A DNA stretch of 64,000 nt from Carallia brachiata (Eukaryota; Streptophyta; Magnoliopsida; Malpighiales; Rhizophoraceae). Below are positions 1-64,000 of this stretch, one piece after another. The position numbers and the translations under genes are program-made. The stretch spans positions 1,054,001-1,118,000 of the forward strand of contig JADCRB010000089.1 in NCBI GenBank assembly GCA_021464245.1, in the 5' to 3' direction. Within the stretch, counting starts at the first letter, position 1, and every line of letters starts with the position of its first letter. Under the pieces are notes generated by a model. That model worked only from the letters and a program-made list of their open reading frames with translations, made no database searches and was not told the origin of the DNA.

Positions 1-14
1 TGTAAGTACTGAAC

Positions 15-3000
15 CTGGATGTCCCGCGATTTGTATTCTTGATGCAGGTCTTTCAAAGCTTGAACAGCACTGGAATCTATATATGGAACAGCTACAATGA
101 AGAAAGATTTAGAACATTAATAACTTAATGGCAACTTAAAAATTAAAGTAGGATGAACTAAGCAACAGTCCAGTTACTAAAATAATAAAAAACAAGCAAC
201 ATTCTCGGCGTGAGATTGAAGGCAAACACCTATAACAATTTGCAAATTGAGTATAGATTAAAAAAAAAAGCCAAGAGCAAAGAGAAATAATAAAGACTAC
301 AACAAATAGAATGCAAATGTAGTTTCAAACAGATGTGCTGAATGCAGGGATTACAAAGCCAACGAGCTCCTTGAAATAGCTGTACAAATTGCCAAGGAGG
401 GTAGAGGATAAAGCTGCGCAAAGGTTTGCTAGACATTTAATACCCAAAAAACACTTGAGTGTGGCATTAAGCTGGCAAGATACTAATTAAAAACTAAATA
501 GATGAAAAATTTTGACCTCTAGGGTCTTCATGACATGGGAAAACATAAAGAAATAGGAAAAGGGGCTTAAAGTTACCAAAGTTGTCGTGCTCTCAAGCAG
601 AAAGAAGATTGATAAACATAAGCACTTGTTTTGCAGGCTTCTTAGAAAATGACATAGTTGCCTCTAAACATGCCCAGTTTGATAATCAATTCAAATAAGA
701 AAATGAGAAAATACAACGACAAAATTATTCGTACAGCATCACCTAGAGAATGCAAAATGTGCAGAATGTATTATTGATATTGCTTGGCCCTAACAACTTG
801 ATGCTTATAGATGAAATAATACTTGCTTTTGTTGACCTCGTAATCATTATCTCTAGAATAAAACTTACGTGCCATCTCCAAAATCACAAAATGAATTCTT
901 TCCACTTCGGGTCCACGTCTGGTAGATTTATCAACGTCAATCTCATATTCACGTAGCCTGATGAAAACAAAGACAAACTCAACTACTTAGTATGTTTAGA
1001 ATCTAGTACTCTTACTGAATTACTTAAAAAAAAGAAAATATAAATAAGCATGATGAGAATCAAGTCCTCACGTGCTTTACCTGTCTTTAATGTAACTTAT
1101 ATTAGCAAAATAGATAGGTGCATCGATGCGAACAATCACAATTCCGTTGTAAGTATATGCTTCTGGATACTGTTGAATATTTCTATAAACAGTGGTGCCA
1201 GGAAGACGTCCCAAGACAGCTGCAGGATACATGATACTATTATATAATCACAATAAGGACATATACAAACGTGTGCGTGTGTCCAACCATCAAGGACATA
1301 TTCACTAAACAATAACAAAATTTGCATGAATTTTGAGCTTGCATATTCCCAAATCCCAAAACCCTCAAAATTTAATCATTTTCTCAATGCAGAAATTGTA
1401 CTTGCAAAGTCTTATCTCTTAGACGGGGACAGAAAGGGGTAGGAAAAAAAGAAATGGTTAGAGATCTAAAATTTCGTAAATAATAAAAGGCAATAATTAC
1501 AGACACGATGGGCAGACAAGGAAGGATTATTGTGTCGGATCTCAATATTTGATGCACATGTGAGTCAATTAGTGGCACGCATAAACACTGTGGTGCAACA
1601 AGTTCCACTCACCAATATGTGGATTGGCAGACTCATGGATGACAAAAGAAAGGGCCACACCAATCTGCAGTTTGAAAATCAATTCAAAGTTAGCAAGTTC
1701 TTCCATAATTTTTAGCAGTATATTAGACCTGACAGAGCTTGTATTAAAATCAGATCCTATCAAGTTTTATGCTTACAAAAGTTGATATGTTCAGTGTCTT
1801 AGAAAATAGCAATTGCTAACACTTTAGAAAGCCGACATGAAGATTTCAGGGCTTTGAACTTGCAATACATAAAATCTCATAATTTAAAGTCCAACACCAT
1901 CTTATGTCATTTCTTTGAATACTTACTCCAACAAGGACCCCAACTTCAATGCCTAAGAACAATGTTGTAGTGCTAGTAACAGTCCAAAGAAGAAACTCTC
2001 TTTTATCTACACGCCATAAGAAGATAGCCTCATTATAATCAACCTGAAATAATAAAACATCAAGAAACAAGGAAATAGACATAAAGTTAATGGAGTGACA
2101 TAGAACTAGTTGCTTTAAGCATTTAACAGATGCAAACAACACAACTTTTTTTCAGAGAATTACAAAGATATAAATAGTTACACAACTTTTTTTCAGAGAA
2201 TTACAAAGATATAAATAGTTACAGACCAAGCAATGATATCAGATCTTCTTTCTGTTAACTTTTGCGGAAAATAAGCAAGACAAACTGTCATAAAATAACC
2301 TTTTAGAGCACTGAAGTGACAGCCAAGAAAAAGCCATAATATTTGATAAAGAAATCTAGCTAATGTAGAAAATGAAAGATCCATAGTTGTCAATGATTGA
2401 TATGCTCCAACAGCCAGCAGGCATGCCAAAAAGGGCTAAAGGATCCAAAGAAATTCTCCCCAGCAAGTTACCAGAGACGTTTGTATGATACCTATATGCA
2501 TGTCTTATGAATAATAATTGCAGTTGCGGAGTTTAAAAACAGTCAAACAATTTTTCCGTATTCAAAAGTAAATGGTAACAGTTTTTGGCGATGTGTTAAA
2601 TCAAAGTATGGCCCAACAAACATAAAAAGGACAAGCTGTAGATTTAATCTGCGAGGGAATTCCAAGCTTCCAAAATTTCACACACTCACCAGGCTCATAA
2701 CAGCAGATATCACGATTGCAGCCAGAGCACACTGCAAATGATAGCATAGAAATCATGAAATCTGAAGTTGGCTTGAGAGGGGGAAGGGTTCAATATCAAA
2801 AGAATCCACTAAGAGAGAGAAAATGAATATGTCATGCTCATAGTTTTCTTATCAAAGCAATTCATTTCAGAAATCCTATTCAAACAATGAGGATAATATG
2901 ACTTGACATCCCTATATCTGATCACATTTCCAGTGCAAAACTGATTCATCAGCAGGGATATGAAAACACACCTGGGGTATGTATTCAAACAAGGGAGTCA

Positions 3001-6000
3001 AGAACAAAAGAGCGCAGCCAATAATTATTCCAGTTATAATTCCAGATAAGCCCGTTTTTGCCCCACTTTCATTATTTACAGCTGATCTAGAGAAGGAGCC
3101 TGCATGAATTGGTTTGTGAAAGGAGATATCAGTTAATTTTGCATCAAAAAACAAATTTGAAATAATGACAAACGAAAAGGGAACATTTAGGAACTCCCTT
3201 CCATCCCACCTGTTGTAGGGTATGCTGAAAAGAAAGAGCCAAAAATATTGGCTAAACCAAGACCGACCAGCTGTTAAAAAGAAAACTGAAATGTCAGTTA
3301 AGGTAACAATTGCTTTCAACTCAAAAAAATCAAAAAAAAAAAAATTGAAAAAAAAAATTGCTTTGCTTGTGCTAGAACTATGACAGCATGTAACAAAGGG
3401 ATGCAAATGGTTTAAGCACTGCTTGTTATTTTGTGTTACGAATAATTTCCTAGTGCCCAGACAAATGAACAGTTTTTCAGGAAGCACATAATTTACTACT
3501 ACTTATTAGTTGCATGTTAATGATTCCATGGACAAAAAAGAAAGCTAACAATATAATGATAAGCTGCTTCTGATTCATATGCTAGAGGAACAGGCTCTCA
3601 TCAGATGGCCAGAAGACATTATTTGTGATTCTTGGTTCTGATACTTTAAAACCAGAAGGCTAGGATAAACTAGCTGATGAAAAGCCCAGCTTAGTTTCTT
3701 TCTCTGACTAGTATCTATGAGCTCCATGTAAAGGATTTCAAGTAAATATTTGGATGTTGGCTTGTTAGCTGGTTCAGTTGCTCCTCATAGTCCCAAAAGA
3801 CTTTCGATTGGATCCCATCTAGGATTTTGGCTCGAGGAGGTTACGAGAAGCATACCTCTTGACTTGAATCCAATTCATATGCATTCTTTGCGGCCAAGGC
3901 TTTGGCTATCCCAACAGATTCCTACAGTTCAAAGCTTCATGTCATCGGCACAGCTCAAAACCACAATCCAAATTCTCAAAACTAGAAATATACTCATAAC
4001 TAATTTTACCAAAATGGCTACGCCAGTAATGAGAATGGATGTTGGGATTAAAGACTTCACATGCCCAAAATTTTTTGGAATAGAAAAGCTGGGGAGGCCC
4101 TGAGGTATGTCTCCCACCTACAACACCAAATATCTCTATCAGCCTTTTTCAGGTGACTTCCACATATTTCAACAGTAAGCCTACACAATTAATCTTTGGC
4201 CTTTAAAAGAGCAAACTTTTCCAGCTTATGGATGGGAATTACAGTACTGAATTTCGTTTGAGCAGTTAATACCATTCTTACCAAGGAAATAGAGGATGGG
4301 TGAAATAGTTTTACAAAAGCTGTACCCAAAACAACTGCTGTGAAGGGACCCGCAGCTCGAAGGCACCTGAAGTGCTTCCTCGTTTTACCCTTAACATGGA
4401 ACACGAGACAACAAAGACTTGAGCAAATATCACCGAAAAGACACTATCTACCAGCCAAAAACAAGAAATAGATTTCATACCAGATGTTTCATGACCAGAA
4501 GTATGGCAAGAAGGCTAGATCCCATCACAAATGGAGGCCATGAGAACTACAAAAGGAAGACATCACCTGTGGTTAAAAAAATAATTAATGAGTAGTAGCA
4601 CCAGACATCACAGTTCAAAAGTTTAAGCAAGCGATGATCGCACGTTGGGAAAGTAACAAACAAGCATTGATTAAGCCGATGTAAAGAACAAAGGAAGTTT
4701 AGGGTGGAAAAATCAATTCAATGATAAGTGGTCCCAAGTATATAAGCTGATAGAACAACCAACAAGAAAAGTTTTTTTTCCATAGTTGTGAAGTGTAGGT
4801 GAAGATGTTGAAGTGCAAGAACATAATAATACAGACATGAAAGCAAGGAAAAATCACCATAATCCACATCACAATTTAATTCTGAGACCAAAATTTTTTT
4901 GTTTAAACTATCAAACCTTGCTGTGATTTTTACTGCAGGTGCTCATAATTTATTCTTGTAATGAACATCCACATTATTATACCATAGGTTAGATTATGCA
5001 ACCTCAGATAAATGTCAAACTTCTGAAAGCCTTGATTATAAGTTTACTAAATACCTCCAAGAAGCTATGACCATGTAACCATTTTAGAAATTTGTCAAGC
5101 TATGTAAAATGCACAGACATAAAGCATCCACCGCAAGGGTAATAGTACCTTATCTGCCCCAGCTATTATGCTCTTAACTAATGGCACAATCTTGCTACTT
5201 GCAACAACCGGATATCCCAGAAAATACTTTATTTGAGATAGTGCAATCACAATGGCGGAAGCACTCGTGAAACCAGATATCACAGAGTGACTGATGAAGC
5301 GGATAAGCCATCCAAGCCTTAAAAAAATCATGATAAAAAATTATTTACATTCATTTCATAACTATAATAACAAGGCTACACGCAAATGAAATTAGAGGAT
5401 GACTTTAGAGAAGAAGAAATGCACATACATGATGAACACTTGACATTATGACGTGCCCCAAGTTTGGAAGTACCATTTTAAGAACGATAATAAATCTTTT
5501 TTCCTAGGTGAGGTTTAAAAAGTTCATAAATGTAGACACAAAGGAGCCTAGCAAGCTTTACATGCAGAAATAAAAGATGGAATGGTAGTATGAAGAATAG
5601 AGTCAAGCTGTTACCTCAGGAGCCCCATAATGCATTCAAGTATTCCAACCATAAGTGCCAATAATATTGCAAGCTCTGTGTATAATTCATCAGATGAATC
5701 TACGATTGTCCCTAAAACATTAGAGACAAGCAGAGAAACCAATGCCACCGGACCAATTGCAAGTTGCCGAGATGAACCAAATATTGCATACACAAATACC
5801 GGCACAAAACCAGAGTCTGCCTTGCAAAGAAAATATAACGATTCTAGCGTCAGAAAGCAATACCCAAAACATATGGACGCTGTAAAAAGGGTAGAAACTG
5901 AGCCCTTCAAGTTAACAACGAAAAAGAAAAGGCACATTATTCAATATTCGTATTAATCAGAAGGCAACAATGCGTGTCAATTAGGGTAAATCCATTGGCA

Positions 6001-7764
6001 GGGTGCCAACAGTACAATCTACATTAAAAGCATATCCAAGATAGTAATAGTCAGATTTGGCAACAGTAATATGGATATTATATCAAATTTTCGGACTCCA
6101 AGACTATAAATAGATTATTGTCCAGGATAAGCATTGGAAAAATATGCATTAACAAACTTTTCGACACAAAAATGATCCAGAAAGAAAATGTAGGTTTGCA
6201 ACAGTGTTACGATAAACTTACATAGCCCATAAATTGGTTGAAGCCCAGCTAATTTTGCATAAGACATCCCCTGTTCATTTACAAGAGTCAAGTCATAAGG
6301 CCTAAGAGAATGATCCAATCGGCTCATCTAAATAAATGGAGTTTATACCAACACTAGTCTGTCCATTGCTTGTTAGAAAACAACACAACAGTAAAGCAAA
6401 CAAAAAACAGCTAATTAGAGAACTAAAGAAAGCCATGCAACAGTGCACTAGAGCAGATCAGAGTAAAGCAGAGTCAACATCAGGGACTGTGTTTGGTAGC
6501 AAAGAAACTGGCAAAAAAAACGTAGCCGGAGATGGGTTATTTTTCCATTAATGAACTGGGTGCCTGCTGCGAATCACGATGATATTAATATCTGGTCCCT
6601 GCACTCTGATTGGACTAAGGGAATACCCAACCATTTAGAGGCAAATGTAAATTACCGCGGTTTAAACCGTGCGGAAAAAATTTCAAAAAAAAAAAAAGCA
6701 TTTAGACCAAATTTAATCGTCTCAAAACCCCACAATCAATCGGAAAGAATTGGAACCGTTTAGAGGCAAATGTAAATTACCGCCATTTAAACTATGCAGA
6801 AATTTTTTTTTTTTAAAAAAAGGGCATTTAGACCAAATTTAATCGTCTCAAAACTCCACAACCGATCGGAAAGAATTCCAATTCGCCGGATTTGAAGAAG
6901 GCCATCTATCCAATCAATTGCCGCTAAGTTCTTGAATAAATAACCACGACAAATCAAGCTAAGCATAACGCACACAGCACATGCTTTTTTAACTATTCAA
7001 TTCCGGTTGATTTCCGATAAAAGGAATAGAGGAACGCAAGTTTCAACCCAATTGAGCGGCGTATCACCAAAAGATTGGCCGACTCTGATAAGTTTTCCCG
7101 GAAAACAAACAGAAAAAACAGCCATATGTGAAAATAAGTGAAAAATCCAGAAGCGACACATAAATGAGTGTTTCATATTTTCGATCAGTCAAGTTGACTT
7201 TCCATCTTCCAAATCGAAGAAAAATCAGAAGATAGCAGTCACAGTTTTCTTTTTACTTTTTTTTTCTTTTTGTCCTTTACTTGTCTTTTCCTCTTTTGTT
7301 TTTATAATCTTCTTGAGTTTTTTTTTTCTCTTGAACCAAACAGATGAACTTAAAAAAAAAAAAAAAAAACGAACAAAGATTGTATTCCAAGAACATGAAG
7401 AAAGATAAGAAAGAAACAGAGGTGGAATCACCTGCGGCACCAGCATAATGCCAACGGTGACCCCGGCCACGAGATCAGCCTGGAAATGCTCGCGCCATTT
7501 ATAAGTCCTAATCCAACGGTAACAAGGGAAGAAAATCTCGATCCATTGAACGGGAGTGAGCCGTTTTATTTTCGAGGACCATCGAGAAAACACAAGGCTG
7601 GGCCAAGAAGGACCTGGAGTCGATGACGGCGAGGCGTTCGGGTGTTGCAGCTGTATGATCTTGACGGGCCGGGTCGCGGAGTACGGCATGGGTCCGACGG
7701 TGGAGGAGGAGGGAGCGAGGGAGGAGAGGTCCCGCGAGCTGGTGGAGGCGTAGGTTATCTCCAT
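15..7764 (-). CDS. SULTR4: SULTR4-type sulfate transporter (SLC26/SulP family), 3' end outside window
   Basis: Sixteen exons join in frame with GT-AG borders: 7432-7764, 6222-6270, 5615-5816, 5149-5317, 4481-4546, 4282-4389, 4010-4117, 3856-3921, 3210-3270, 2972-3099, 2690-2731, 1927-2043, 1613-1664, 1081-1219, 869-957 and 15-91. They give about 602 residues, against roughly 680 for SULTR4 proteins, so the last part of the STAS domain is missing to the left. Family signatures seen include [37 protein letters not shown] and the STAS stretch [11 protein letters not shown]. The start ATG opens a Ser/Thr/Pro-rich N-terminus that can look like a transit peptide. In Arabidopsis the SULTR4 proteins export sulfate from the vacuole; that role is inferred here. 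No frameshift was found in any exon. The introns hold short tandem duplications. Confidence 0.95.
2141..2222. repeat. 41-bp tandem duplication in a SULTR4 intron
   Basis: Two adjacent, almost identical 41-bp units (containing TTTTTTTCAGAGAATTACAA) lie in the intron between exons 11 and 12 of the sulfate transporter. Each unit holds a pyrimidine-CAG motif that resembles a 3' splice site, but the coding exon uses another acceptor at 2043/2044. Confidence 0.8.
6632..6880. repeat. 125-bp tandem duplication in SULTR4 intron 1
   Basis: Two diverged units begin with TTTAGAGGCAAATGTAAATT at about 6635 and 6760, a period of about 125 bp, and both run on through an A-rich tract to GATCGGAAAGAATT-like ends. 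The unit is not recognised as a named element. Confidence 0.8.
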
Positions 7765-7987
7765 GCGCACCCGTGGCGCATGCGAGAATATGTGCTCATC
7801 AAATTTAACGGTCCCGCCCCGTCCAAGACTTGTGGCGCACGAAGACAGGCAAAAGAGGGGAGAGACAGAGAGAGAGGGGAGGAGGAGAGATGTCGGACAC
7901 GTATTCTGTTTCCTGGGTGTGTCGAGAACGGGATGCTTCCTAATAATAGTGAACAAAAGCCAAGCACCTTAATTCAATTGTAGAGGG

Positions 7988-7995
7988 TATATATA
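7988..7995 (-). promoter_or_regulatory. Candidate TATA box of the SULTR4 gene
   Basis: TATATATA sits in a GC-flanked palindrome about 225 bp upstream of the SULTR4 start codon. A TATA box here would give a 5' UTR of roughly 190-200 nt. Position and sequence fit, but no transcript data support it. Confidence 0.45.
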
Positions 7996-8256
7996 CCCGT
8001 ATACCGGATGCATTTGTTATATAACATAAAAAAAAAAAAAGTATAAGATAGGTATAAAATATAACACAATAGGATAAGGTTTGCTTATTTTATATTAGGT
8101 GTTTGTTACTTACGGTTATTTTTTATTTTCGTTTTTATAATTATCAATCAATATTCAACACATCAGTCATTTTTAATAGTAAATTTATAATATATTGATA
8201 TTTATTTTTTGATGGTTAATTAATAGATGTTACATATGAACAATTATAAAAAAAAA

Positions 8257-9349
8257 AGAATAAATGTCAATTTGACTCACCACGTTTTATCTTATTTTAA
8301 ATTTTATTCATAACGTTTTTTTTGTTAAATTTGGTTCATAACGTTACGTCCGTTAATCTAATTTAGTCCTCCATCTATAACGCCATTAACCCTGCTAACA
8401 TGGCATAACGGAATTTGACACGTCATCAATTTTTCACGTCAGCATGCTACGTCAACATTTGTTGCTGACGTGGTATAGGTATAAAGGCTAATTTGACCCA
8501 CAATATTTCAGTTTATTTTAAATTTTACCTATAAAATTTTTTTTGGGTTAAAATTGGTCAATAACGTTATATCTTTTAGTCTAATTTGATTTTTTTGTAC
8601 ATAACGTTGTTAACTTCACTGATGTAACGTAACAGAATTTGACACATCATTAATTTTTTTCTAAAGAGATGGCTCTGTACTGGCAATGCTAATAGTAATT
8701 GGAGGCGGCAGCGGCGATAGTTTGACGAGAAAATAATGATAACAACAGAAAATAAAAAATTCAAAAATAAAGAGAACAATGACTTTTGTTGAATTTTATT
8801 ATTTTTTTTTCTAAAAAAATAAAGGTATTCAAGTGAATATATATTTATGAATTTTAGTTTTTTATTTTGTTTGAATTTGCAGAGCGTGATTTTCAGTATA
8901 AATGTTTGGTTTGGATTTTAAAATTTTACTACAAATATGATAAGTTGACATATACGAAAATTATTGATCTGTCGTACTCCGCCGCATCATATTTGCTGAG
9001 TTAACGACGTTATGTACGAAAAGATCAAATTAGACTAAAAGATATAACGTTATGGATCAATTTTAACCAAAAAAAACGTTATGCGTGAAATTTAAAATAA
9101 GCTGAAATCTTGTGGGTCAAATTAGTTTTTATACTTATGTCACGTCAGTAACAGATGTTGACGTGGCATACTGACGTGAAAAAATTGATGAAGTGTCAAA
9201 TTCCGTCAGCAGAGTTAACGGCGTTATGGACGGAATGACCAAATTAGACTAACGGATGTAACGTTATGAATCAAATTTAATAAAAAAAAAAGTTATGAGT
9301 GAAATTTAAAATAAAGTAAAACGTGGTGGATCAAATTGACCTTTATTCT
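8257..9349. mobile_element. Fold-back (long inverted repeat) element of about 1.1 kb
   Basis: The left end AGAATAAATGTCAATTTGA and the reverse complement of the right end (AGAATAAAGGTCAATTTGA) match, and the similarity continues inwards for about 400 bp on both sides around a 300-bp centre. Each arm holds two related sub-units (8257-8490 and 8490-8662 on the left; 8965-9120 and 9120-9349 on the right), both built around TTTAAATTT...ATAACGTTA...AATTTGACAC. There is no ORF. It looks like a MITE or fold-back DNA transposon; the superfamily is not clear. The flanks are A-rich, so a target duplication cannot be read. Confidence 0.8.
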
Positions 9350-12300
9350 AAAGAAAAAAGATAAACGTAAATATCACTAGTAAAATTCCTTCTATTATTA
9401 TACTCTATACTATATAACAAACGCACTTTTATATGAACATACTTGCCATCCAAAAAATATTAGAAATAAAAAAAGAAAAATCTTGAAAAAAAATTAAAAC
9501 CAAGATTTAAAATAATATTAAATATATTTATAATAATATTAAATATATTTAAAATTTAGTTTAAAAAACGTCAAAAAAGAGTTTAAATAAAATATGATCA
9601 AATTATTTGGGTCATGTAATAGTACCTATATATATGTATGAGCGCGGATCGTAAGTCATACAGTATAGTTGTATAGCATAGTTATATATTTTAGTCGTAC
9701 ATAATATAAAAATGTAGCTAATTATTAATTTAGTATAATTAAATTAAAAAAATGTAAAATAATAATTTTAAAATTAAAATTATATGAATATTATTTTAAA
9801 ATTTAAATTATAGATCATCACGATATACACTGGAAAAAAAATTTTTCTTAAAATATCAATGCGGTTAAACTAATTTAATGATTGGTTGTATGCTGATGCC
9901 TAATACGACCAAATGGTATAGCCAGTTTGTGCGGGGCACAAACTTTTTCGTATATGTATTTTAATATTATATATATATATATATATACATGCAAATACGG
10001 AGGGTGAAAAAAATTATGTTTAGCTTGACACGCTTTTGAATGATTATTTGTGGATTTTTAGCAGGATATAATCAAAATAATAAAAAAAATTCGGAAATTA
10101 TTGAAGACAACCTGGCGGGACAGTTTCGACGTCTACTTCCAAATTAATCCACAAAACATGCTGTCACTCTTTAGAAAAGTATAAAATAGAAGGTGTAAAA
10201 TTGTTGAAAAATGAATATAGGGTTTTTGGCTTGTGGCTTGCATGTGAGCTTGGGGATCTGTATCTTCTATCATAAATTTTAAATTCATACCGAATATTAT
10301 GATATTTTAATGAAAAAGAAAGTTATAAAAAATAAAATTATAAGAAAAAAAAATTTAAAAAAATGATGAAAAAATAAAATTTTGTATTTGGATTATATGA
10401 ACAAAATAATGAGAAAAAAATATAAATAAAATTATAAAATAATCTTATAAAATATTGAATATAAATAATTATATAAGTGAAGATATTTTTATCATTATAA
10501 TTGGACGATTTCTTTGTTCTTTTTTTTAGTTGATTGCCGGTTGCTTCTGACAAATTTTCTAAACCTTTTCTCATTGGTTGCCAAATAAAAATTTTTTCGA
10601 CTTTTTCTTTATAATTCTTTTCCCACGCTGTTACCAAATACACGGTGAAGGTCAAATTATTCACTCACTGGTCAGATTGAGGCGTCAATTCTTGTTTTAA
10701 AAATAATTAATATTTTCATATTAAATTAAAATAAATAAAATGTTATTAAAATAACATTTAACTATAATTTATAAGTATTCTTATCAAATAAAATAACTAT
10801 ATGCAATTTTTTTAAAAAAAAGCAAGAAAAAAAATTTAGCCTCAACCAGTCAGTCCATTGGTTTGACTGATTCAATCAAACCATTTGGGTCAATTAGATA
10901 GAGTAATTTTCCGATCATTTCTTTGTCCTGTTAAATAAAAGAATAAGCCAGATTTGAACTTCATATCATTGATTTGTTAGTAGGATCATAGCACCGATCA
11001 GATTTTTAAAAATATGTCCTCCATCATTTGGATGCAATGAATAGAGAGACAGAGAATACCTAGTATATTGGAATAAAAACCTTTCCAATAGGGTAAACGG
11101 CTCGGCTTTTTTCCTCATATACAGTATTATATATTATTGAATAAAACTATTTATACTATATTTAACTTGTTCATAATTAATCGAAGGAAAAATTAGGTGA
11201 CAACGTAATAAAAGTTATTTAATGAGAGTGTTGATGAACAAAGGAACTATTGAATTGAATTTGTGTGCCTCTCCCTACATTCTTTATAGTCAACTCACCA
11301 ATTAATTCCCATCTCTCCCCTGCTTTTCCATTTTTAGGATAAAAATAAAAAATCTCTCATCTTCCATGAAAATGATGCCTGCGCACAGGCAATGCGTGTT
11401 CAAAGGTATGATAGAGTTGGAATGTGTGGTAGGCATTTCTCGAGAGGGGAAAAAATTATCTCAATGTTTTTTTTCCATTGAACAATTTCAGGAACAGTAA
11501 CTAATAATTATAATTAAAATATTTCAGCATACAAAATTTTTATATTTGTAGAGTATAAAAAAGTCAATAAACGTGTAGTCTTTCTTAATTTTGAAAATGA
11601 AATTATTTTTAATATTCAAACCGTAGTTCAATAACTTTACTTTTTACAAATTTTAGATATGCTGTATCCTATTGAGATTCTTTATACCAAGTTAGTGTTA
11701 GGAGAACAAAATTTGTGGATCCACATTGTATCCGCCGCTGATTAAAAAAAAATGTTAATAAAATTATTACTGAATTTAACATTGTCTGCGTCCACGTCAA
11801 TTATTTGTGATATATTCCTTGTAAAAATAACTTAGGTCTCCGTTAACATATTAGAGAATAATTTTGAAAAAAAAAAAAATATGGGAAGAATCATGGTCTC
11901 CCTTTAGAAAGTATTACAGCACCCACCTCGTTTTGGTCCAAAGCCAAGGGAATTGCGCATAGGAAAAGAGCCCATTCAAACATACAAAGAAAAAATAAAA
12001 CACAAAGCAAATATATATAAAAAAAAGTATTAAATAGCAATATCTATATAGTAATAAATTAATATAAATTATTAGATAATTAAATTTAAAAAATTAACAA
12101 ATTATTAAAATTTGTTAAATAAAAAACATAATTAAATTGTTTTTACATAAAATTAAAGTGTGGAGCGAAACTAACGAGTAGTCCAAAATTGGCCGCCGGC
12201 AGCCGAAGGGGCGGCTTTTTGATTGATTATTACTTTAATACTTTTGTTTGCTAGTGGAGATTAGAAAAAAAAATATAAAATAAATAACACGATTGGATTT

Positions 12301-15043
12301 TCAGCCCAGAAAGAAACAACGAACAAACGTTGCAGTGAACAATGAATATAGACGCGATGCAGGGGAGCTTCAGGCCCCGACGTTGCTTTCGTGCTCGAAA
12401 TAAATGCTGCCTGACTACGTGTTTAGGCGGCTTTCTGATTTTTTTAATGTACCGTTGTTGACCAGAAAAACTGTAATCCATTTTTTATGCATTGAAAATA
12501 AGATTTCATAATTTGATATTGTCCTTCTTATACCTTTTGGAAATATTTTTCCCTTTCACTTTTCATTTCTCTAATTTTATTCTTTTTTTTTTTAATCTCT
12601 TTACCTCCCCCCTCCACCCAATCATCATCACTCTTTAGATTGGAACTATGCGATGGATCAATAGGAAATTTTGCTACAAATTTTTGTTTACCCTTATTAA
12701 AAAATAGCTTTTACACCCACTAAATTTATAAATCAAAGATAAAGGGAATTTTTTTACTTTTTTTTGAACTAAAAAAGGGATTTTTTTTTTTTACTAGATT
12801 CAATATTTTGAGCCTTTTTCATCAACATGCATTTGTTATTTGCAATATTTTTTACTTTTAAACTTAGTCATTTACTTTTCATTAAACATTCAAAACAAAA
12901 ATATGCATGTATTTATAATACTGTCATTTGTTTTGAACTTACAAAAATAATATTATCGTTGTTTTCCTTAATATATCTTGGTTTAAATTTTCAGTCATGT
13001 ACTTATTTTTCAATTGCAAATGCTTAACACATATTTTGGTCAAAAAATTTGTAATAAAAACTATATATCAAATAAAATTTTATGTATTTTCCTATACTTA
13101 TAGCTTACTTTGCCCTTTTTTTTTTTCCGTAGATACTACCTAATTTCTCATAGAATTTTATTACATTAGCGCATTCAACTTGACACATTCTAAACACAGA
13201 TTTATATTATATTATTATGATTATGAGATGTGCGTTTGCGATTTCATTGTTAATTATAATCATATACATAAAAAAAAGCCTAAAAATGTAGAACCATTAA
13301 TTATGATAAATCAACTGAAATCACTAGGTGTGCGCACTTTTTTTCTGTTTTTCTTACATATTATTGCTCCTACAGATTACAATTCTTGGATATGAGCATA
13401 ATAAAGTAATAATTAAAAAAAAAAAAGAGGGAGAATCATATACAATGCATAGTTCACGATCTAGTTAAATTCTTATTGCCAAAAAGAAAAAGAAAGAATT
13501 TTTCCTATGAAAATTTTGCCATTGGCTTTGTCTTCATAAAGGTCATTTTGGTGGAGTTGCTACAGGCCAATGAGAAGCAGACGCCTTCCCTTCGTGTGAC
13601 AACACGCAACACATCGGGCACATTAATTTAAGACAGGTCCATAGAATTTAAAAAATTTCAATAAATGATAGGCCCATAGAAGTTGGTGGGAGTGGGACTT
13701 TGGATTTATGAAAAGAATTATCTGGGTATTTGTCCAGATGATGGGGAGAGCACCCCAAAATATCAAAGAGAGTTCTAATTCTCACTTGTAGGGTTCTCTT
13801 AATCATTAAGTTAGACTGACAAAAAAAACCAAAAAAAAACAATCGTTTGTTGTATTAAATGTCCGCAATCAATCAATACGAAGCTTCCGAGAACCAATAG
13901 GCCCGGAGGGAAGTGGCAGTACAGTCCAACTAATTATCTTACAAACATAAAGAACACAATTTGTTTTTTATTTATTGAGAACGAAAAAGATCAACTGTCA
14001 GATAAATACAATAATAAAGAATATTTTTATAATAATATTAATTTTTTCTACAATAAAAATTACGCGATAATTTTTGTTGCATATTTTATTAATTTTGTTG
14101 CAGAAATCAGTAAGACCGTTGCATTATTAACACTTTTTCTGACCAATTATCTCTATTCGTATACCCGTGTCCGATTAAGAAAACACTTGCACCACGTTCA
14201 AGAAGATCATATAATGCCTAAAAACCATCGCTCAAGCAATTTGGTCGGATCAAGTTTGTTCTCCGAGTCGGGAGTATCCTCTCAAGCACAGCATGATAAT
14301 TTCTCAATAATAAGACATCAAGACATCATGAATCATAAGTGAATCCTCCAGGACTGAAAATTTCATTGAGATCTACAAGTTGAAACAAAGAAACAATCAT
14401 GGAATTCAATTAAGGCGTCGTCACAGTTAAATGTCACTAATATTAAAACTCTGATTAACTTTACCTCAAAACTTCAGTCATTACATTTTCCTTGGTTTGC
14501 ATAAGATTCAGACCCTTCACTCCTTCGTTAAGTTGCTCTGATTCTGACGGAAAAAGTCCATTTTGGGTCAAGTTTGACAAACATGATAACGTTAAGAGTG
14601 GATTTTGACATTTAAAAAAAAAGTTGTGGGTACAAATACAAAAACCTGAAACATTCGAGGTGGAATACTGAAATTAGTCTTTTTGCCCAAAAAAAAAAAA
14701 AAGCATTATCTGTTTTACTGTGAGGGATGAAGAAACAAATGCGTTGTCAAAATATAGCATTTTGGTCATCTAATATATGGATTATATTCCAGAAGGGTGT
14801 AATTTTGATCTTGATTGTCAATTCAATCATTTTCGTGAATCTAATTCGGTTAAAAAAGCCTTTTCATGTATTAATCAATTTTTATCGTTTGTTTGTGCGG
14901 TGCAAGATGCTGGATAATGATGCACTGCATTAGGTTCAACGTATTGCGCGGGGCCTGAAGTGGGTTGGACAATGTTTGCGAGGTCATGTTAAAGTGTTAC
15001 CTGTCTACGCTACTCTTATTTCACTAATATATGATTTAGTTCC

Positions 15044-15102
<59 letters not shown>

Positions 15103-15594
15103 TCTTGAGCTTTACATTCTAATGGCGAGTCCTCTTAATTTAAGTTTTTGCTCAAAGTGTCAAACACGCATCAATTTCAAATAATTTGAGTTAATCTGTC
15201 TAAAACACTACTTGACCTAACTTGCGTTAACTTAAAAAAGTTCATGACCTGAACTCAGAATATCAAAAACTCTAATAATTCAAAATACTCAAAATTTGAA
15301 TAATTTGAAAAATCAGAAACATAATATACCTAAGACGAGATGAACCTCAAAATCTAATGTACCCAAGTTCAATATATTCAGAACACAAACAATCCAAGAT
15401 TCAAAATATACTACTTGAATTCAGCCTAACATGTCCACTTTGTCACCTCAAGTATTTTTTTCCCCATAAATAGAAAATGAAATTTCTTTTGCTGGAAGGC
15501 GTCCTTGTAGTTTATGGTGATAATACTACATGACATGGTAAGTATGGTGTCTGGGAATTATGACAGTCTTGGGACATAAATTATCAATAGATTT
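9350..15594. other. Gene-free AT-rich intergenic DNA
   Basis: I see no supported gene. The stretch is strongly AT-rich with poly-A/T runs, an (AT)n tract near 9969-9987 and a longer (TA)n tract at about 15043-15098. Around 10385-10645 the ends carry GTATTTGG-type inverted similarity, suggestive of a decayed hAT-like MITE. The longest ORF (10338-10664, minus) is low-complexity Phe/Ile/Tyr and is not credible as a protein. Confidence 0.7.
15043..15098. repeat. (TA)n microsatellite
   Basis: An almost uninterrupted TA dinucleotide tract of roughly 55 bp, broken once by an inserted C. Confidence 0.9.
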
Positions 15595-16490
15595 GGGGCT
15601 GATTGGTTCTGTTGTTGTTGATTGCTGTTGCTATTACTGATTGCTGATTACTGATTGCTGTCACTAATTGCTGATACTGACGAGTAAAGTGTTTGGTTAA
15701 AGTTAGTAGTAATTATTTCTGTTTAAACAGTAAAATAACCATTTTGACCCTTTCTTTTTCAATATTAAACTTAAATGGCTCATTATTGTCTATATGGTCA
15801 CATTCCCTCAATAACAATTTTTAGAATAATGTCTTCAGCCTAAAATAATAGTTCTAAAAATATTTATCTGATAGTCATATGTCATGATTTTTTTAAACAA
15901 TATGACTCATTATTTTATTTTTTTAAAATAAATAAATAAATAAATTTTATACTCAATTCATTTTCTTTTTCAATATCCGTTGTTATTTTTCTTTGTCGAC
16001 GTATCAATTCTTCTCTCGTAATTGTCTTGTCCTATACACTAATGTCATAAAAAATAAAAATAAAAAATTCAGAAGAAGCAAAGAAAAGGAAGCAAACTTG
16101 ATAGAGAAAGCGAGAAGGCATGACCAAAAAGAAAAGGAAATTTAACAAAAAAAAAAAAAAAAAAAGCAAACCTGAAGAAAGCAACGAAGGCAAACCGTCA
16201 ACCAGAACGAAAGAATATCGCAAAACAGCTGAGAACGCTAGGAGAGGAAGAAAAGACAAAAGTGGAAATAAGCTAAATTATGAAGGGTGTTTTAATTATA
16301 AAAAATGCATCAACTGTTGATTTATCAAAAAAAAAAAAGTAATTCCTCTTTGCTTTTTAGATCAGTTATTTTAGAGGCTTTTATCGGCAATCAACAGCTG
16401 ATATACTAATTAACCAAACACTAAGTTTTTTACATTTTAGAAAAGTAATAACAACAGTAACCTTTAAATGCAAAACCAAACACCCACTTG
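15595..16490. mobile_element. Possible hAT-like MITE, degenerate
   Basis: The left end GGGGCTGATTGGTTCTGTTG and the reverse complement of the right end (GGGTGTTTGGTTTTGCATTT) are imperfect inverted repeats. Both run into GTTGCTATTAC/GTTGTTATTAC-type sequence. TGTTTGG-type ends are common in plant hAT-derived MITEs. No clean 8-bp target duplication was found, so this stays tentative. The ORFs inside are A/T-rich noise. Confidence 0.4.
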
Positions 16491-17479
16491 ATGTCGTGGA
16501 ACTAGGTCTCATACATTCTCTCTTTTACTAAAGCAACGAGTGACTATCACCAGCTCACCGCTACTTAAGGGCCCGGTTTCACGAGCCTGCTCTGTCTGGC
16601 CATCTTCTTAAAATGCAACTTGTCCTGGGTACATTTCATATGGGACACCTTGATGCATTTCACATGAGGCATCCCGAGTGTTAACTGCAAGTGTGGGCGT
16701 AAGGAAAATTTATGCGAGTCTAACAGTATTTGAGTAAAAAAAATTTTCTATGAGAGAGGTCAAAGGAGGGTTTCAACGAATAATTTTAATTTTAATTTAC
16801 AAATACGATAATCAATATATCTACGAAACACTTTTTGTTTAATGAAAAAAAAAAAATTTGTAAGTCCGTCAGCTCTGAGAAATGGCCCAATATAAATCAT
16901 CCACAAGTCTTGTGATCCAACCCCAATGGGTCTCTTTTATACTGGGGCACGGGCATCCACCAGAACAAGCTTAGTTTGAGATTAGACTTGAAATATAATT
17001 CCACACCATTGTCAATTATTTTGGTCAAGTCTAGGGCACTTTCAATTTTAACAAGCAAAGAGAAATTGCATTTCCATTACCTACCGTACATAACAATGAC
17101 ACTCGTAATCATGACTTTGATCATATCATTCATCAGTATGAAGACTCTTACAAGATCAGAATGACCAGCAAATGATCCTCAAATGGCAAACTCAGTAGTT
17201 ACAAAGTTTACAGGACTTGTTTAAGCCCCCGCAGGAAACTTCCCGAGCTTTAGCGCTCATCATTTCCTGGTTTGTGGAACCTACAACAGTGCAATTACTA
17301 ATCATTGCTTTATAATTCATTCCCGCAATTACTTATCATCTGCATTGCCTTGACCTTTTTTGTTTAGTAAATTAGACATCTGCAATGCCTTGACTTCCAC
17401 CATATAAACGTGGTGGATTTTGTTGGGAAATGAGCACAAACACTGTCGATACAAATGACGATGAGATCAAATGTGCTTG
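16491..17479. other. Intergenic DNA and 3' flank of the MTP11 gene
   Basis: No gene is supported. The right part (about 17200-17479) is the likely 3' UTR and downstream flank of the minus-strand manganese transporter. I see no other structure. Confidence 0.6.
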
Positions 17480-20400
17480 CTACGAGAGAGATTGAGCATG
17501 CTCAGGTTTATGGTGTACTCATAATCAAGGTGAACAAAGGCCCTTTCAATATCAGGTAGTCGCTCGAGCTTCTCCTGCAAGGATTCCCCTAATCATGAGC
17601 CTCTTGCAAGGTCATGCTTGCAGGCAGGACAATGTCAACCTCAACAAAATAGTGAGACCCAAAGGTATAAGCCCGGACTGTATCAATGTGTCGAACGGCC
17701 TTGTGATGGTTCCAACAAAGGTACGTGAGCTTTTGCAGATAATCTGGAGTAGCCGACCTTCCAACAAGGGAATTCACATTTTCCAACACTGTCATTGACC
17801 ATGTGCGAATGGTGTATAAGGCCAGCTGCAGTAATATAAACTTACATCTTGTAAGCAGATGCATGTATAGTTATAACAAAAGCTTTGAGAAAGAACCTCA
17901 TTACACTTTAAACTGAAGGCTTAAAGAACCAAACCTAACATTTTGAGGATCTATAAATTCTGATGACAATCAAATTATCATATTTATCTCAATTATAATC
18001 AATTTATTTGCACTATCACTTAATTAGGGGGCCAAATTATCCAAACACCCAACAAACACAAACCAAAGTCATAAGGTGTACAAAAAAATAGTTAAAATGA
18101 GTTTCCTTCGAAATGCCCCCTATAACTGAAATATAGGAAGGCACCATTATAAACAAACTAACGGGCTACCTCAGTCCTCAAACAAATTTGAGCTACATAA
18201 ACGGCAGCCAAACAAGTCTCTTTGGCAACAATGAGTTCTCACACAGGTGGATAAAAGAATGTTCTCAGGTCGGGGGGAAGGAGAAGAGAAAGTGGAAAAA
18301 GGATTTACTCACAATTATAGCTCCAACAGGGTCAATCCAACCTTCAATGTAATTAGCAAGAACTGCAGCTATTAGGCCAATGACATTGGTAATAACATCA
18401 AAAAAGTGATCCTGAGCATAGGCCCTGATGATCTCATTCTTAAACATTCGACAGTAAATCATTAGCAAAAGTTTAATGATGGTCGCAGAGAGCATAATGC
18501 CCACAAGCCAACGCTCTTGTTCCTTGGTAAGATCAAATTCATTTTCCTGCAAATAACCACCAAAGAAATGTAGTGACAGTTGCTATCTCAATCAAATTCA
18601 CTATTTTCTGCCTTCTTAGCCAGAAAAGATGAAAATTGAAGGTAAAATACAAAGTCTGAGTGCTAATCAGGGATAAAGGCCCACTTACATCAGACATCAG
18701 GGTCTGCACCGATTCCAAGATGATTTGTAAGCCCAGAGTTGCCATGACAGAGGCAAAAACAAGAATTCCCTACAAATGTTCACAAGCATTTGGATTCAAT
18801 ATCAAATGACTTTTCGCAAATATTTAAAAGGCAGCACTGCTATAATTATACTGCAACGGTTGAAACAAAAATTTCCAGGCCTTGATAATTAGTGTCCTGG
18901 AAAATTTCTTTAAAGCACAAATCAAATTTGTCAATGTATGATAAGCAAATAAAACCAGGGAGGAATCTAAAATTGACAACCATTAAGGGCCAAAAAGAGC
19001 AGATGTATCAACATGAGACATGAAGAGTTCCTATTCAGGCCGGACAAACCAATAGGACCAAACAGAACAGAGAATTGACATCTGTGAACATATAGTCATA
19101 AGACACAACTATCTACTGTTTCTATAGAACTATGTTAGGAATCCCAAAAAACAGTGCAAGCAATGATATATTTGTCAAAAGTGATGATAAGCTTTTGTCG
19201 TATCAAAAATGACACCAGGCAATAAATAAAGACTGACCAGAGGCTGCATACGCTTCTTCCCAATAGGGTACTGATACGGGTTTGGTGTTTGCATGGAGAA
19301 AGCTGTAAACCACAGGATGAAGCCAGAAAGAAGATCAAGAAGAGAATCCAATGTTGATGCGATGATGGCTAAGGAACCACTTCTGATGGATGCATAAACC
19401 TTAGCAGCAAACAGAACCATGTTAGCAACATTCGATACTCTAATAGCAAAGCTCTCACTTCTGGCCAAATCATCTCTCTCTTCCTGCAATCAGATATCAA
19501 AGTCTTCAGTTCAAGCTGTAGAGCCTGATGGCAGAACTGAGAACAGGAAAAATAAGACAACATAAACCTTAGACATTTCATGAATAAAGCCACGCTCAGC
19601 CAACTCATCCATTTCATTAAAGCCCTCAAGCATTTCTTCCTGCTGCTGGTAGTACTCAGCTACATTGTCTTCTGCCCCTGAAGCCACCAATCAACGCAAA
19701 ATGAGATGTGGGTCACACAATATTGCTTCGAATTTATGCCTTTATATAATATTATATTCTTTTATACCTATGCATAATATACCCAAGAAAGCAAATTAGC
19801 CACACACAACTATACTCAATTACTATAAAAAAAAAAAAACTTTGAATTCATCCGCCATCATCAACACACTCAATTAAGTGCAAGCCACCCACAATCGCAA
19901 CCCTGAGAAATAAGAAAACAACAAAGCTCCATCCCCTGAATCCACTAATGAACCCAAGTGCTTGTACATCAGCAAAACCGAAACAAAAGCAAAACCTATA
20001 CTTGGCTCTATCAAAGTTCTATCAAGTGCTTGTTTAAAGTTCTCTCTTTCCATGGCCCGAATAAACCTAAAACAAAAGTAAAACCTATACCTGGCTCTAT
20101 CAAGCAAGCCAAGCCACTGCCCAATGAGTCCCAATCAAGAAAAACCTAATACATCATGATAACGAATCATCCAACCAAATACAGATTAAATACACACCAA
20201 ACAAGCGAAAAGCAAACAAAACAAAAACAAAAAGAACAAAAATAATATTCGAATATTTCCACTTAGAAGAATAAAAAAAATAATTAAAAACGAATTTATT
20301 TTTTTTATCATCAGCGAACAAATACGCACTGAACTGAACTGAACTTTTATTTATGTTATAATATGCACCATTGCATCAGATGCTGAAAATTGAAAGTAAA

Positions 20401-20576
20401 CGGAAATTACGTAAAACCCCAAGGCAGTCGTGGAGGCCACGAGACGGCCTTTTCTCTTTCTGCTTCGACGATAATTGATAACCGTCGAAGTTTAAACGCC
20501 AGGAGTTGTCGCCATAGTCGTTAAGGGACAACAGGGAAAGCTCCTCGTCGTTGTCGCCGGTCGCCGGATCGACCAT
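17480..20576 (-). CDS. MTP11: MTP11-type manganese transporter (cation diffusion facilitator), frameshifted near the C-terminus as read
   Basis: Exons: 20411-20576, 19568-19677, 19238-19483, 18689-18769, 18313-18546 and 17825 to the end, all with GT-AG borders. The start at 20576 (MVDPATGD) matches the family; the frame is open to 20618 but only through GTG. Mn-CDF signatures are present: DSLLD in exon 3, the cytoplasmic stretch [20 protein letters not shown] across exons 3 and 4, and DHFFD in exon 5. The family exchanges Mn2+ for protons in Golgi or prevacuolar membranes. As read, TAG at 17589-17591 stops the protein at 357 residues. One extra base near 17592 and one near 17512 (ATGG for expected ATGGG on the plus strand) would restore about 394 residues, the usual length, ending at 17480. 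Sequencing error is more likely than loss of function. Confidence 0.93.
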
Positions 20577-20685
20577 ATTTTCCGATTTCCCAGAGAAACC
20601 CCCGCCGCCGCCCTTCACTTTTCGGGATATATTTGTGAGGGACTCACGCGCGTGTAAGGCTTTTTATCGAATCTGGTGCTCAGAT

Positions 20686-20693
20686 TATTTATA
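20686..20693 (-). promoter_or_regulatory. Candidate TATA box of the MTP11 gene
   Basis: TATAAATA on the minus strand lies about 110 bp upstream of the MTP11 start codon, a plausible distance for a short 5' UTR of about 80 nt. The interval between them is GC-richer than the flank. Confidence 0.5.
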
Positions 20694-20696
20694 TGT

Positions 20697-21415
20697 AACG
20701 TAAAGAAAAGTAGTGGAGGGGGAAATTTGAAGGGCCGCTGGGGGTATTTCCGAGATTTCACTAGTAAACTTCTACTGCAGTTAGCGCTCGGAGATATTTT
20801 TAATGGAAAACATTGATTAATATTATTTAACAATAATAACGTGTAATAAAATAAAATAATCGTTATAAATTATAAATTTAAATAATATAAATAAATAAAT
20901 ATTAATATTATTAAATAAATAATATAATTAATTTATTGTTATTTAAAATTACGGACAACTATTTTGGATATTTTGGTTTGTGAAAAAGAAGATAATCGGC
21001 TGATGAAAGGGAAAAGTTAAAGCAGAGATTTCTGTTTCGTGTCCACGTGGTTTCGTCTTATTGGTTGAACAAGAACCACGAGGGAGGCAGCATGCTGGAG
21101 TTCGGTTCACGCGTGGAGCTTAATACAGGTGTACGGTGCGGATTTCAAGAAATAAATCCCGGAGCAGATGATCTTGTAGCCACGCATTGAAGCTGTGGCT
21201 CTTGGGTTTCTTGGTGGGGCCCTGGCGTATTAATCTGTGGTGGTGGGGTGGCGGCAATAATTGGATCTTTGTCAGAAAATTCAAAGTACCCAAAAAAAAA
21301 AAAGTAACGTACACTTTGGCATTGACGCTGTATTTGGTTTCCAAAAGAAGCAAAGGAAAACATCAAATGAAAAAAATATATAATTATAATCATATTATTT
21401 ATTTCATCATTTTTT

Positions 21416-21454
<39 letters not shown>

Positions 21455-23036
21455 TTTCTTAAACTTAGATCAACTAATCAAAGAAAAAAAAGACAAATAA
21501 GAAAGTCACATGTTGAAAAGATCAATGATTCGAACTTCTAATATCTTTTTTATGATATATTATTAATATCATTTGAATTATAAAATTATAATTTTTTTTA
21601 AAATATTTCTTATTTACTAAAAAAATTTACTTTCCTTAAAATTTTTTCTTTTACAATTTTTATCATATTTTTTCTATTATTTTCCTTTTTACTAATTTTT
21701 TATTTATCAAAGCAACTTTTTTTAAAAATATTTTCTCAATTTTCTTTCTCTACAATTTTTAATAGTCCAAACACACCACGACAGTTCTTTTTAACCTTCC
21801 TTTGCTACAATCAATTGGCAAAGTAAACTCATAAAGTTTTTCTCCTTGGACTTTTTCCTTCGGACACATAAAAATTTGAAACGGCACGGTGGAAATTTGC
21901 AAAGACGCCGTTTTCTTCAGTTGTCCTGTTCAATTTATTCGCTGATTTCTATGATATTAGGAGCATCATATTTTGCAATTAGTCGCCTGAGTTTTACTAA
22001 AATTCCAAATTTTGCATTTCTTGGCTGTTTAATCATGGAAGCCAAAACCAATTTGTAGCAATTGTCTAGGCGAAAGCATCGCCAATTAAAATATAGTGGC
22101 AATGTCTACCAATTATGTAACAGAAGGATTTAATAAATTTAGCTAAAACATGTCTTTCCCAAAATTTATCGTGATACTCCATCGTTTGTCTTCTTTAATT
22201 GAACTTTTTTGCCAACTACTTAAAAAAAAAAATTCTAAAAAAAAAAAACAAATCTCTACAAAAAAATATATTTGAAATTATTTAACCACTAAGTACTAGG
22301 AGTGACACCTACTTTGTCATGTTTAAAGCGTAGGTCTGAAAGCTACTATTTTTAAGATTTAGTGCGAGAGTTATTAAATACTTAATTTCAGATTTAGAAT
22401 TAAGATTTAAGAATTACAAACCCGAAAAAAAAAATTGTATGTTGACTATACAGGATAACATAAATTTGTAAACGACTAGTTAATAGGCATTAGATAGGAT
22501 AGGTTAGTATTTTATCCTGTGTTTGAATAGTGTTAGACAAGTTAAACTAAGTATTCTGGTCTAATATTTGAAGTGAAACTCCTCAACTGGCTTTATTGTG
22601 CTTATAGCATAATTAACTTGTATCTATTAATGTTTAACTCCCATTGTGCATAACTAAAGTAAGAATTAAAATGTAAAGAGGTGGGAAATAGGTGGTGTAG
22701 AGAGAGAAAATGTTATGATGCCAATGCTTAATCACCATTCTTCTTTGCTGAAGTTTGTTTTCCACAAGTTGGTACACTTTGTTATGAATTATTCATAATA
22801 AAGTCAATCTCCAAGAATCACGAGAGGTTGAGAACTGCTGCCCTCAGTTGGCCCCCCTTCCCAATCACTTTTCAAGGAGAACACTTTACAGTTAATACAC
22901 GCACTATAATTCTCCCAACTTCTCCACGTAATTTTGACTTACTAGATTTATTCTTGTACTAAAGCTTCACTATATTTACATCTTTTCCATCCCACACACA
23001 TATTACCTTAACGAATTTTTCTGATTTGTTACCCTT
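20697..23036. other. Intergenic DNA between MTP11 and the first retrotransposon
   Basis: No gene is supported. It contains an (AT)n tract at 21419-21450. About 21325-21785 has GTATTTGG/GTGTTTGG ends in inverted orientation and an A-rich/T-rich body, which may be another hAT-like MITE. ORFs here are short and overlap low-complexity sequence. Confidence 0.6.
21419..21450. repeat. (AT)n microsatellite
   Basis: A pure AT dinucleotide run of about 32 bp. Confidence 0.9.
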
Positions 23037-23837
23037 TGTAAATAAAGAAAAAGAAAAAAAAAAAAAAGTCAATGCCGGCGATGTCAATTCAAAATTGGCA
23101 ACGTCGACCTAAAGAAAATTAAGAAAAAAAAGATTCCTTTCCCATATGATATTCACATGGGAAAGGAGACCTATAAATAGATTCCTACTCTCAGTTCAAA
23201 ACAGATTCAGCAAATCTGTAAACAGAAAAATTCAGAGAATTTGAGAGAAAAAGAAAATTTTGAAAATCTCTCAAGAAAATTTCTCCTTTTCTTACGTACT
23301 TTTACTCTGCAGTATATTCTCCTAACTCCTTTTTGAGAGATATTTCAGGAGTAAACCCCAAAAAATTTGTTGTTTCCATATCTGAAATTATTTTTAGATT
23401 TATATTCTCGGATCGCTCTAAATCTGAATTTATAAGAATGTAGATCTAAAAATATCAAATTGCTACAAATTCAGCTGAGATTAAGTCTCATACGGCCCTC
23501 AGCAAAATCCAGGCAGCTTATCCGAGAATAAGTCCCTTCGACCTTCGGTGAAATTAAACCAGATCGGTTCAGATCAGGTCTCTACGGTTCTTAACCGTAG
23601 TCAAAACGTCCAAATTAGATCCAGTTTCAGTCTATCCAGTTCAAGAAAAAGCTGTGGAAATTATTTCTGTCAAGATCAAGCTCGTGCAGCCCTTGACGGA
23701 GTCAAAAAAAGAACACTAATCGGAGGATCTACGGAGATCGACCCCACGTAAATTTTCTTTTATTTTAAATTTTTATTTGTAATTTATTTTTGTATTTTCG
23801 AGTTTAATTGTTTTATACTCGAAATTTACCCGTTACA
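23037..23837 (+). repeat. 5' LTR of element 1
   Basis: About 801 bp running from TGTAAATAAAG to TTACCCGTTACA (TG...CA ends). It carries CTATAAATAG at 23171 as a likely promoter. It also has three inverted repeats shared with the other LTRs: a degraded GCCGGCG... stem at the start, TTCCCATATGA/TTCACATGGGA, and CTACGGTT/AACCGTAG. Confidence 0.93.
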
Positions 23838-24069
23838 AATTTTTGGCACGCTCGGTAGGACCTCTTCACCTCCTATCTCTTGTTCCTTAAAAAAAAAAAC
23901 AAGCAAAAAGAAGCAGCGGCAAAAAGAAAAAAAAAAGAAAAGAGCCGAGAAAAAGAAGAAAGAAAAAGAAAAAAGAAAAAAAGACAAAATAGAGAAGAAG
24001 ACAAAAAAGTAAAAAAAGTAAAAAAAAAAAGATTAAAAAAAAAAATTTTACAGGTGCTCAGCACATTAA

Positions 24070-25821
24070 ATGGCACCAAAAAGAAATACAGCTGTCGGTA
24101 CCAACAAAAAGGCAACGGCTCCATTACCTGCATCAACTACCCTACCTGGGTACGCAGGTCCAGAAACCCGGGGACGGACACAATTTCTTGCCGTCCAAAC
24201 CCGACAAAATATCGAAACGGAGAGTCCACAGCTTGCACAACAACAGGAACTCTCCCCTGACTCTCTTGCCGCATGGAGGAGTCGATCACCTACCCCGATC
24301 GAAGTTGGGGGCAACGCAACAAAGCCTGCTCAACAGAATCCAACTCATTCTGTAGAAATCCACACAGAGAATCAGAAGAGTTCTCTCCCCCAGTCTTTCG
24401 CGGAGCCTCATCTGTTGCCGTCATGATGACCAACACAACCAGCACAGAAGAAAGAATTTCAGAATTGGAGAACAAGATTTTGCAGTTAATCAGAGTCGTG
24501 GAGGAAAAAGATCAACAGATCGCCGCTCTCAAAGGAAAAGCTCCGATCCAAATTGATCCCGAGATCCGTGAGGAGCAACCATATCCACCCGGTTTCACTC
24601 CAGAAGCGACACCAGCCGATGTCTTCAATGCTGAAAAACAACCAGGTAGTTTTACACACCTGTCACTCTCAAATTCTGTAGCTTCGCTATCTGTTCAACA
24701 ATTGCAGGAAATGATAGCCAATACGATCCGCCTGCAACAAGCTACATCCTCCCAAGGATTACAGATGTACGTCAAACCATACACCAGACGGATCGAAAAT
24801 CTCAACATGCCTTTGGGCTACCAACCGCCCAAATTTCAACAATTTGACGGAAGAGGCGATCCCAAACAGCACATCGCCCACTTCGTTGAAACCTGCAATA
24901 ATGCAGGCACTTACGGTGATCTCTTGGTAAAACAGTTTGTTCGTTCGCTTAGAGAGACTGCTTTCACGTGGTTCATAAACCTTGAACCAGAATCAATCGA
25001 CAGTTGGGAACAGCTACAACGAGAGTTTCTCAACAGATTTTTCAGCACTCGGAGAACGGTGAGCATGATGGAGCTTACTAGTACCAAACAAAGGAAAGGA
25101 GAGCCTGTTGTCGAATACATCAACAGATGGCGTACTCTCAATCTAGACTGCAAAGATCATCTTACGGAGACTTCTGCTGTGGAGATGTGCATCCAGGGGA
25201 TGCACTGGGAGCTATTATATATCCTGCAGGGCATCAAACCTCGAACTTTTGAGGAATTAGCAACTCGCGCGCATGACATGGAAATAAGCATCAAGACCTC
25301 TGAGGCACGATTCCCATCCAACTGGGCCAACATGGGAGCAAGGAAGTGATGGTCATTGATGCTTCACCGATAAAAGTTGGAGCTAAAGCAAAAATGAGTC
25401 CTCCAGCGCTGGCAAATCAACCGAAACGACAAGAAAAGGGAAGGACGACCTTGCGAGAATTGGAACAGAAGAAGTATCCATTCCCCGACTCCGACGTTCC
25501 AGACATTCTTGATCAACTTTAGAAGCTAAATTGATCAAACTCCCGGAATGTAAGCAACCCAATCACAAAGATCGAGTCAATGATCCGAAATTCTGCAGGT
25601 ATCACCGCACAATCAACCATCCAACCGAGAAGTGTTTCGTCTTAAAGGAGCTGATCTTGAAGCTCATAGACCAAAATAAAATTATTTTGGACCAGGGAGA
25701 CATAGTCTCAGTCAACCAAACTGTCGTCCCTTCAAATCCGTCAGAAGAAAGTCAACATGAATTTACGCTTGCATGCTGTCAACGCATCCCGACCTGGTTC
25801 GATCAAACGGTAAACTTCTAA
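24070..25821 (+). pseudogene. gag of element 1, broken by single-base deletions
   Basis: The frame opens at MAPKRNTAVG and continues, after a shift near 24371, into a coiled-coil-like stretch (ISELENKILQLIRVVEEKDQ) and a Ty3/gypsy gag core with NLMP/NMPLGYQPPKFQQFDGRGDP, ETAFTWF and EFLNRFFS. It then reaches a C-terminal block with H and C residues (CKQPNHKDRV, CRYHRTINHPTEKCF). It is broken near 24371 (GAGAATCAG, where element 2 reads GAGAAATCAG), near 25303 (CTGAGG for CTGGAGG) and near 25520. The last 20 or so codons are fused to what in element 3 lies after integrase. There is no pol. Confidence 0.88.
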
Positions 25822-26225
25822 AATTTACTATGTAAAAAAAAAAGAAAAAAAAGGGGCAAAAAAAAGAAGAGAAAAATAAAAAAAGGAAATAAAAAGAAAA
25901 ACAAAAAAAATGCAAAAAAAAATGAAAAAAAAAGCAAAAAAAAAGTGTCTGAAACTTATGTGCAGGTTCAGAATCCAACCTAAAGTCTAAATTTAGATTC
26001 GGGGGCAGAACTGAGATTCCCATTTCTAGTTCAAAATCTAAGTCCAAATTCAAACTCGGACCTAAAGCCCAAATTCAAATCCAAACCCAAAAAGCCTAAC
26101 CTCAAACCCTAGCCCAAAGCCCAAATTCACCAAATCTAAACTCGGGCTCAAATTCCAAATTTAAATGCCAACCCATAGCCTAAATCCATATTCGGGGGCA
26201 AAGATTAGACTCTGAATCAAAACTC

Positions 26226-26337
26226 AAGTCAACAGCTCAACAGCTCACCAGCCAAACCGCTCAGCAGCTCACAGCTCAACAACTCAACAGCTCAACAGCT
26301 CAATAGCTCACCAAACAGCTCAGCAGTTCAGCAAAAC
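26226..26337 (+). repeat. CAGCTCAACA-type short tandem repeat, element 1
   Basis: A degenerate decamer (CAGCTCAACA / CAGCTCACCA) repeats about ten times immediately before the larger tandem array. The same tract is at 30796-30890 in element 2. Confidence 0.85.
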
Positions 26338-26984
26338 ACTCCTGCATCGCACGAGTATAAAAGGCGATCAACAGCAGCACACTCCTACTTCGCACGAGTA
26401 TAAAAGGCGATAATCAATCCACCATAGTTCAGCACTCCTGCTTCGCACGAGTATAATAGGTGATAATTAATCCACCACAGTTCAGCAATCCTGCTCCGCA
26501 CGAGTATAAAAGGCGATCATCACAGCACACTCCTACATCGCACGAGTATAAAAGGCGATCAACAGCAGCACACTCTTGCTTCGCACGAGTATAATTAGGC
26601 GATAATCAATCCACCACAGTTCAGCACTCCTGCTTCGCACGAGTATAATAGGCGATAATTAATCCACCACAGTTCAGTAATCCTGCTCCGCACGAGTATA
26701 AAAGGTGATCATCATAGCACACTTCTGCCTCGCACGAGAATAAAAGGCGAACAGCTCCACCACAAAGTACTCCTTCCTCGCACGAGTATAAAAGGCGAAC
26801 AGTTCAGCAGCATACTCCTACCTCGCACGAGTATAAAAGGTGACACCACAGTTCAGCACTCCTCCCTCGCACGAGTATAAAAGGCGATCAACTACAGCAC
26901 ACTCCTGCTCTGCACGAGTATAAAAGATGAATGATCCAGCAAACCAGACTCCTAGCCCGCACGAGTATAAACTGTGAACGGCCC
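26338..26984 (+). repeat. Tandem array of 14 TATA-like units, element 1
   Basis: Fourteen units of about 40-60 bp each contain CTCCTGCTTCGCACGAG followed by TATAAAAGGCG or a close variant (TATAATAGG, TATAAACTG). Spacers alternate between AACAGCAGCACA and AATCCACCACAGTTCAG types. The last unit (CACGAGTATAAACTGTGAA) matches the single unit found just upstream of the homeobox ORF in element 3. Confidence 0.9.
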
Positions 26985-27302
26985 AGTAGCAAAAAAAAAA
27001 AAAAAAGTTCGGAAGTCCCGATCTAAAAGTCCAAGCGAAACTACAAACCCAAAAATCCAAACCCAAACACTTGAGACCAATTCAGAAAACTCAAAGCCCA
27101 ACTCAAAAGCCTGAAAATTAAGTCCAGACTCAAAACCCAAACACTCAACCCAAATCCAAAAATCTAAATCCAAAATCCAAACACTCGACCCAAATCCAAA
27201 AATCAAAGTGTAGAAGCCAAAACACTCGACCCAAATCCAATCCAAAGCCCAAAACCCAAAAATTCCAAGTTCCAGACATAGTCCAGAACCCAAGTTCAGA
27301 AT

Positions 27303-27303
27303 N
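27303..27303. other. Assembly gap (single N) inside element 1
   Basis: An isolated N lies where element 1 stops matching element 2. The following 289 bp (27304-27592) are not retrotransposon sequence and hold no gene that I can see. This suggests a join of two contigs and loss of the right half of element 1. Confidence 0.85.
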
Positions 27304-27592
27304 TTTGGTTTCGTCTAGGCGGAGCTATGCTTAATAAATGATGAAAATCATAGTTGTGGAACAATTGATTAGGCTTCAACTACATGTACTTTGATTTTTA
27401 TTCTTTTTGATATGATGTACTTTGATATTGATCCATTCAAGCTCTTCGGAGACTGACAGAGTCATTTAATTCTTAATTTGGTGGTTAATCACCATAAATG
27501 ATCCCTTAAAACATGTGTTTTGCATATATCTTTATGAAAGACAAAAAGCTAGCCACTGATTACTCAGTGGTGTTAATTTCTGTCCATCTATT

Positions 27593-28405
27593 TGTAAATA
27601 TCATTATCAAACAAAAAAATATATATTCAAAGTCGGCGTTGCCGATTTCAAAGTCGGCAACGCCGACCAAAGAAAAAAAAATTAATTAATTAAAAGATTT
27701 ATTTCTCATGTGATGTTCACATGGGAAAGGAACTTTATAAATAGACCTCTACCGCTCAGTTCAAAACAAATTCAATAAATCTGTAAATAAAAAAATTCAA
27801 AGAATTTGAGAGAAAAAGAAAATTTTGAAAATCTCTCAAGAAAATTTCTCCTTTTCTTACGTACTTTTACTCTGCAGTATACTCTCCTAACTCCTTTTTA
27901 AGAGATATTTCAAGGGTAAGTCCCAAAAAATTTGTTGTTTCCATTTCTAAAGTTATTTTTAAATTTATATTCTCCGATCGCCCTAAATCTGAATTTATGA
28001 GAATATAGATATAAAAATATCAAATTACTACAAATCCTGCTGGGATTAAACCTCATACGGCCCTCAGTAAAATTCAGACAGCTCATCCGAGAGCAAGTCC
28101 ATTCAACTCTCGGTGAAATTAAGTCAGATCAGCTCAAATCAGGATTCTACGGTTCTTAACCGTAGTCAAAACGTCCAAATCAGATACAGTTTCAGTCTAC
28201 CCAGTTCAAGAAAAAGCTGTGGAAATTATTTCTGTCAAGATCAAGCTCATGCAGCCCTTGACGGAGTCAAAAAAAAGGAACACTAATCGAAGGATCTACG
28301 GAGATCGACCCAACGTAAATTTCTTTTTATCTTACAAGTTTTGATTGTAATTTATTTTTGTATTTTCGAGTTTAATTATTTTAGGCTCGAAATTTACCCG
28401 TTTCA
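27593..28405 (+). repeat. 5' LTR of element 2
   Basis: TGTAAATATC to TTACCCGTTTCA. It has a 14-bp stem GTCGGCGTTGCCGA with its complement at 27632-27667, a second inverted repeat around 27712-27736, TTTATAAATAG near 27734 and CTACGGTTCTTAACCGTAG at 28147-28165. Confidence 0.93.
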
Positions 28406-28647
28406 AATTTTTGGCACGTAGTGGGACATTTTCACCTCCCATCTCTTGTTCCTTAAAAAAAAAAAACAAGCAAAAAGAAGTAGCGGCAAAAAGAAAAAGA
28501 AAAAAAAAAAAGAAAAGACAAAAGAAAAAAGAAAAAAAAAAAGAAAAAAAAAAGAAAAAAGAAAAAAGAGAAAAAGAAAAGAGAAAAGAAGAAAAAAGAA
28601 AAAAGTTAAAAGTAAAAAAAAAAATTTTACAGGTGCTCAGTACATTA

Positions 28648-30395
28648 ATGGCACCAAAAAGAAATACAGCTGTCGGTACCAACAAAAAGGCAACGGCTCC
28701 ATTACCTGCATCAACTACCCTACCTGGGTACGCAGGTCCAGAAACTCGGGGACGAACACAATTTATTGCCGTCCAAACCCGACAAAATATCGAAACGGAG
28801 AGTCCACAGCTTGCACAACAACAGGAACTCTCCCCTGACTCTCTTGCCGCATGGAGGAGTCGATCACCTACCCCGATCGAAGTTGGGGGCAATGCAACAA
28901 AGCCTGCTCAACAGAATCCAACTCATTATGTAGAAATCCACACAGAGAAATCAGAAGAGTTCTCTCCCCCAGTCTTTCGCGGAGCCTCATCTGTTGCCGT
29001 CATGATGACCAACACAACCAGCACAGAAGAAAGAATTTCAGAATTGGAGAACAAGATTTTGCAGTTAATCAGAGTCGTGGAGGAAAAAGATCAACAGATC
29101 GCCGCTCTCAAAGGAAAAGCTCCGATCCAAATTGATCCCGAGATCCGTGAGGAGCAACCATATCCACCCGGTTTCACTCCAGAAGCGACACCAGCGATGT
29201 CTTCAATGCTGAAAACAACCAGGTAGTTTTACACACCTGTCACTCTCAAATTCTGTACTTCGCTATCTGTTCAACAATTGCAGGAAATGATAGCCAATAC
29301 GATCCGCCTGCAACAAGCTACATCCTCCCAAGGATTACAGATGTACGTCAAACCATACACAGACGGATCGAAAATCTCAACATGCCTTTGGGCTACCAAC
29401 CGCCCAAATTTCAACAATTTGACGGAAGAGGCGATCCCAAACAGCACATCGCCCACTTCGTTGAAACCTGCAATAATGCAGGCACTTACGGTGATCTCTT
29501 GGTAAAACAGTTTGTTCGTTGCTTAGAGAGACTGCTTTCACGTGGTTCATAAACCTTGAACCAGAATCAATCGACAGTTGGGAACAGCTACAACGGGAGT
29601 TTCTCAACAGATTTTTCAGCACTCGGAGAACGGTGAGCATGATGGAGCTTACTAGTACCAAACAAAGGAAAGGAGAGCCTGTTGTCGAATACATCAACAG
29701 ATGGCGTACTCTCAATCTAGACTGCAAAGATCATCTTACAGAGACTTCTGCTGTGGAGATGTGCATCCAGGGGATGCACTGGGAGCTATTATATATCCTG
29801 CAGGGCATCAAACCTCGAACTTTTGAGGAATTAGCAACTCGCGCACATGACATGGAAATAAGCATCAAGACCTCTGGAGGCACGATTCCCATCCAACTGG
29901 GCCAACATGGGAGCAAGGAAGTGATGGTCATTGATGCTTCACCGATAAAAGTTGGAGCTAAAGCAAAAATGAGTCCTCCAGCGCTGGCAAATCAACCGAA
30001 ACGACAAGAAAAGGGAAGGACGACCTTGCGAGAATTGGAACAGAAGAAGTATCCATTCCCCGACTCCGACGTTCCAACATTCTTGATCAACCTTTAGAAG
30101 CTAAATTGATCAAACTCCCGGAATGTAAGCAACCCAATCACAAGATCGAGTCAATGATCCGAAATTCTGCAGGTATCACCGCACAATCAACCATCCAACC
30201 GAGAAGTGTTTCGTCTTAAAGGAGCTGATCTTGAAGCTCATAGACCAAAATAAAATTATTTTGGACCAGGGAGACATAGTCTCAATCAACCAAACTGCCG
30301 TCCCTTCAAATCCGTCAGAAGAAAGTCAACATGAATTTACGCTTGCATGCTGTCAACGCATCCCGACCTGGTTCGATCAAACGGTAAACTTCTAA
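28648..30395 (+). pseudogene. gag of element 2, broken by single-base deletions
   Basis: It starts at MAPKRNTAVG and stays open through the region where element 1 is broken (28948, GAGAAATCAG). It then shifts near 29194 (CAGCGATG for CAGCCGATG) and again near 29213, 29256, 29361, 29520 and 30076. The gag core and the C/H block are the same as in element 1. The two copies are broken at different positions, which allows a consensus frame to be inferred by comparison. The end is fused to post-integrase sequence as in element 1. Confidence 0.88.
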
Positions 30396-30897
30396 AATTT
30401 ACTGTGTAAAAAAAAAAAAAAAAAAAAAGGGCAAAAAAAAAGAGAAAAATAAAAAAAGGAAATAAAAAGAAAAAAAAATGCAAAAAAAAAATGAAAAAAA
30501 AAGCAAAAAAAAAAGTGTCTGAAACTTATGTGCAGGTTCAGAATCCAACCTAAAGTCTAAATTTAGAATCGGGGGCAGAACTGGGATTCCCATTTCTAGT
30601 TCAAAATCCAAGTCCAAATTCAAACTTGACCTAAAGCCAAATTCAAATCCAGACACAAAAACTAAACTCAAACCCTAGCCCAAAGCCAAATTCACCAAAT
30701 CTAAACTCGGGCTCAAATTCCAAATTTAAATGCCAACCAATAGCCTAAATCCATATTCGGGGGCAAAGATTAGACTCTGAATCAAAACCCAAGTCAACAG
30801 CTCAACAGCTCACCAGCCAAACAGCTCAACAACTCAACAGCTCAACAGCTCAATAGCTCACCAAACAGCTCAGCAGTTCAGCAAAACACTCCTGCAT

Positions 30898-31670
30898 CGC
30901 ACGAGTATAAAAGGCGATCAACAGCAGCACACTCCTGCTTCGCGAGTATAAAAGGCGATAATCAATCCACCACAGTTCAGCACTCCTGCATCGCACGAGT
31001 ATAAAAGGCGATCAACAGCAGCACACTCCTGCTTCGCACGAGTATAAAAGGCGATAATCAATCCACCACAGTTCAGCACTCCTGCATCGCACGAGTATAA
31101 AAGGTGATCAACAGCAGCACACTCCTGCTTCGCACAAGTATAAAAGGCGATAATCAATCCACCACAGTTCAGCACTCCTACTCCGCACGAGTATAAAAGG
31201 CGATCATCACAGCACACTCCTGCTTCGCACGAGTATAAAAGGCGATAATCAATCCACCACAGTTCAGCACTCCTGCATCGCACAAGTATAAAAGGCGATC
31301 AACAGCAGCACACTCCTGCTTCGTACGAGTATAATAGGCGATAATCAATCCACCACAGTTCAGCACTCCTACTCCACACGAGTATAAAAGGCGATCATCA
31401 CAGCACACTCCTGCCTCGCACGAGAATAAAAGGCAAACAGCTCCACCACAAAGCACTCCTGCCTTGCACGAGTATAAAAGGCGAACAATTCAGCAGCATA
31501 CTCCTACCTCGCACGAGTATAAAAGGCGACACCACAGTTCAGCACTCCTACCTCGCACGAGTATAAAAGGTGATCAACTACAGCACACTCCTGCTCCGCA
31601 CGAGTATAAAAGATGAACGATCCAGCAAACCAGACTCCTGGCCCGCACGAGTATAAACTGTGAACGGCCC
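30898..31670 (+). repeat. Tandem array of 17 TATA-like units, element 2
   Basis: Seventeen units of roughly 40-60 bp with core CGCACGAGTATAAAAGGCGAT-type sequence occupy about 770 bp upstream of the homeobox ORF; an eighteenth related unit is at 31990-32030. The reverse strand is accidentally open in part of the array and gives a repetitive Cys/Gly/Leu peptide, which I treat as an artefact. Confidence 0.92.
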
Positions 31671-31714
31671 AGTAGCAAAAAAAAAAAAAAGTTCGGAAGT
31701 CCCGATCTAAAAGT

Positions 31715-31985
31715 CCAAGCGAAACTCCAAACCCAAAAATCCAAGCCCAAACACTTGAGCCCAATTCATAAAACTCAAAGCCCAACTCAAAAGCCTGAAA
31801 ACTAAGTCTAGACTCAAAACCCAAACACTGAACCCAAATCCAAAAATCCAAATCCAAAACCCAAACACTCGATCCAAATCCAAAAATCCAAGTCTAGAAG
31901 CCCAAACACTCGACCCAAATCCAATCCAAAGCCCAAAACCCAAAAATTCCAAGTTCCAGACACAGTCCAGAACCCAAGTTCAGAA
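31715..31985 (+). repeat. CCCAAA/ATCCAAA-rich degenerate repeat, element 2
   Basis: A C- and A-rich low-complexity tract of CCAAATCCAAAAATCC-type units. It is also at 27010-27302 in element 1 and, reversed, at 43235-43440 in element 3, always between the gag or pol block and the homeobox gene. Confidence 0.8.
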
Positions 31986-32036
31986 TCCAATCCAACTCCT
32001 GGCCCGTATGAGTATAAACTGTGAACGGCCAAAAAA

Positions 32037-32044
32037 TATAAAAG
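32037..32044 (+). promoter_or_regulatory. Candidate TATA box for the captured homeobox gene, element 2
   Basis: AAATATAAAAG lies 88 bp upstream of the homeobox ATG. Element 3 has the same motif (43177-43184) at nearly the same distance, flanked by the same GAACGGCC and CGGAGGGTTTGAG blocks. Conservation of motif and spacing suggests an internal promoter; this is not proven. Confidence 0.5.
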
Positions 32045-32131
32045 CGACGGAGGGTTTGAGTCTGAAACTTAGCATCAGTCTTAACCGATCTTCACCACAC
32101 ACCAGACCTTTGCTCCTCTGCCACAAGAAAG

Positions 32132-32743
32132 ATGGAACCAGTTGCAGAAGCTCAAGACAAGGGAGAAGAAAGGTCACCCCGCACAAGGTGGCAACCAACC
32201 ATGGCACAACTGCAAATTTTGGAGGAAGTCGTCCACAACAATGGAGGTATTATGCCTAATGCATCTCAGATTTACCAACTTGTCTCACGATTGCGCCCAC
32301 TCGGGGCAATCGAAGGAAAAAATGTGTTTTATTGGTTCCAGAATCGGAGAAGTAGGAAGAAACCAGCACTGAGAGCTGATTTTTCCAAAGAACAGTCTGT
32401 CGTTCCGATGGTAGATCCCACCGGTACAACTTCGCCTTCAAATGAAGCAGGTCCGAGTTCTACCACTGCAATGGTCTCTTCAGGCTATAATGATCAAAGC
32501 AGTAGCCTGTGGGAGCATGCGTACTGGTCCTAGTGGTCTTATGGAGTCAGTCAAAGGTTCATCCCTCCTAGGTACTTAAGTCTACGAGGACTTTTTCTAG
32601 CAGAAAGGAGTCATCCCGGCGAAACTTTGCCCCTCTTTCCAGAATATTCCGGCAGCATCAACCAGCTGGAAAGCGACGTCAACATCATGGACCCACCAGA
32701 CGAGGTCGAGTTTGACTTGGAGCTACGCCTCGGGCCTGGCTAG
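32132..32743 (+). pseudogene. Captured WUSCHEL-type homeobox gene in element 2, one in-frame stop
   Basis: The frame runs 203 codons from the ATG to TAG at 32741-32743 and is interrupted only by TAG at 32531-32533 (codon 134), where element 3 has CGA. Residues 18-80 form a WUS-type homeodomain ending in EGKNVFYWFQNRRSRKK. Beyond the stop the same frame still encodes a WUS box TLPLFP (32624-32641) and an EAR-like DLELRLG (32714-32734), the two motifs of WUS-clade proteins. Most WUS-clade homeodomains have NHKAR where this has NRRSR, so it is divergent. It has no intron. Read-through, an error at one base, or a truncated homeodomain-only protein are all possible. Gag and LTRs around it show it is retrotransposon cargo. 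Confidence 0.9.
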
Positions 32744-32763
32744 GATGGCCGACAAGATAAGGT

Positions 32764-32830
32764 GCAACGACTTTGGCAGCACACGGTAACGACTTCCGCA
32801 ACACACGGCAACGACTTCTGCAACACACGA
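32764..32830 (+). repeat. Short tandem repeat after the homeobox gene, element 2
   Basis: About two and a half copies of a 23-27-bp unit (GGCAACGACTTCTGCAACACAC) directly follow the homeobox gene. Element 3 has the same unit at 42360-42440. Confidence 0.8.
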
Positions 32831-33496
32831 AAATGGCTAGTCTCTGCACTTGTCCAAGGAAATTCTTTGATCAAGAAGTTGGAGGCGCACGAGCTAAGAA
32901 AAGAATGAGTAGTCTTCCTCGAGGGATCTCTAAAAGCCCTCGAAACTCAGTCTCCAACGCCATCGGTGTCATGGAGTTCCAACTACTCTCCTTAGTTCAC
33001 ATCTACCACAGAGGGATGAGATGCTACAATCATCCTAATCTTTCTTTGGATGCGACGACGTACAGGGAAGTTCCAACTACTCTCCTTACGTCGGAGCAGA
33101 CTTGGGAATCATCACTACAGTCAGTCTCTCTGTGTGTCAGTCTTAAAGTTCTGTAGTTCTGGGCCTTCCTCTTGGGGAGGTTCAAGTTCTTTACCTACCG
33201 GATCATCCTCACCAGAGCTCTGGAACTTTAAGACATATAAAAAATCCTTTGAGAGCTATGGAAGTTCGAACGCACCTGGAGACAGAATGTCAATTTTTAT
33301 ATTGACTGGGGTGCTAACTTTCTTAAGATCGTATCGGATTTCTATTGCGATCCAACAACAGCAGGCATAGTCAGAGTTAGAAGACTTCAACATTCAATGA
33401 TCATCAAGACATCTCAAGTTTCAAACTGGACTTCAAGACTCGGTTCGGATCATTTCTGTAAAATTCTTCCTTACCGACCCTTGAAGTGGGGGCATT

Positions 33497-34292
33497 TGTA
33501 AACATCATTTTCAAAAAAAAAAAAATTCAAAGTCGGTGTTGCCGATTTCAAAGTCGGCAAGGCCGACCAAAGAAAAAAAAATTAATTAATTAAAAGATTC
33601 CTTTCCCATGTGATGTTCACATGGGAAATGAACTCTATAAATAGGCCCCTGCCCTCCAGTTCAAAACAGATTCAGCAAATCTGTAAACAGAAAAATTCAA
33701 AGAATTTGAGAGAAAAAGAAAATTTTGAAAATTTCTCCTTTTCTTACGTGCTTTTTCTCTGCAGTATACTCTCCTAACTCCTTTTTGAAAGATATTTCAA
33801 GGGTAAGCCAGAAAAAATTTGTTGTTTCCATTTCTAAAGTTATTTTTAGATTTATATTCTCCGATCGTCCTAAATCTGAATTTATGAGAATATAGATCTA
33901 AAAATATCAAATTACTACAAATCCGGCTGGGATTAAGCCTCATACGGTCCTCAGTAAAATCAAGACAGCTCATCCGAAAGCAAGTCCATTCGACCCTCGG
34001 TGAAATTAAGTCAGATCAGCTCAGATCAGGACTCTACGGTTTTTAACCGTAGTCAAAACGTCCAAATCAGATACAGTTTCAATCTACCCAGTTCAAGAAA
34101 AAGTTGTGAAAATTATTTCTGTCAAGATCAAGCTCGTGCAACACTTGACGGAGTAAAAAAAAATGAACACTAATCGAAAGATTTACGGAGATCGACCACA
34201 CGTAAATTTCTTTTTATCTTACAATTTTTTATTGTAATTTATTTTTGTATTTTCAAATTTAATTGTTTTAACCTCGAAATTTACCCCTTTCA
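33497..34292 (+). repeat. 3' LTR of element 2
   Basis: TGTAAACATC to TTACCCCTTTCA, preceded by the polypurine-like AGTGGGGGCATT. It is close to the 5' LTR but has a deletion in the AAAATCTCTCAAG region and several substitutions, so the insertion is not brand new. It is followed by a T-run. Confidence 0.92.
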
Positions 34293-35488
34293 CTTTTTTT
34301 TTTTTTTTCACCAAATCTGTCCATCCATTCTCGCTATTAAGCTATCGGCAACTTGACGTGATGGATTTATGGGTTTGATACTGATGAAAATATCATATTA
34401 ATGGCCCAACTTGGCGTGTGCAGACAAGAGAGGGTTAAGTTCGTGGGGCTAATAGTCTGAATTTATCACTCTTAAAACTTATGTCAATGAGCAATAATGC
34501 AGTAGATGAAATAGTGAACGAAGAGTAAGTACACGGTAGTGGAGGGTTCTGGTTTTTTATTTTTTTATACAAACAAATAAAAAGATTGCGCTTATTACAT
34601 GGTACTTAAATTGAGCAGTTACATTAAACTATAAAGAATAAATTTTATAGTATACAATAAGAATCATCAATATCTCTTAATATTATGTAAGGTTAAACGT
34701 AAATTTAATTTAAAATATTCAACTTAATAATTTATATAAAACAAAATCTTTTAACTACTGAATAATAATAAACAGTGGTATCATTTTTATATTTAAAAGC
34801 CAAATAGTAGTCAACTAAGGGGGGTATACTGAAATATAACAATTGATATGTTACGGACATAGGTTGGCCGCTAGAGAGGGTATCTAAGGTACTTGACTGC
34901 TAGCGTACGAGCTATACTATTTGGTTTTCGTGTTAAGGATTGTAATACTATGCTCAGATAAAATTTTAAGATGAGAGAAAAGTGACGAAGAGAAAGTAAA
35001 AGAAAATATCATTAAAAGAGAAAAAAATATTTTATTTTTTTTTATATTTGGAAAGGAGTGATGAGAGAAAAAAAATTATAAATTTTTTACTTGAGAAAGG
35101 GTGAAAAGTGAGTAAGAAAAAAATATATATAAGAATTTTAATTTTATTCTATAAAGAAAATAATAATATATATACAAAAAATATTTAATTTGGAAATTAT
35201 ATATGAAGTACTTATATAAATTTAGTTTAATAACTTATAATATTTGTACAATTTTTTGTTAAAAAATTTAATTTATTTTTAAAGAATAGATTTTTTTAAA
35301 AATAAAATTAAAGTTATCAATATACAGTAAAAATAATATAGCCTTTTCATAAAAATATAGAGAATCAATAAATTTCTTCTTAAATCTCTCAATTTTGAGA
35401 GGAATAGTTTTAATGGACTAGTGAGAAGAATTAACTTTTTTCTCTCTCACTTTTTTCTCCCTCAAAAATATTTTTTAAATGTAAATAT

Positions 35489-35878
35489 TTATTCTTTTTT
35501 CTCTACTTTCCTCTTACTCTTATCCTTTTTTTCCTCCCAAACACAATGAAGGGGAGCTGGGCCTGGATTAATTAGCTTGAAAGAAGACGGGTTCAAGAAT
35601 AATGGGTTCCAAAGGCGACGGACTAAGAAGCCCACAGAGTCCAATCTGTCAACCGGGGACCCACCGACGGCTTTGCCCGGAAGTTTTTGGGCGTAGGAAA
35701 AACAATTCACCCATAGGGTTTCATATCTTGCAGCGCCCCCCTGTGATTGTTCCCCTGCTGGACCACGATAGATTTGGTGTACAGATGCCAAGGAGGAAGA
35801 AGCTGGTGAATCTTGATGCTCTTTAATTAGGCTTGTTAGCCATCCACAAGACCAAAGAAAAAAAGCAAAACAATTCAT
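35489..35878 (-). CDS. Unrecognised 129-codon ORF in a GC-richer island
   Basis: A complete ATG-to-stop ORF lies in a 300-bp island whose base composition differs from the AT-rich surroundings. The first 25 residues are hydrophobic (CFAFFLWSCGWL) and the C-terminus is Lys/Glu-rich. I recognise no family. The plus strand is also open for 74 codons here. It could be a gene fragment, a non-coding repeat or chance. Confidence 0.15.
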   Translation of the reverse strand: MNCFAFFLWSCGWLTSLIKEHQDSPASSSLASVHQIYRGPAGEQSQGGAARYETLWVNCFSYAQKLPGKAVGGSPVDRLDSVGFLVRRLWNPLFLNPSSFKLINPGPAPLHCVWEEKKDKSKRKVEKKE

Positions 35879-38107
35879 GCGTTTTTGGGAACCATTAATT
35901 AATCAAAATTATGGGAGTTAAGCTCCTCTTAGAGTAGGATATGCAAGGGGTGCAATGGTCTCGTTTGAGGCCCCCTTAGTTTAGTTGTGTTTTCTTTCAT
36001 TTCGTTGTATAGCCATCCGTGGGGAAAAAAAAATCAAAAATATTTATTTTAATTAAATTTCATTATTAGACTTCTTAAATAAGCTTATAAGAAAAGAAAA
36101 GAAATTAAAAAATAATGAGAATCCCATGATCCCACAGGGCCAATGCCTCTTGAACTAGTCTAGAGGATAATATCTATATTAGTAAATTTATGTGATTAAT
36201 TAAATGAGAGCAGCTCATATGTCAATGTTGTATTTAAAAAAAAAATTCATTTGATCTATAAAAGAATAGGATTTTAGTGACTATAAAAAATAATAATAAT
36301 GCTACGTGCAAGTCCCGCCCCACCCAAAAATAATAATAAAAAATGCTAAGTGACACGTCAAAAGTTATGATCTAATAATAAAGATAAAGATATTGATTAT
36401 TGTCAAAATAAAGAATCTCAGTTTGAATATTTATAAAGATAATCTATGAAACTAAATTTATATCCAACTTAATACAAATTTTATCATAATTATTTAGATC
36501 ATTCGCATCTGCATTCCAAGGGGCCAAAACGACATACGTACTCATTTGGATCCCTAGTGCTTGTCTCCTCAATAATTTTTCTTGCTTTATTCGAGACAAA
36601 TTAGCACCATATTATACTACAGCGCCGTTAACTCCCTTGTATACAAGATAATCGTCTGATTGATGCTAATACGACAAGGAAAGTAACAAAAACAAGATTA
36701 GCACCCAAATATTCAAGTTCTTCGGTTCAACAAGTACTTGATGCTCTTCAAACGTCTGTGTATTTGGTTTGTAGGAAATAGAAACTGAGTCCTGACTTGA
36801 AATGAAGAGTTTACGTATTTTATCATTAGACCTCATAGTTAGTGAATTTCCAATATCTTTTTTCATGGTACATTTATAAATAAGGTTCCATTACTGTGAG
36901 AGAAAATTATTTGAGAATTTGTTTGTAATGCAACAAATAAAAAATTTACTGCAATCATATTCACAAAATATACAATTAAAAAGAAAAAAAATTATTATTT
37001 TTTTCATTTCACATTTTTATCATTCTTATTACATAAATTATAAGAATTGTTGTATTACGGATAATCATAAGAACATCATTGGTCGGGACATTAATATTTA
37101 ACTTTAGATAAACATAGTATCAATCGTTTGGATGTAATGGTTATCTACCCGTTAAGTTTCAGTTTCAACATAAATGCGGTGGAATTCCTTAGTTTCAGTT
37201 TCACATATATGTGGTGACGATAAGGGTAATATTTTATGTCAGAGAGATATATCGCTCTCATTTATCTACTAAAAGTAAATCAATTCATGTTGATCCCACA
37301 AAAAAATCAACAAATGCTGAATTATTTAGTTGCCTTAGACGGTCTTTTACTTTGTTGCCTTTTTCGCTATCTAGCTCCAAAAGCCAAGTCTCCTAATCAA
37401 CGAGTCAATGATGCATAATTAAGTTCCCTTATTTAATTGGATAAGGACGACCAATAAGCTGCTCAGATTAGAAGATCAAACAAAATGTTCATTTCGGTTA
37501 ATTTTGTTTAATTTTAGTTCTTCGTTCAAAGGAGGTTTGCTACGGACAGTCACTTTTTACCTTCTCTTTTTAGACATCAATCACAAATCAACACATAAAC
37601 ACTTTTTTATGGTATTTCTGTAATATTTTTGACATTCAACTTTTTGACAACTAATTAACACCTGCTACGTAATTAACAACTATAAAAAAAAAAATAAAAA
37701 TAACTGTTACTAGCATTTCTCTCTATCAAAGAACCTTATAAACTGAATCACCACATATATTGGAATCCTATAAAATCATAAACGGCCTCCCTGCATGAAG
37801 GGAAAGGAGAATGGGTCATGGGATAATCCGAACTCACATGTCACCAACCAACCCTAGTGATTGACTTGACCATTTTCCGATGATGGTGCCTCAAATCCGT
37901 ATTTCATGTTGTCTCAATTTGTTTGTTTCAATCTGCCGTTCTTATTTTATTTATTTTTTTTGTTTTTTACGAAGGAATATTCGATTATTGTGCTATCCAT
38001 CATTCTAAAATTAGCTGAGGCTTTTGATAGGTAAATAAACATGCTGAGATTTATTAGAGACGCGCAAAGATTTTGTTAATAGATTAGCAGTCCGTTGTAA
38101 AAACTAG

Positions 38108-38108
38108 N
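38108..38108. other. Assembly gap or ambiguous base (single N)
   Basis: An isolated N in AT-rich intergenic DNA. Together with the N at 27303 it suggests scaffold joins inside the window. Confidence 0.8.
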
Positions 38109-38756
38109 ATAAGTACAAGCATATGAACTAGACATGAAACTACGCATTGCCAATTATTATTGTGAATTTGTTATGTATAGTTTTTGATGTATGATCACAA
38201 TTAATAAGGCAAATTACGAATTTACAAGCAACGATCAAGAGTTTGAGTCTGCCATGTAGTGAGATAAAAAAAAAACGTACTGATACCAAATGGGACAAAA
38301 TGTAGGATATGTCACTTGTCTTAAATGTAACGAAAACCTTGTGGCCAATTATAATTGTTTGATCGATACACAATTTTACAACATAGCCAATTTAAAGAGA
38401 TTACTATTATTTTACAATCAAGTAAAAGATCCTTAACCTTTCTTGCAACGTTTTAAATGATGAATTATTTTGATATATATATAACAAGGAGGGCAAAACC
38501 CAAAAAAATATTAAGTAGTTACAACTCTATAAAAAGAGACTCCAACTACATTATCCCCTAATAGTGTTACCTGAGTTTGTATCATTTATTTGTGGAGATA
38601 TTTTACCGTCAAAAACTTTCAAAACAAATATACATATTTCTTTGCTGAAGTTCATCTATTTTGTCCTATATAGCTCTAGTGAAGCTAATGCAAAATTCAT
38701 GAAGTGAAGTTCTAGCTTTCAAAAACTCCAAGCTTCACCGATAAAATAAAGCATGC

Positions 38757-39189
38757 ATGGAGCTCTTTCTTCTGTGTAGCCTAATAATTTTACCTCTCAT
38801 AGTTTCAATTCCTCTGGTACTGCACATCTACAATCACAAGTACGATGTTTCTCACCCCAATCTCCCACCAGGTACGATGGGCTTTTTTCATTGTTGCAGT
38901 TGTACAGGAATGCAAATTCAACACACAGGAATCCACAATGCTTCCCAAAGCCAGAAAATTTTGATTCAAAGGGAATTGAAAGAGTTGGACCGGCATCTTA
39001 CACATTTCGTACCATTTGGAGGAGGTCGTAGGATGTGCCCCGTAAGAGAATGCGAACAGTTTGCGATACTTGTGTTCATGCAATGTGGTGAGAAGATTCA
39101 GATGGGAGAAGCTAATTCCCAATGAGAAACGCATCGCGGATCCAATGCCAGTGCCTGCAAAGCAACTTCATGTCCGCGCGCCTTATTGA
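38757..39189 (+). pseudogene. CYP716: CYP716-like cytochrome P450 relic, internally deleted
   Basis: The N-terminus ([16 protein letters not shown]..., then NLPPGTMG) looks like the membrane anchor and proline-rich hinge of CYP716 enzymes. After about 42 codons it jumps to the C-terminal exon: [17 protein letters not shown], then, after a frame change, [13 protein letters not shown] and finally [15 protein letters not shown], stop at 39187-39189. Some 350 codons between are missing, and the pieces are in different frames. The heme-binding block has V where the family has G after CP. CYP716 enzymes oxidise pentacyclic triterpenes, and a triterpene synthase lies 15.6 kb downstream. This relic cannot make an active enzyme. 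Confidence 0.85.
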
Positions 39190-40213
39190 TCATAAGGATG
39201 ATGATTAATCTTGCTTCTATTAGTACTAGTCCTCGCACAGGAGCTTGAATTGATGGTGTTTTTCCATCCCACTAGCTGGTAGTGCAGGACAATAATTAGC
39301 ACTAATATTATGTTTTGCATGATAATTGTTTTTGATACCTAAGATAGTTCGTTCTCGTTCAGCTTCTATTTCCATTGTTTCTTTGTTGATCTTGTAATTA
39401 ATTAGAACAAAATTTTCCTAAATATATGAATTCTTGTGCCAATTATTGTAATGTTGTTCTCCAATAGTCAGCAAATCATGTTAGCAAAATTTAACAATAT
39501 TTTTGAACGTACCTTGGTTAGATGTACGGTTGTGTATTGACTTACCACCACCTGGTAATCAAACCTAAATTGTATTGTGTTTAGGTCCTATTTCCTAAAC
39601 GAAAAGAAGATATGTGTGATAAAAAATAATTACAAAGTTATGCACATGGTAGTCCTGCATAGAGTCACAAATAATAGTTATTTGCAGTAACTTTGGTATT
39701 GAATTGCACTAATTAGTAATTATCATCTTTCATTTCTTCGGTTGCAATCCCACAATCAACTTGGTAGGATAGTCTTACCGCGCCGATGTGCTGATTCGGT
39801 GGAATAATTCAATCAAATTCAAAATAAATGAAGATATTTTAACTTGAACAATTAAATAAGGTAGTTAACCTTAAACTCCCCTGTTTTTTTTAAAACTATC
39901 TTGTGCTGATGTGACCATTGTAATTAGGTTGTACCACTAAGTCGCCATGTCACGGCGAGATTATGCCCTACAATATTGGAGACTCCCACTTTTACTGTCT
40001 CCCTTTTTTTTTTTTTTTTTCTAATAATAAAAAAATTATTTGTAAATATATTGGTCATAATACATATAAGTCGAGATTGATTTTTATACTCTTGACATTT
40101 TTATTCAACTTTCCCGTAAAAAAAACTTACCACCAGTTATTATCTCCTATTTCAATATGCAAACTTTCTAAGATTTAAAATCCTGATAAGGTTTCAATTA
40201 ACGTATGTGCAAG
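39190..40213. other. Intergenic DNA between the P450 relic and element 3
   Basis: AT-rich with a T-run near 40003-40020; no gene seen. The last five bases before element 3 (AGCCC at 40214-40218) are its left target duplication. Confidence 0.65.
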
Positions 40214-40218
40214 AGCCC

Positions 40219-41029
40219 TGTAAAGCGTAAATTTCGAGTCTAAAATAATTAAACTCGAAAATATAAAAATAAATTACAAATAAAAAAAATTGTAAAATAA
40301 AAGAAAATTTACGTGGGGTCGATCTCCGTAAATCCTCCGATTAGTTTTCCTTTTTTTTTACTCCGTCAAGGACTGCACGAGCTTGATCTTGACAGAAATA
40401 ATTTTCACAGCTTTTTCTTGAACTGGGTAGACTGAAACCGGATCTGATTTGGACGTTTTGACTACGGTTAAGAACCGTAGACACCTGATCCGATCCGATC
40501 TGACTTAATTTCACCGAGGGTCGAAGGGATTTGTTCTCCGATGAGCTGCCTGGATTTTGCTGAGGGCCGTATGGGGTTTAATCGCAGCCGAATTTGTAAT
40601 AATTTGATATTTTCAGATTTATATTTTCATAAATTCAGATCTAGAGCGATCGGAGAATATAAATCTAAAAATAACTTTGGAAATGGAAATAACAAATTTT
40701 TTGGGCCTTACCCTGAAATATCTCTCAAAAAGGAGTTAGGAGAGTATACTGCGAGATAAAAGCATGTAAGAAAAGGAGAAATTTTCTTGAGAGATTTTAA
40801 AATTTTCTTTTTCTCTCAAATTCTCTGAATTTTTCTGTTTACAAATTTGCTGAATATGGTTTGAACTGAGAGGCATGAGCCTATTTATAGGGCTCCTTTC
40901 CCATGTGAACATCACATGGGAAAGGAATCTTTTTTTTGAAATTTTTCTTTGGCCGGCGTTGCCAATTCAAATTGGCAACGCCGGCTATTGAATTCCTTTT
41001 TTTTTTTTCTTCTTTTTTCTTTATTTACA
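40219..41029 (-). repeat. 3' LTR of element 3
   Basis: On the minus strand it runs from TGTAAATAAAG to TTACGCTTTACA. It has the near-perfect hairpin GCCGGCGTTGCCAATT with its complement close to the outer end, TTCCCATGTGA/TCACATGGGAA, a CTATAAATAGG promoter motif near 40880 and CTACGGTTCTTAACCGTAG near 40460. Confidence 0.93.
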
Positions 41030-41907
41030 AATGCTCCCACTTCAAGTGTCGGTAAGAAGAACTTTACAGGCGTGATCCGAACCGAGTCTTGAAGTCCAGG
41101 TTGAAACTTGAGATGTTCTGACGAACATTGAATGTTAAAATCTTCTATCTCTGACTAATCTAACTGTTGTGGATTGCAATGGAAACCGATATGATCTTGA
41201 GGAAGTTAGCAGCCCAGCCAATATAAAAATTGAAGTCTTGGCTCCAAGTGCGTTCGAGCTTCCATGGCTCGCAAAGGCTGGCAAAAGTTCTTTGAAGTTC
41301 CAAAGCTCTAGTGAGGATGATCCGGTAGGTAAAGAACTTGAACCTCCCCAAGAGGAAGGCCCAGCACTTTGGAATTTCAAGACCGGCACACAGAGAGACT
41401 GACTGTAGATTCCCATGTGAACATCACATGGGAAAGAAATCTTTTTTTTGAAATTTTTCTTTGGCCGGCGTTGCCAATTCAAAATTGGCAACGCCGGCTA
41501 TTGAATTCCTTTTTTTTTTTCTTCTTTTTCTTTATTTACAAATGCCCCCACTTCAAGTGTCGGTAAGGAAGAACTTTACAGGCGTGATCCGAACCGAGTC
41601 TTGAAGTCCAGGTTGAAACTTGAGATGTTCTGACGAACATTGAATGTTGAAATCTTCTATCTCCGACTAATCTAACTGTTGTTGGATTGCAATGGAAACC
41701 GATATGATCTTGAGGAAGTTAGCAGCCCAGCTAATATAAAAATTGAAGTCTTGGCTCCAGGTGCGTTCGAGCTTCCATGGCTCGCAAAGGCTGGCAAAAG
41801 TTCTTTGAAGTTCCAAAGCTCTAGTGAGGATGATCCGGTAGGTAAAGAACTTGAACCTCCCCAAGAGGAAGGCCCAGCACTTTGGAATTTCAAGACCGGC
41901 ACGCAGA
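40898..41907 (-). repeat. 511-bp tandem duplication across the 3' LTR border of element 3
   Basis: The end of the LTR (from CCCATGTGAACATCACATGG) plus about 370 bp of adjacent internal sequence occurs twice: about 40898-41400 and 41410-41907. The inner copy leaves a 130-bp LTR fragment (41410-41540) and a second polypurine tract (AAGTGGGGGCATT) inside the element. Confidence 0.88.
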
Positions 41908-42359
41908 GAGATGAGTGTAGTGATGATTTCCAAGTCTGTTTCCACGTAAGGAGAGTAGTTGGAACTTCCTGTACGTCGCCGTATCCAAAGAAAGATGAGG
42001 ATGATTGCAGCGTCTCATCCCTCTGTGGTAGATGTGAACTAAGGAAAGTAGTTGGAACTCCATGACACCGATGGCGTTAGGGATCCCTCGAGGAAGACTA
42101 CTCCTTCTTTTCTTAGCTCGTGCGCCTCCAACTTCTTAATCAAAGAACTTCTTGGGACAAGTGCAGAGACTAGCCATTTTCTTTTGAGAAGAAGAAGAAC
42201 TGATGGGTGAATATTACAACTCGAGAATGCAAGATATATATATACATACTATAAAGATTTTTTTTTTTTTTGAAAAGTCAAAAAGAAGGTACGCAGAATC
42301 GAGTAGGGACATCCACGTCCCTTTCCTGCATAAGAGACAAAAGAGGCAGCGGCTGACGT

Positions 42360-42440
42360 GTGTCACGAAAGTCGTTACCGTGTGTTGCATAAGTCGTTGC
42401 CGTGTGCTGCAGAAGTCGTTACCGTGTGCTGCCAAAGTTG
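42360..42440 (-). repeat. Short tandem repeat downstream of the homeobox gene, element 3
   Basis: Three or more copies of a unit of about 25 bp (CAGCACACGGTAACGACTT on the minus strand) lie just past the homeobox stop codon, as in element 2. Confidence 0.8.
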
Positions 42441-42464
42441 TTGCACCTTATCTTGTCGGCCGTC

Positions 42465-43088
42465 CTAGCGGGGCCCGAGGTGCAACTCCAAGTCAAGCTC
42501 GACCTCGTTTGGTGGGCCGATGATGTTGACGTCGACGTCAACGTCGCTTTCCAGCTGGTTGATGCTGCCGGAATATTCTGGAAAGAGAGGCAAAGTTTCG
42601 CTGAAATAACTCCTTTCTACTAGAAAAATTCCTCCTAGACTTAAGTATCTAGGAGGGATGAACCCTTGGCTGACTCCGTAAGACCATCGGGACCAGCATG
42701 CATGCTCCCATGGGCTACGGCTTTGATGAACATACCGTGGAGAGACCATTGCAGTGGAAGAACTCGGACCTGCTTCATTTGAGGGCGAAGCTGTACCAGT
42801 GGGATATACTATCGGAACGACAGACTGTTCTTTGGAAGAACCAGTTCTCAGTGCTGGTTTCTTCCTGCTTCTCCGATTCTGGAACCAATAAAACACATTT
42901 TTTCCTTCGATTGCCCCGAGCGGGCGCAATTGTGAGACAATTTGGTAAATTTGAGATGCACTAGGAATAATACCTCCATTGTTGTGGAAGACTTCCTCCA
43001 AAATTTGCAGTTGTGCCATGGTCGGTTGCCACCTTGTGTGGGGTGATCTTTCTTCTCCCTTGTCTTGAGGTTCTGCAACTGGTTCCAT
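42465..43088 (-). CDS. Captured WUSCHEL-type homeobox protein, intact 207-residue ORF in element 3
   Basis: One uninterrupted ORF between integrase and the 3' LTR, in the element's sense orientation. Residues 18-80 form a WUS-type homeodomain (TRWQPTMAQLQILEE; recognition helix KNVFYWFQNRRSRKK at 63-77). A Ser/Pro-rich linker follows, then the WUS box TLPLFP (165-170), an acidic DVDVDVN run, and LDLELHL (198-204), an EAR-like repression motif, close to the end. This is the WUS-clade order, and the length suits a short WOX protein. WUS proteins bind DNA and act with TOPLESS-type co-repressors in stem-cell control; any such activity here is inference. NRRSR in place of the usual NHKAR is unusual. 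No intron is present, so capture through RNA is likely. The frame is open while pol around it is broken several times. Confidence 0.93.
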   Translation of the reverse strand: MEPVAEPQDKGEERSPHTRWQPTMAQLQILEEVFHNNGGIIPSASQIYQIVSQLRPLGAIEGKNVFYWFQNRRSRKKPALRTGSSKEQSVVPIVYPTGTASPSNEAGPSSSTAMVSPRYVHQSRSPWEHACWSRWSYGVSQGFIPPRYLSLGGIFLVERSYFSETLPLFPEYSGSINQLESDVDVDVNIIGPPNEVELDLELHLGPR

Positions 43089-43176
43089 CTTTCTTGTGGC
43101 AGAGGAGCAAAGGTCTTGGTATGTGGTGAAGATCAGTTGAGACTGATGCTGAGTTTCAGACTCAAACCCTCCGTTA

Positions 43177-43184
43177 CTTTTATA
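43177..43184 (-). promoter_or_regulatory. Candidate TATA box for the captured homeobox gene, element 3
   Basis: TATAAAAG on the minus strand, about 90 bp upstream of the homeobox ATG, in the same sequence context as in element 2. One copy of the CATGAGTATAAACTGTGAA unit lies directly upstream (43191-43228); in elements 1 and 2 that unit is amplified into arrays. Confidence 0.5.
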
Positions 43185-43686
43185 TTTTTGGGCCGTTCAC
43201 AGTTTATACTCATGCGGGCCAGGAGTCGGATTGGATTTTGAACTTGGGTTCTGGACTGTGTCTGGAACTTGGAATTTTTGGGTTTTGGGTTTTGGATTGG
43301 ATTTGGGTCGAGTGTTTGGGCTTCTAGACTTGGATGTTTTGGATTTGGGTCGAGTGTTTGGGTTTTGGACTTGGACTTTTGGATTTGGGTCAAGTGTTTG
43401 GGCTTCTAGGCTTGGGTTTGGATTTTCGCTTGGTCTTTCAGATCGGGACTTCGCAACCTTTTTTTTTTTTGATTTTTTTTTATTTTTTTCTTTTTTTTTG
43501 ATTTTTTTCTTTTTTCTATTTTGTTTATTTTTTTATTTTTTTTCTATTTTTTGATTTTTTCTTTTGATTTTTTTTTTTTTACACATATTTACACAATACT
43601 GTTTCAGAAATTACCATTGATGGGCCGATTCGGACGCCCTTCTTGGGTCTGACAGCATGTAAGCGTTGTGAGTTAGGCCTCCTGCA

Positions 43687-44665
43687 CTAAGTATGCCGTC
43701 CCTTTGGAAGTAAAGTAAATTTGTCACCAGGCCGATGCTTCATGTTGATGGGCCGTCGCACTGCAAGAACAAGGTTTCCAACTTGAAAAGATCGAGGGCG
43801 GACCCTGCGGTTGAACGTGTTGGTGAGCCGGGCTTGGTAGCACTCAAGTTGCTGTTGTGCTTCGAGCCTCCTTTCATCGAGGCTTCTAACTCATCCAGAC
43901 GTAGGCGAGCATTCTCCTCCTGTGTGAGTCCTTCCAGAACAGCCATGCGCAGGGATGGAATCTGTGTTTCCAACGGCAGTATTGCTTCGACACCGTAGAC
44001 AAGTGAGTATGGCGTCGCCTGTGTTGGAGTCCGGTAAGTTGTACGATACGCCCATAATGCCTCCGGAATTCTGTCATGCCAATCTCTTTTGGATTTAGAG
44101 ACTACCTTCCGCAACAGGTTGCATAAGGTCTTGTTGAATGCTTCGGCCAAGCCATTTGTCGGGGCATTGTACATGGATGACTTGTACTGCTTGAACTTGA
44201 ACTTCTCGCAGAGCTTGTCGATTAAGCTGTTGTAGAACTGCTTACCATTATCAGTGATGATGAATCGAGGGACTCCATAGCGATAGATCAGCTGAGTCCG
44301 GATGAAATTGGCAACATGCTCCTTCTTTACCTCTCTAAGTGGAATGGCTTCAGCCCATTTTGAGAAGTAGTCGGTTGCTGCGAGGATGTACAGGTGACCC
44401 AGGGATGACTTTGGCAAGGGCCCCACTAAGTCGAGACCCCAAGCTTCAAAGGGCCAGGATGAGACAGTTGGATGCAGTGGCTCCGGTGGTTGATGTATGT
44501 AATTCGCATGAAATTGACAAGCTTGACAAGTTTTAGCAAACTCAATTGAATCACGTACCATGGTTGGCCAGTAGTATCCCATCCTTCTGAGTTGGAAGTG
44601 CAACTTAGGCCCGATTGATGTCCGCCACAAACACCAGAATGTGCTTCAGTGAGAGCTGTTTTGCC
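43687..44665 (-). CDS. Integrase of element 3
   Basis: A zinc finger (EAHSGVCGGH with downstream CQAC) is followed by the rve core: GLDLVGPLP with the first catalytic Asp, TDYFSKWAEA, FIITDNGKQF with the second, and NAPTNGLAEAFNKTL with Glu. The C-terminus ends in a VGNLVLAVRR-type DNA-binding segment; TAG at 43687-43689. The frame is shifted near 44660, between the RNase H ORF and the finger, and again near 43850, so the ORF as read covers only 43740-44630. The protein inserts the cDNA copy into the genome. Confidence 0.9.
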
Positions 44666-46694
44666 TCTTCATTGCTAGGCACGAAGTAAAACTCCATCAA
44701 AAGACCTTCGATACAGAGCATCCTTGAGATATATGAAGCGGGGAGCTCGTCGTTGAATTTCTGTCTTATGACGACGATCTTCGGGCAGCTTCCCGTGCTG
44801 TAGTAGTCAATGATTGGTTGGCGCCAATCTTCGTCCTCCGCGAGACGTATAGATACAGCGTTGGCTGCTGTAGTTTCTTCATCATCCTTCTGCGGCACTA
44901 TCCATTTCTGGCATACGGCAACAACTGTAGCCTGGATTTCTGACTTTGCAAGAGAGGTGGCCAGGTTAGCCAATGCGTCTGCCTGAGTGTTTTCTCGTCG
45001 AGGCACATGCTCCAAGGTGATGCTTTCAAATTCATCCATTAGCTGTCGAGCACGTTGATGGTAAGGCGCAAGATCCTCTTTCTTCACGTCATACAATCCT
45101 GTAAGTTGGTTGATGACGAGCTGGGAATCTCCATGGACTTCTATAGTTGGAATCTTCATATCGACAGCCATTTGAAGACCAATGATCAAAGCCTGGTATT
45201 CAGCAACATTATTTGAACATAACTCACCGAGAATGATAGCATATGGTAGTATTTGTCGTTGAGGAGTGACAAACACTATGCCGGCACCAGCACCATCACG
45301 CCTTGCTGCACCATCAAAGAACATCGTCCATGGTGGCAGTGTCTCAATGTAAAAGACCTCTTCATCTGGAAGATCATCTGTGAACTCCCAATCTGACGGA
45401 ATAGGGTGATCTGCAAGGAAGTCTGCTAGAGCTTGTCCTTTGACTGCTTTTTGAGGCACGTAGACAATGTCGTAGCTTTGTAGGATTACTGCCCACTTGG
45501 CAAGTCGTCCTGACAAGATTGGTCTAGATAAGATATATTTGACAGGATCAGCTCTGGCAATGAGACGTACCGTGTGAGCTTGCATGTAGTGCCTCAGCTT
45601 GTCAATGGCAAAGAACAGTGCTAGACATGTCTTTTCAATGGGCGAATAACTCAGCTCCGGACCGTTTAGTGTTCTGCTCAAGTAGTACAGGGCAACTTCC
45701 TTTCCCTGCTCGTTTTCCTGTGCAAGCAAGGCTCCCAAAGATCTTTCCTGCGCTGCAATGTAGAGAATCAACGACTTTCCTTGAATTGGAGCACCTAGGA
45801 CCGGTGGATTGGAAAGGTACTTCTTTATGCTCTCAAAGGCTTTGCTGCAAGCTTCGTCCCACTCGAAGTTGACATCCTTCTTCATCAACCGATGGAAAGG
45901 TTGACATCTCCCAGCTAAATTGGAGATGAAACGACGAATGTAGGCCAGCTTTCCTTGTAGACTTCGCAGCTCGTGCAGGTTTTTAGGTTCAGGCATCTTT
46001 TGAATTGCCTCAACCTTTGACTGATCAACTTCGATTCCACGATGGCGCACCACGAACCCAAGAAACTTTCCTGATGTGACACCGAATGCGCACTTGAGAG
46101 GGTTCATTTTGAGCTGATGCCTCCGAAGTCTTTCGAACACTGTCTTGAGATCCTCGAGGTGGTCTTTGCGCTTCTTAGTCTTTACAACTAAGTCATCAAC
46201 ATAACATTCTACAATCTTGTGCAGCATGTCATCAAAAATTTTTTGCATAGCACGTTGATAAGTGGCGCCAGCATTTTTCAATCCAAACGGCATAACTTTG
46301 TAGCAGTATATACCTTTTGGGGTGCGGAATGCTGTCAACTCCTCGTCTTCTGGTGCCATTCTGATTTGGTTATAGCCTGAAGAACCATCCATGAAGGACA
46401 ATGCTTCGTGACCCGTTGTTGCATCGACTGTGATCTCCGTTATGGGCAATGGAAAGTCATCTTTCGGGCAGGCCTGTTAAGATCTCGAAAATCAACACAT
46501 ACCCTCAACTGTCCATTCTTCTTTCTTACCGGGACAATGTTGGCAATCCACGTTGGGTAGGTGACCTCTCGGATGAAGCCAGCATTGATCAGCTTGTTCA
46601 CCTCCTCCTCGATTTGTGGAATGAGTTCCGGGCGGAACCGTCGTTGTGGCTGCTTGATAGAACGAACACCCTTCTTTACTGCTAGACGATGCAC
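44605..46694 (-). CDS. Reverse transcriptase, RNase H and second RNase H of element 3
   Basis: An N-terminal piece (46440-46694; INAGFIREV, PVRKKNGQLRVCVDFRDLN) joins, after a one-base deletion near 46475 (AGGCC for AGGGCC), a 614-codon ORF from 46449. The ORF has SFMDGSSGYNQI, MPFGLKNAGATYQRAM and the YVDD active site (ORF residues 83-86). It continues with a degenerate RNase H (YILSRPILSGRLAKWAVIL) and a second RNase H with FFDGAARRDGAGAG, NNVAEYQAL, VHGDSQLVINQL and NTQADALANLA, keeping the D-E-D-D residues. This duplicated RNase H marks the Tat lineage. Confidence 0.93.
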
Positions 46695-48346
46695 CGCATT
46701 TTTGGGTCAAGTCCAGGCATTTCTTTGTAACTCCATGCGAACACGTCCCTGTATTGACTTAATACCTGAACATATTCTTGCTCTTCTTCTGCAGTAAGTA
46801 AAGCACTTACAAATGTAGGTCGAGGATCTTCCGGAGAGCCAAGATTGACCTCCTTGAGTTCATCAACAGTTGCTTGGCCACCATCTTCAAGTTCCGGGGG
46901 AGCCTCCTTCACTTCACCATCTGATGAGTCGGATCAGCCTCCTCGCTAATTGTGACATGAAATGCAGAACCTCTGACTTCACCTTCTTTGTTTGACTGGA
47001 TAAGCCTGTCTTGTTTGGTGGTGGTGGTGATGGCACGTGCATCAGCTGCTCGGCTTCGGCTCTTTAGCGTGATCCGCACAGGTGACTTCTCCTGATAGCC
47101 TAAGCCAGGTCGGGACTGTGATGTTTGAGAAGTAGCGCCATGTGTGGATGGCAGTGTACCCATTGTGCTCGGGTTTGAGAAGTCATAGCCTCCTTTGCCA
47201 AAAGCTTGTATGCATTAGGATCAAATCCTTCATGTGTTCTTCTTTCTGGAAGTGAGCCGCCTTCGACTGCCCCCGTGTGTGGTTTGACGAAGCCTTTTAA
47301 TGGTTTTGAGGACAAAACCGGCTCAATCTTTGGTATCGGCAGAGTGTAAGTCTCCTTCAGGTTGTGCAGCTCCTTTGTTTTGGGTTGGCTATGACCTTGC
47401 TCCTGTTTAAGATCAATACAATAAGAGAAAGGGGGTTGACCTTCTGAGCGTCGTGACTTCGGCACATAGCGTAGGACTGGAGTGGAGCTTGAAGATGCAA
47501 CATCCTTCGGACGAAGTTCAGCAGGCTGTGGCAGCTTTTCATTTGTTGGAGCCTGGGTTGGCATTGGCAGGTTCTTCGACAGCTTTTCCCTTTTTGTGGA
47601 TGCCCCCAGTCCAAGTAGCTTTTGATGGAATGATCTCCGGATTGTCTGTGTCGGTGTAGAAGACTGCATCCGCCAAATGTGATTCAGCATCATCGAACGG
47701 CTTTAAGTCAGCATTGACCTTTTGAACGCCACCATTGTAGTACTTGAAGCACTGATGCAGGCTTGAGAGCACAACTCCATTTCCATGAATCCACGGTCGT
47801 CCTAGCAACATCTTATATGTGGTACGTGCATCAATCACGTGAAATAGAGTGCTAGAAGTGAGATTACCGATAGTTAGCTCCAAGCGAATCATCCCAATTG
47901 CTTTCTGTCCTCCTTGATTAAAGCCATGAATCATCAAGCGGCTGTCTGATAATTCATCAATGCCGATGCCGAGCTCCTTTATGGTGGATTTTGGGATAAT
48001 ATTGACTGCTGACCATCGTCGATCAATAATCGGACCTTCTGTTCTCACATAGCCTGATACATAGCGGCCGATTGTGGGGTTTGGACCCCAGCAGGAGATC
48101 CTCATCTGAAAATGAGATAGCAGAGTAACATCCGACGTGATTTTGGTCCGTCTGTTGCTCCGCGAGTTGGAATCTTGATGGTGATTCAGCTGAGGTCTGG
48201 AGAGTATTGCTGACTTGATTTTGCCACACTTCTGTTGATTGCAAAGCTGTAAACAGCTGAGGGTTAGCGAGAAGGGTTTGGAGAGCTTCATATACCTTCT
48301 CCGTTGTCGACTTTTTGTTGTCGAGCGGCTCCTCCTTACGGTGTGT
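46682..48346 (-). CDS. Protease region and linker of element 3 pol
   Basis: From the left of the polyprotein: FSDEDLLLGSKPHNRPL, a retropepsin-like active site in which DDGS is split by a one-base deletion near 48013, then SAVNIIPKSTIKELGI and MLLGRPWIHGNG, typical of plant gypsy proteases. A poorly conserved linker leads to SQYRDVFAWSYKEMPGLDP just before reverse transcriptase. It is read in at least three frames (47539-48291, 47100-47693, 46909-47163, 46682-46912). The protease cleaves the polyprotein; as read it would not be translated through the active site. Confidence 0.82.
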
Positions 48347-50039
48347 CACTCTTCTGATGGTTTTGAAGTGATGGTGGTCTGGTTTGCCGAGGTTATGCCT
48401 TCCTGGTCCAGAATGATTTTATTCTGGCTTTGAGCTTCATGATTAGCTCCTTCAGGACGAAACACTTCTCGGTTGGATGACTTACTATCCGGTGATATTT
48501 GCAGAATCTCGGATCGCTGACTCGATCCTTTTCATTCGGCCGCTTGCACTCTGGGAGTTCGATCAGCTTCGCCTCCAAGAGTTGTTCAAGAATGTCGGGG
48601 ACGTCTGAGTCGGGGAATGGATACTGCTTCTGCTCCAACTCTCGCAATGTCACCTTCCGCCTTTCCTGTTGTTTTGGCTGAGTTATTTGGGTCGGAGGAT
48701 TTACCTTAGCTTTGGCGCCCACTTTTACTGGTGCGGCTTCAACAGTCATCACTTCTTTCCTTTTCCGGAGCTGTTGGGTTTCTTAATCTCCCTTCTGCCC
48801 CCTTGCTGGTCCAACTGGATGGGAACCGTGCCTCCGGAAGTCTGGATGCTTATCTCCATATCATGTGCGCGGGTCGCCAGTTCTTCGAAGTTCGGGGTTT
48901 GACACCCTGCAGGATGTATAACAGCTCCCAATGCATTCCCTGGATGCACATCTACGGCAGAAGTCTCCGTCAGGCGATCTTTGCAGTCCAAGCTGAGGGC
49001 ACGCCATCTGTTGATGTATTCGACAACGGGCTCTCCTTTCCTTTGTTTGGTGCTGGTAAGCTCCATCATACTTACCGTCCTTCGAGTGCTGAAAAATCTG
49101 TTGAGGAACTCTCGTTGTAGCTGTTCCCAACTGTCGATCGATTCTGGTTCAAGATTTATGAACCAGGTGAAAGCGGTCTCCCTGAGTGAACGAACGAACT
49201 GCTTCACTAAGAGATCTCTGTAAGTCCCTGCGTTGTTGCAGGTTTCAACGAAGTGGGCGATGTGCTGTTTGGGATCGCCTCGTCCGTCGAATTGTTGAAA
49301 TTTGGGCGGCTGGTAGCCAAGGGCATGTTGAGACTTTCGATCCGTCTGGTGTACGGTTTGACGTACATCTGTGATCCTTGGAAGGATGTAGCTTGTTGCA
49401 GTCGGATCGTATTGGCTATCATTTCCTGCAATTGTTGAACAGATAGCGAAGCTACAGAATTTGAGGGTGGCAGCTGTGTAGAACTACTTGGTCGCTTTTC
49501 TGCAGGGAAGACGTCAGCTGGTGTGGCTTCTGGAGTGAAACCGGGTAGATATGGTTGCTCCTCGCGGATTTCGGGATCAACTTGGATCGGGGCTTTCCTT
49601 TGAGAGCGGCGATCTGTTGATCTTTTTCCTCCACGACTCTGATCAGCTAAAATTTTGTTCTCCAATTCTGAAATCCTTTCCTCTGTGCTGGTTGTGTTGG
49701 TCATCATGACGGCAACAGATGAGGCTCCGGGAAAGACTGGGGGAGAAAACTCTTCTGATTCTTCTGTGTGAGTCGGATTTTGTTGAGCATGTCGTCGTGT
49801 TGATCGTCGGCCCCGACTTCGATCGGGGGGTGATCGACTCCTCCATGCGGCAAGAGAGTCAGGGGAGAGATCCTGTTGTGCGAGCTGTGGACTCTCCATT
49901 TCGATTTTTGGGTTTGGATGGCAAGAAATTGTGTCCGTCCCCGGATTTCTGGACCTGCGTACCCAGGTAGGGTAGTTGATGCAGGCAGTGGAGCCGTTGT
50001 CTTCTTTTTTGTGGCAGCAGTACTTCTTTTTGGTGCCAT
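48347..50039 (-). pseudogene. gag of element 3, broken by several frameshifts
   Basis: It starts at MAPKRSTAATKKK and, across three frames, carries the same blocks as elements 1 and 2: ISELENKIL, NLMP-like NSVASLSVQQLQEMIANTIR, ETAFTWFINLEPESIDSWEQ, EFLNRFFSTRRTVSMM, and the C/H-containing CKRPNEKDRVSDPRFCKYHR near the end. The residues around 49650-50000 differ most from the other two elements, including small in-frame deletions. It is followed without a clear gap by pol. Confidence 0.87.
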
Positions 50040-50282
50040 TTGATATGTTGAACACCTGTAAAAATTTTTTTTTTTTCACTTTTTTTTTACCGTTTTTTTT
50101 TACTTTTTTTACTTTTATTTTTTTTACTTTTTACTTTTTTACTTTTTACTTTTTTTTTACTTTTTTTTTCTTTTTTTTGTCTTTTTTTTTTCTCTCTCGG
50201 CTCCCCTTTTACCTCATTTTTTTTTTTCTTTAAGGAACAAGAGATGAGAGGTGAAGATGTCCCACCGAGCGTGCCAACAATT

Positions 50283-51071
50283 TGTAAAGCGTAAATTTCG
50301 AGTCTAAAATAATTAAACTCGAAAATACAAAAATAAATTACAAATAAAAAAAATTGTAAAATAAAAGAAAATTTACGTGGGGTCGATCTCCGTAAATCCT
50401 CCGATTAGTGTTCCTTTTTTTTGACTCCGTCAAGGGCTGCACGAGCTTGATCTTGACAGAAATAATTTCCACAACTTTTTCTTGAACTGGGTAGACTGAA
50501 ACCGGATCTGATTTGGACGTTTTGACTACGGTTAAGAACCGTAGAGACCTGATCTGAGCCGATCTGGCTTAATTTCACCGAGGGTCGAAGAGACTTGTTC
50601 TCGGATGAGCTGCCTGGATTTTGCTGAGGGCCGTATGAGGTTTAATCCCAGCCGGATTTGTAGTAATTTGATATTTTCAGATTTATATTCTCATAAATTC
50701 AGATCTACGGCGATCGGAGAATATAAATCTAAAAATAATTTTGGAAATGGAAACAACAAATTTTTTGGGCCTTACCCCTGAAATATCTCTCAAAAAGGAG
50801 TTAGGAGAGTATACTGCAGAGTAAAAGCATATAAGAAAAGGAGAAATTTTGTTGAGAAATTTTTAAAATTTTCTTTTTCTCTCAAATTCTCTGAATTTTT
50901 CTATTTACAAATTTGCTGAATATGGTTTAAATTGAGGGGAATGGGTCTATTTATAGAACTCCTTTCACATGTGAACATCACATGAGAAAAGAATTTTTTT
51001 TTTGAAATTTTTCTTTGGCCGGCGTTGCCAATTCTTGAATTCTTTTTTTTTTTTTTTTTTCTTTGTTTACA
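50283..51071 (-). repeat. 5' LTR of element 3
   Basis: Minus strand from TGTAAACAAAG to TTACGCTTTACA. It matches the 3' LTR closely but has lost half of the outer GCCGGCG hairpin (51017-51040). Next to it, inside the element, are GTTGGCACGCTCGGTGGGAC (primer binding region) and the leader. Confidence 0.93.
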
Positions 51072-51076
51072 AGCCC

Positions 51077-51999
51077 GTTAAGATATACAGTGGCTGCTGC
51101 AAATTTTGGACAGTACTGGCATTTAGAAGAAGAATCGGCTTTTTAATCCAGACATTGGTATAAATAATCTGATTATGGCTGCTTAAAAAAAAAACAAAAA
51201 AAAAAAAAAAAGTTGCGTTGAATGAGTACCTGTTAATGGGGAGGGTACAGAGCGGAAATCCATTTAAGGCCCTCTGTGGGGTTTGGGCCTCAAAACTAGC
51301 CTGGATATGGCTAGGTCAGCTACTAGGCCAGCCAATTTCGGTCTAGCTTAAGTGGGCCCATGTTAACCCACCACCGTGACCATTGTTCTTTCCAAAATCT
51401 TACAGAGAAAGGTTTATTAACAAAACACTATGTGCAAGTCAAACCGATATAGCCTTTAAAGCAGGTTAGGTTGGAGTCGACCTAGAACCGAATTAACTCT
51501 TATTGGACCAAAATTACTTTTATAGGTTAGGCAAATACGTACTAATTAATGACCAAATACGTGGCGGAGTTGCCATCCAAACATAGCTTTTCCAAAGTTC
51601 CAAAAAAAAAAAAAAAAGAAAAAACCTTGTTTCAGGACAGATTGAAAGCAAGTTCATTTGTGGGTGTCTATCCTTTCAAGCACAAGAATTTATACTTTGT
51701 AACTTGTTGAAAAAAAAAAAGAAGAAGAATTTGATACTTCATAAATACATATTTATTACAATAATAAATAATATTTGTGTGCCGCGGAAATTTCACTCTC
51801 TTATGGGTTCGGCATGTCGGGCAGAGAATATATAAATACAAAAATAATAACAATCTTCTTTTGTCATACATTCTTACCATTCGGTAACGTTAACGTCATC
51901 TGCTCTAACAATTCTTTACAAAGCCTCTCTACATAATGTATTTACTAAAAAGCTCAACTATATTACTGTATTTGTAACACTACAGTAATCACGTAATTC
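51077..51999. other. Intergenic DNA right of element 3
   Basis: No gene seen. It contains A-runs at 51184-51214 and 51601-51617. The only ORF (51668-51880, minus) is short and not recognised. Confidence 0.6.
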
Positions 52000-53436
52000 A
52001 TTTGATGATATTTTACAACTTATTTATTTTATTATTTTTCTAAATTTAGTTCCTCTAATAATTTGTATCACTTTGATTTTATCTAAAAAATCGGACCAAG
52101 CATTTGACTTAACTAAAACCACCACAATGTTCAATAAAAAAATTGCCATTCTCACAGGTTTGACAATTTAGGTGATTATTTTATCATTTAATTCTTAGCA
52201 AAACATTTGATTCACAAAAAGCTAACTCGTTGAATAATCGAAAACCTCATGAGAATTTGGGGTTTCAAAATCAGGCTTGGGGTATACCTAAAAAAATATG
52301 GTGCGGATGTGGGTTTGGTTACCGGGGTCGGGTTGTTGTAGGTTAGACCATGATTTGTTGCGGGATATCAATATTTTTAATTCTAAACTTTAAAGTTTTT
52401 ACGTTTGAAATTTAAATTTTTTTGACATTTTATTTGAATTGTAAACCTTTCAATTTTCTACCAATCAGTCCCTGTATTTATCAAAAGTGATCAATCTATT
52501 AAAAAATGATTTTAACTTTACAAAAAATTATTATAAAAAAATTAAATATATGAATTGAATATCTTTTATATCAAAAATATGCATATTACCTATTTAATTC
52601 GTATATTTGTTGATTAAAAAAATATTTAATGTACATATTTTGTTGATGAAAAAAATATTTAATTCATGTATTTAACCTTTTTTAAATAATTTTTATTAAG
52701 TGAAACTCATTTATTAATCGATTGACCACTTTTTGTAACGTAAAGACTGATGTAGTATGAAATTAAAAGGTTTAGAACTCAAACGTAAAAAAATTTAAAA
52801 GTTTAAAATTAAAAATATTGATATCCTAATTTGTCTGGGTGGCTGAGTTTAATTTGTCGGTATATATATATATATAGTTAAATTGTTCAGAATTTCCTTT
52901 GGACTCTGATGCTTTTCAAACTTCTTGTCGCCATGGTGGTTGAATTTATACTTATATATTTCTTGTCGCCGTGACATTTTACAACTTATTTTTATCATTT
53001 TTCTAAATTTAGTTCCTCTAACAATTTGTATCACTTTGATTTCATCTAAAAGATCGAACCAAGCATTTGACTTAACTAAAACCACCACAATGTTCAATAA
53101 AAAAATTGCCATTCTCACAGGTTTGACAATTTAGGTGATTATTTTATCATTTAATTCTTAGCAAAACATTTGATTCAAAAAAAGCTAACTCGTTGAATAA
53201 TCGAAAACCTCATGAGAATTTGGGGTTTCAAAATCAGGCTTGGGGTATAACTAAAAAAAATGGTGAGGATGTGGGTTTGGTTATCGGGGTCGGGTCGTTG
53301 TAGGTTAGACCATGATTTGTCGCGGTGGTTGAGTTTAATATGTCAGTATATATATATAGTTAAATTGTTCAGAATTTCCTTTGGACTCTGAAGCTTTTTC
53401 AAACTTCTTGTCGCCATGGTGGTTGAATTTATACTT
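52000..53436. repeat. Tandem segmental duplication of a unit of about 470 bp; the first copy is interrupted by a MITE
   Basis: Copy 1 (52000-52362 plus 52827-52945) and copy 2 (52970-53436) share long identical stretches such as CAAGCATTTGACTTAACTAA and TTCAGAATTTCCTTTGGACT. Copy 2 has the two halves joined directly at 53328. The unit encodes nothing that I recognise; the ORF at 52925-53134 simply crosses the copy boundary. Confidence 0.88.
52363..52826. mobile_element. 464-bp MITE with long terminal inverted repeats, probably Mutator-like
   Basis: Both ends read GGATATCAATATTTTTAATT inwards, and the inverted similarity continues for about 120 bp (ACGTTTGA, AAACCTTT, CAGTC blocks). The flanks ATTTGTTGCG and ATTTGTCTGG look like a diverged target duplication of 9-11 bp, which fits Mutator-like elements. 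The neighbouring duplicate at 53310-53345 is the same locus without the insertion. There is no ORF. Confidence 0.88.
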
Positions 53437-53829
53437 GGATTGAATGGGGGTTCCGGGCGGTAGTTTAGTGAATAACTAAAAGCATTTGAATTTCCAAACA
53501 AATTCTGGCTTTTGCAAAAAAAATAAAAAAAAAACACACACACATCAGATTAGTAAATAAACAAGAGAGACCCATCTAACACTTTTTGGGGTTTTGTGTT
53601 AGAAAGTGATGGAATTCGAGGAAGGAAACATAAAAAAACTTAACTGGAGTTAATTAAGTTAATAAGAAAAAAAAGAAAAGATCACCAAATGTTCTTCATT
53701 ATAATTTTTTGCATTTCGTTAATGACATAGCTGTTCAAAAAAAAAAAAGAAAGAAAATTTATGTTTGGTAACTTTATTTTTTGACAAAGTTCATTTTATC
53801 TTTATAAAACTTTGGGAGACGTTGTTTTC

Positions 53830-53860
<31 letters not shown>

Positions 53861-54090
53861 GTTCTTGTTTGCTTATAGTACAGTGCAATGGGTCTTGTTT
53901 CAAAGTACTTATAGTCCGAAGCCCATGTCTGACGGCATTAATGTATTAGCTGTAATTGTCGGTATACGAGTGCTTGTTATTTTTATTCTTACATCTAATT
54001 TATATATAATATAATATTATGAATGAGTTATAATTAAAAAAATGAGTCAAGTTAAAAATCTCTCTATACGTGTCTTAAAAAACTTATTGT
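53437..54090. other. Intergenic DNA upstream of the oxidosqualene cyclase
   Basis: It contains a (TTA)n microsatellite at about 53831-53861 and A-runs. No gene seen. The right end grades into the promoter of the cyclase. Confidence 0.6.
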
Positions 54091-54100
54091 CTATAAATAT
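54091..54100 (+). promoter_or_regulatory. Candidate TATA box of the oxidosqualene cyclase gene
   Basis: CTATAAATAT lies 738 bp upstream of the start codon. A possible 5' UTR intron (donor CCCG|GTAAGTGG at 54378, acceptor GTACAG at 54793) would leave a leader of about 300 nt. Both the box and the intron are predictions from motif and spacing. Confidence 0.45.
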
Positions 54101-54837
54101 GTACGTAGAAGTCTTTGTGTCACTATAAGATGGCAAGCTTCATGCACACCAATTCTATCTGAAATCTCTCATATATAGATCGCACATATCTTTAGCTCAT
54201 TTCCAGTTTCTGCTCTCAAATCTTGAAACCTAGCTACCTCATATTTCTTCAGTTTGAAATACTGAAACAACCCCAAAGAATATCGTTCTTAAACCCCAAA
54301 AAATATCGTCAAAACTACTAAATTAGCCAGGACTTTGTGGTCCTAAAGCTTGTCTTCCTCGTGTCCAAGTATTCCCGGTAAGTGGAAATGCCTGCGCGCT
54401 GTTTTCTCTGCCAATTTCTCTTTGTGTTTTCAAAATACATTTTTTTCACTTTTTTTTTTTCTCTCGTCTCCGAGAAGTTGTCACTTTGGTAATTGACATA
54501 GAGCTGTCATATTAAATGAAGTGCAATTCAACGTGTGGCTACTGGATGATTTGATGAAATTAAAACATTGAATTGCTTTATAATTAAAGGGTTGAAAGAC
54601 TGAATCTATGACTTGAAGCGAAAATAAATAAATAAATAAAAGAGGACTATTTGAGATTAATATAGCAACAAAGTCGACGAAGAAGATTGAGATTAATATA
54701 GCAAAGGCATGTGTGTGTGCCAAACAAGGGCGATTCACGACACAAAGCTTGCATCTTTGTCCTTCATTTGCATAAGTTAATTATCCCGTACAGGCACAGC
54801 CCAGACAGCATTTGGACACATAATCGGGTGAAGAAGA

Positions 54838-57800
54838 ATGTGGAGGCTGAAGATTGCAGAGGGAGGAAATAACCCTTATTTGTTCACCACAAACAATTAT
54901 GTGGGGAGACATGTTTGGGAATTTGACCCTAATGCTGGCACTCCTGAAGAGCGAGCTGAGGTCGAAAAGGCTCGCCAAAATTTTCATGAAAACAGGTTTA
55001 AGGTCAAGCCCAGCTCTGACCTTTTTTGGCAGATGCAGGTACGTACACAAACAAAACACGCTATTAAAATAAGCAATCCCATAACATTAATTCTTAGGCT
55101 TAAGTTAACTTAATTACGAGAAATCCCAATTTTCATGTTGGCATTGTTAATTCTCTCAGTTATCTATATAATTTTTTCCAATTTGAGCCAATGCAGATAC
55201 TGAAGGAGAAGAATTTCAAACAAGAAATAGCCCCAGTGAGGATTGAGGATGGCGAGGAGATTACTTTTGAAAAGGCCACAACCGCACTAAGGAGAGCTGT
55301 CCACTTCTTTTCAGCTTTGCAGGGAAGTGATGGCCATTGGCCAGCCGAAAATTCCGGCATGATGTTTTATATCCCTTTTTACGTAAGTATTAAACCTCCC
55401 CATTACTGGTCAAAACATTTCAAAATTATTTATTTTTTAATAAAATTCCTCATGTTCAGTATAATGGATTCGAAAAATTTCCTAATATTGTCGGTTTTTT
55501 TTATTCATATGAACACCTAGGTGTTCTGTTTCTACATTAGTGGACATCTCAATACTATTTTCTCAGTTGAGCATCGCAAAGAAATCTGCCGCTACTTATA
55601 CAATCATCAGGTACATAAGTATTATATATTAATCCCATTAAAAAAAAAAATTGTGAATCATTTCTGCCAAATGAATGAAATTTTTCATCTATAATTGACG
55701 GCAAGTGAATTTTCAAATGTTGCAGAATGAAGACGGTGGATGGGGATTGCACATAGTGGGTCCAAGCAACATGTTTTGTACAACTTTAAACTACATTTCT
55801 ATACGTATGCTTGGAGAAGATCCCAATGGCGACGGTTGTGCAAGAGCACGAAAGTGGATCCTTGACCATGGGGGTGCCACTCATGTGCTCGCCTGGGGGA
55901 AAATTTGGCTTGCGGTATGTTAATTAAATTACCCAGAGATCATTAACCCCGTTATTACAAGCAAAAACAATATTTTAGAATTGATTCATTGTTGTTGACC
56001 ATTTAAATGTTGCACGTATATGATTTTGTTTTCTTTTCTTATTTTTGCTAGGTACTTGGTCTTTATGACTGGTCTGGATGCATCCCGTTGCCCCCAGAGG
56101 CTCAGCTGTTTCCATATTTCAGTCCCGTTCATCCAGGTTAGCATACTCCTCGTATTTTAATTATAAAAAAAAAAAAAAAATTGTGACCTTGTAATTCAAA
56201 CGATATTGACAGTATGCTAGTAAATGTGAGGTCAAAGGTTCGAACCTTCAACCTCCCCAACTATCTCCTTTCTCCTCAACTAGTTAGTTTAAATTTAGAA
56301 AAGCTAAAAAAAAACTATAAAAAAAAAAGTTAAATTGACACGAAAATTAGACGGGTTTATATAGTTGAATTTTAACTATTAATTATAGTTGACACACTGC
56401 CTTTAATTCTAGTATAACTTTTTAATCATTTGGTAAAATATTTTAATCGGGTTTTGCTCGTTAGAGTAGGAAAAACTAATGGATTTTTAATTTAACTCAC
56501 ATTTGACCTGCAAATAAATGACTACACTCTTTAACATACCACGCACATTGTTATCACCCAAATTGGTGGCATTTGATGACTCTGATTGTTGTATGTTTTG
56601 TGACAATACATATATATGTATATATGCAGGAAAAATGTGGTGCTATAGTCGCTTAATTTACATGCCCATGTCATATCTTTATGGGAAAAGGTTTGTTGGT
56701 CCTATTACTCCTCTAATACTGCAATTGAGAGAGGAAATCTACACTCAGCCTTATCACAGCGTCCGATGGAAAGCTGTGCGCCATTTGTCAGCAAAGGTCT
56801 TAGGCTTAACTTTAAATATTTGATCTCATGAAACATTTAATTGACAAACAACGTTGTTATTTTAAATTCCACTAACTAAAATTGATTTTTTTTTTTTTTG
56901 GCAAAAATTTTGTTTGCAGGAGGATTTATATTATCCCCATTCTTTGGTCCAAGACTTAATGTGGGATGCTGTATATCTACTTTCTGAGCCTCTTTACTCG
57001 TTGGCTTTTAAGAACTCAATCAGAAAGAAGGCTCTTGAAGTGACGATGAGGCAATACACTATGAAGACGAGAATAGCAGATACCTTTGCATCGGAGGGGT
57101 AGAAAGGTAAATAACAACAAGATCATTAGTCCAGGTTTGCATGAGACGTCCACAAAGTTGTCCTCAACGGTTAAGAGTTCGGTTTTTGATAAGCTTTATA
57201 TCAAATTCGAATCCCACTAACTGTTATTATAATCCTTTATAGATGGGTTACACGTAACTTTAAACACTTGGTGGTTCCTGGAATGAGGGCATCCTCTTAC
57301 TCCTAACTTTTTTTTCGAAAAAAAAAAAAAAAACAAAAAGTGTGTATTAGACTAATATTGGTACTTGGCAATTAATAGGCGATATGCATGCTGGCTTGTT
57401 GGGTTGAAGATCCAGTGGTGATTATTTCAAAAAGCACCTTGCTAGGGTGCCTGATTGTTTATGGGTTGCTGAAGATGGAATGAAGTTTCTGGTTGGTCAG
57501 CTACTAGCTTCTCTCTATCAATAATTCCAATAACTAATATTGGCGTATTCTTTGATTGGATAATCGTGTGCTTGCTTGCTTGCTTTCTGGCTTGCTGCCA
57601 CTTACATGCAGAGTCTCGGTAGCCAATCATGGGATGCTAGTTTTGCATTTCAAGCATTGCTTGCTAGCAATCTCGCAGACGAAATTCAACCCACGCTGGC
57701 CAAAGCATATGATTCATCAAGAAATCCCAGGTACTTTAAACTCGTGTATTCCTTAATGAATCAATAATTTATATATATAATTTGAATTCTGGAAGCTCGA

Positions 57801-60800
57801 GCGAGGTCATAGGTTTCTAGTTACAAAAAGAGTCTTTTTATAAAATAGAAAAAAAATAGTAATGTTTTTTTTTTTTAACTCCTGACACAGAGTGTCCCTG
57901 CACGTGAGATTAATTCCTACTCGTAATACTGAAACTGCTATTAATGCAAAAAAAAATTTACCTCATTCGGTGCACTTATCTCTTTTCTATTGTAAAACTC
58001 AAGAGTTTTTATGTTTGAGTCCTCCAATAGTCGTTTGACGTCGGAGGATATATTTTAAAAAACTTTGAAGGTCAAGGATAATCCTTCCGGCGACTTCAAT
58101 AGCATGTACCGTCACATGTCCAAAGGGTCATGGACCTTCTCTGACCAAGATCAAGGTTGGCAAGTTTCCGACTGCACTGCAGAAGCTTTGAAGGTAAAAA
58201 GTAATTTTGTCAAAGCACTTCTTCCATCAAAATTGAGGGCCAGCTATAGCAAGCAAATAAATATTTGTCGATGTTTATGTTTCCTGATCAGTTGTTTTTT
58301 TCTTTTCTTTTTTTTTTTCGACTTTGCAGTGCGTGTTACATGCCACAATGCTGCCTCCAGACTTCCTTGCAGAGAAAATGGAACCTGAACGACTGTACGA
58401 TGCTGTTAACATACTCTCGCTACAGGTCAGAGATTCTGATATTAACAAACAAGGACTTTATTTACAAGTGTATTATAAATATGTTCTATGAATCCAAAAA
58501 TATACAACAATGCAGAAAATTACAGACCGGACAGCTACGGTACAATCGATTGATTGATTTGTACAATTAAACGATTTGTCATAAAAATAAACGTACTTTT
58601 TGTTGATTTTTTTGTTACAAATCAGTAATTATTTGTTTGTATAAAATAATCAATTTATTATACTGTAACTATTCTCTATCTATTGTTTAATGCGTATGTG
58701 TAACGAGACTCATGAATAACAATTGCAGAGTGAAAATGGTGGCGAAACTGCCTGGGAGCCAGCACGAGGATTTAAGTGGTTGGAGGTAAGTAACCCTTTA
58801 GCCTTTTATTTTTTATTTTTTATTTTTTATTTTTTGTTACAAATAAAAAAAGGAACCGATAACTTATGCTTCCACCGATTTTTTTTTCTTTTTTAACATT
58901 TTTTTCAATTTCTAGTTAATTATGATTCATATGCCATTTTTCCATTACAATTTTTTTTTTTTTTTTTGAAAAGAGAAAACTCATATGCCATTTTCATGCG
59001 ACTTTTTAAAATTTGTAGGTTCTGAATCCCATGGAATTTCTAGAGAAGGTTGTGGCTGAACATGAGTAAGATCTTCCACTCACTCACCTTTTTTTTTTTT
59101 GGCCCTCTTATGACTGCCCTTTTATGTCATAATTAATTAACTTCCTCATAGCTTGATTCTTCTTTCTGCGTCTTTCTGTGTAGGTATGTGGAGTGTACCT
59201 CATCAGCAATGCAGGCGCTAATCATCTTTAGCAAGCTGTACCCTGGCCATAGGCAGAAAGAAATTGACAGATTCGTGGCAAATGCCATACGCTATCTCCG
59301 AGATACTCAAATGCCTGACGGTTCCTGGTCTGTGTATATGTCGAAAATTTCTAATTTAATTCACTTTTTGTTATTTTTACTCACTTAGAATAAATGGCGT
59401 TCTCCTATCACACCAAGTAAGAGTTCAAACTTCCATCAGGTTTTTGTACCCCTTCCCCAATGCCCAAATATGAGCTCCCTAACCATTAAGCTGCAGATGC
59501 ACAAAAGAAAGTGGTGTTTGTTATGTTCACTCTTTTGCTTTTCAATATGAATCAAATTGGATTTTCTTACGTGTTCTATTTTCTTCTTCTTTTGTTTTCA
59601 CTTTGTTGTTATCGTTATTATTATTATTATTTTACCATCTGGCCAGAAAAGTAACCAAAATCACAATTACATAGATAGCCCACAAATTAAGATATCAAAT
59701 TTCTTTTTTGGATTTATGAAGACCTAATTATAATCTATTTTGTAGGCAAGGAAACTGGGGAATTTATTGCATATATGGCACGTGGTTTGCGCTTACGGGA
59801 CTAGCAGCTGCCGGAAAGACTTACAACAATTGTTCTACAGTGCGTAAAGGTGTTGAATTTTTGCTCAAAATACAGTGTGGCGACGGTGGTTGGGGAGAGA
59901 GCTATATTTCTTGCCCCAATAAGGTAATTAATCTTTTTTTTTTTTTTTTTCAATCAACCGCTCTTTGCCTGATATTTCTCAAGCAATTCTAGGACGATGA
60001 ATTCACCGTGTAAAAGTCTCGTGCACTTGAATTGGACGTGATTTTTTTTAAATAAAAATTAAAGATACCAATAAGTAGCAACAGTCTTTTGATGGCCTCA
60101 ACAATTAACGATTTCTTGTATGATTCAGGTATATACTCCTCTGGAAGGTAAGAAATCAAATTTGGCACAAACTGCGTGGGCTATGATGGGTTTGATTCAC
60201 GCCGGGCAGGTTAGTTTGCTGATGACTGGTCCTTTTTTTTTAACTGCATACTGTCACCGTGGGTACAATTTTCTTGGGAATATGTGCATCTTCTCAAATT
60301 GAAAACCTGATCGTGAGATTTATTTCTTTTACTAAATTATAGGCAGAGAGAGATCCCACTCCTCTTCACCGTGGGGCAAAGTTGTTGATCAATTCTCAAT
60401 TAGAAGATGGTAGTTTCCCTCAACAGGTACATTTATTATTAATTCTTAATCGTTCCTATGAAATAATTCTTTTTTGGTCTAGTTGAATTTGGAAAGAGAG
60501 TTAGCAATAATTTAAATTCGACTTCCGAAACTCGATTTATTTTCGTTAAACACTAAATCATAACTGGTTATCATTTCTATGAAATAAGAATTTTGTGAGT
60601 GCTAGCTAACATCAGAAAATAATCTGTGAATTCTGCATCGAAATAAATCATTGTTTGTGATACGTAATTGCACTCAAGATTTTTCATAAAATTTGCCAAA
60701 TATATCAGAAGTCAATGCCATGAACATAGCAATGCATCCAGGCTGTAACTGTACTGCAGAGGCTTTGTTACACATTCGTTATTCGTACGTTTTGAATTTC

Positions 60801-61031
60801 TTTAAATATTTGTTCTTTATTACACATTCGTTTTGAATTTCTTTAAATTTTTTTTTTTTTTCCTGAGCTTCCATATTCCTGATGTTTTGAAGCCAATATT
60901 TGCTGCAGGAAATTTTGGGACTTTTTTGTAATACTTGCATGCTACACTATGCAACTTACAGAAACGTTTTCCCGTTATGGGCTTTGGGAGAATACCGGAA
61001 GTGTGTCCGATTGCCTTCAAAGAATATCTGA
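54838..61031 (+). CDS. Oxidosqualene cyclase (triterpene synthase), 18 exons, four single-base breaks as read
   Basis: Exons: 54838-55038, 55197-55382, 55521-55610, 55726-55914, 56052-56136, 56630-56796, 56920-57106, 57379-57491, 57612-57730, 58071-58193, 58330-58425, 58729-58785, 59019-59065, 59184-59327, 59746-59923, 60129-60209, 60343-60426, 60909-61031. With four missing bases (near 57053, 57104, 57413, 57714) the protein is 757 residues, the family's usual size. It starts [10 protein letters not shown] and keeps several QW-type repeats ([24 protein letters not shown]), MWCYSR (about 253-258) and the DCTAE protonation motif (about 481-485). It would cyclise 2,3-oxidosqualene at the ER membrane. 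Trp in MWCYSR is as in beta-amyrin-type rather than lupeol-type enzymes; the N-terminus resembles friedelin/beta-amyrin synthases. The product cannot be assigned. As read, exon 7 shifts frame and stops at 57100-57102. Confidence 0.93.
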
Positions 61032-62181
61032 ATGATCCCTCATGATACTTTTATCTTTCTTAATATAAGGACGTGCAATCGCAGCCAAATAATGCAAATA
61101 TTTATTGATCGTACGCATCCCAAAAACACTTGGTCAATCTTCGAGTCTTAATTATTATGTTCTTCTTTTTTGTCTTGTAACTTCCTTTGTAACTAAAAAC
61201 AGCTGTGTCGAAATGTATGTGCTTTTAACGTTAGACCAAAAATTACTGTTCTAAAAAAGGGACCATCAGACCAAAACTTTTGCTACCGTTGGAATTAGCA
61301 ACTAAGTGGATTCTCGGCACCATAAATACATAATATTCCTAAATTATATGGGGCTTCTCAGTAAAAGAGGCAAACTTTTGTTGTGGTGCCAACTCTGAAA
61401 TAAACCAATCGACTGCTAGCCATTAAGTCTTTTTTGCTTGGAGATGAGCAATCCCAAGTTCCACGAACTCAACTAAATTTTAAAAAATAAAAAAAACATT
61501 CAGTGCAGCGGGTTTATTTCTGAATGGCCCAACGATACCAGGTTAATTTTTGGACCGCTGTAATGGAAATGTAGGTCCATTTGGGCGCGAGCATGCCCAT
61601 GGATATCGACCACAATTAAGTAATGGGCCAATTGGCCATTGTGGCTTGTAGTTCCCAGTGGACATTCAGCCCATACCAATTTACTATTTTTGTCAATTCT
61701 AATTAATGATCGAATATATAAAACTCTCTTGAATATGCCGTTATTGGAATTTAAATTTTTATTTAAAAGATTTCAATTTTTAATCTTGAAAGAAAATGGT
61801 GTGAAATTTAAGGAAAACGAAGAGTCTATTTTTATTATATAATTTATAGTTTAATAAGTCTTTCAATTAAAAAAAAAATTTCTGTCTATGCGTCCAAACA
61901 ATCATGATCCATGGAGATACGCTTCCATCCACTGTTTCCAACGTGCGAACATATGAACCGTCCAATCCCGTGACATTAAGGAAATTGGAAATGATTTTAT
62001 AAACTGAGTTAGCAGACACGAGTGTGTACAATCGGGACCCAAAGGAAATTACACTTACAAAGTCTACACAAATTTGTGGGTTCAATTAATTACAATAAGT
62101 TAACCACGACCATTTAAAGGTTTAATTTCCAAAGAAATTGATTGGGAATGGACATTTAGATTTGCCATCTATAATATTAAG
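61032..62181. other. Intergenic DNA right of the cyclase
   Basis: Includes the probable 3' UTR of the cyclase to about 61200. No gene or RNA is recognised. The sequence is AT-rich, with a GC-richer patch at 61540-61680 that holds no convincing ORF. Confidence 0.6.
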
Positions 62182-62357
62182 AGTAATGTTAAATATCCTG
62201 AAAATCGTGTTATGAAATATTAAAAATGTGTAATTATAGAAAAAATCGTTAACTTATTTCCTTTTTTAATTTGACGGTGTTAGAAAAATTAACGATTCTT
62301 TCTATAATTATATATTTCGATATATTTCATGACATAATTTTTGGATTTAGCATTACT
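62182..62357. mobile_element. 176-bp MITE-like inverted repeat
   Basis: The left end AGTAATGTTAAAT and the reverse complement of the right end (AGTAATGCTAAAT) match. The similarity runs on through ATGAAATAT and TATAATTATAGAAA...AATCGTTAA towards the centre, so nearly the whole element folds back. The flanks TTAA/TTAA hint at a short target duplication. It sits about 600 bp upstream of the receptor-kinase start codon. Confidence 0.75.
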
Positions 62358-62972
62358 TTAATGTTAAATCCTCGAACCACTAGATCACACTTAGCTAACA
62401 AGAAAAAAGTGAATCATGTGCATAACTGCACATGTAATCAATGCCTGTTGGGTATAGAGTCGTTTAATTAGGGATATAATTATCGGATTCGAATTTTAAT
62501 TCGAATCAATTAGCAAAGAAAGAAACAGCATTAGACATATACAGCCTTTAATTGGCATATATGCATACAGCTAAACATCAAGAGATAACAATCAAATCAA
62601 AGGTTGGCCATGGATGTCTCCCGCGCTTAATTAACTCCAACTTCTAAAATAGCAAAAACCTTCCATCCCATGAGGCTGTCAAGACACTCGAAGAGAGCCA
62701 ATTCCAAGTCATCTTTAGTTGTTTTTCACCAACTTAATTTTATTATCCATCCTCGCTATCATTTGCTATTCTTGGCATTTGCATAATGTCCTGTCATGCA
62801 TGGCCTTCTTGCCTGTCTTCCCCATTTTCCCTTTTTCCCCTGTCTCAACGACAAGAAAAAAACAGAAAAACAAATAACAACTCCTTGCCATCAAATCCTT
62901 CCTCCTCCCTATTCTTCCAAGTTTTTGCAGTGGTTAATTCCCTGAGTATTTTTTTCAACAGAGTTAGTAGTA
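62358..62972. other. Upstream region of the receptor-like kinase
   Basis: No gene of its own. The last 150 bp are pyrimidine-rich (CTTCTTGCCTGTCTTCCCC, CCTCCTCCC), as is common in plant 5' leaders. The open frame 62786-63130 overlaps the kinase start in another frame and is not supported. Confidence 0.5.
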
Positions 62973-64000
62973 ATGGGTGCGCACGTAGAAGGGCCTACGC
63001 GCGCAACAACAACCACTGCATCATTAGCCCTCTTCATGCTTGTTCTTGTGCATTCATCCGTGGCCGTGTCATCGCTCAGTTCCGCGGATATCGATGCCCT
63101 TTTCAGGTTCAAGAGTGCCTTGGGGAATAACATGGCTCTCAGCAGTTGGAATGCATCTGTGCAGCCGTGTGACGTGAATCGCACGTTTTGGGTTGGGGTG
63201 CTCTGCCTGAATGGTACCATCTGGGGTTTGCAGATTGAGAACATGGGAATAATGGGTGCCATCGATGTTGATGCACTTGCTTCACTGCATTCCCTTCGCA
63301 CGATAAGCCTGATGAACAATAGGTTCGACGGTCCACTGCCTGATTTCAGGAAACTGGGGATGCTAAAAGCTTTGTATCTATCAAACAATAAGTTCAGTGG
63401 AGAAATTGTAGACAATGCATTTGAGGGTATGGGGTCGCTGAGGAGACTTTTTTTGGCAAACAATAGATTTACGGGCAAGATACCTTCGTCGCTTACCACA
63501 TTGCCTAAGCTTGCAGAGTTGAGGCTGGAAGGGAACCAGTTTCAAGGCCAAATTCCTCAGTTTCAACGAGGAAAACTCAAGACGGTGAATTTAGCCCGCA
63601 ACGAATTGGAGGGTCCTATCCCGGAAAGCCTAAGCAACTTGAGTCCCAACTCATTTTCAGGTAATCGTTTAGCTATGTATTGATTGATACTAAAATTTTG
63701 TCTACAATTAATGAAAATTTTGTTGCATTCCAAAGTTGCAGCAATAGGACATCAACAATAATTGTATCCCAAACTGAATGGCTTTCAGGTAACAAGGGCC
63801 TGTGCGGGCAGCCTCTAGATCCCTGCCAACCCGGAGCATTCCCTGCAGCACCCCCTCCACCTCTTACACCAACTCCAGCTGACACAAAAGAGAGGAAGAG
63901 GATTGACATTTGGATGATATTGTTCCTTGTAGTAGCATTCCTATTGGTGGCACTTGCTATGGCGTTGTGTCTGTTCTGCATCAGTAAAAAGCGCAAAACA
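62973..64000 (+). CDS. LRR receptor-like kinase, pollen receptor kinase (PRK) type; 3' part outside window
   Basis: Exon 1 is 62973-63660 and exon 2 starts at 63789 (phase 1, SFSG|GNKGLCG) and is still open at the window end. The start ATG gives a signal peptide (LALFMLVLVHSSVAVSS), an N-terminal LRR cap (LFRFKSALGN...LSSWNAS), about five LRRs (for example LKALYLSNNKFSGEI and LAELRLEGNQFQGQIP), the GNKGLCGQPLD hinge, a Pro-rich stretch and a transmembrane helix (MILFLVVAFLLVALAMALCL) followed by KKRK. The kinase domain lies outside. The few LRRs, the intron position and the hinge match LRR-III receptor kinases such as PRKs, which act at the pollen-tube membrane and are often catalytically weak. 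Confidence 0.9.

Follow-up and report, generated by a model that had tools for sequence, protein, structure and literature searches.

Captured and retained host genes are already known as a kind of cargo in Ty3/gypsy retrotransposons. A screen of 121 angiosperm genomes, in the sections of its report available to us, describes 15 extra domains in Ty3/gypsy consensus sequences, including a YgdH/LONELY GUY-type domain in Citrus, B3 in Aegilops tauschii and 2-ODD in Phalaenopsis (PMC9289625). In Retand elements, the region between POL and the 3' LTR contains an ORF whose product is predicted to bind DNA, and extra ORFs of this sort have been proposed to regulate transposition; in the available text, Retand extra ORFs with known domains run antisense (mostly TRP28) and no known domain occurs in the sense ORFs (PMC11963269). 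Retrotransposons have also moved pieces of host sequence, as in the case of Bs1 and Rider-SUN, which are presented in the accessible part of one account as fragments or single events (PMC13317346).

The locus analysed here, within a 64,000-nucleotide stretch of the Carallia brachiata genome (the window), resembles each of these and differs from each. As in the elements of the angiosperm screen, a host-like domain is kept across several subfamilies; section 12 of that report (PMC9289625) names no homeodomain, whereas the cargo here is a WUSCHEL (WUS)-type developmental regulator, preceded by a conserved promoter-like stretch of its own. As in Retand, the extra ORF lies between POL and the 3' LTR and its product is predicted to bind DNA, but it is in sense and has a known domain. 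As with Bs1 and Rider-SUN, host sequence has been moved by a retrotransposon, but here it is a conserved gene of a whole family. Text searches of open-licence PubMed Central, covering titles and the starts of abstracts, found no WUS-carrying retrotransposon. There were no mentions of homeo- or WUSCHEL in the available text of PMC11963269, PMC7264820 and PMC9289625, nor of homeo- or WOX in that of PMC13317346. As far as searched, it is new for a retrotransposon to carry a WUS-type stem-cell regulator together with a conserved promoter-like stretch belonging to it. The features of the carrier element, E1, are as follows.

40219..51071, minus strand: E1, the carrier of the ORF, an LTR retrotransposon of Tat-type Ty3/gypsy organization (LTR pair, TG..CA ends, flanking AGCCC)
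50283..51071, minus strand: 5' LTR of E1 (LTR pair, TG..CA ends)
48749..49207, minus strand: gag fragment (Retrotrans_gag, Pfam E 3e-13)
44605..46449, minus strand: RT, RNase H and a second RNase H-like domain (Pfam RVT_1 3.6e-30, RT_RNaseH 3.3e-23, RVT_3 9.5e-25)
43740..44630, minus strand: integrase (INT; Pfam rve 7.5e-11)
43089..43235, minus strand: predicted promoter and leader of the WUS-like ORF, conserved, with a TATA box (motif count and p-distance)
42465..43088, minus strand: WUSCHEL-like homeobox ORF, 207 aa (ORF call, Pfam, PDB, alignment, AlphaFold, Foldseek)
42846..43037, minus strand: homeodomain, codons 18-81 (Pfam and PDB alignment, AlphaFold, Foldseek)
42579..42596, minus strand: WUS box TLPLFP, codons 165-170 (alignment with cellular WUS proteins)
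42477..42497, minus strand: EAR-like LDLELHL, codons 198-204, two overlapping LxLxL (alignment with cellular WUS proteins)
40219..41029, minus strand: 3' LTR of E1 (LTR pair, TG..CA ends)

The initial annotation had placed a 207-codon ORF at 42465..43088, and this was correct; the strand, which it did not give, is minus, with the ATG at 43088 and a TAG stop at 42465. Read on that strand, E1 has the order 5' LTR, gag, RT with two RNase H domains, integrase, WUS-like ORF, 3' LTR. Since gag, RT, both RNase H domains and INT lie upstream on the same strand, the ORF is in sense, and its described position between integrase and the 3' LTR was confirmed. The target duplications, reported as perfect, are indeed so: the 5-bp sequence AGCCC occurs at 40214-40218 and again immediately past 51071. 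The two LTRs have diverged by K2P 0.053. A dual RNase H is given as a feature of Tat elements (PMC9289625). The order RT, RNase H, INT with a second RNase H, along with paired LTRs and a 5-bp duplication, is consistent with a Tat-type Ty3/gypsy element, the lineage originally proposed. A direct duplication of 510 bp (40898-41408 and 41410-41920, 97%) runs across the 3' LTR edge of E1, so that the polypurine tract is present twice. A protein match 100% identical to the E1 ORF lies on another contig (G000:C161:431011-431631), and L035 and L036 (C117 and C161) form a near-identical pair; both may reflect unpurged haplotypes or segmental duplication.

A relative of E1 lies elsewhere in the window.

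27593..34293 (right edge approximate), plus strand: E2, relative of E1 (LTRs from 27593 and 33497)
32132..32740, plus strand: E2 copy of the WUS-like ORF (interrupted by a stop at codon 134; 12 nt deleted in frame; 90.8% nucleotide identity to the E1 copy)

E2 contains a gag-like ORF and, before its 3' LTR, the WUS-like ORF; its LTRs differ by K2P 0.085, and no stretch similar to the E1 pol was found in it. Beside it, at 23037-27302 on the plus strand, is a third related element piece with a 5' LTR, gag and tandem repeats, which stops just short of the place of the WUS-like ORF; about 290 bp of other sequence separate it from E2. In E2, gag and the WUS-like ORF are separated by diverged tandem repeats with spacings of about 96 and 191 bp; this neighbour, which is without the ORF, has such repeats as well (26329-26971 and 30879-31657). 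The first part of a host gene occupies 62973-63683; Pfam recognizes LRR N-terminal and LRR domains in it, and it may be a receptor-like kinase truncated where the window ends.

The homeodomain was the sole Pfam domain of the 207-residue protein (E 5.7e-12). A sequence search of the PDB with E up to 0.001 returned just the AtWUS homeodomain (6ry3, 5e-18) and STENOFOLIA (9e-17), giving strong support to the WUS-type homeodomain of the initial annotation. AlphaFold predicted three helices with high confidence (residues 24-36, 44-57 and 62-76; pLDDT 92-94 over the block of residues 21-70) and little structure elsewhere, and the top Foldseek matches of the predicted fold were the WUS homeodomain chains 6ryd and 6ry3. 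A homologue search of a 5.8 billion-protein database gave 419 proteins, its candidates being proteins of about 114-362 aa, such that copies inside longer predicted proteins would escape. Among the best 120 of the 419, all named organisms were plants, informative names were mostly WUSCHEL, and TLPLFP was present in 120/120. The top-ranked annotated relative among the matches listed shared 47% identity over 44%; there is thus no close annotated relative among proteins of comparable length.

The WUS box and EAR-like tail (ELDLELHL, 197-204) aligned with the WUS box and EAR of 39 cellular WUS proteins, in the WUS-clade order that had been claimed. In this alignment of 40 rows, every WUS box residue was invariant, as were E197, L198 and L200, so that the EAR core E-L-x-L is retained; VELDL (196-200) of the ORF was paired with LELSL of WUS. 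L200 and L202 were found in 49/49 element copies and L198 in 47. We regard the C-terminal LDLELHL as an EAR-like motif, for which repression is predicted. The ORF thus carries the WUS-clade features, namely a WUS-type homeodomain, a WUS box of the form TLxLFP and a C-terminal EAR-like motif. In a homeodomain tree of 14 rows (10 host WOX stretches, whose gene names are our own reading of the sequences, and four element copies), the ORF fell on the WUS/WOX1-5 side, apart from WOX9 and WOX13, on a branch of 1.71 that does not separate a nearest gene. Compared directly, it scored best with host WUS (WUSb and WUSa, 50-52% identity), while the highest identity, 54%, was to host WOX3.

In AtWUS, the residues R38, Q89, N90 and R94 read bases, and in the available text an S36R change is reported to raise affinity for TAAT about sixfold and to leave TGAA binding almost unchanged (PMC7203112). 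The gapless PDB alignment makes R38, Q89, N90 and R94 equivalent to ORF residues 19, 70, 71 and 75. The first three were retained in 49/49 copies, and the fourth in 47/49, with K in the other two. The position of S36 (residue 17) is R in 47/49 copies, H in E1 and a gap in one. With arginine at this position, and given the effect of S36R in AtWUS, the element protein is predicted by analogy to bind both TGAA and TAAT. Its likeness to WUSCHEL therefore extends over the base-contact residues, TLPLFP and the EAR-like C-terminal motif, all in the same order. It differs in being a retrotransposon-borne protein of 207 aa from one continuous ORF, with about 50% homeodomain identity to host WUS, mostly arginine at the S36 position, and NRRSRKKP in the recognition helix where WUS has NHKARERQ. 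Two loci (L069 and L075) represent a divergent subfamily with the recognition helix NVYFWFQNRRHRETVALRDG and an unbroken ORF in both, a natural change of the DNA-binding surface.

Copies of the ORF were sought in the genome from which the window comes (337.5 Mb, 164 contigs). A homeodomain-model search gave 1,347 first-look candidates, 150 of which were scored; many of these have a score in common and show a 229-codon open frame. At 20/20 loci chosen for the 229-codon frame, the ORF lay between INT and the 3' LTR, and nine of the 20 encode an identical protein. A search with the ORF protein gave 2,319 first-look candidates; 150/150 scored matches covered essentially the whole ORF at 84-100%, and 104 of these best 150 had no internal stop (hand count), a figure that favours intact copies because the scored matches are the best-scoring end of the list. 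A third sample was drawn from an integrase list (132 scored of 3,370 candidates), from which 20 rows spread down the list were chosen blind to the ORF, with one exception, the row known as L009, which was swapped for its neighbour. The ORF was present in sense, about 0.6-0.9 kb downstream of integrase, in 20/20 of these copies; it was unbroken in nine and broken in 11. For 15 of the 20, the stretch beyond integrase was read directly; for the other five (L046 and L082-L085), the ORF-protein search placed the ORF 0.6-0.8 kb downstream, where it was read too. All 41 copies checked for its place (E1, the 20 open-homeodomain-frame picks and the 20 integrase picks) had it in sense downstream of integrase. 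We conclude that the WUS-type homeobox gene belongs to the regular gene content of a high-copy Tat-type Ty3/gypsy family. The description of the gene as intact is accurate for the E1 ORF and fails for about half of the copies read, 32 of 68 being unbroken and 36 broken.

LTR pairs in six of eight fetched loci tested differed by K2P 0.0014 to 0.023 (some LTRs were cut at the fetched edge), which indicates that the family moved recently; one of the fetched loci, L022, has the target duplication CAGTC. The best-ranked RT matches had 73-74% identity over 91%. Eight loci (L009-L012, L017, L020, L022 and L023) retain INT matches and the WUS-like ORF; in the 10 kb fetched for each, blastn with the E1 gag (48749-49207) and with the E1 ORF at 47539-48291, itself without a Pfam match, gave no match. 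An ORF resembling the start of the E1 gag is still present in L009. In viral contigs, there were seven pattern matches, and none was confirmed.

Selection was assessed by codon likelihood models (own code) that gave separate ω values to internal and tip branches, with branch lengths fixed from the nucleotide tree up to scale; rows with too many masked codons were dropped and identical rows were merged. Among the 68 copies, 47 of which came from a list ranked by homeodomain score, dN/dS, which the initial annotation had proposed to check, was not 1 everywhere. In the homeodomain, ω was 0.41 on internal branches (p 0.006 against 1) and 0.91 at the tips. The linker (0.95 internal, 1.00 tips) and the segment from WUS box to EAR (1.04 and 1.00) were indistinguishable from neutral. 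For the whole ORF, internal ω was 0.79 (p 0.13) and tip ω 0.85, with no difference between them; a single ω was 0.83 (p 0.029). For the 20 blind copies alone, internal ω was 0.39 for the homeodomain (p 0.01) and 0.87 for the linker, and 0.69 for the whole ORF, not different from 1 (p 0.11); the homeodomain tip value in this set (5.31) is unstable and carries no reading. The homeodomain signal was therefore not made by picking copies on homeodomain score.

Internal homeodomain ω was 0.20 with 49 copies (p 0.005) and 0.38 with 61 (p 0.004), the whole-ORF values being 0.83 (p 0.33) and 0.78 (p 0.11). For the 26 intact copies in the set of 61, whole-ORF internal ω was 0.57 (p 0.014), and the same DNA out of frame gave 1.27 and 1.50. 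Controls on the fetched copies gave internal ω of 0.07 for RT and 0.32 for INT. In a shared-versus-singleton count, nonsynonymous/synonymous variants numbered 69/31 among singletons, 67/56 among variants in two or more copies (p 0.028) and 27/24 among those in four or more (p 0.07). Constraint is real but moderate, and is located in the homeodomain, between lineages. With linker and tail near neutrality, no recent selection is seen on the WUS box and EAR as such, though both are present.

A TATA-type motif lies about 96 nt before the ATG in 25 of the 26 copies with 200 nt upstream; in E1 it reads TATAAAAG (context at 43171-43190). The 147 bp preceding the ORF were compared in the 33 copies whose two flanks could both be aligned. 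The mean p-distance over this stretch was 0.033, as against 0.116 at third codon positions of the homeodomain, 0.111 at those of the linker and 0.068 in the 3' flank (257 non-independent pairs, each diverging by more than 4%). The 147 bp before the ATG thus diverge about one-third as fast as third codon positions and are the most conserved stretch measured around the ORF. This suggests that they form a private promoter and leader, a prediction from motif and conservation. The initial proposal that the element could express the ORF under its own promoter stands in so far as this predicted promoter directly precedes the ORF; the promoter in question would not be that of the LTR only.

In the host WUS genes L065 and L066, the homeodomain and WUS box lie about 1 kb from each other, each in its own open stretch; further exon-like sequence and stops intervene. 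The element ORF runs in one continuous frame through homeodomain, WUS box and tail, and the donor introns are absent. Capture of a spliced WUS mRNA is therefore likely and is the simplest reading. DNA similarity of the element ORF to host WUS is limited to the homeobox region, at about 62%, and comparison of the ORF flanks with those of host WUS gave nothing convincing. The host WUS proteins themselves, among the matches listed, were 64-66% identical to those of Erythroxylum novogranatense and 63% to that of Ricinus, matches that point to the order Malpighiales.

These results lead us to favour, at a little better than an even chance, the reading that this is a standing WUS-type gene, captured from spliced mRNA and expressed from its own promoter as a repressor that helps the element to persist via stem-cell lineages. 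The Tat-type family would likely make a WUS-like DNA-binding repressor from its own conserved predicted promoter. WUS recruits TOPLESS-type co-repressors. For the element factor, we predict binding to TGAA and TAAT sites and recruitment of such co-repressors via the WUS box and EAR; it would favour persistence of the element, most likely through activity in the stem-cell lineages that pass new insertions on to offspring. Of these steps, mRNA capture, expression, DNA binding, co-repressor recruitment and benefit to the element are what we infer, and an effect on stem cells is suggested by analogy with WUS. The stronger version, in which the factor made from the private promoter holds cells in, or returns them to, a stem-cell or embryogenic state so that new copies reach the next generation, we consider improbable.

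The near-neutral evolution of linker and tail and the breakage of the ORF in 36 of the 68 copies read leave room for a simpler history, in which a WUS mRNA was captured once in the family ancestor and has multiplied with the element ever since, having little function or none. Captured gene pieces are, moreover, described as common in plant LTR elements in the text available (PMC13317346). This history does not account readily for a homeodomain constrained between lineages, the blind set included, or for the conserved upstream TATA stretch, or for the order of homeodomain, WUS box and EAR having been kept though the homeodomain is just about 50% identical to host WUS. We hold it to be a doubtful but serious possibility.

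The nearest rival to the favoured stem-cell-lineage reading keeps the gene functional and moves its target: the protein, in the manner of retroviral accessory factors, would control how copies of its own element are transcribed and would not act on host stem cells. Nearly all recently active Retand clusters have an extra ORF with a predicted DNA-binding domain, for which a regulatory role is proposed in the available text (PMC11963269), and the homeodomain is the part of the present protein that is under constraint. Against this, TGAA, TAAT, TTAATSS and G-box motifs showed no general excess in the four LTRs tested, the exception being L015, in which spaced TGAA pairs numbered three against 0.66 expected. 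This weakens the idea of self-regulation, which we judge unlikely.

The homeodomain might instead steer integration or mask the element, WUS biology being irrelevant. According to the sections available, the integration landscape can be influenced by extra domains (PMC9289625), and the homeodomain alone is under visible constraint; the WUS box and EAR-like tail, unneeded for targeting, are nonetheless present, and such a role seems very unlikely. An independent nested insertion or a lone host gene at the E1 spot, for which nothing was found in favour, has a negligible probability and is ruled out by recurrence of the ORF in E2 and downstream of integrase in 20/20 homeodomain-picked and 20/20 blind integrase copies, so that the separate insertion to be checked for according to the initial annotation did not materialize.

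If the stronger version, that of a working stem-cell regulator owned by the element, is true, a transposon would here be manipulating plant development to its own selfish ends. Because no germ line is set apart early in plants, a transposon gains from activity in shoot stem cells. LOG and WUS are both part of shoot-meristem control; given the LONELY GUY-type cargo in Citrus, meristem genes may be recurrent cargo, and if the stronger version is true, the two cases together would point to repeated uptake of meristem regulators by Ty3/gypsy elements. The family also offers a natural collection of WUS homeodomain variants, among them the arginine substitution that structural work has shown to change site preference. 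A many-copy family carrying a WUS relative, with its DNA-binding part under selection, makes manipulation of plant cell fate by mobile elements directly testable.
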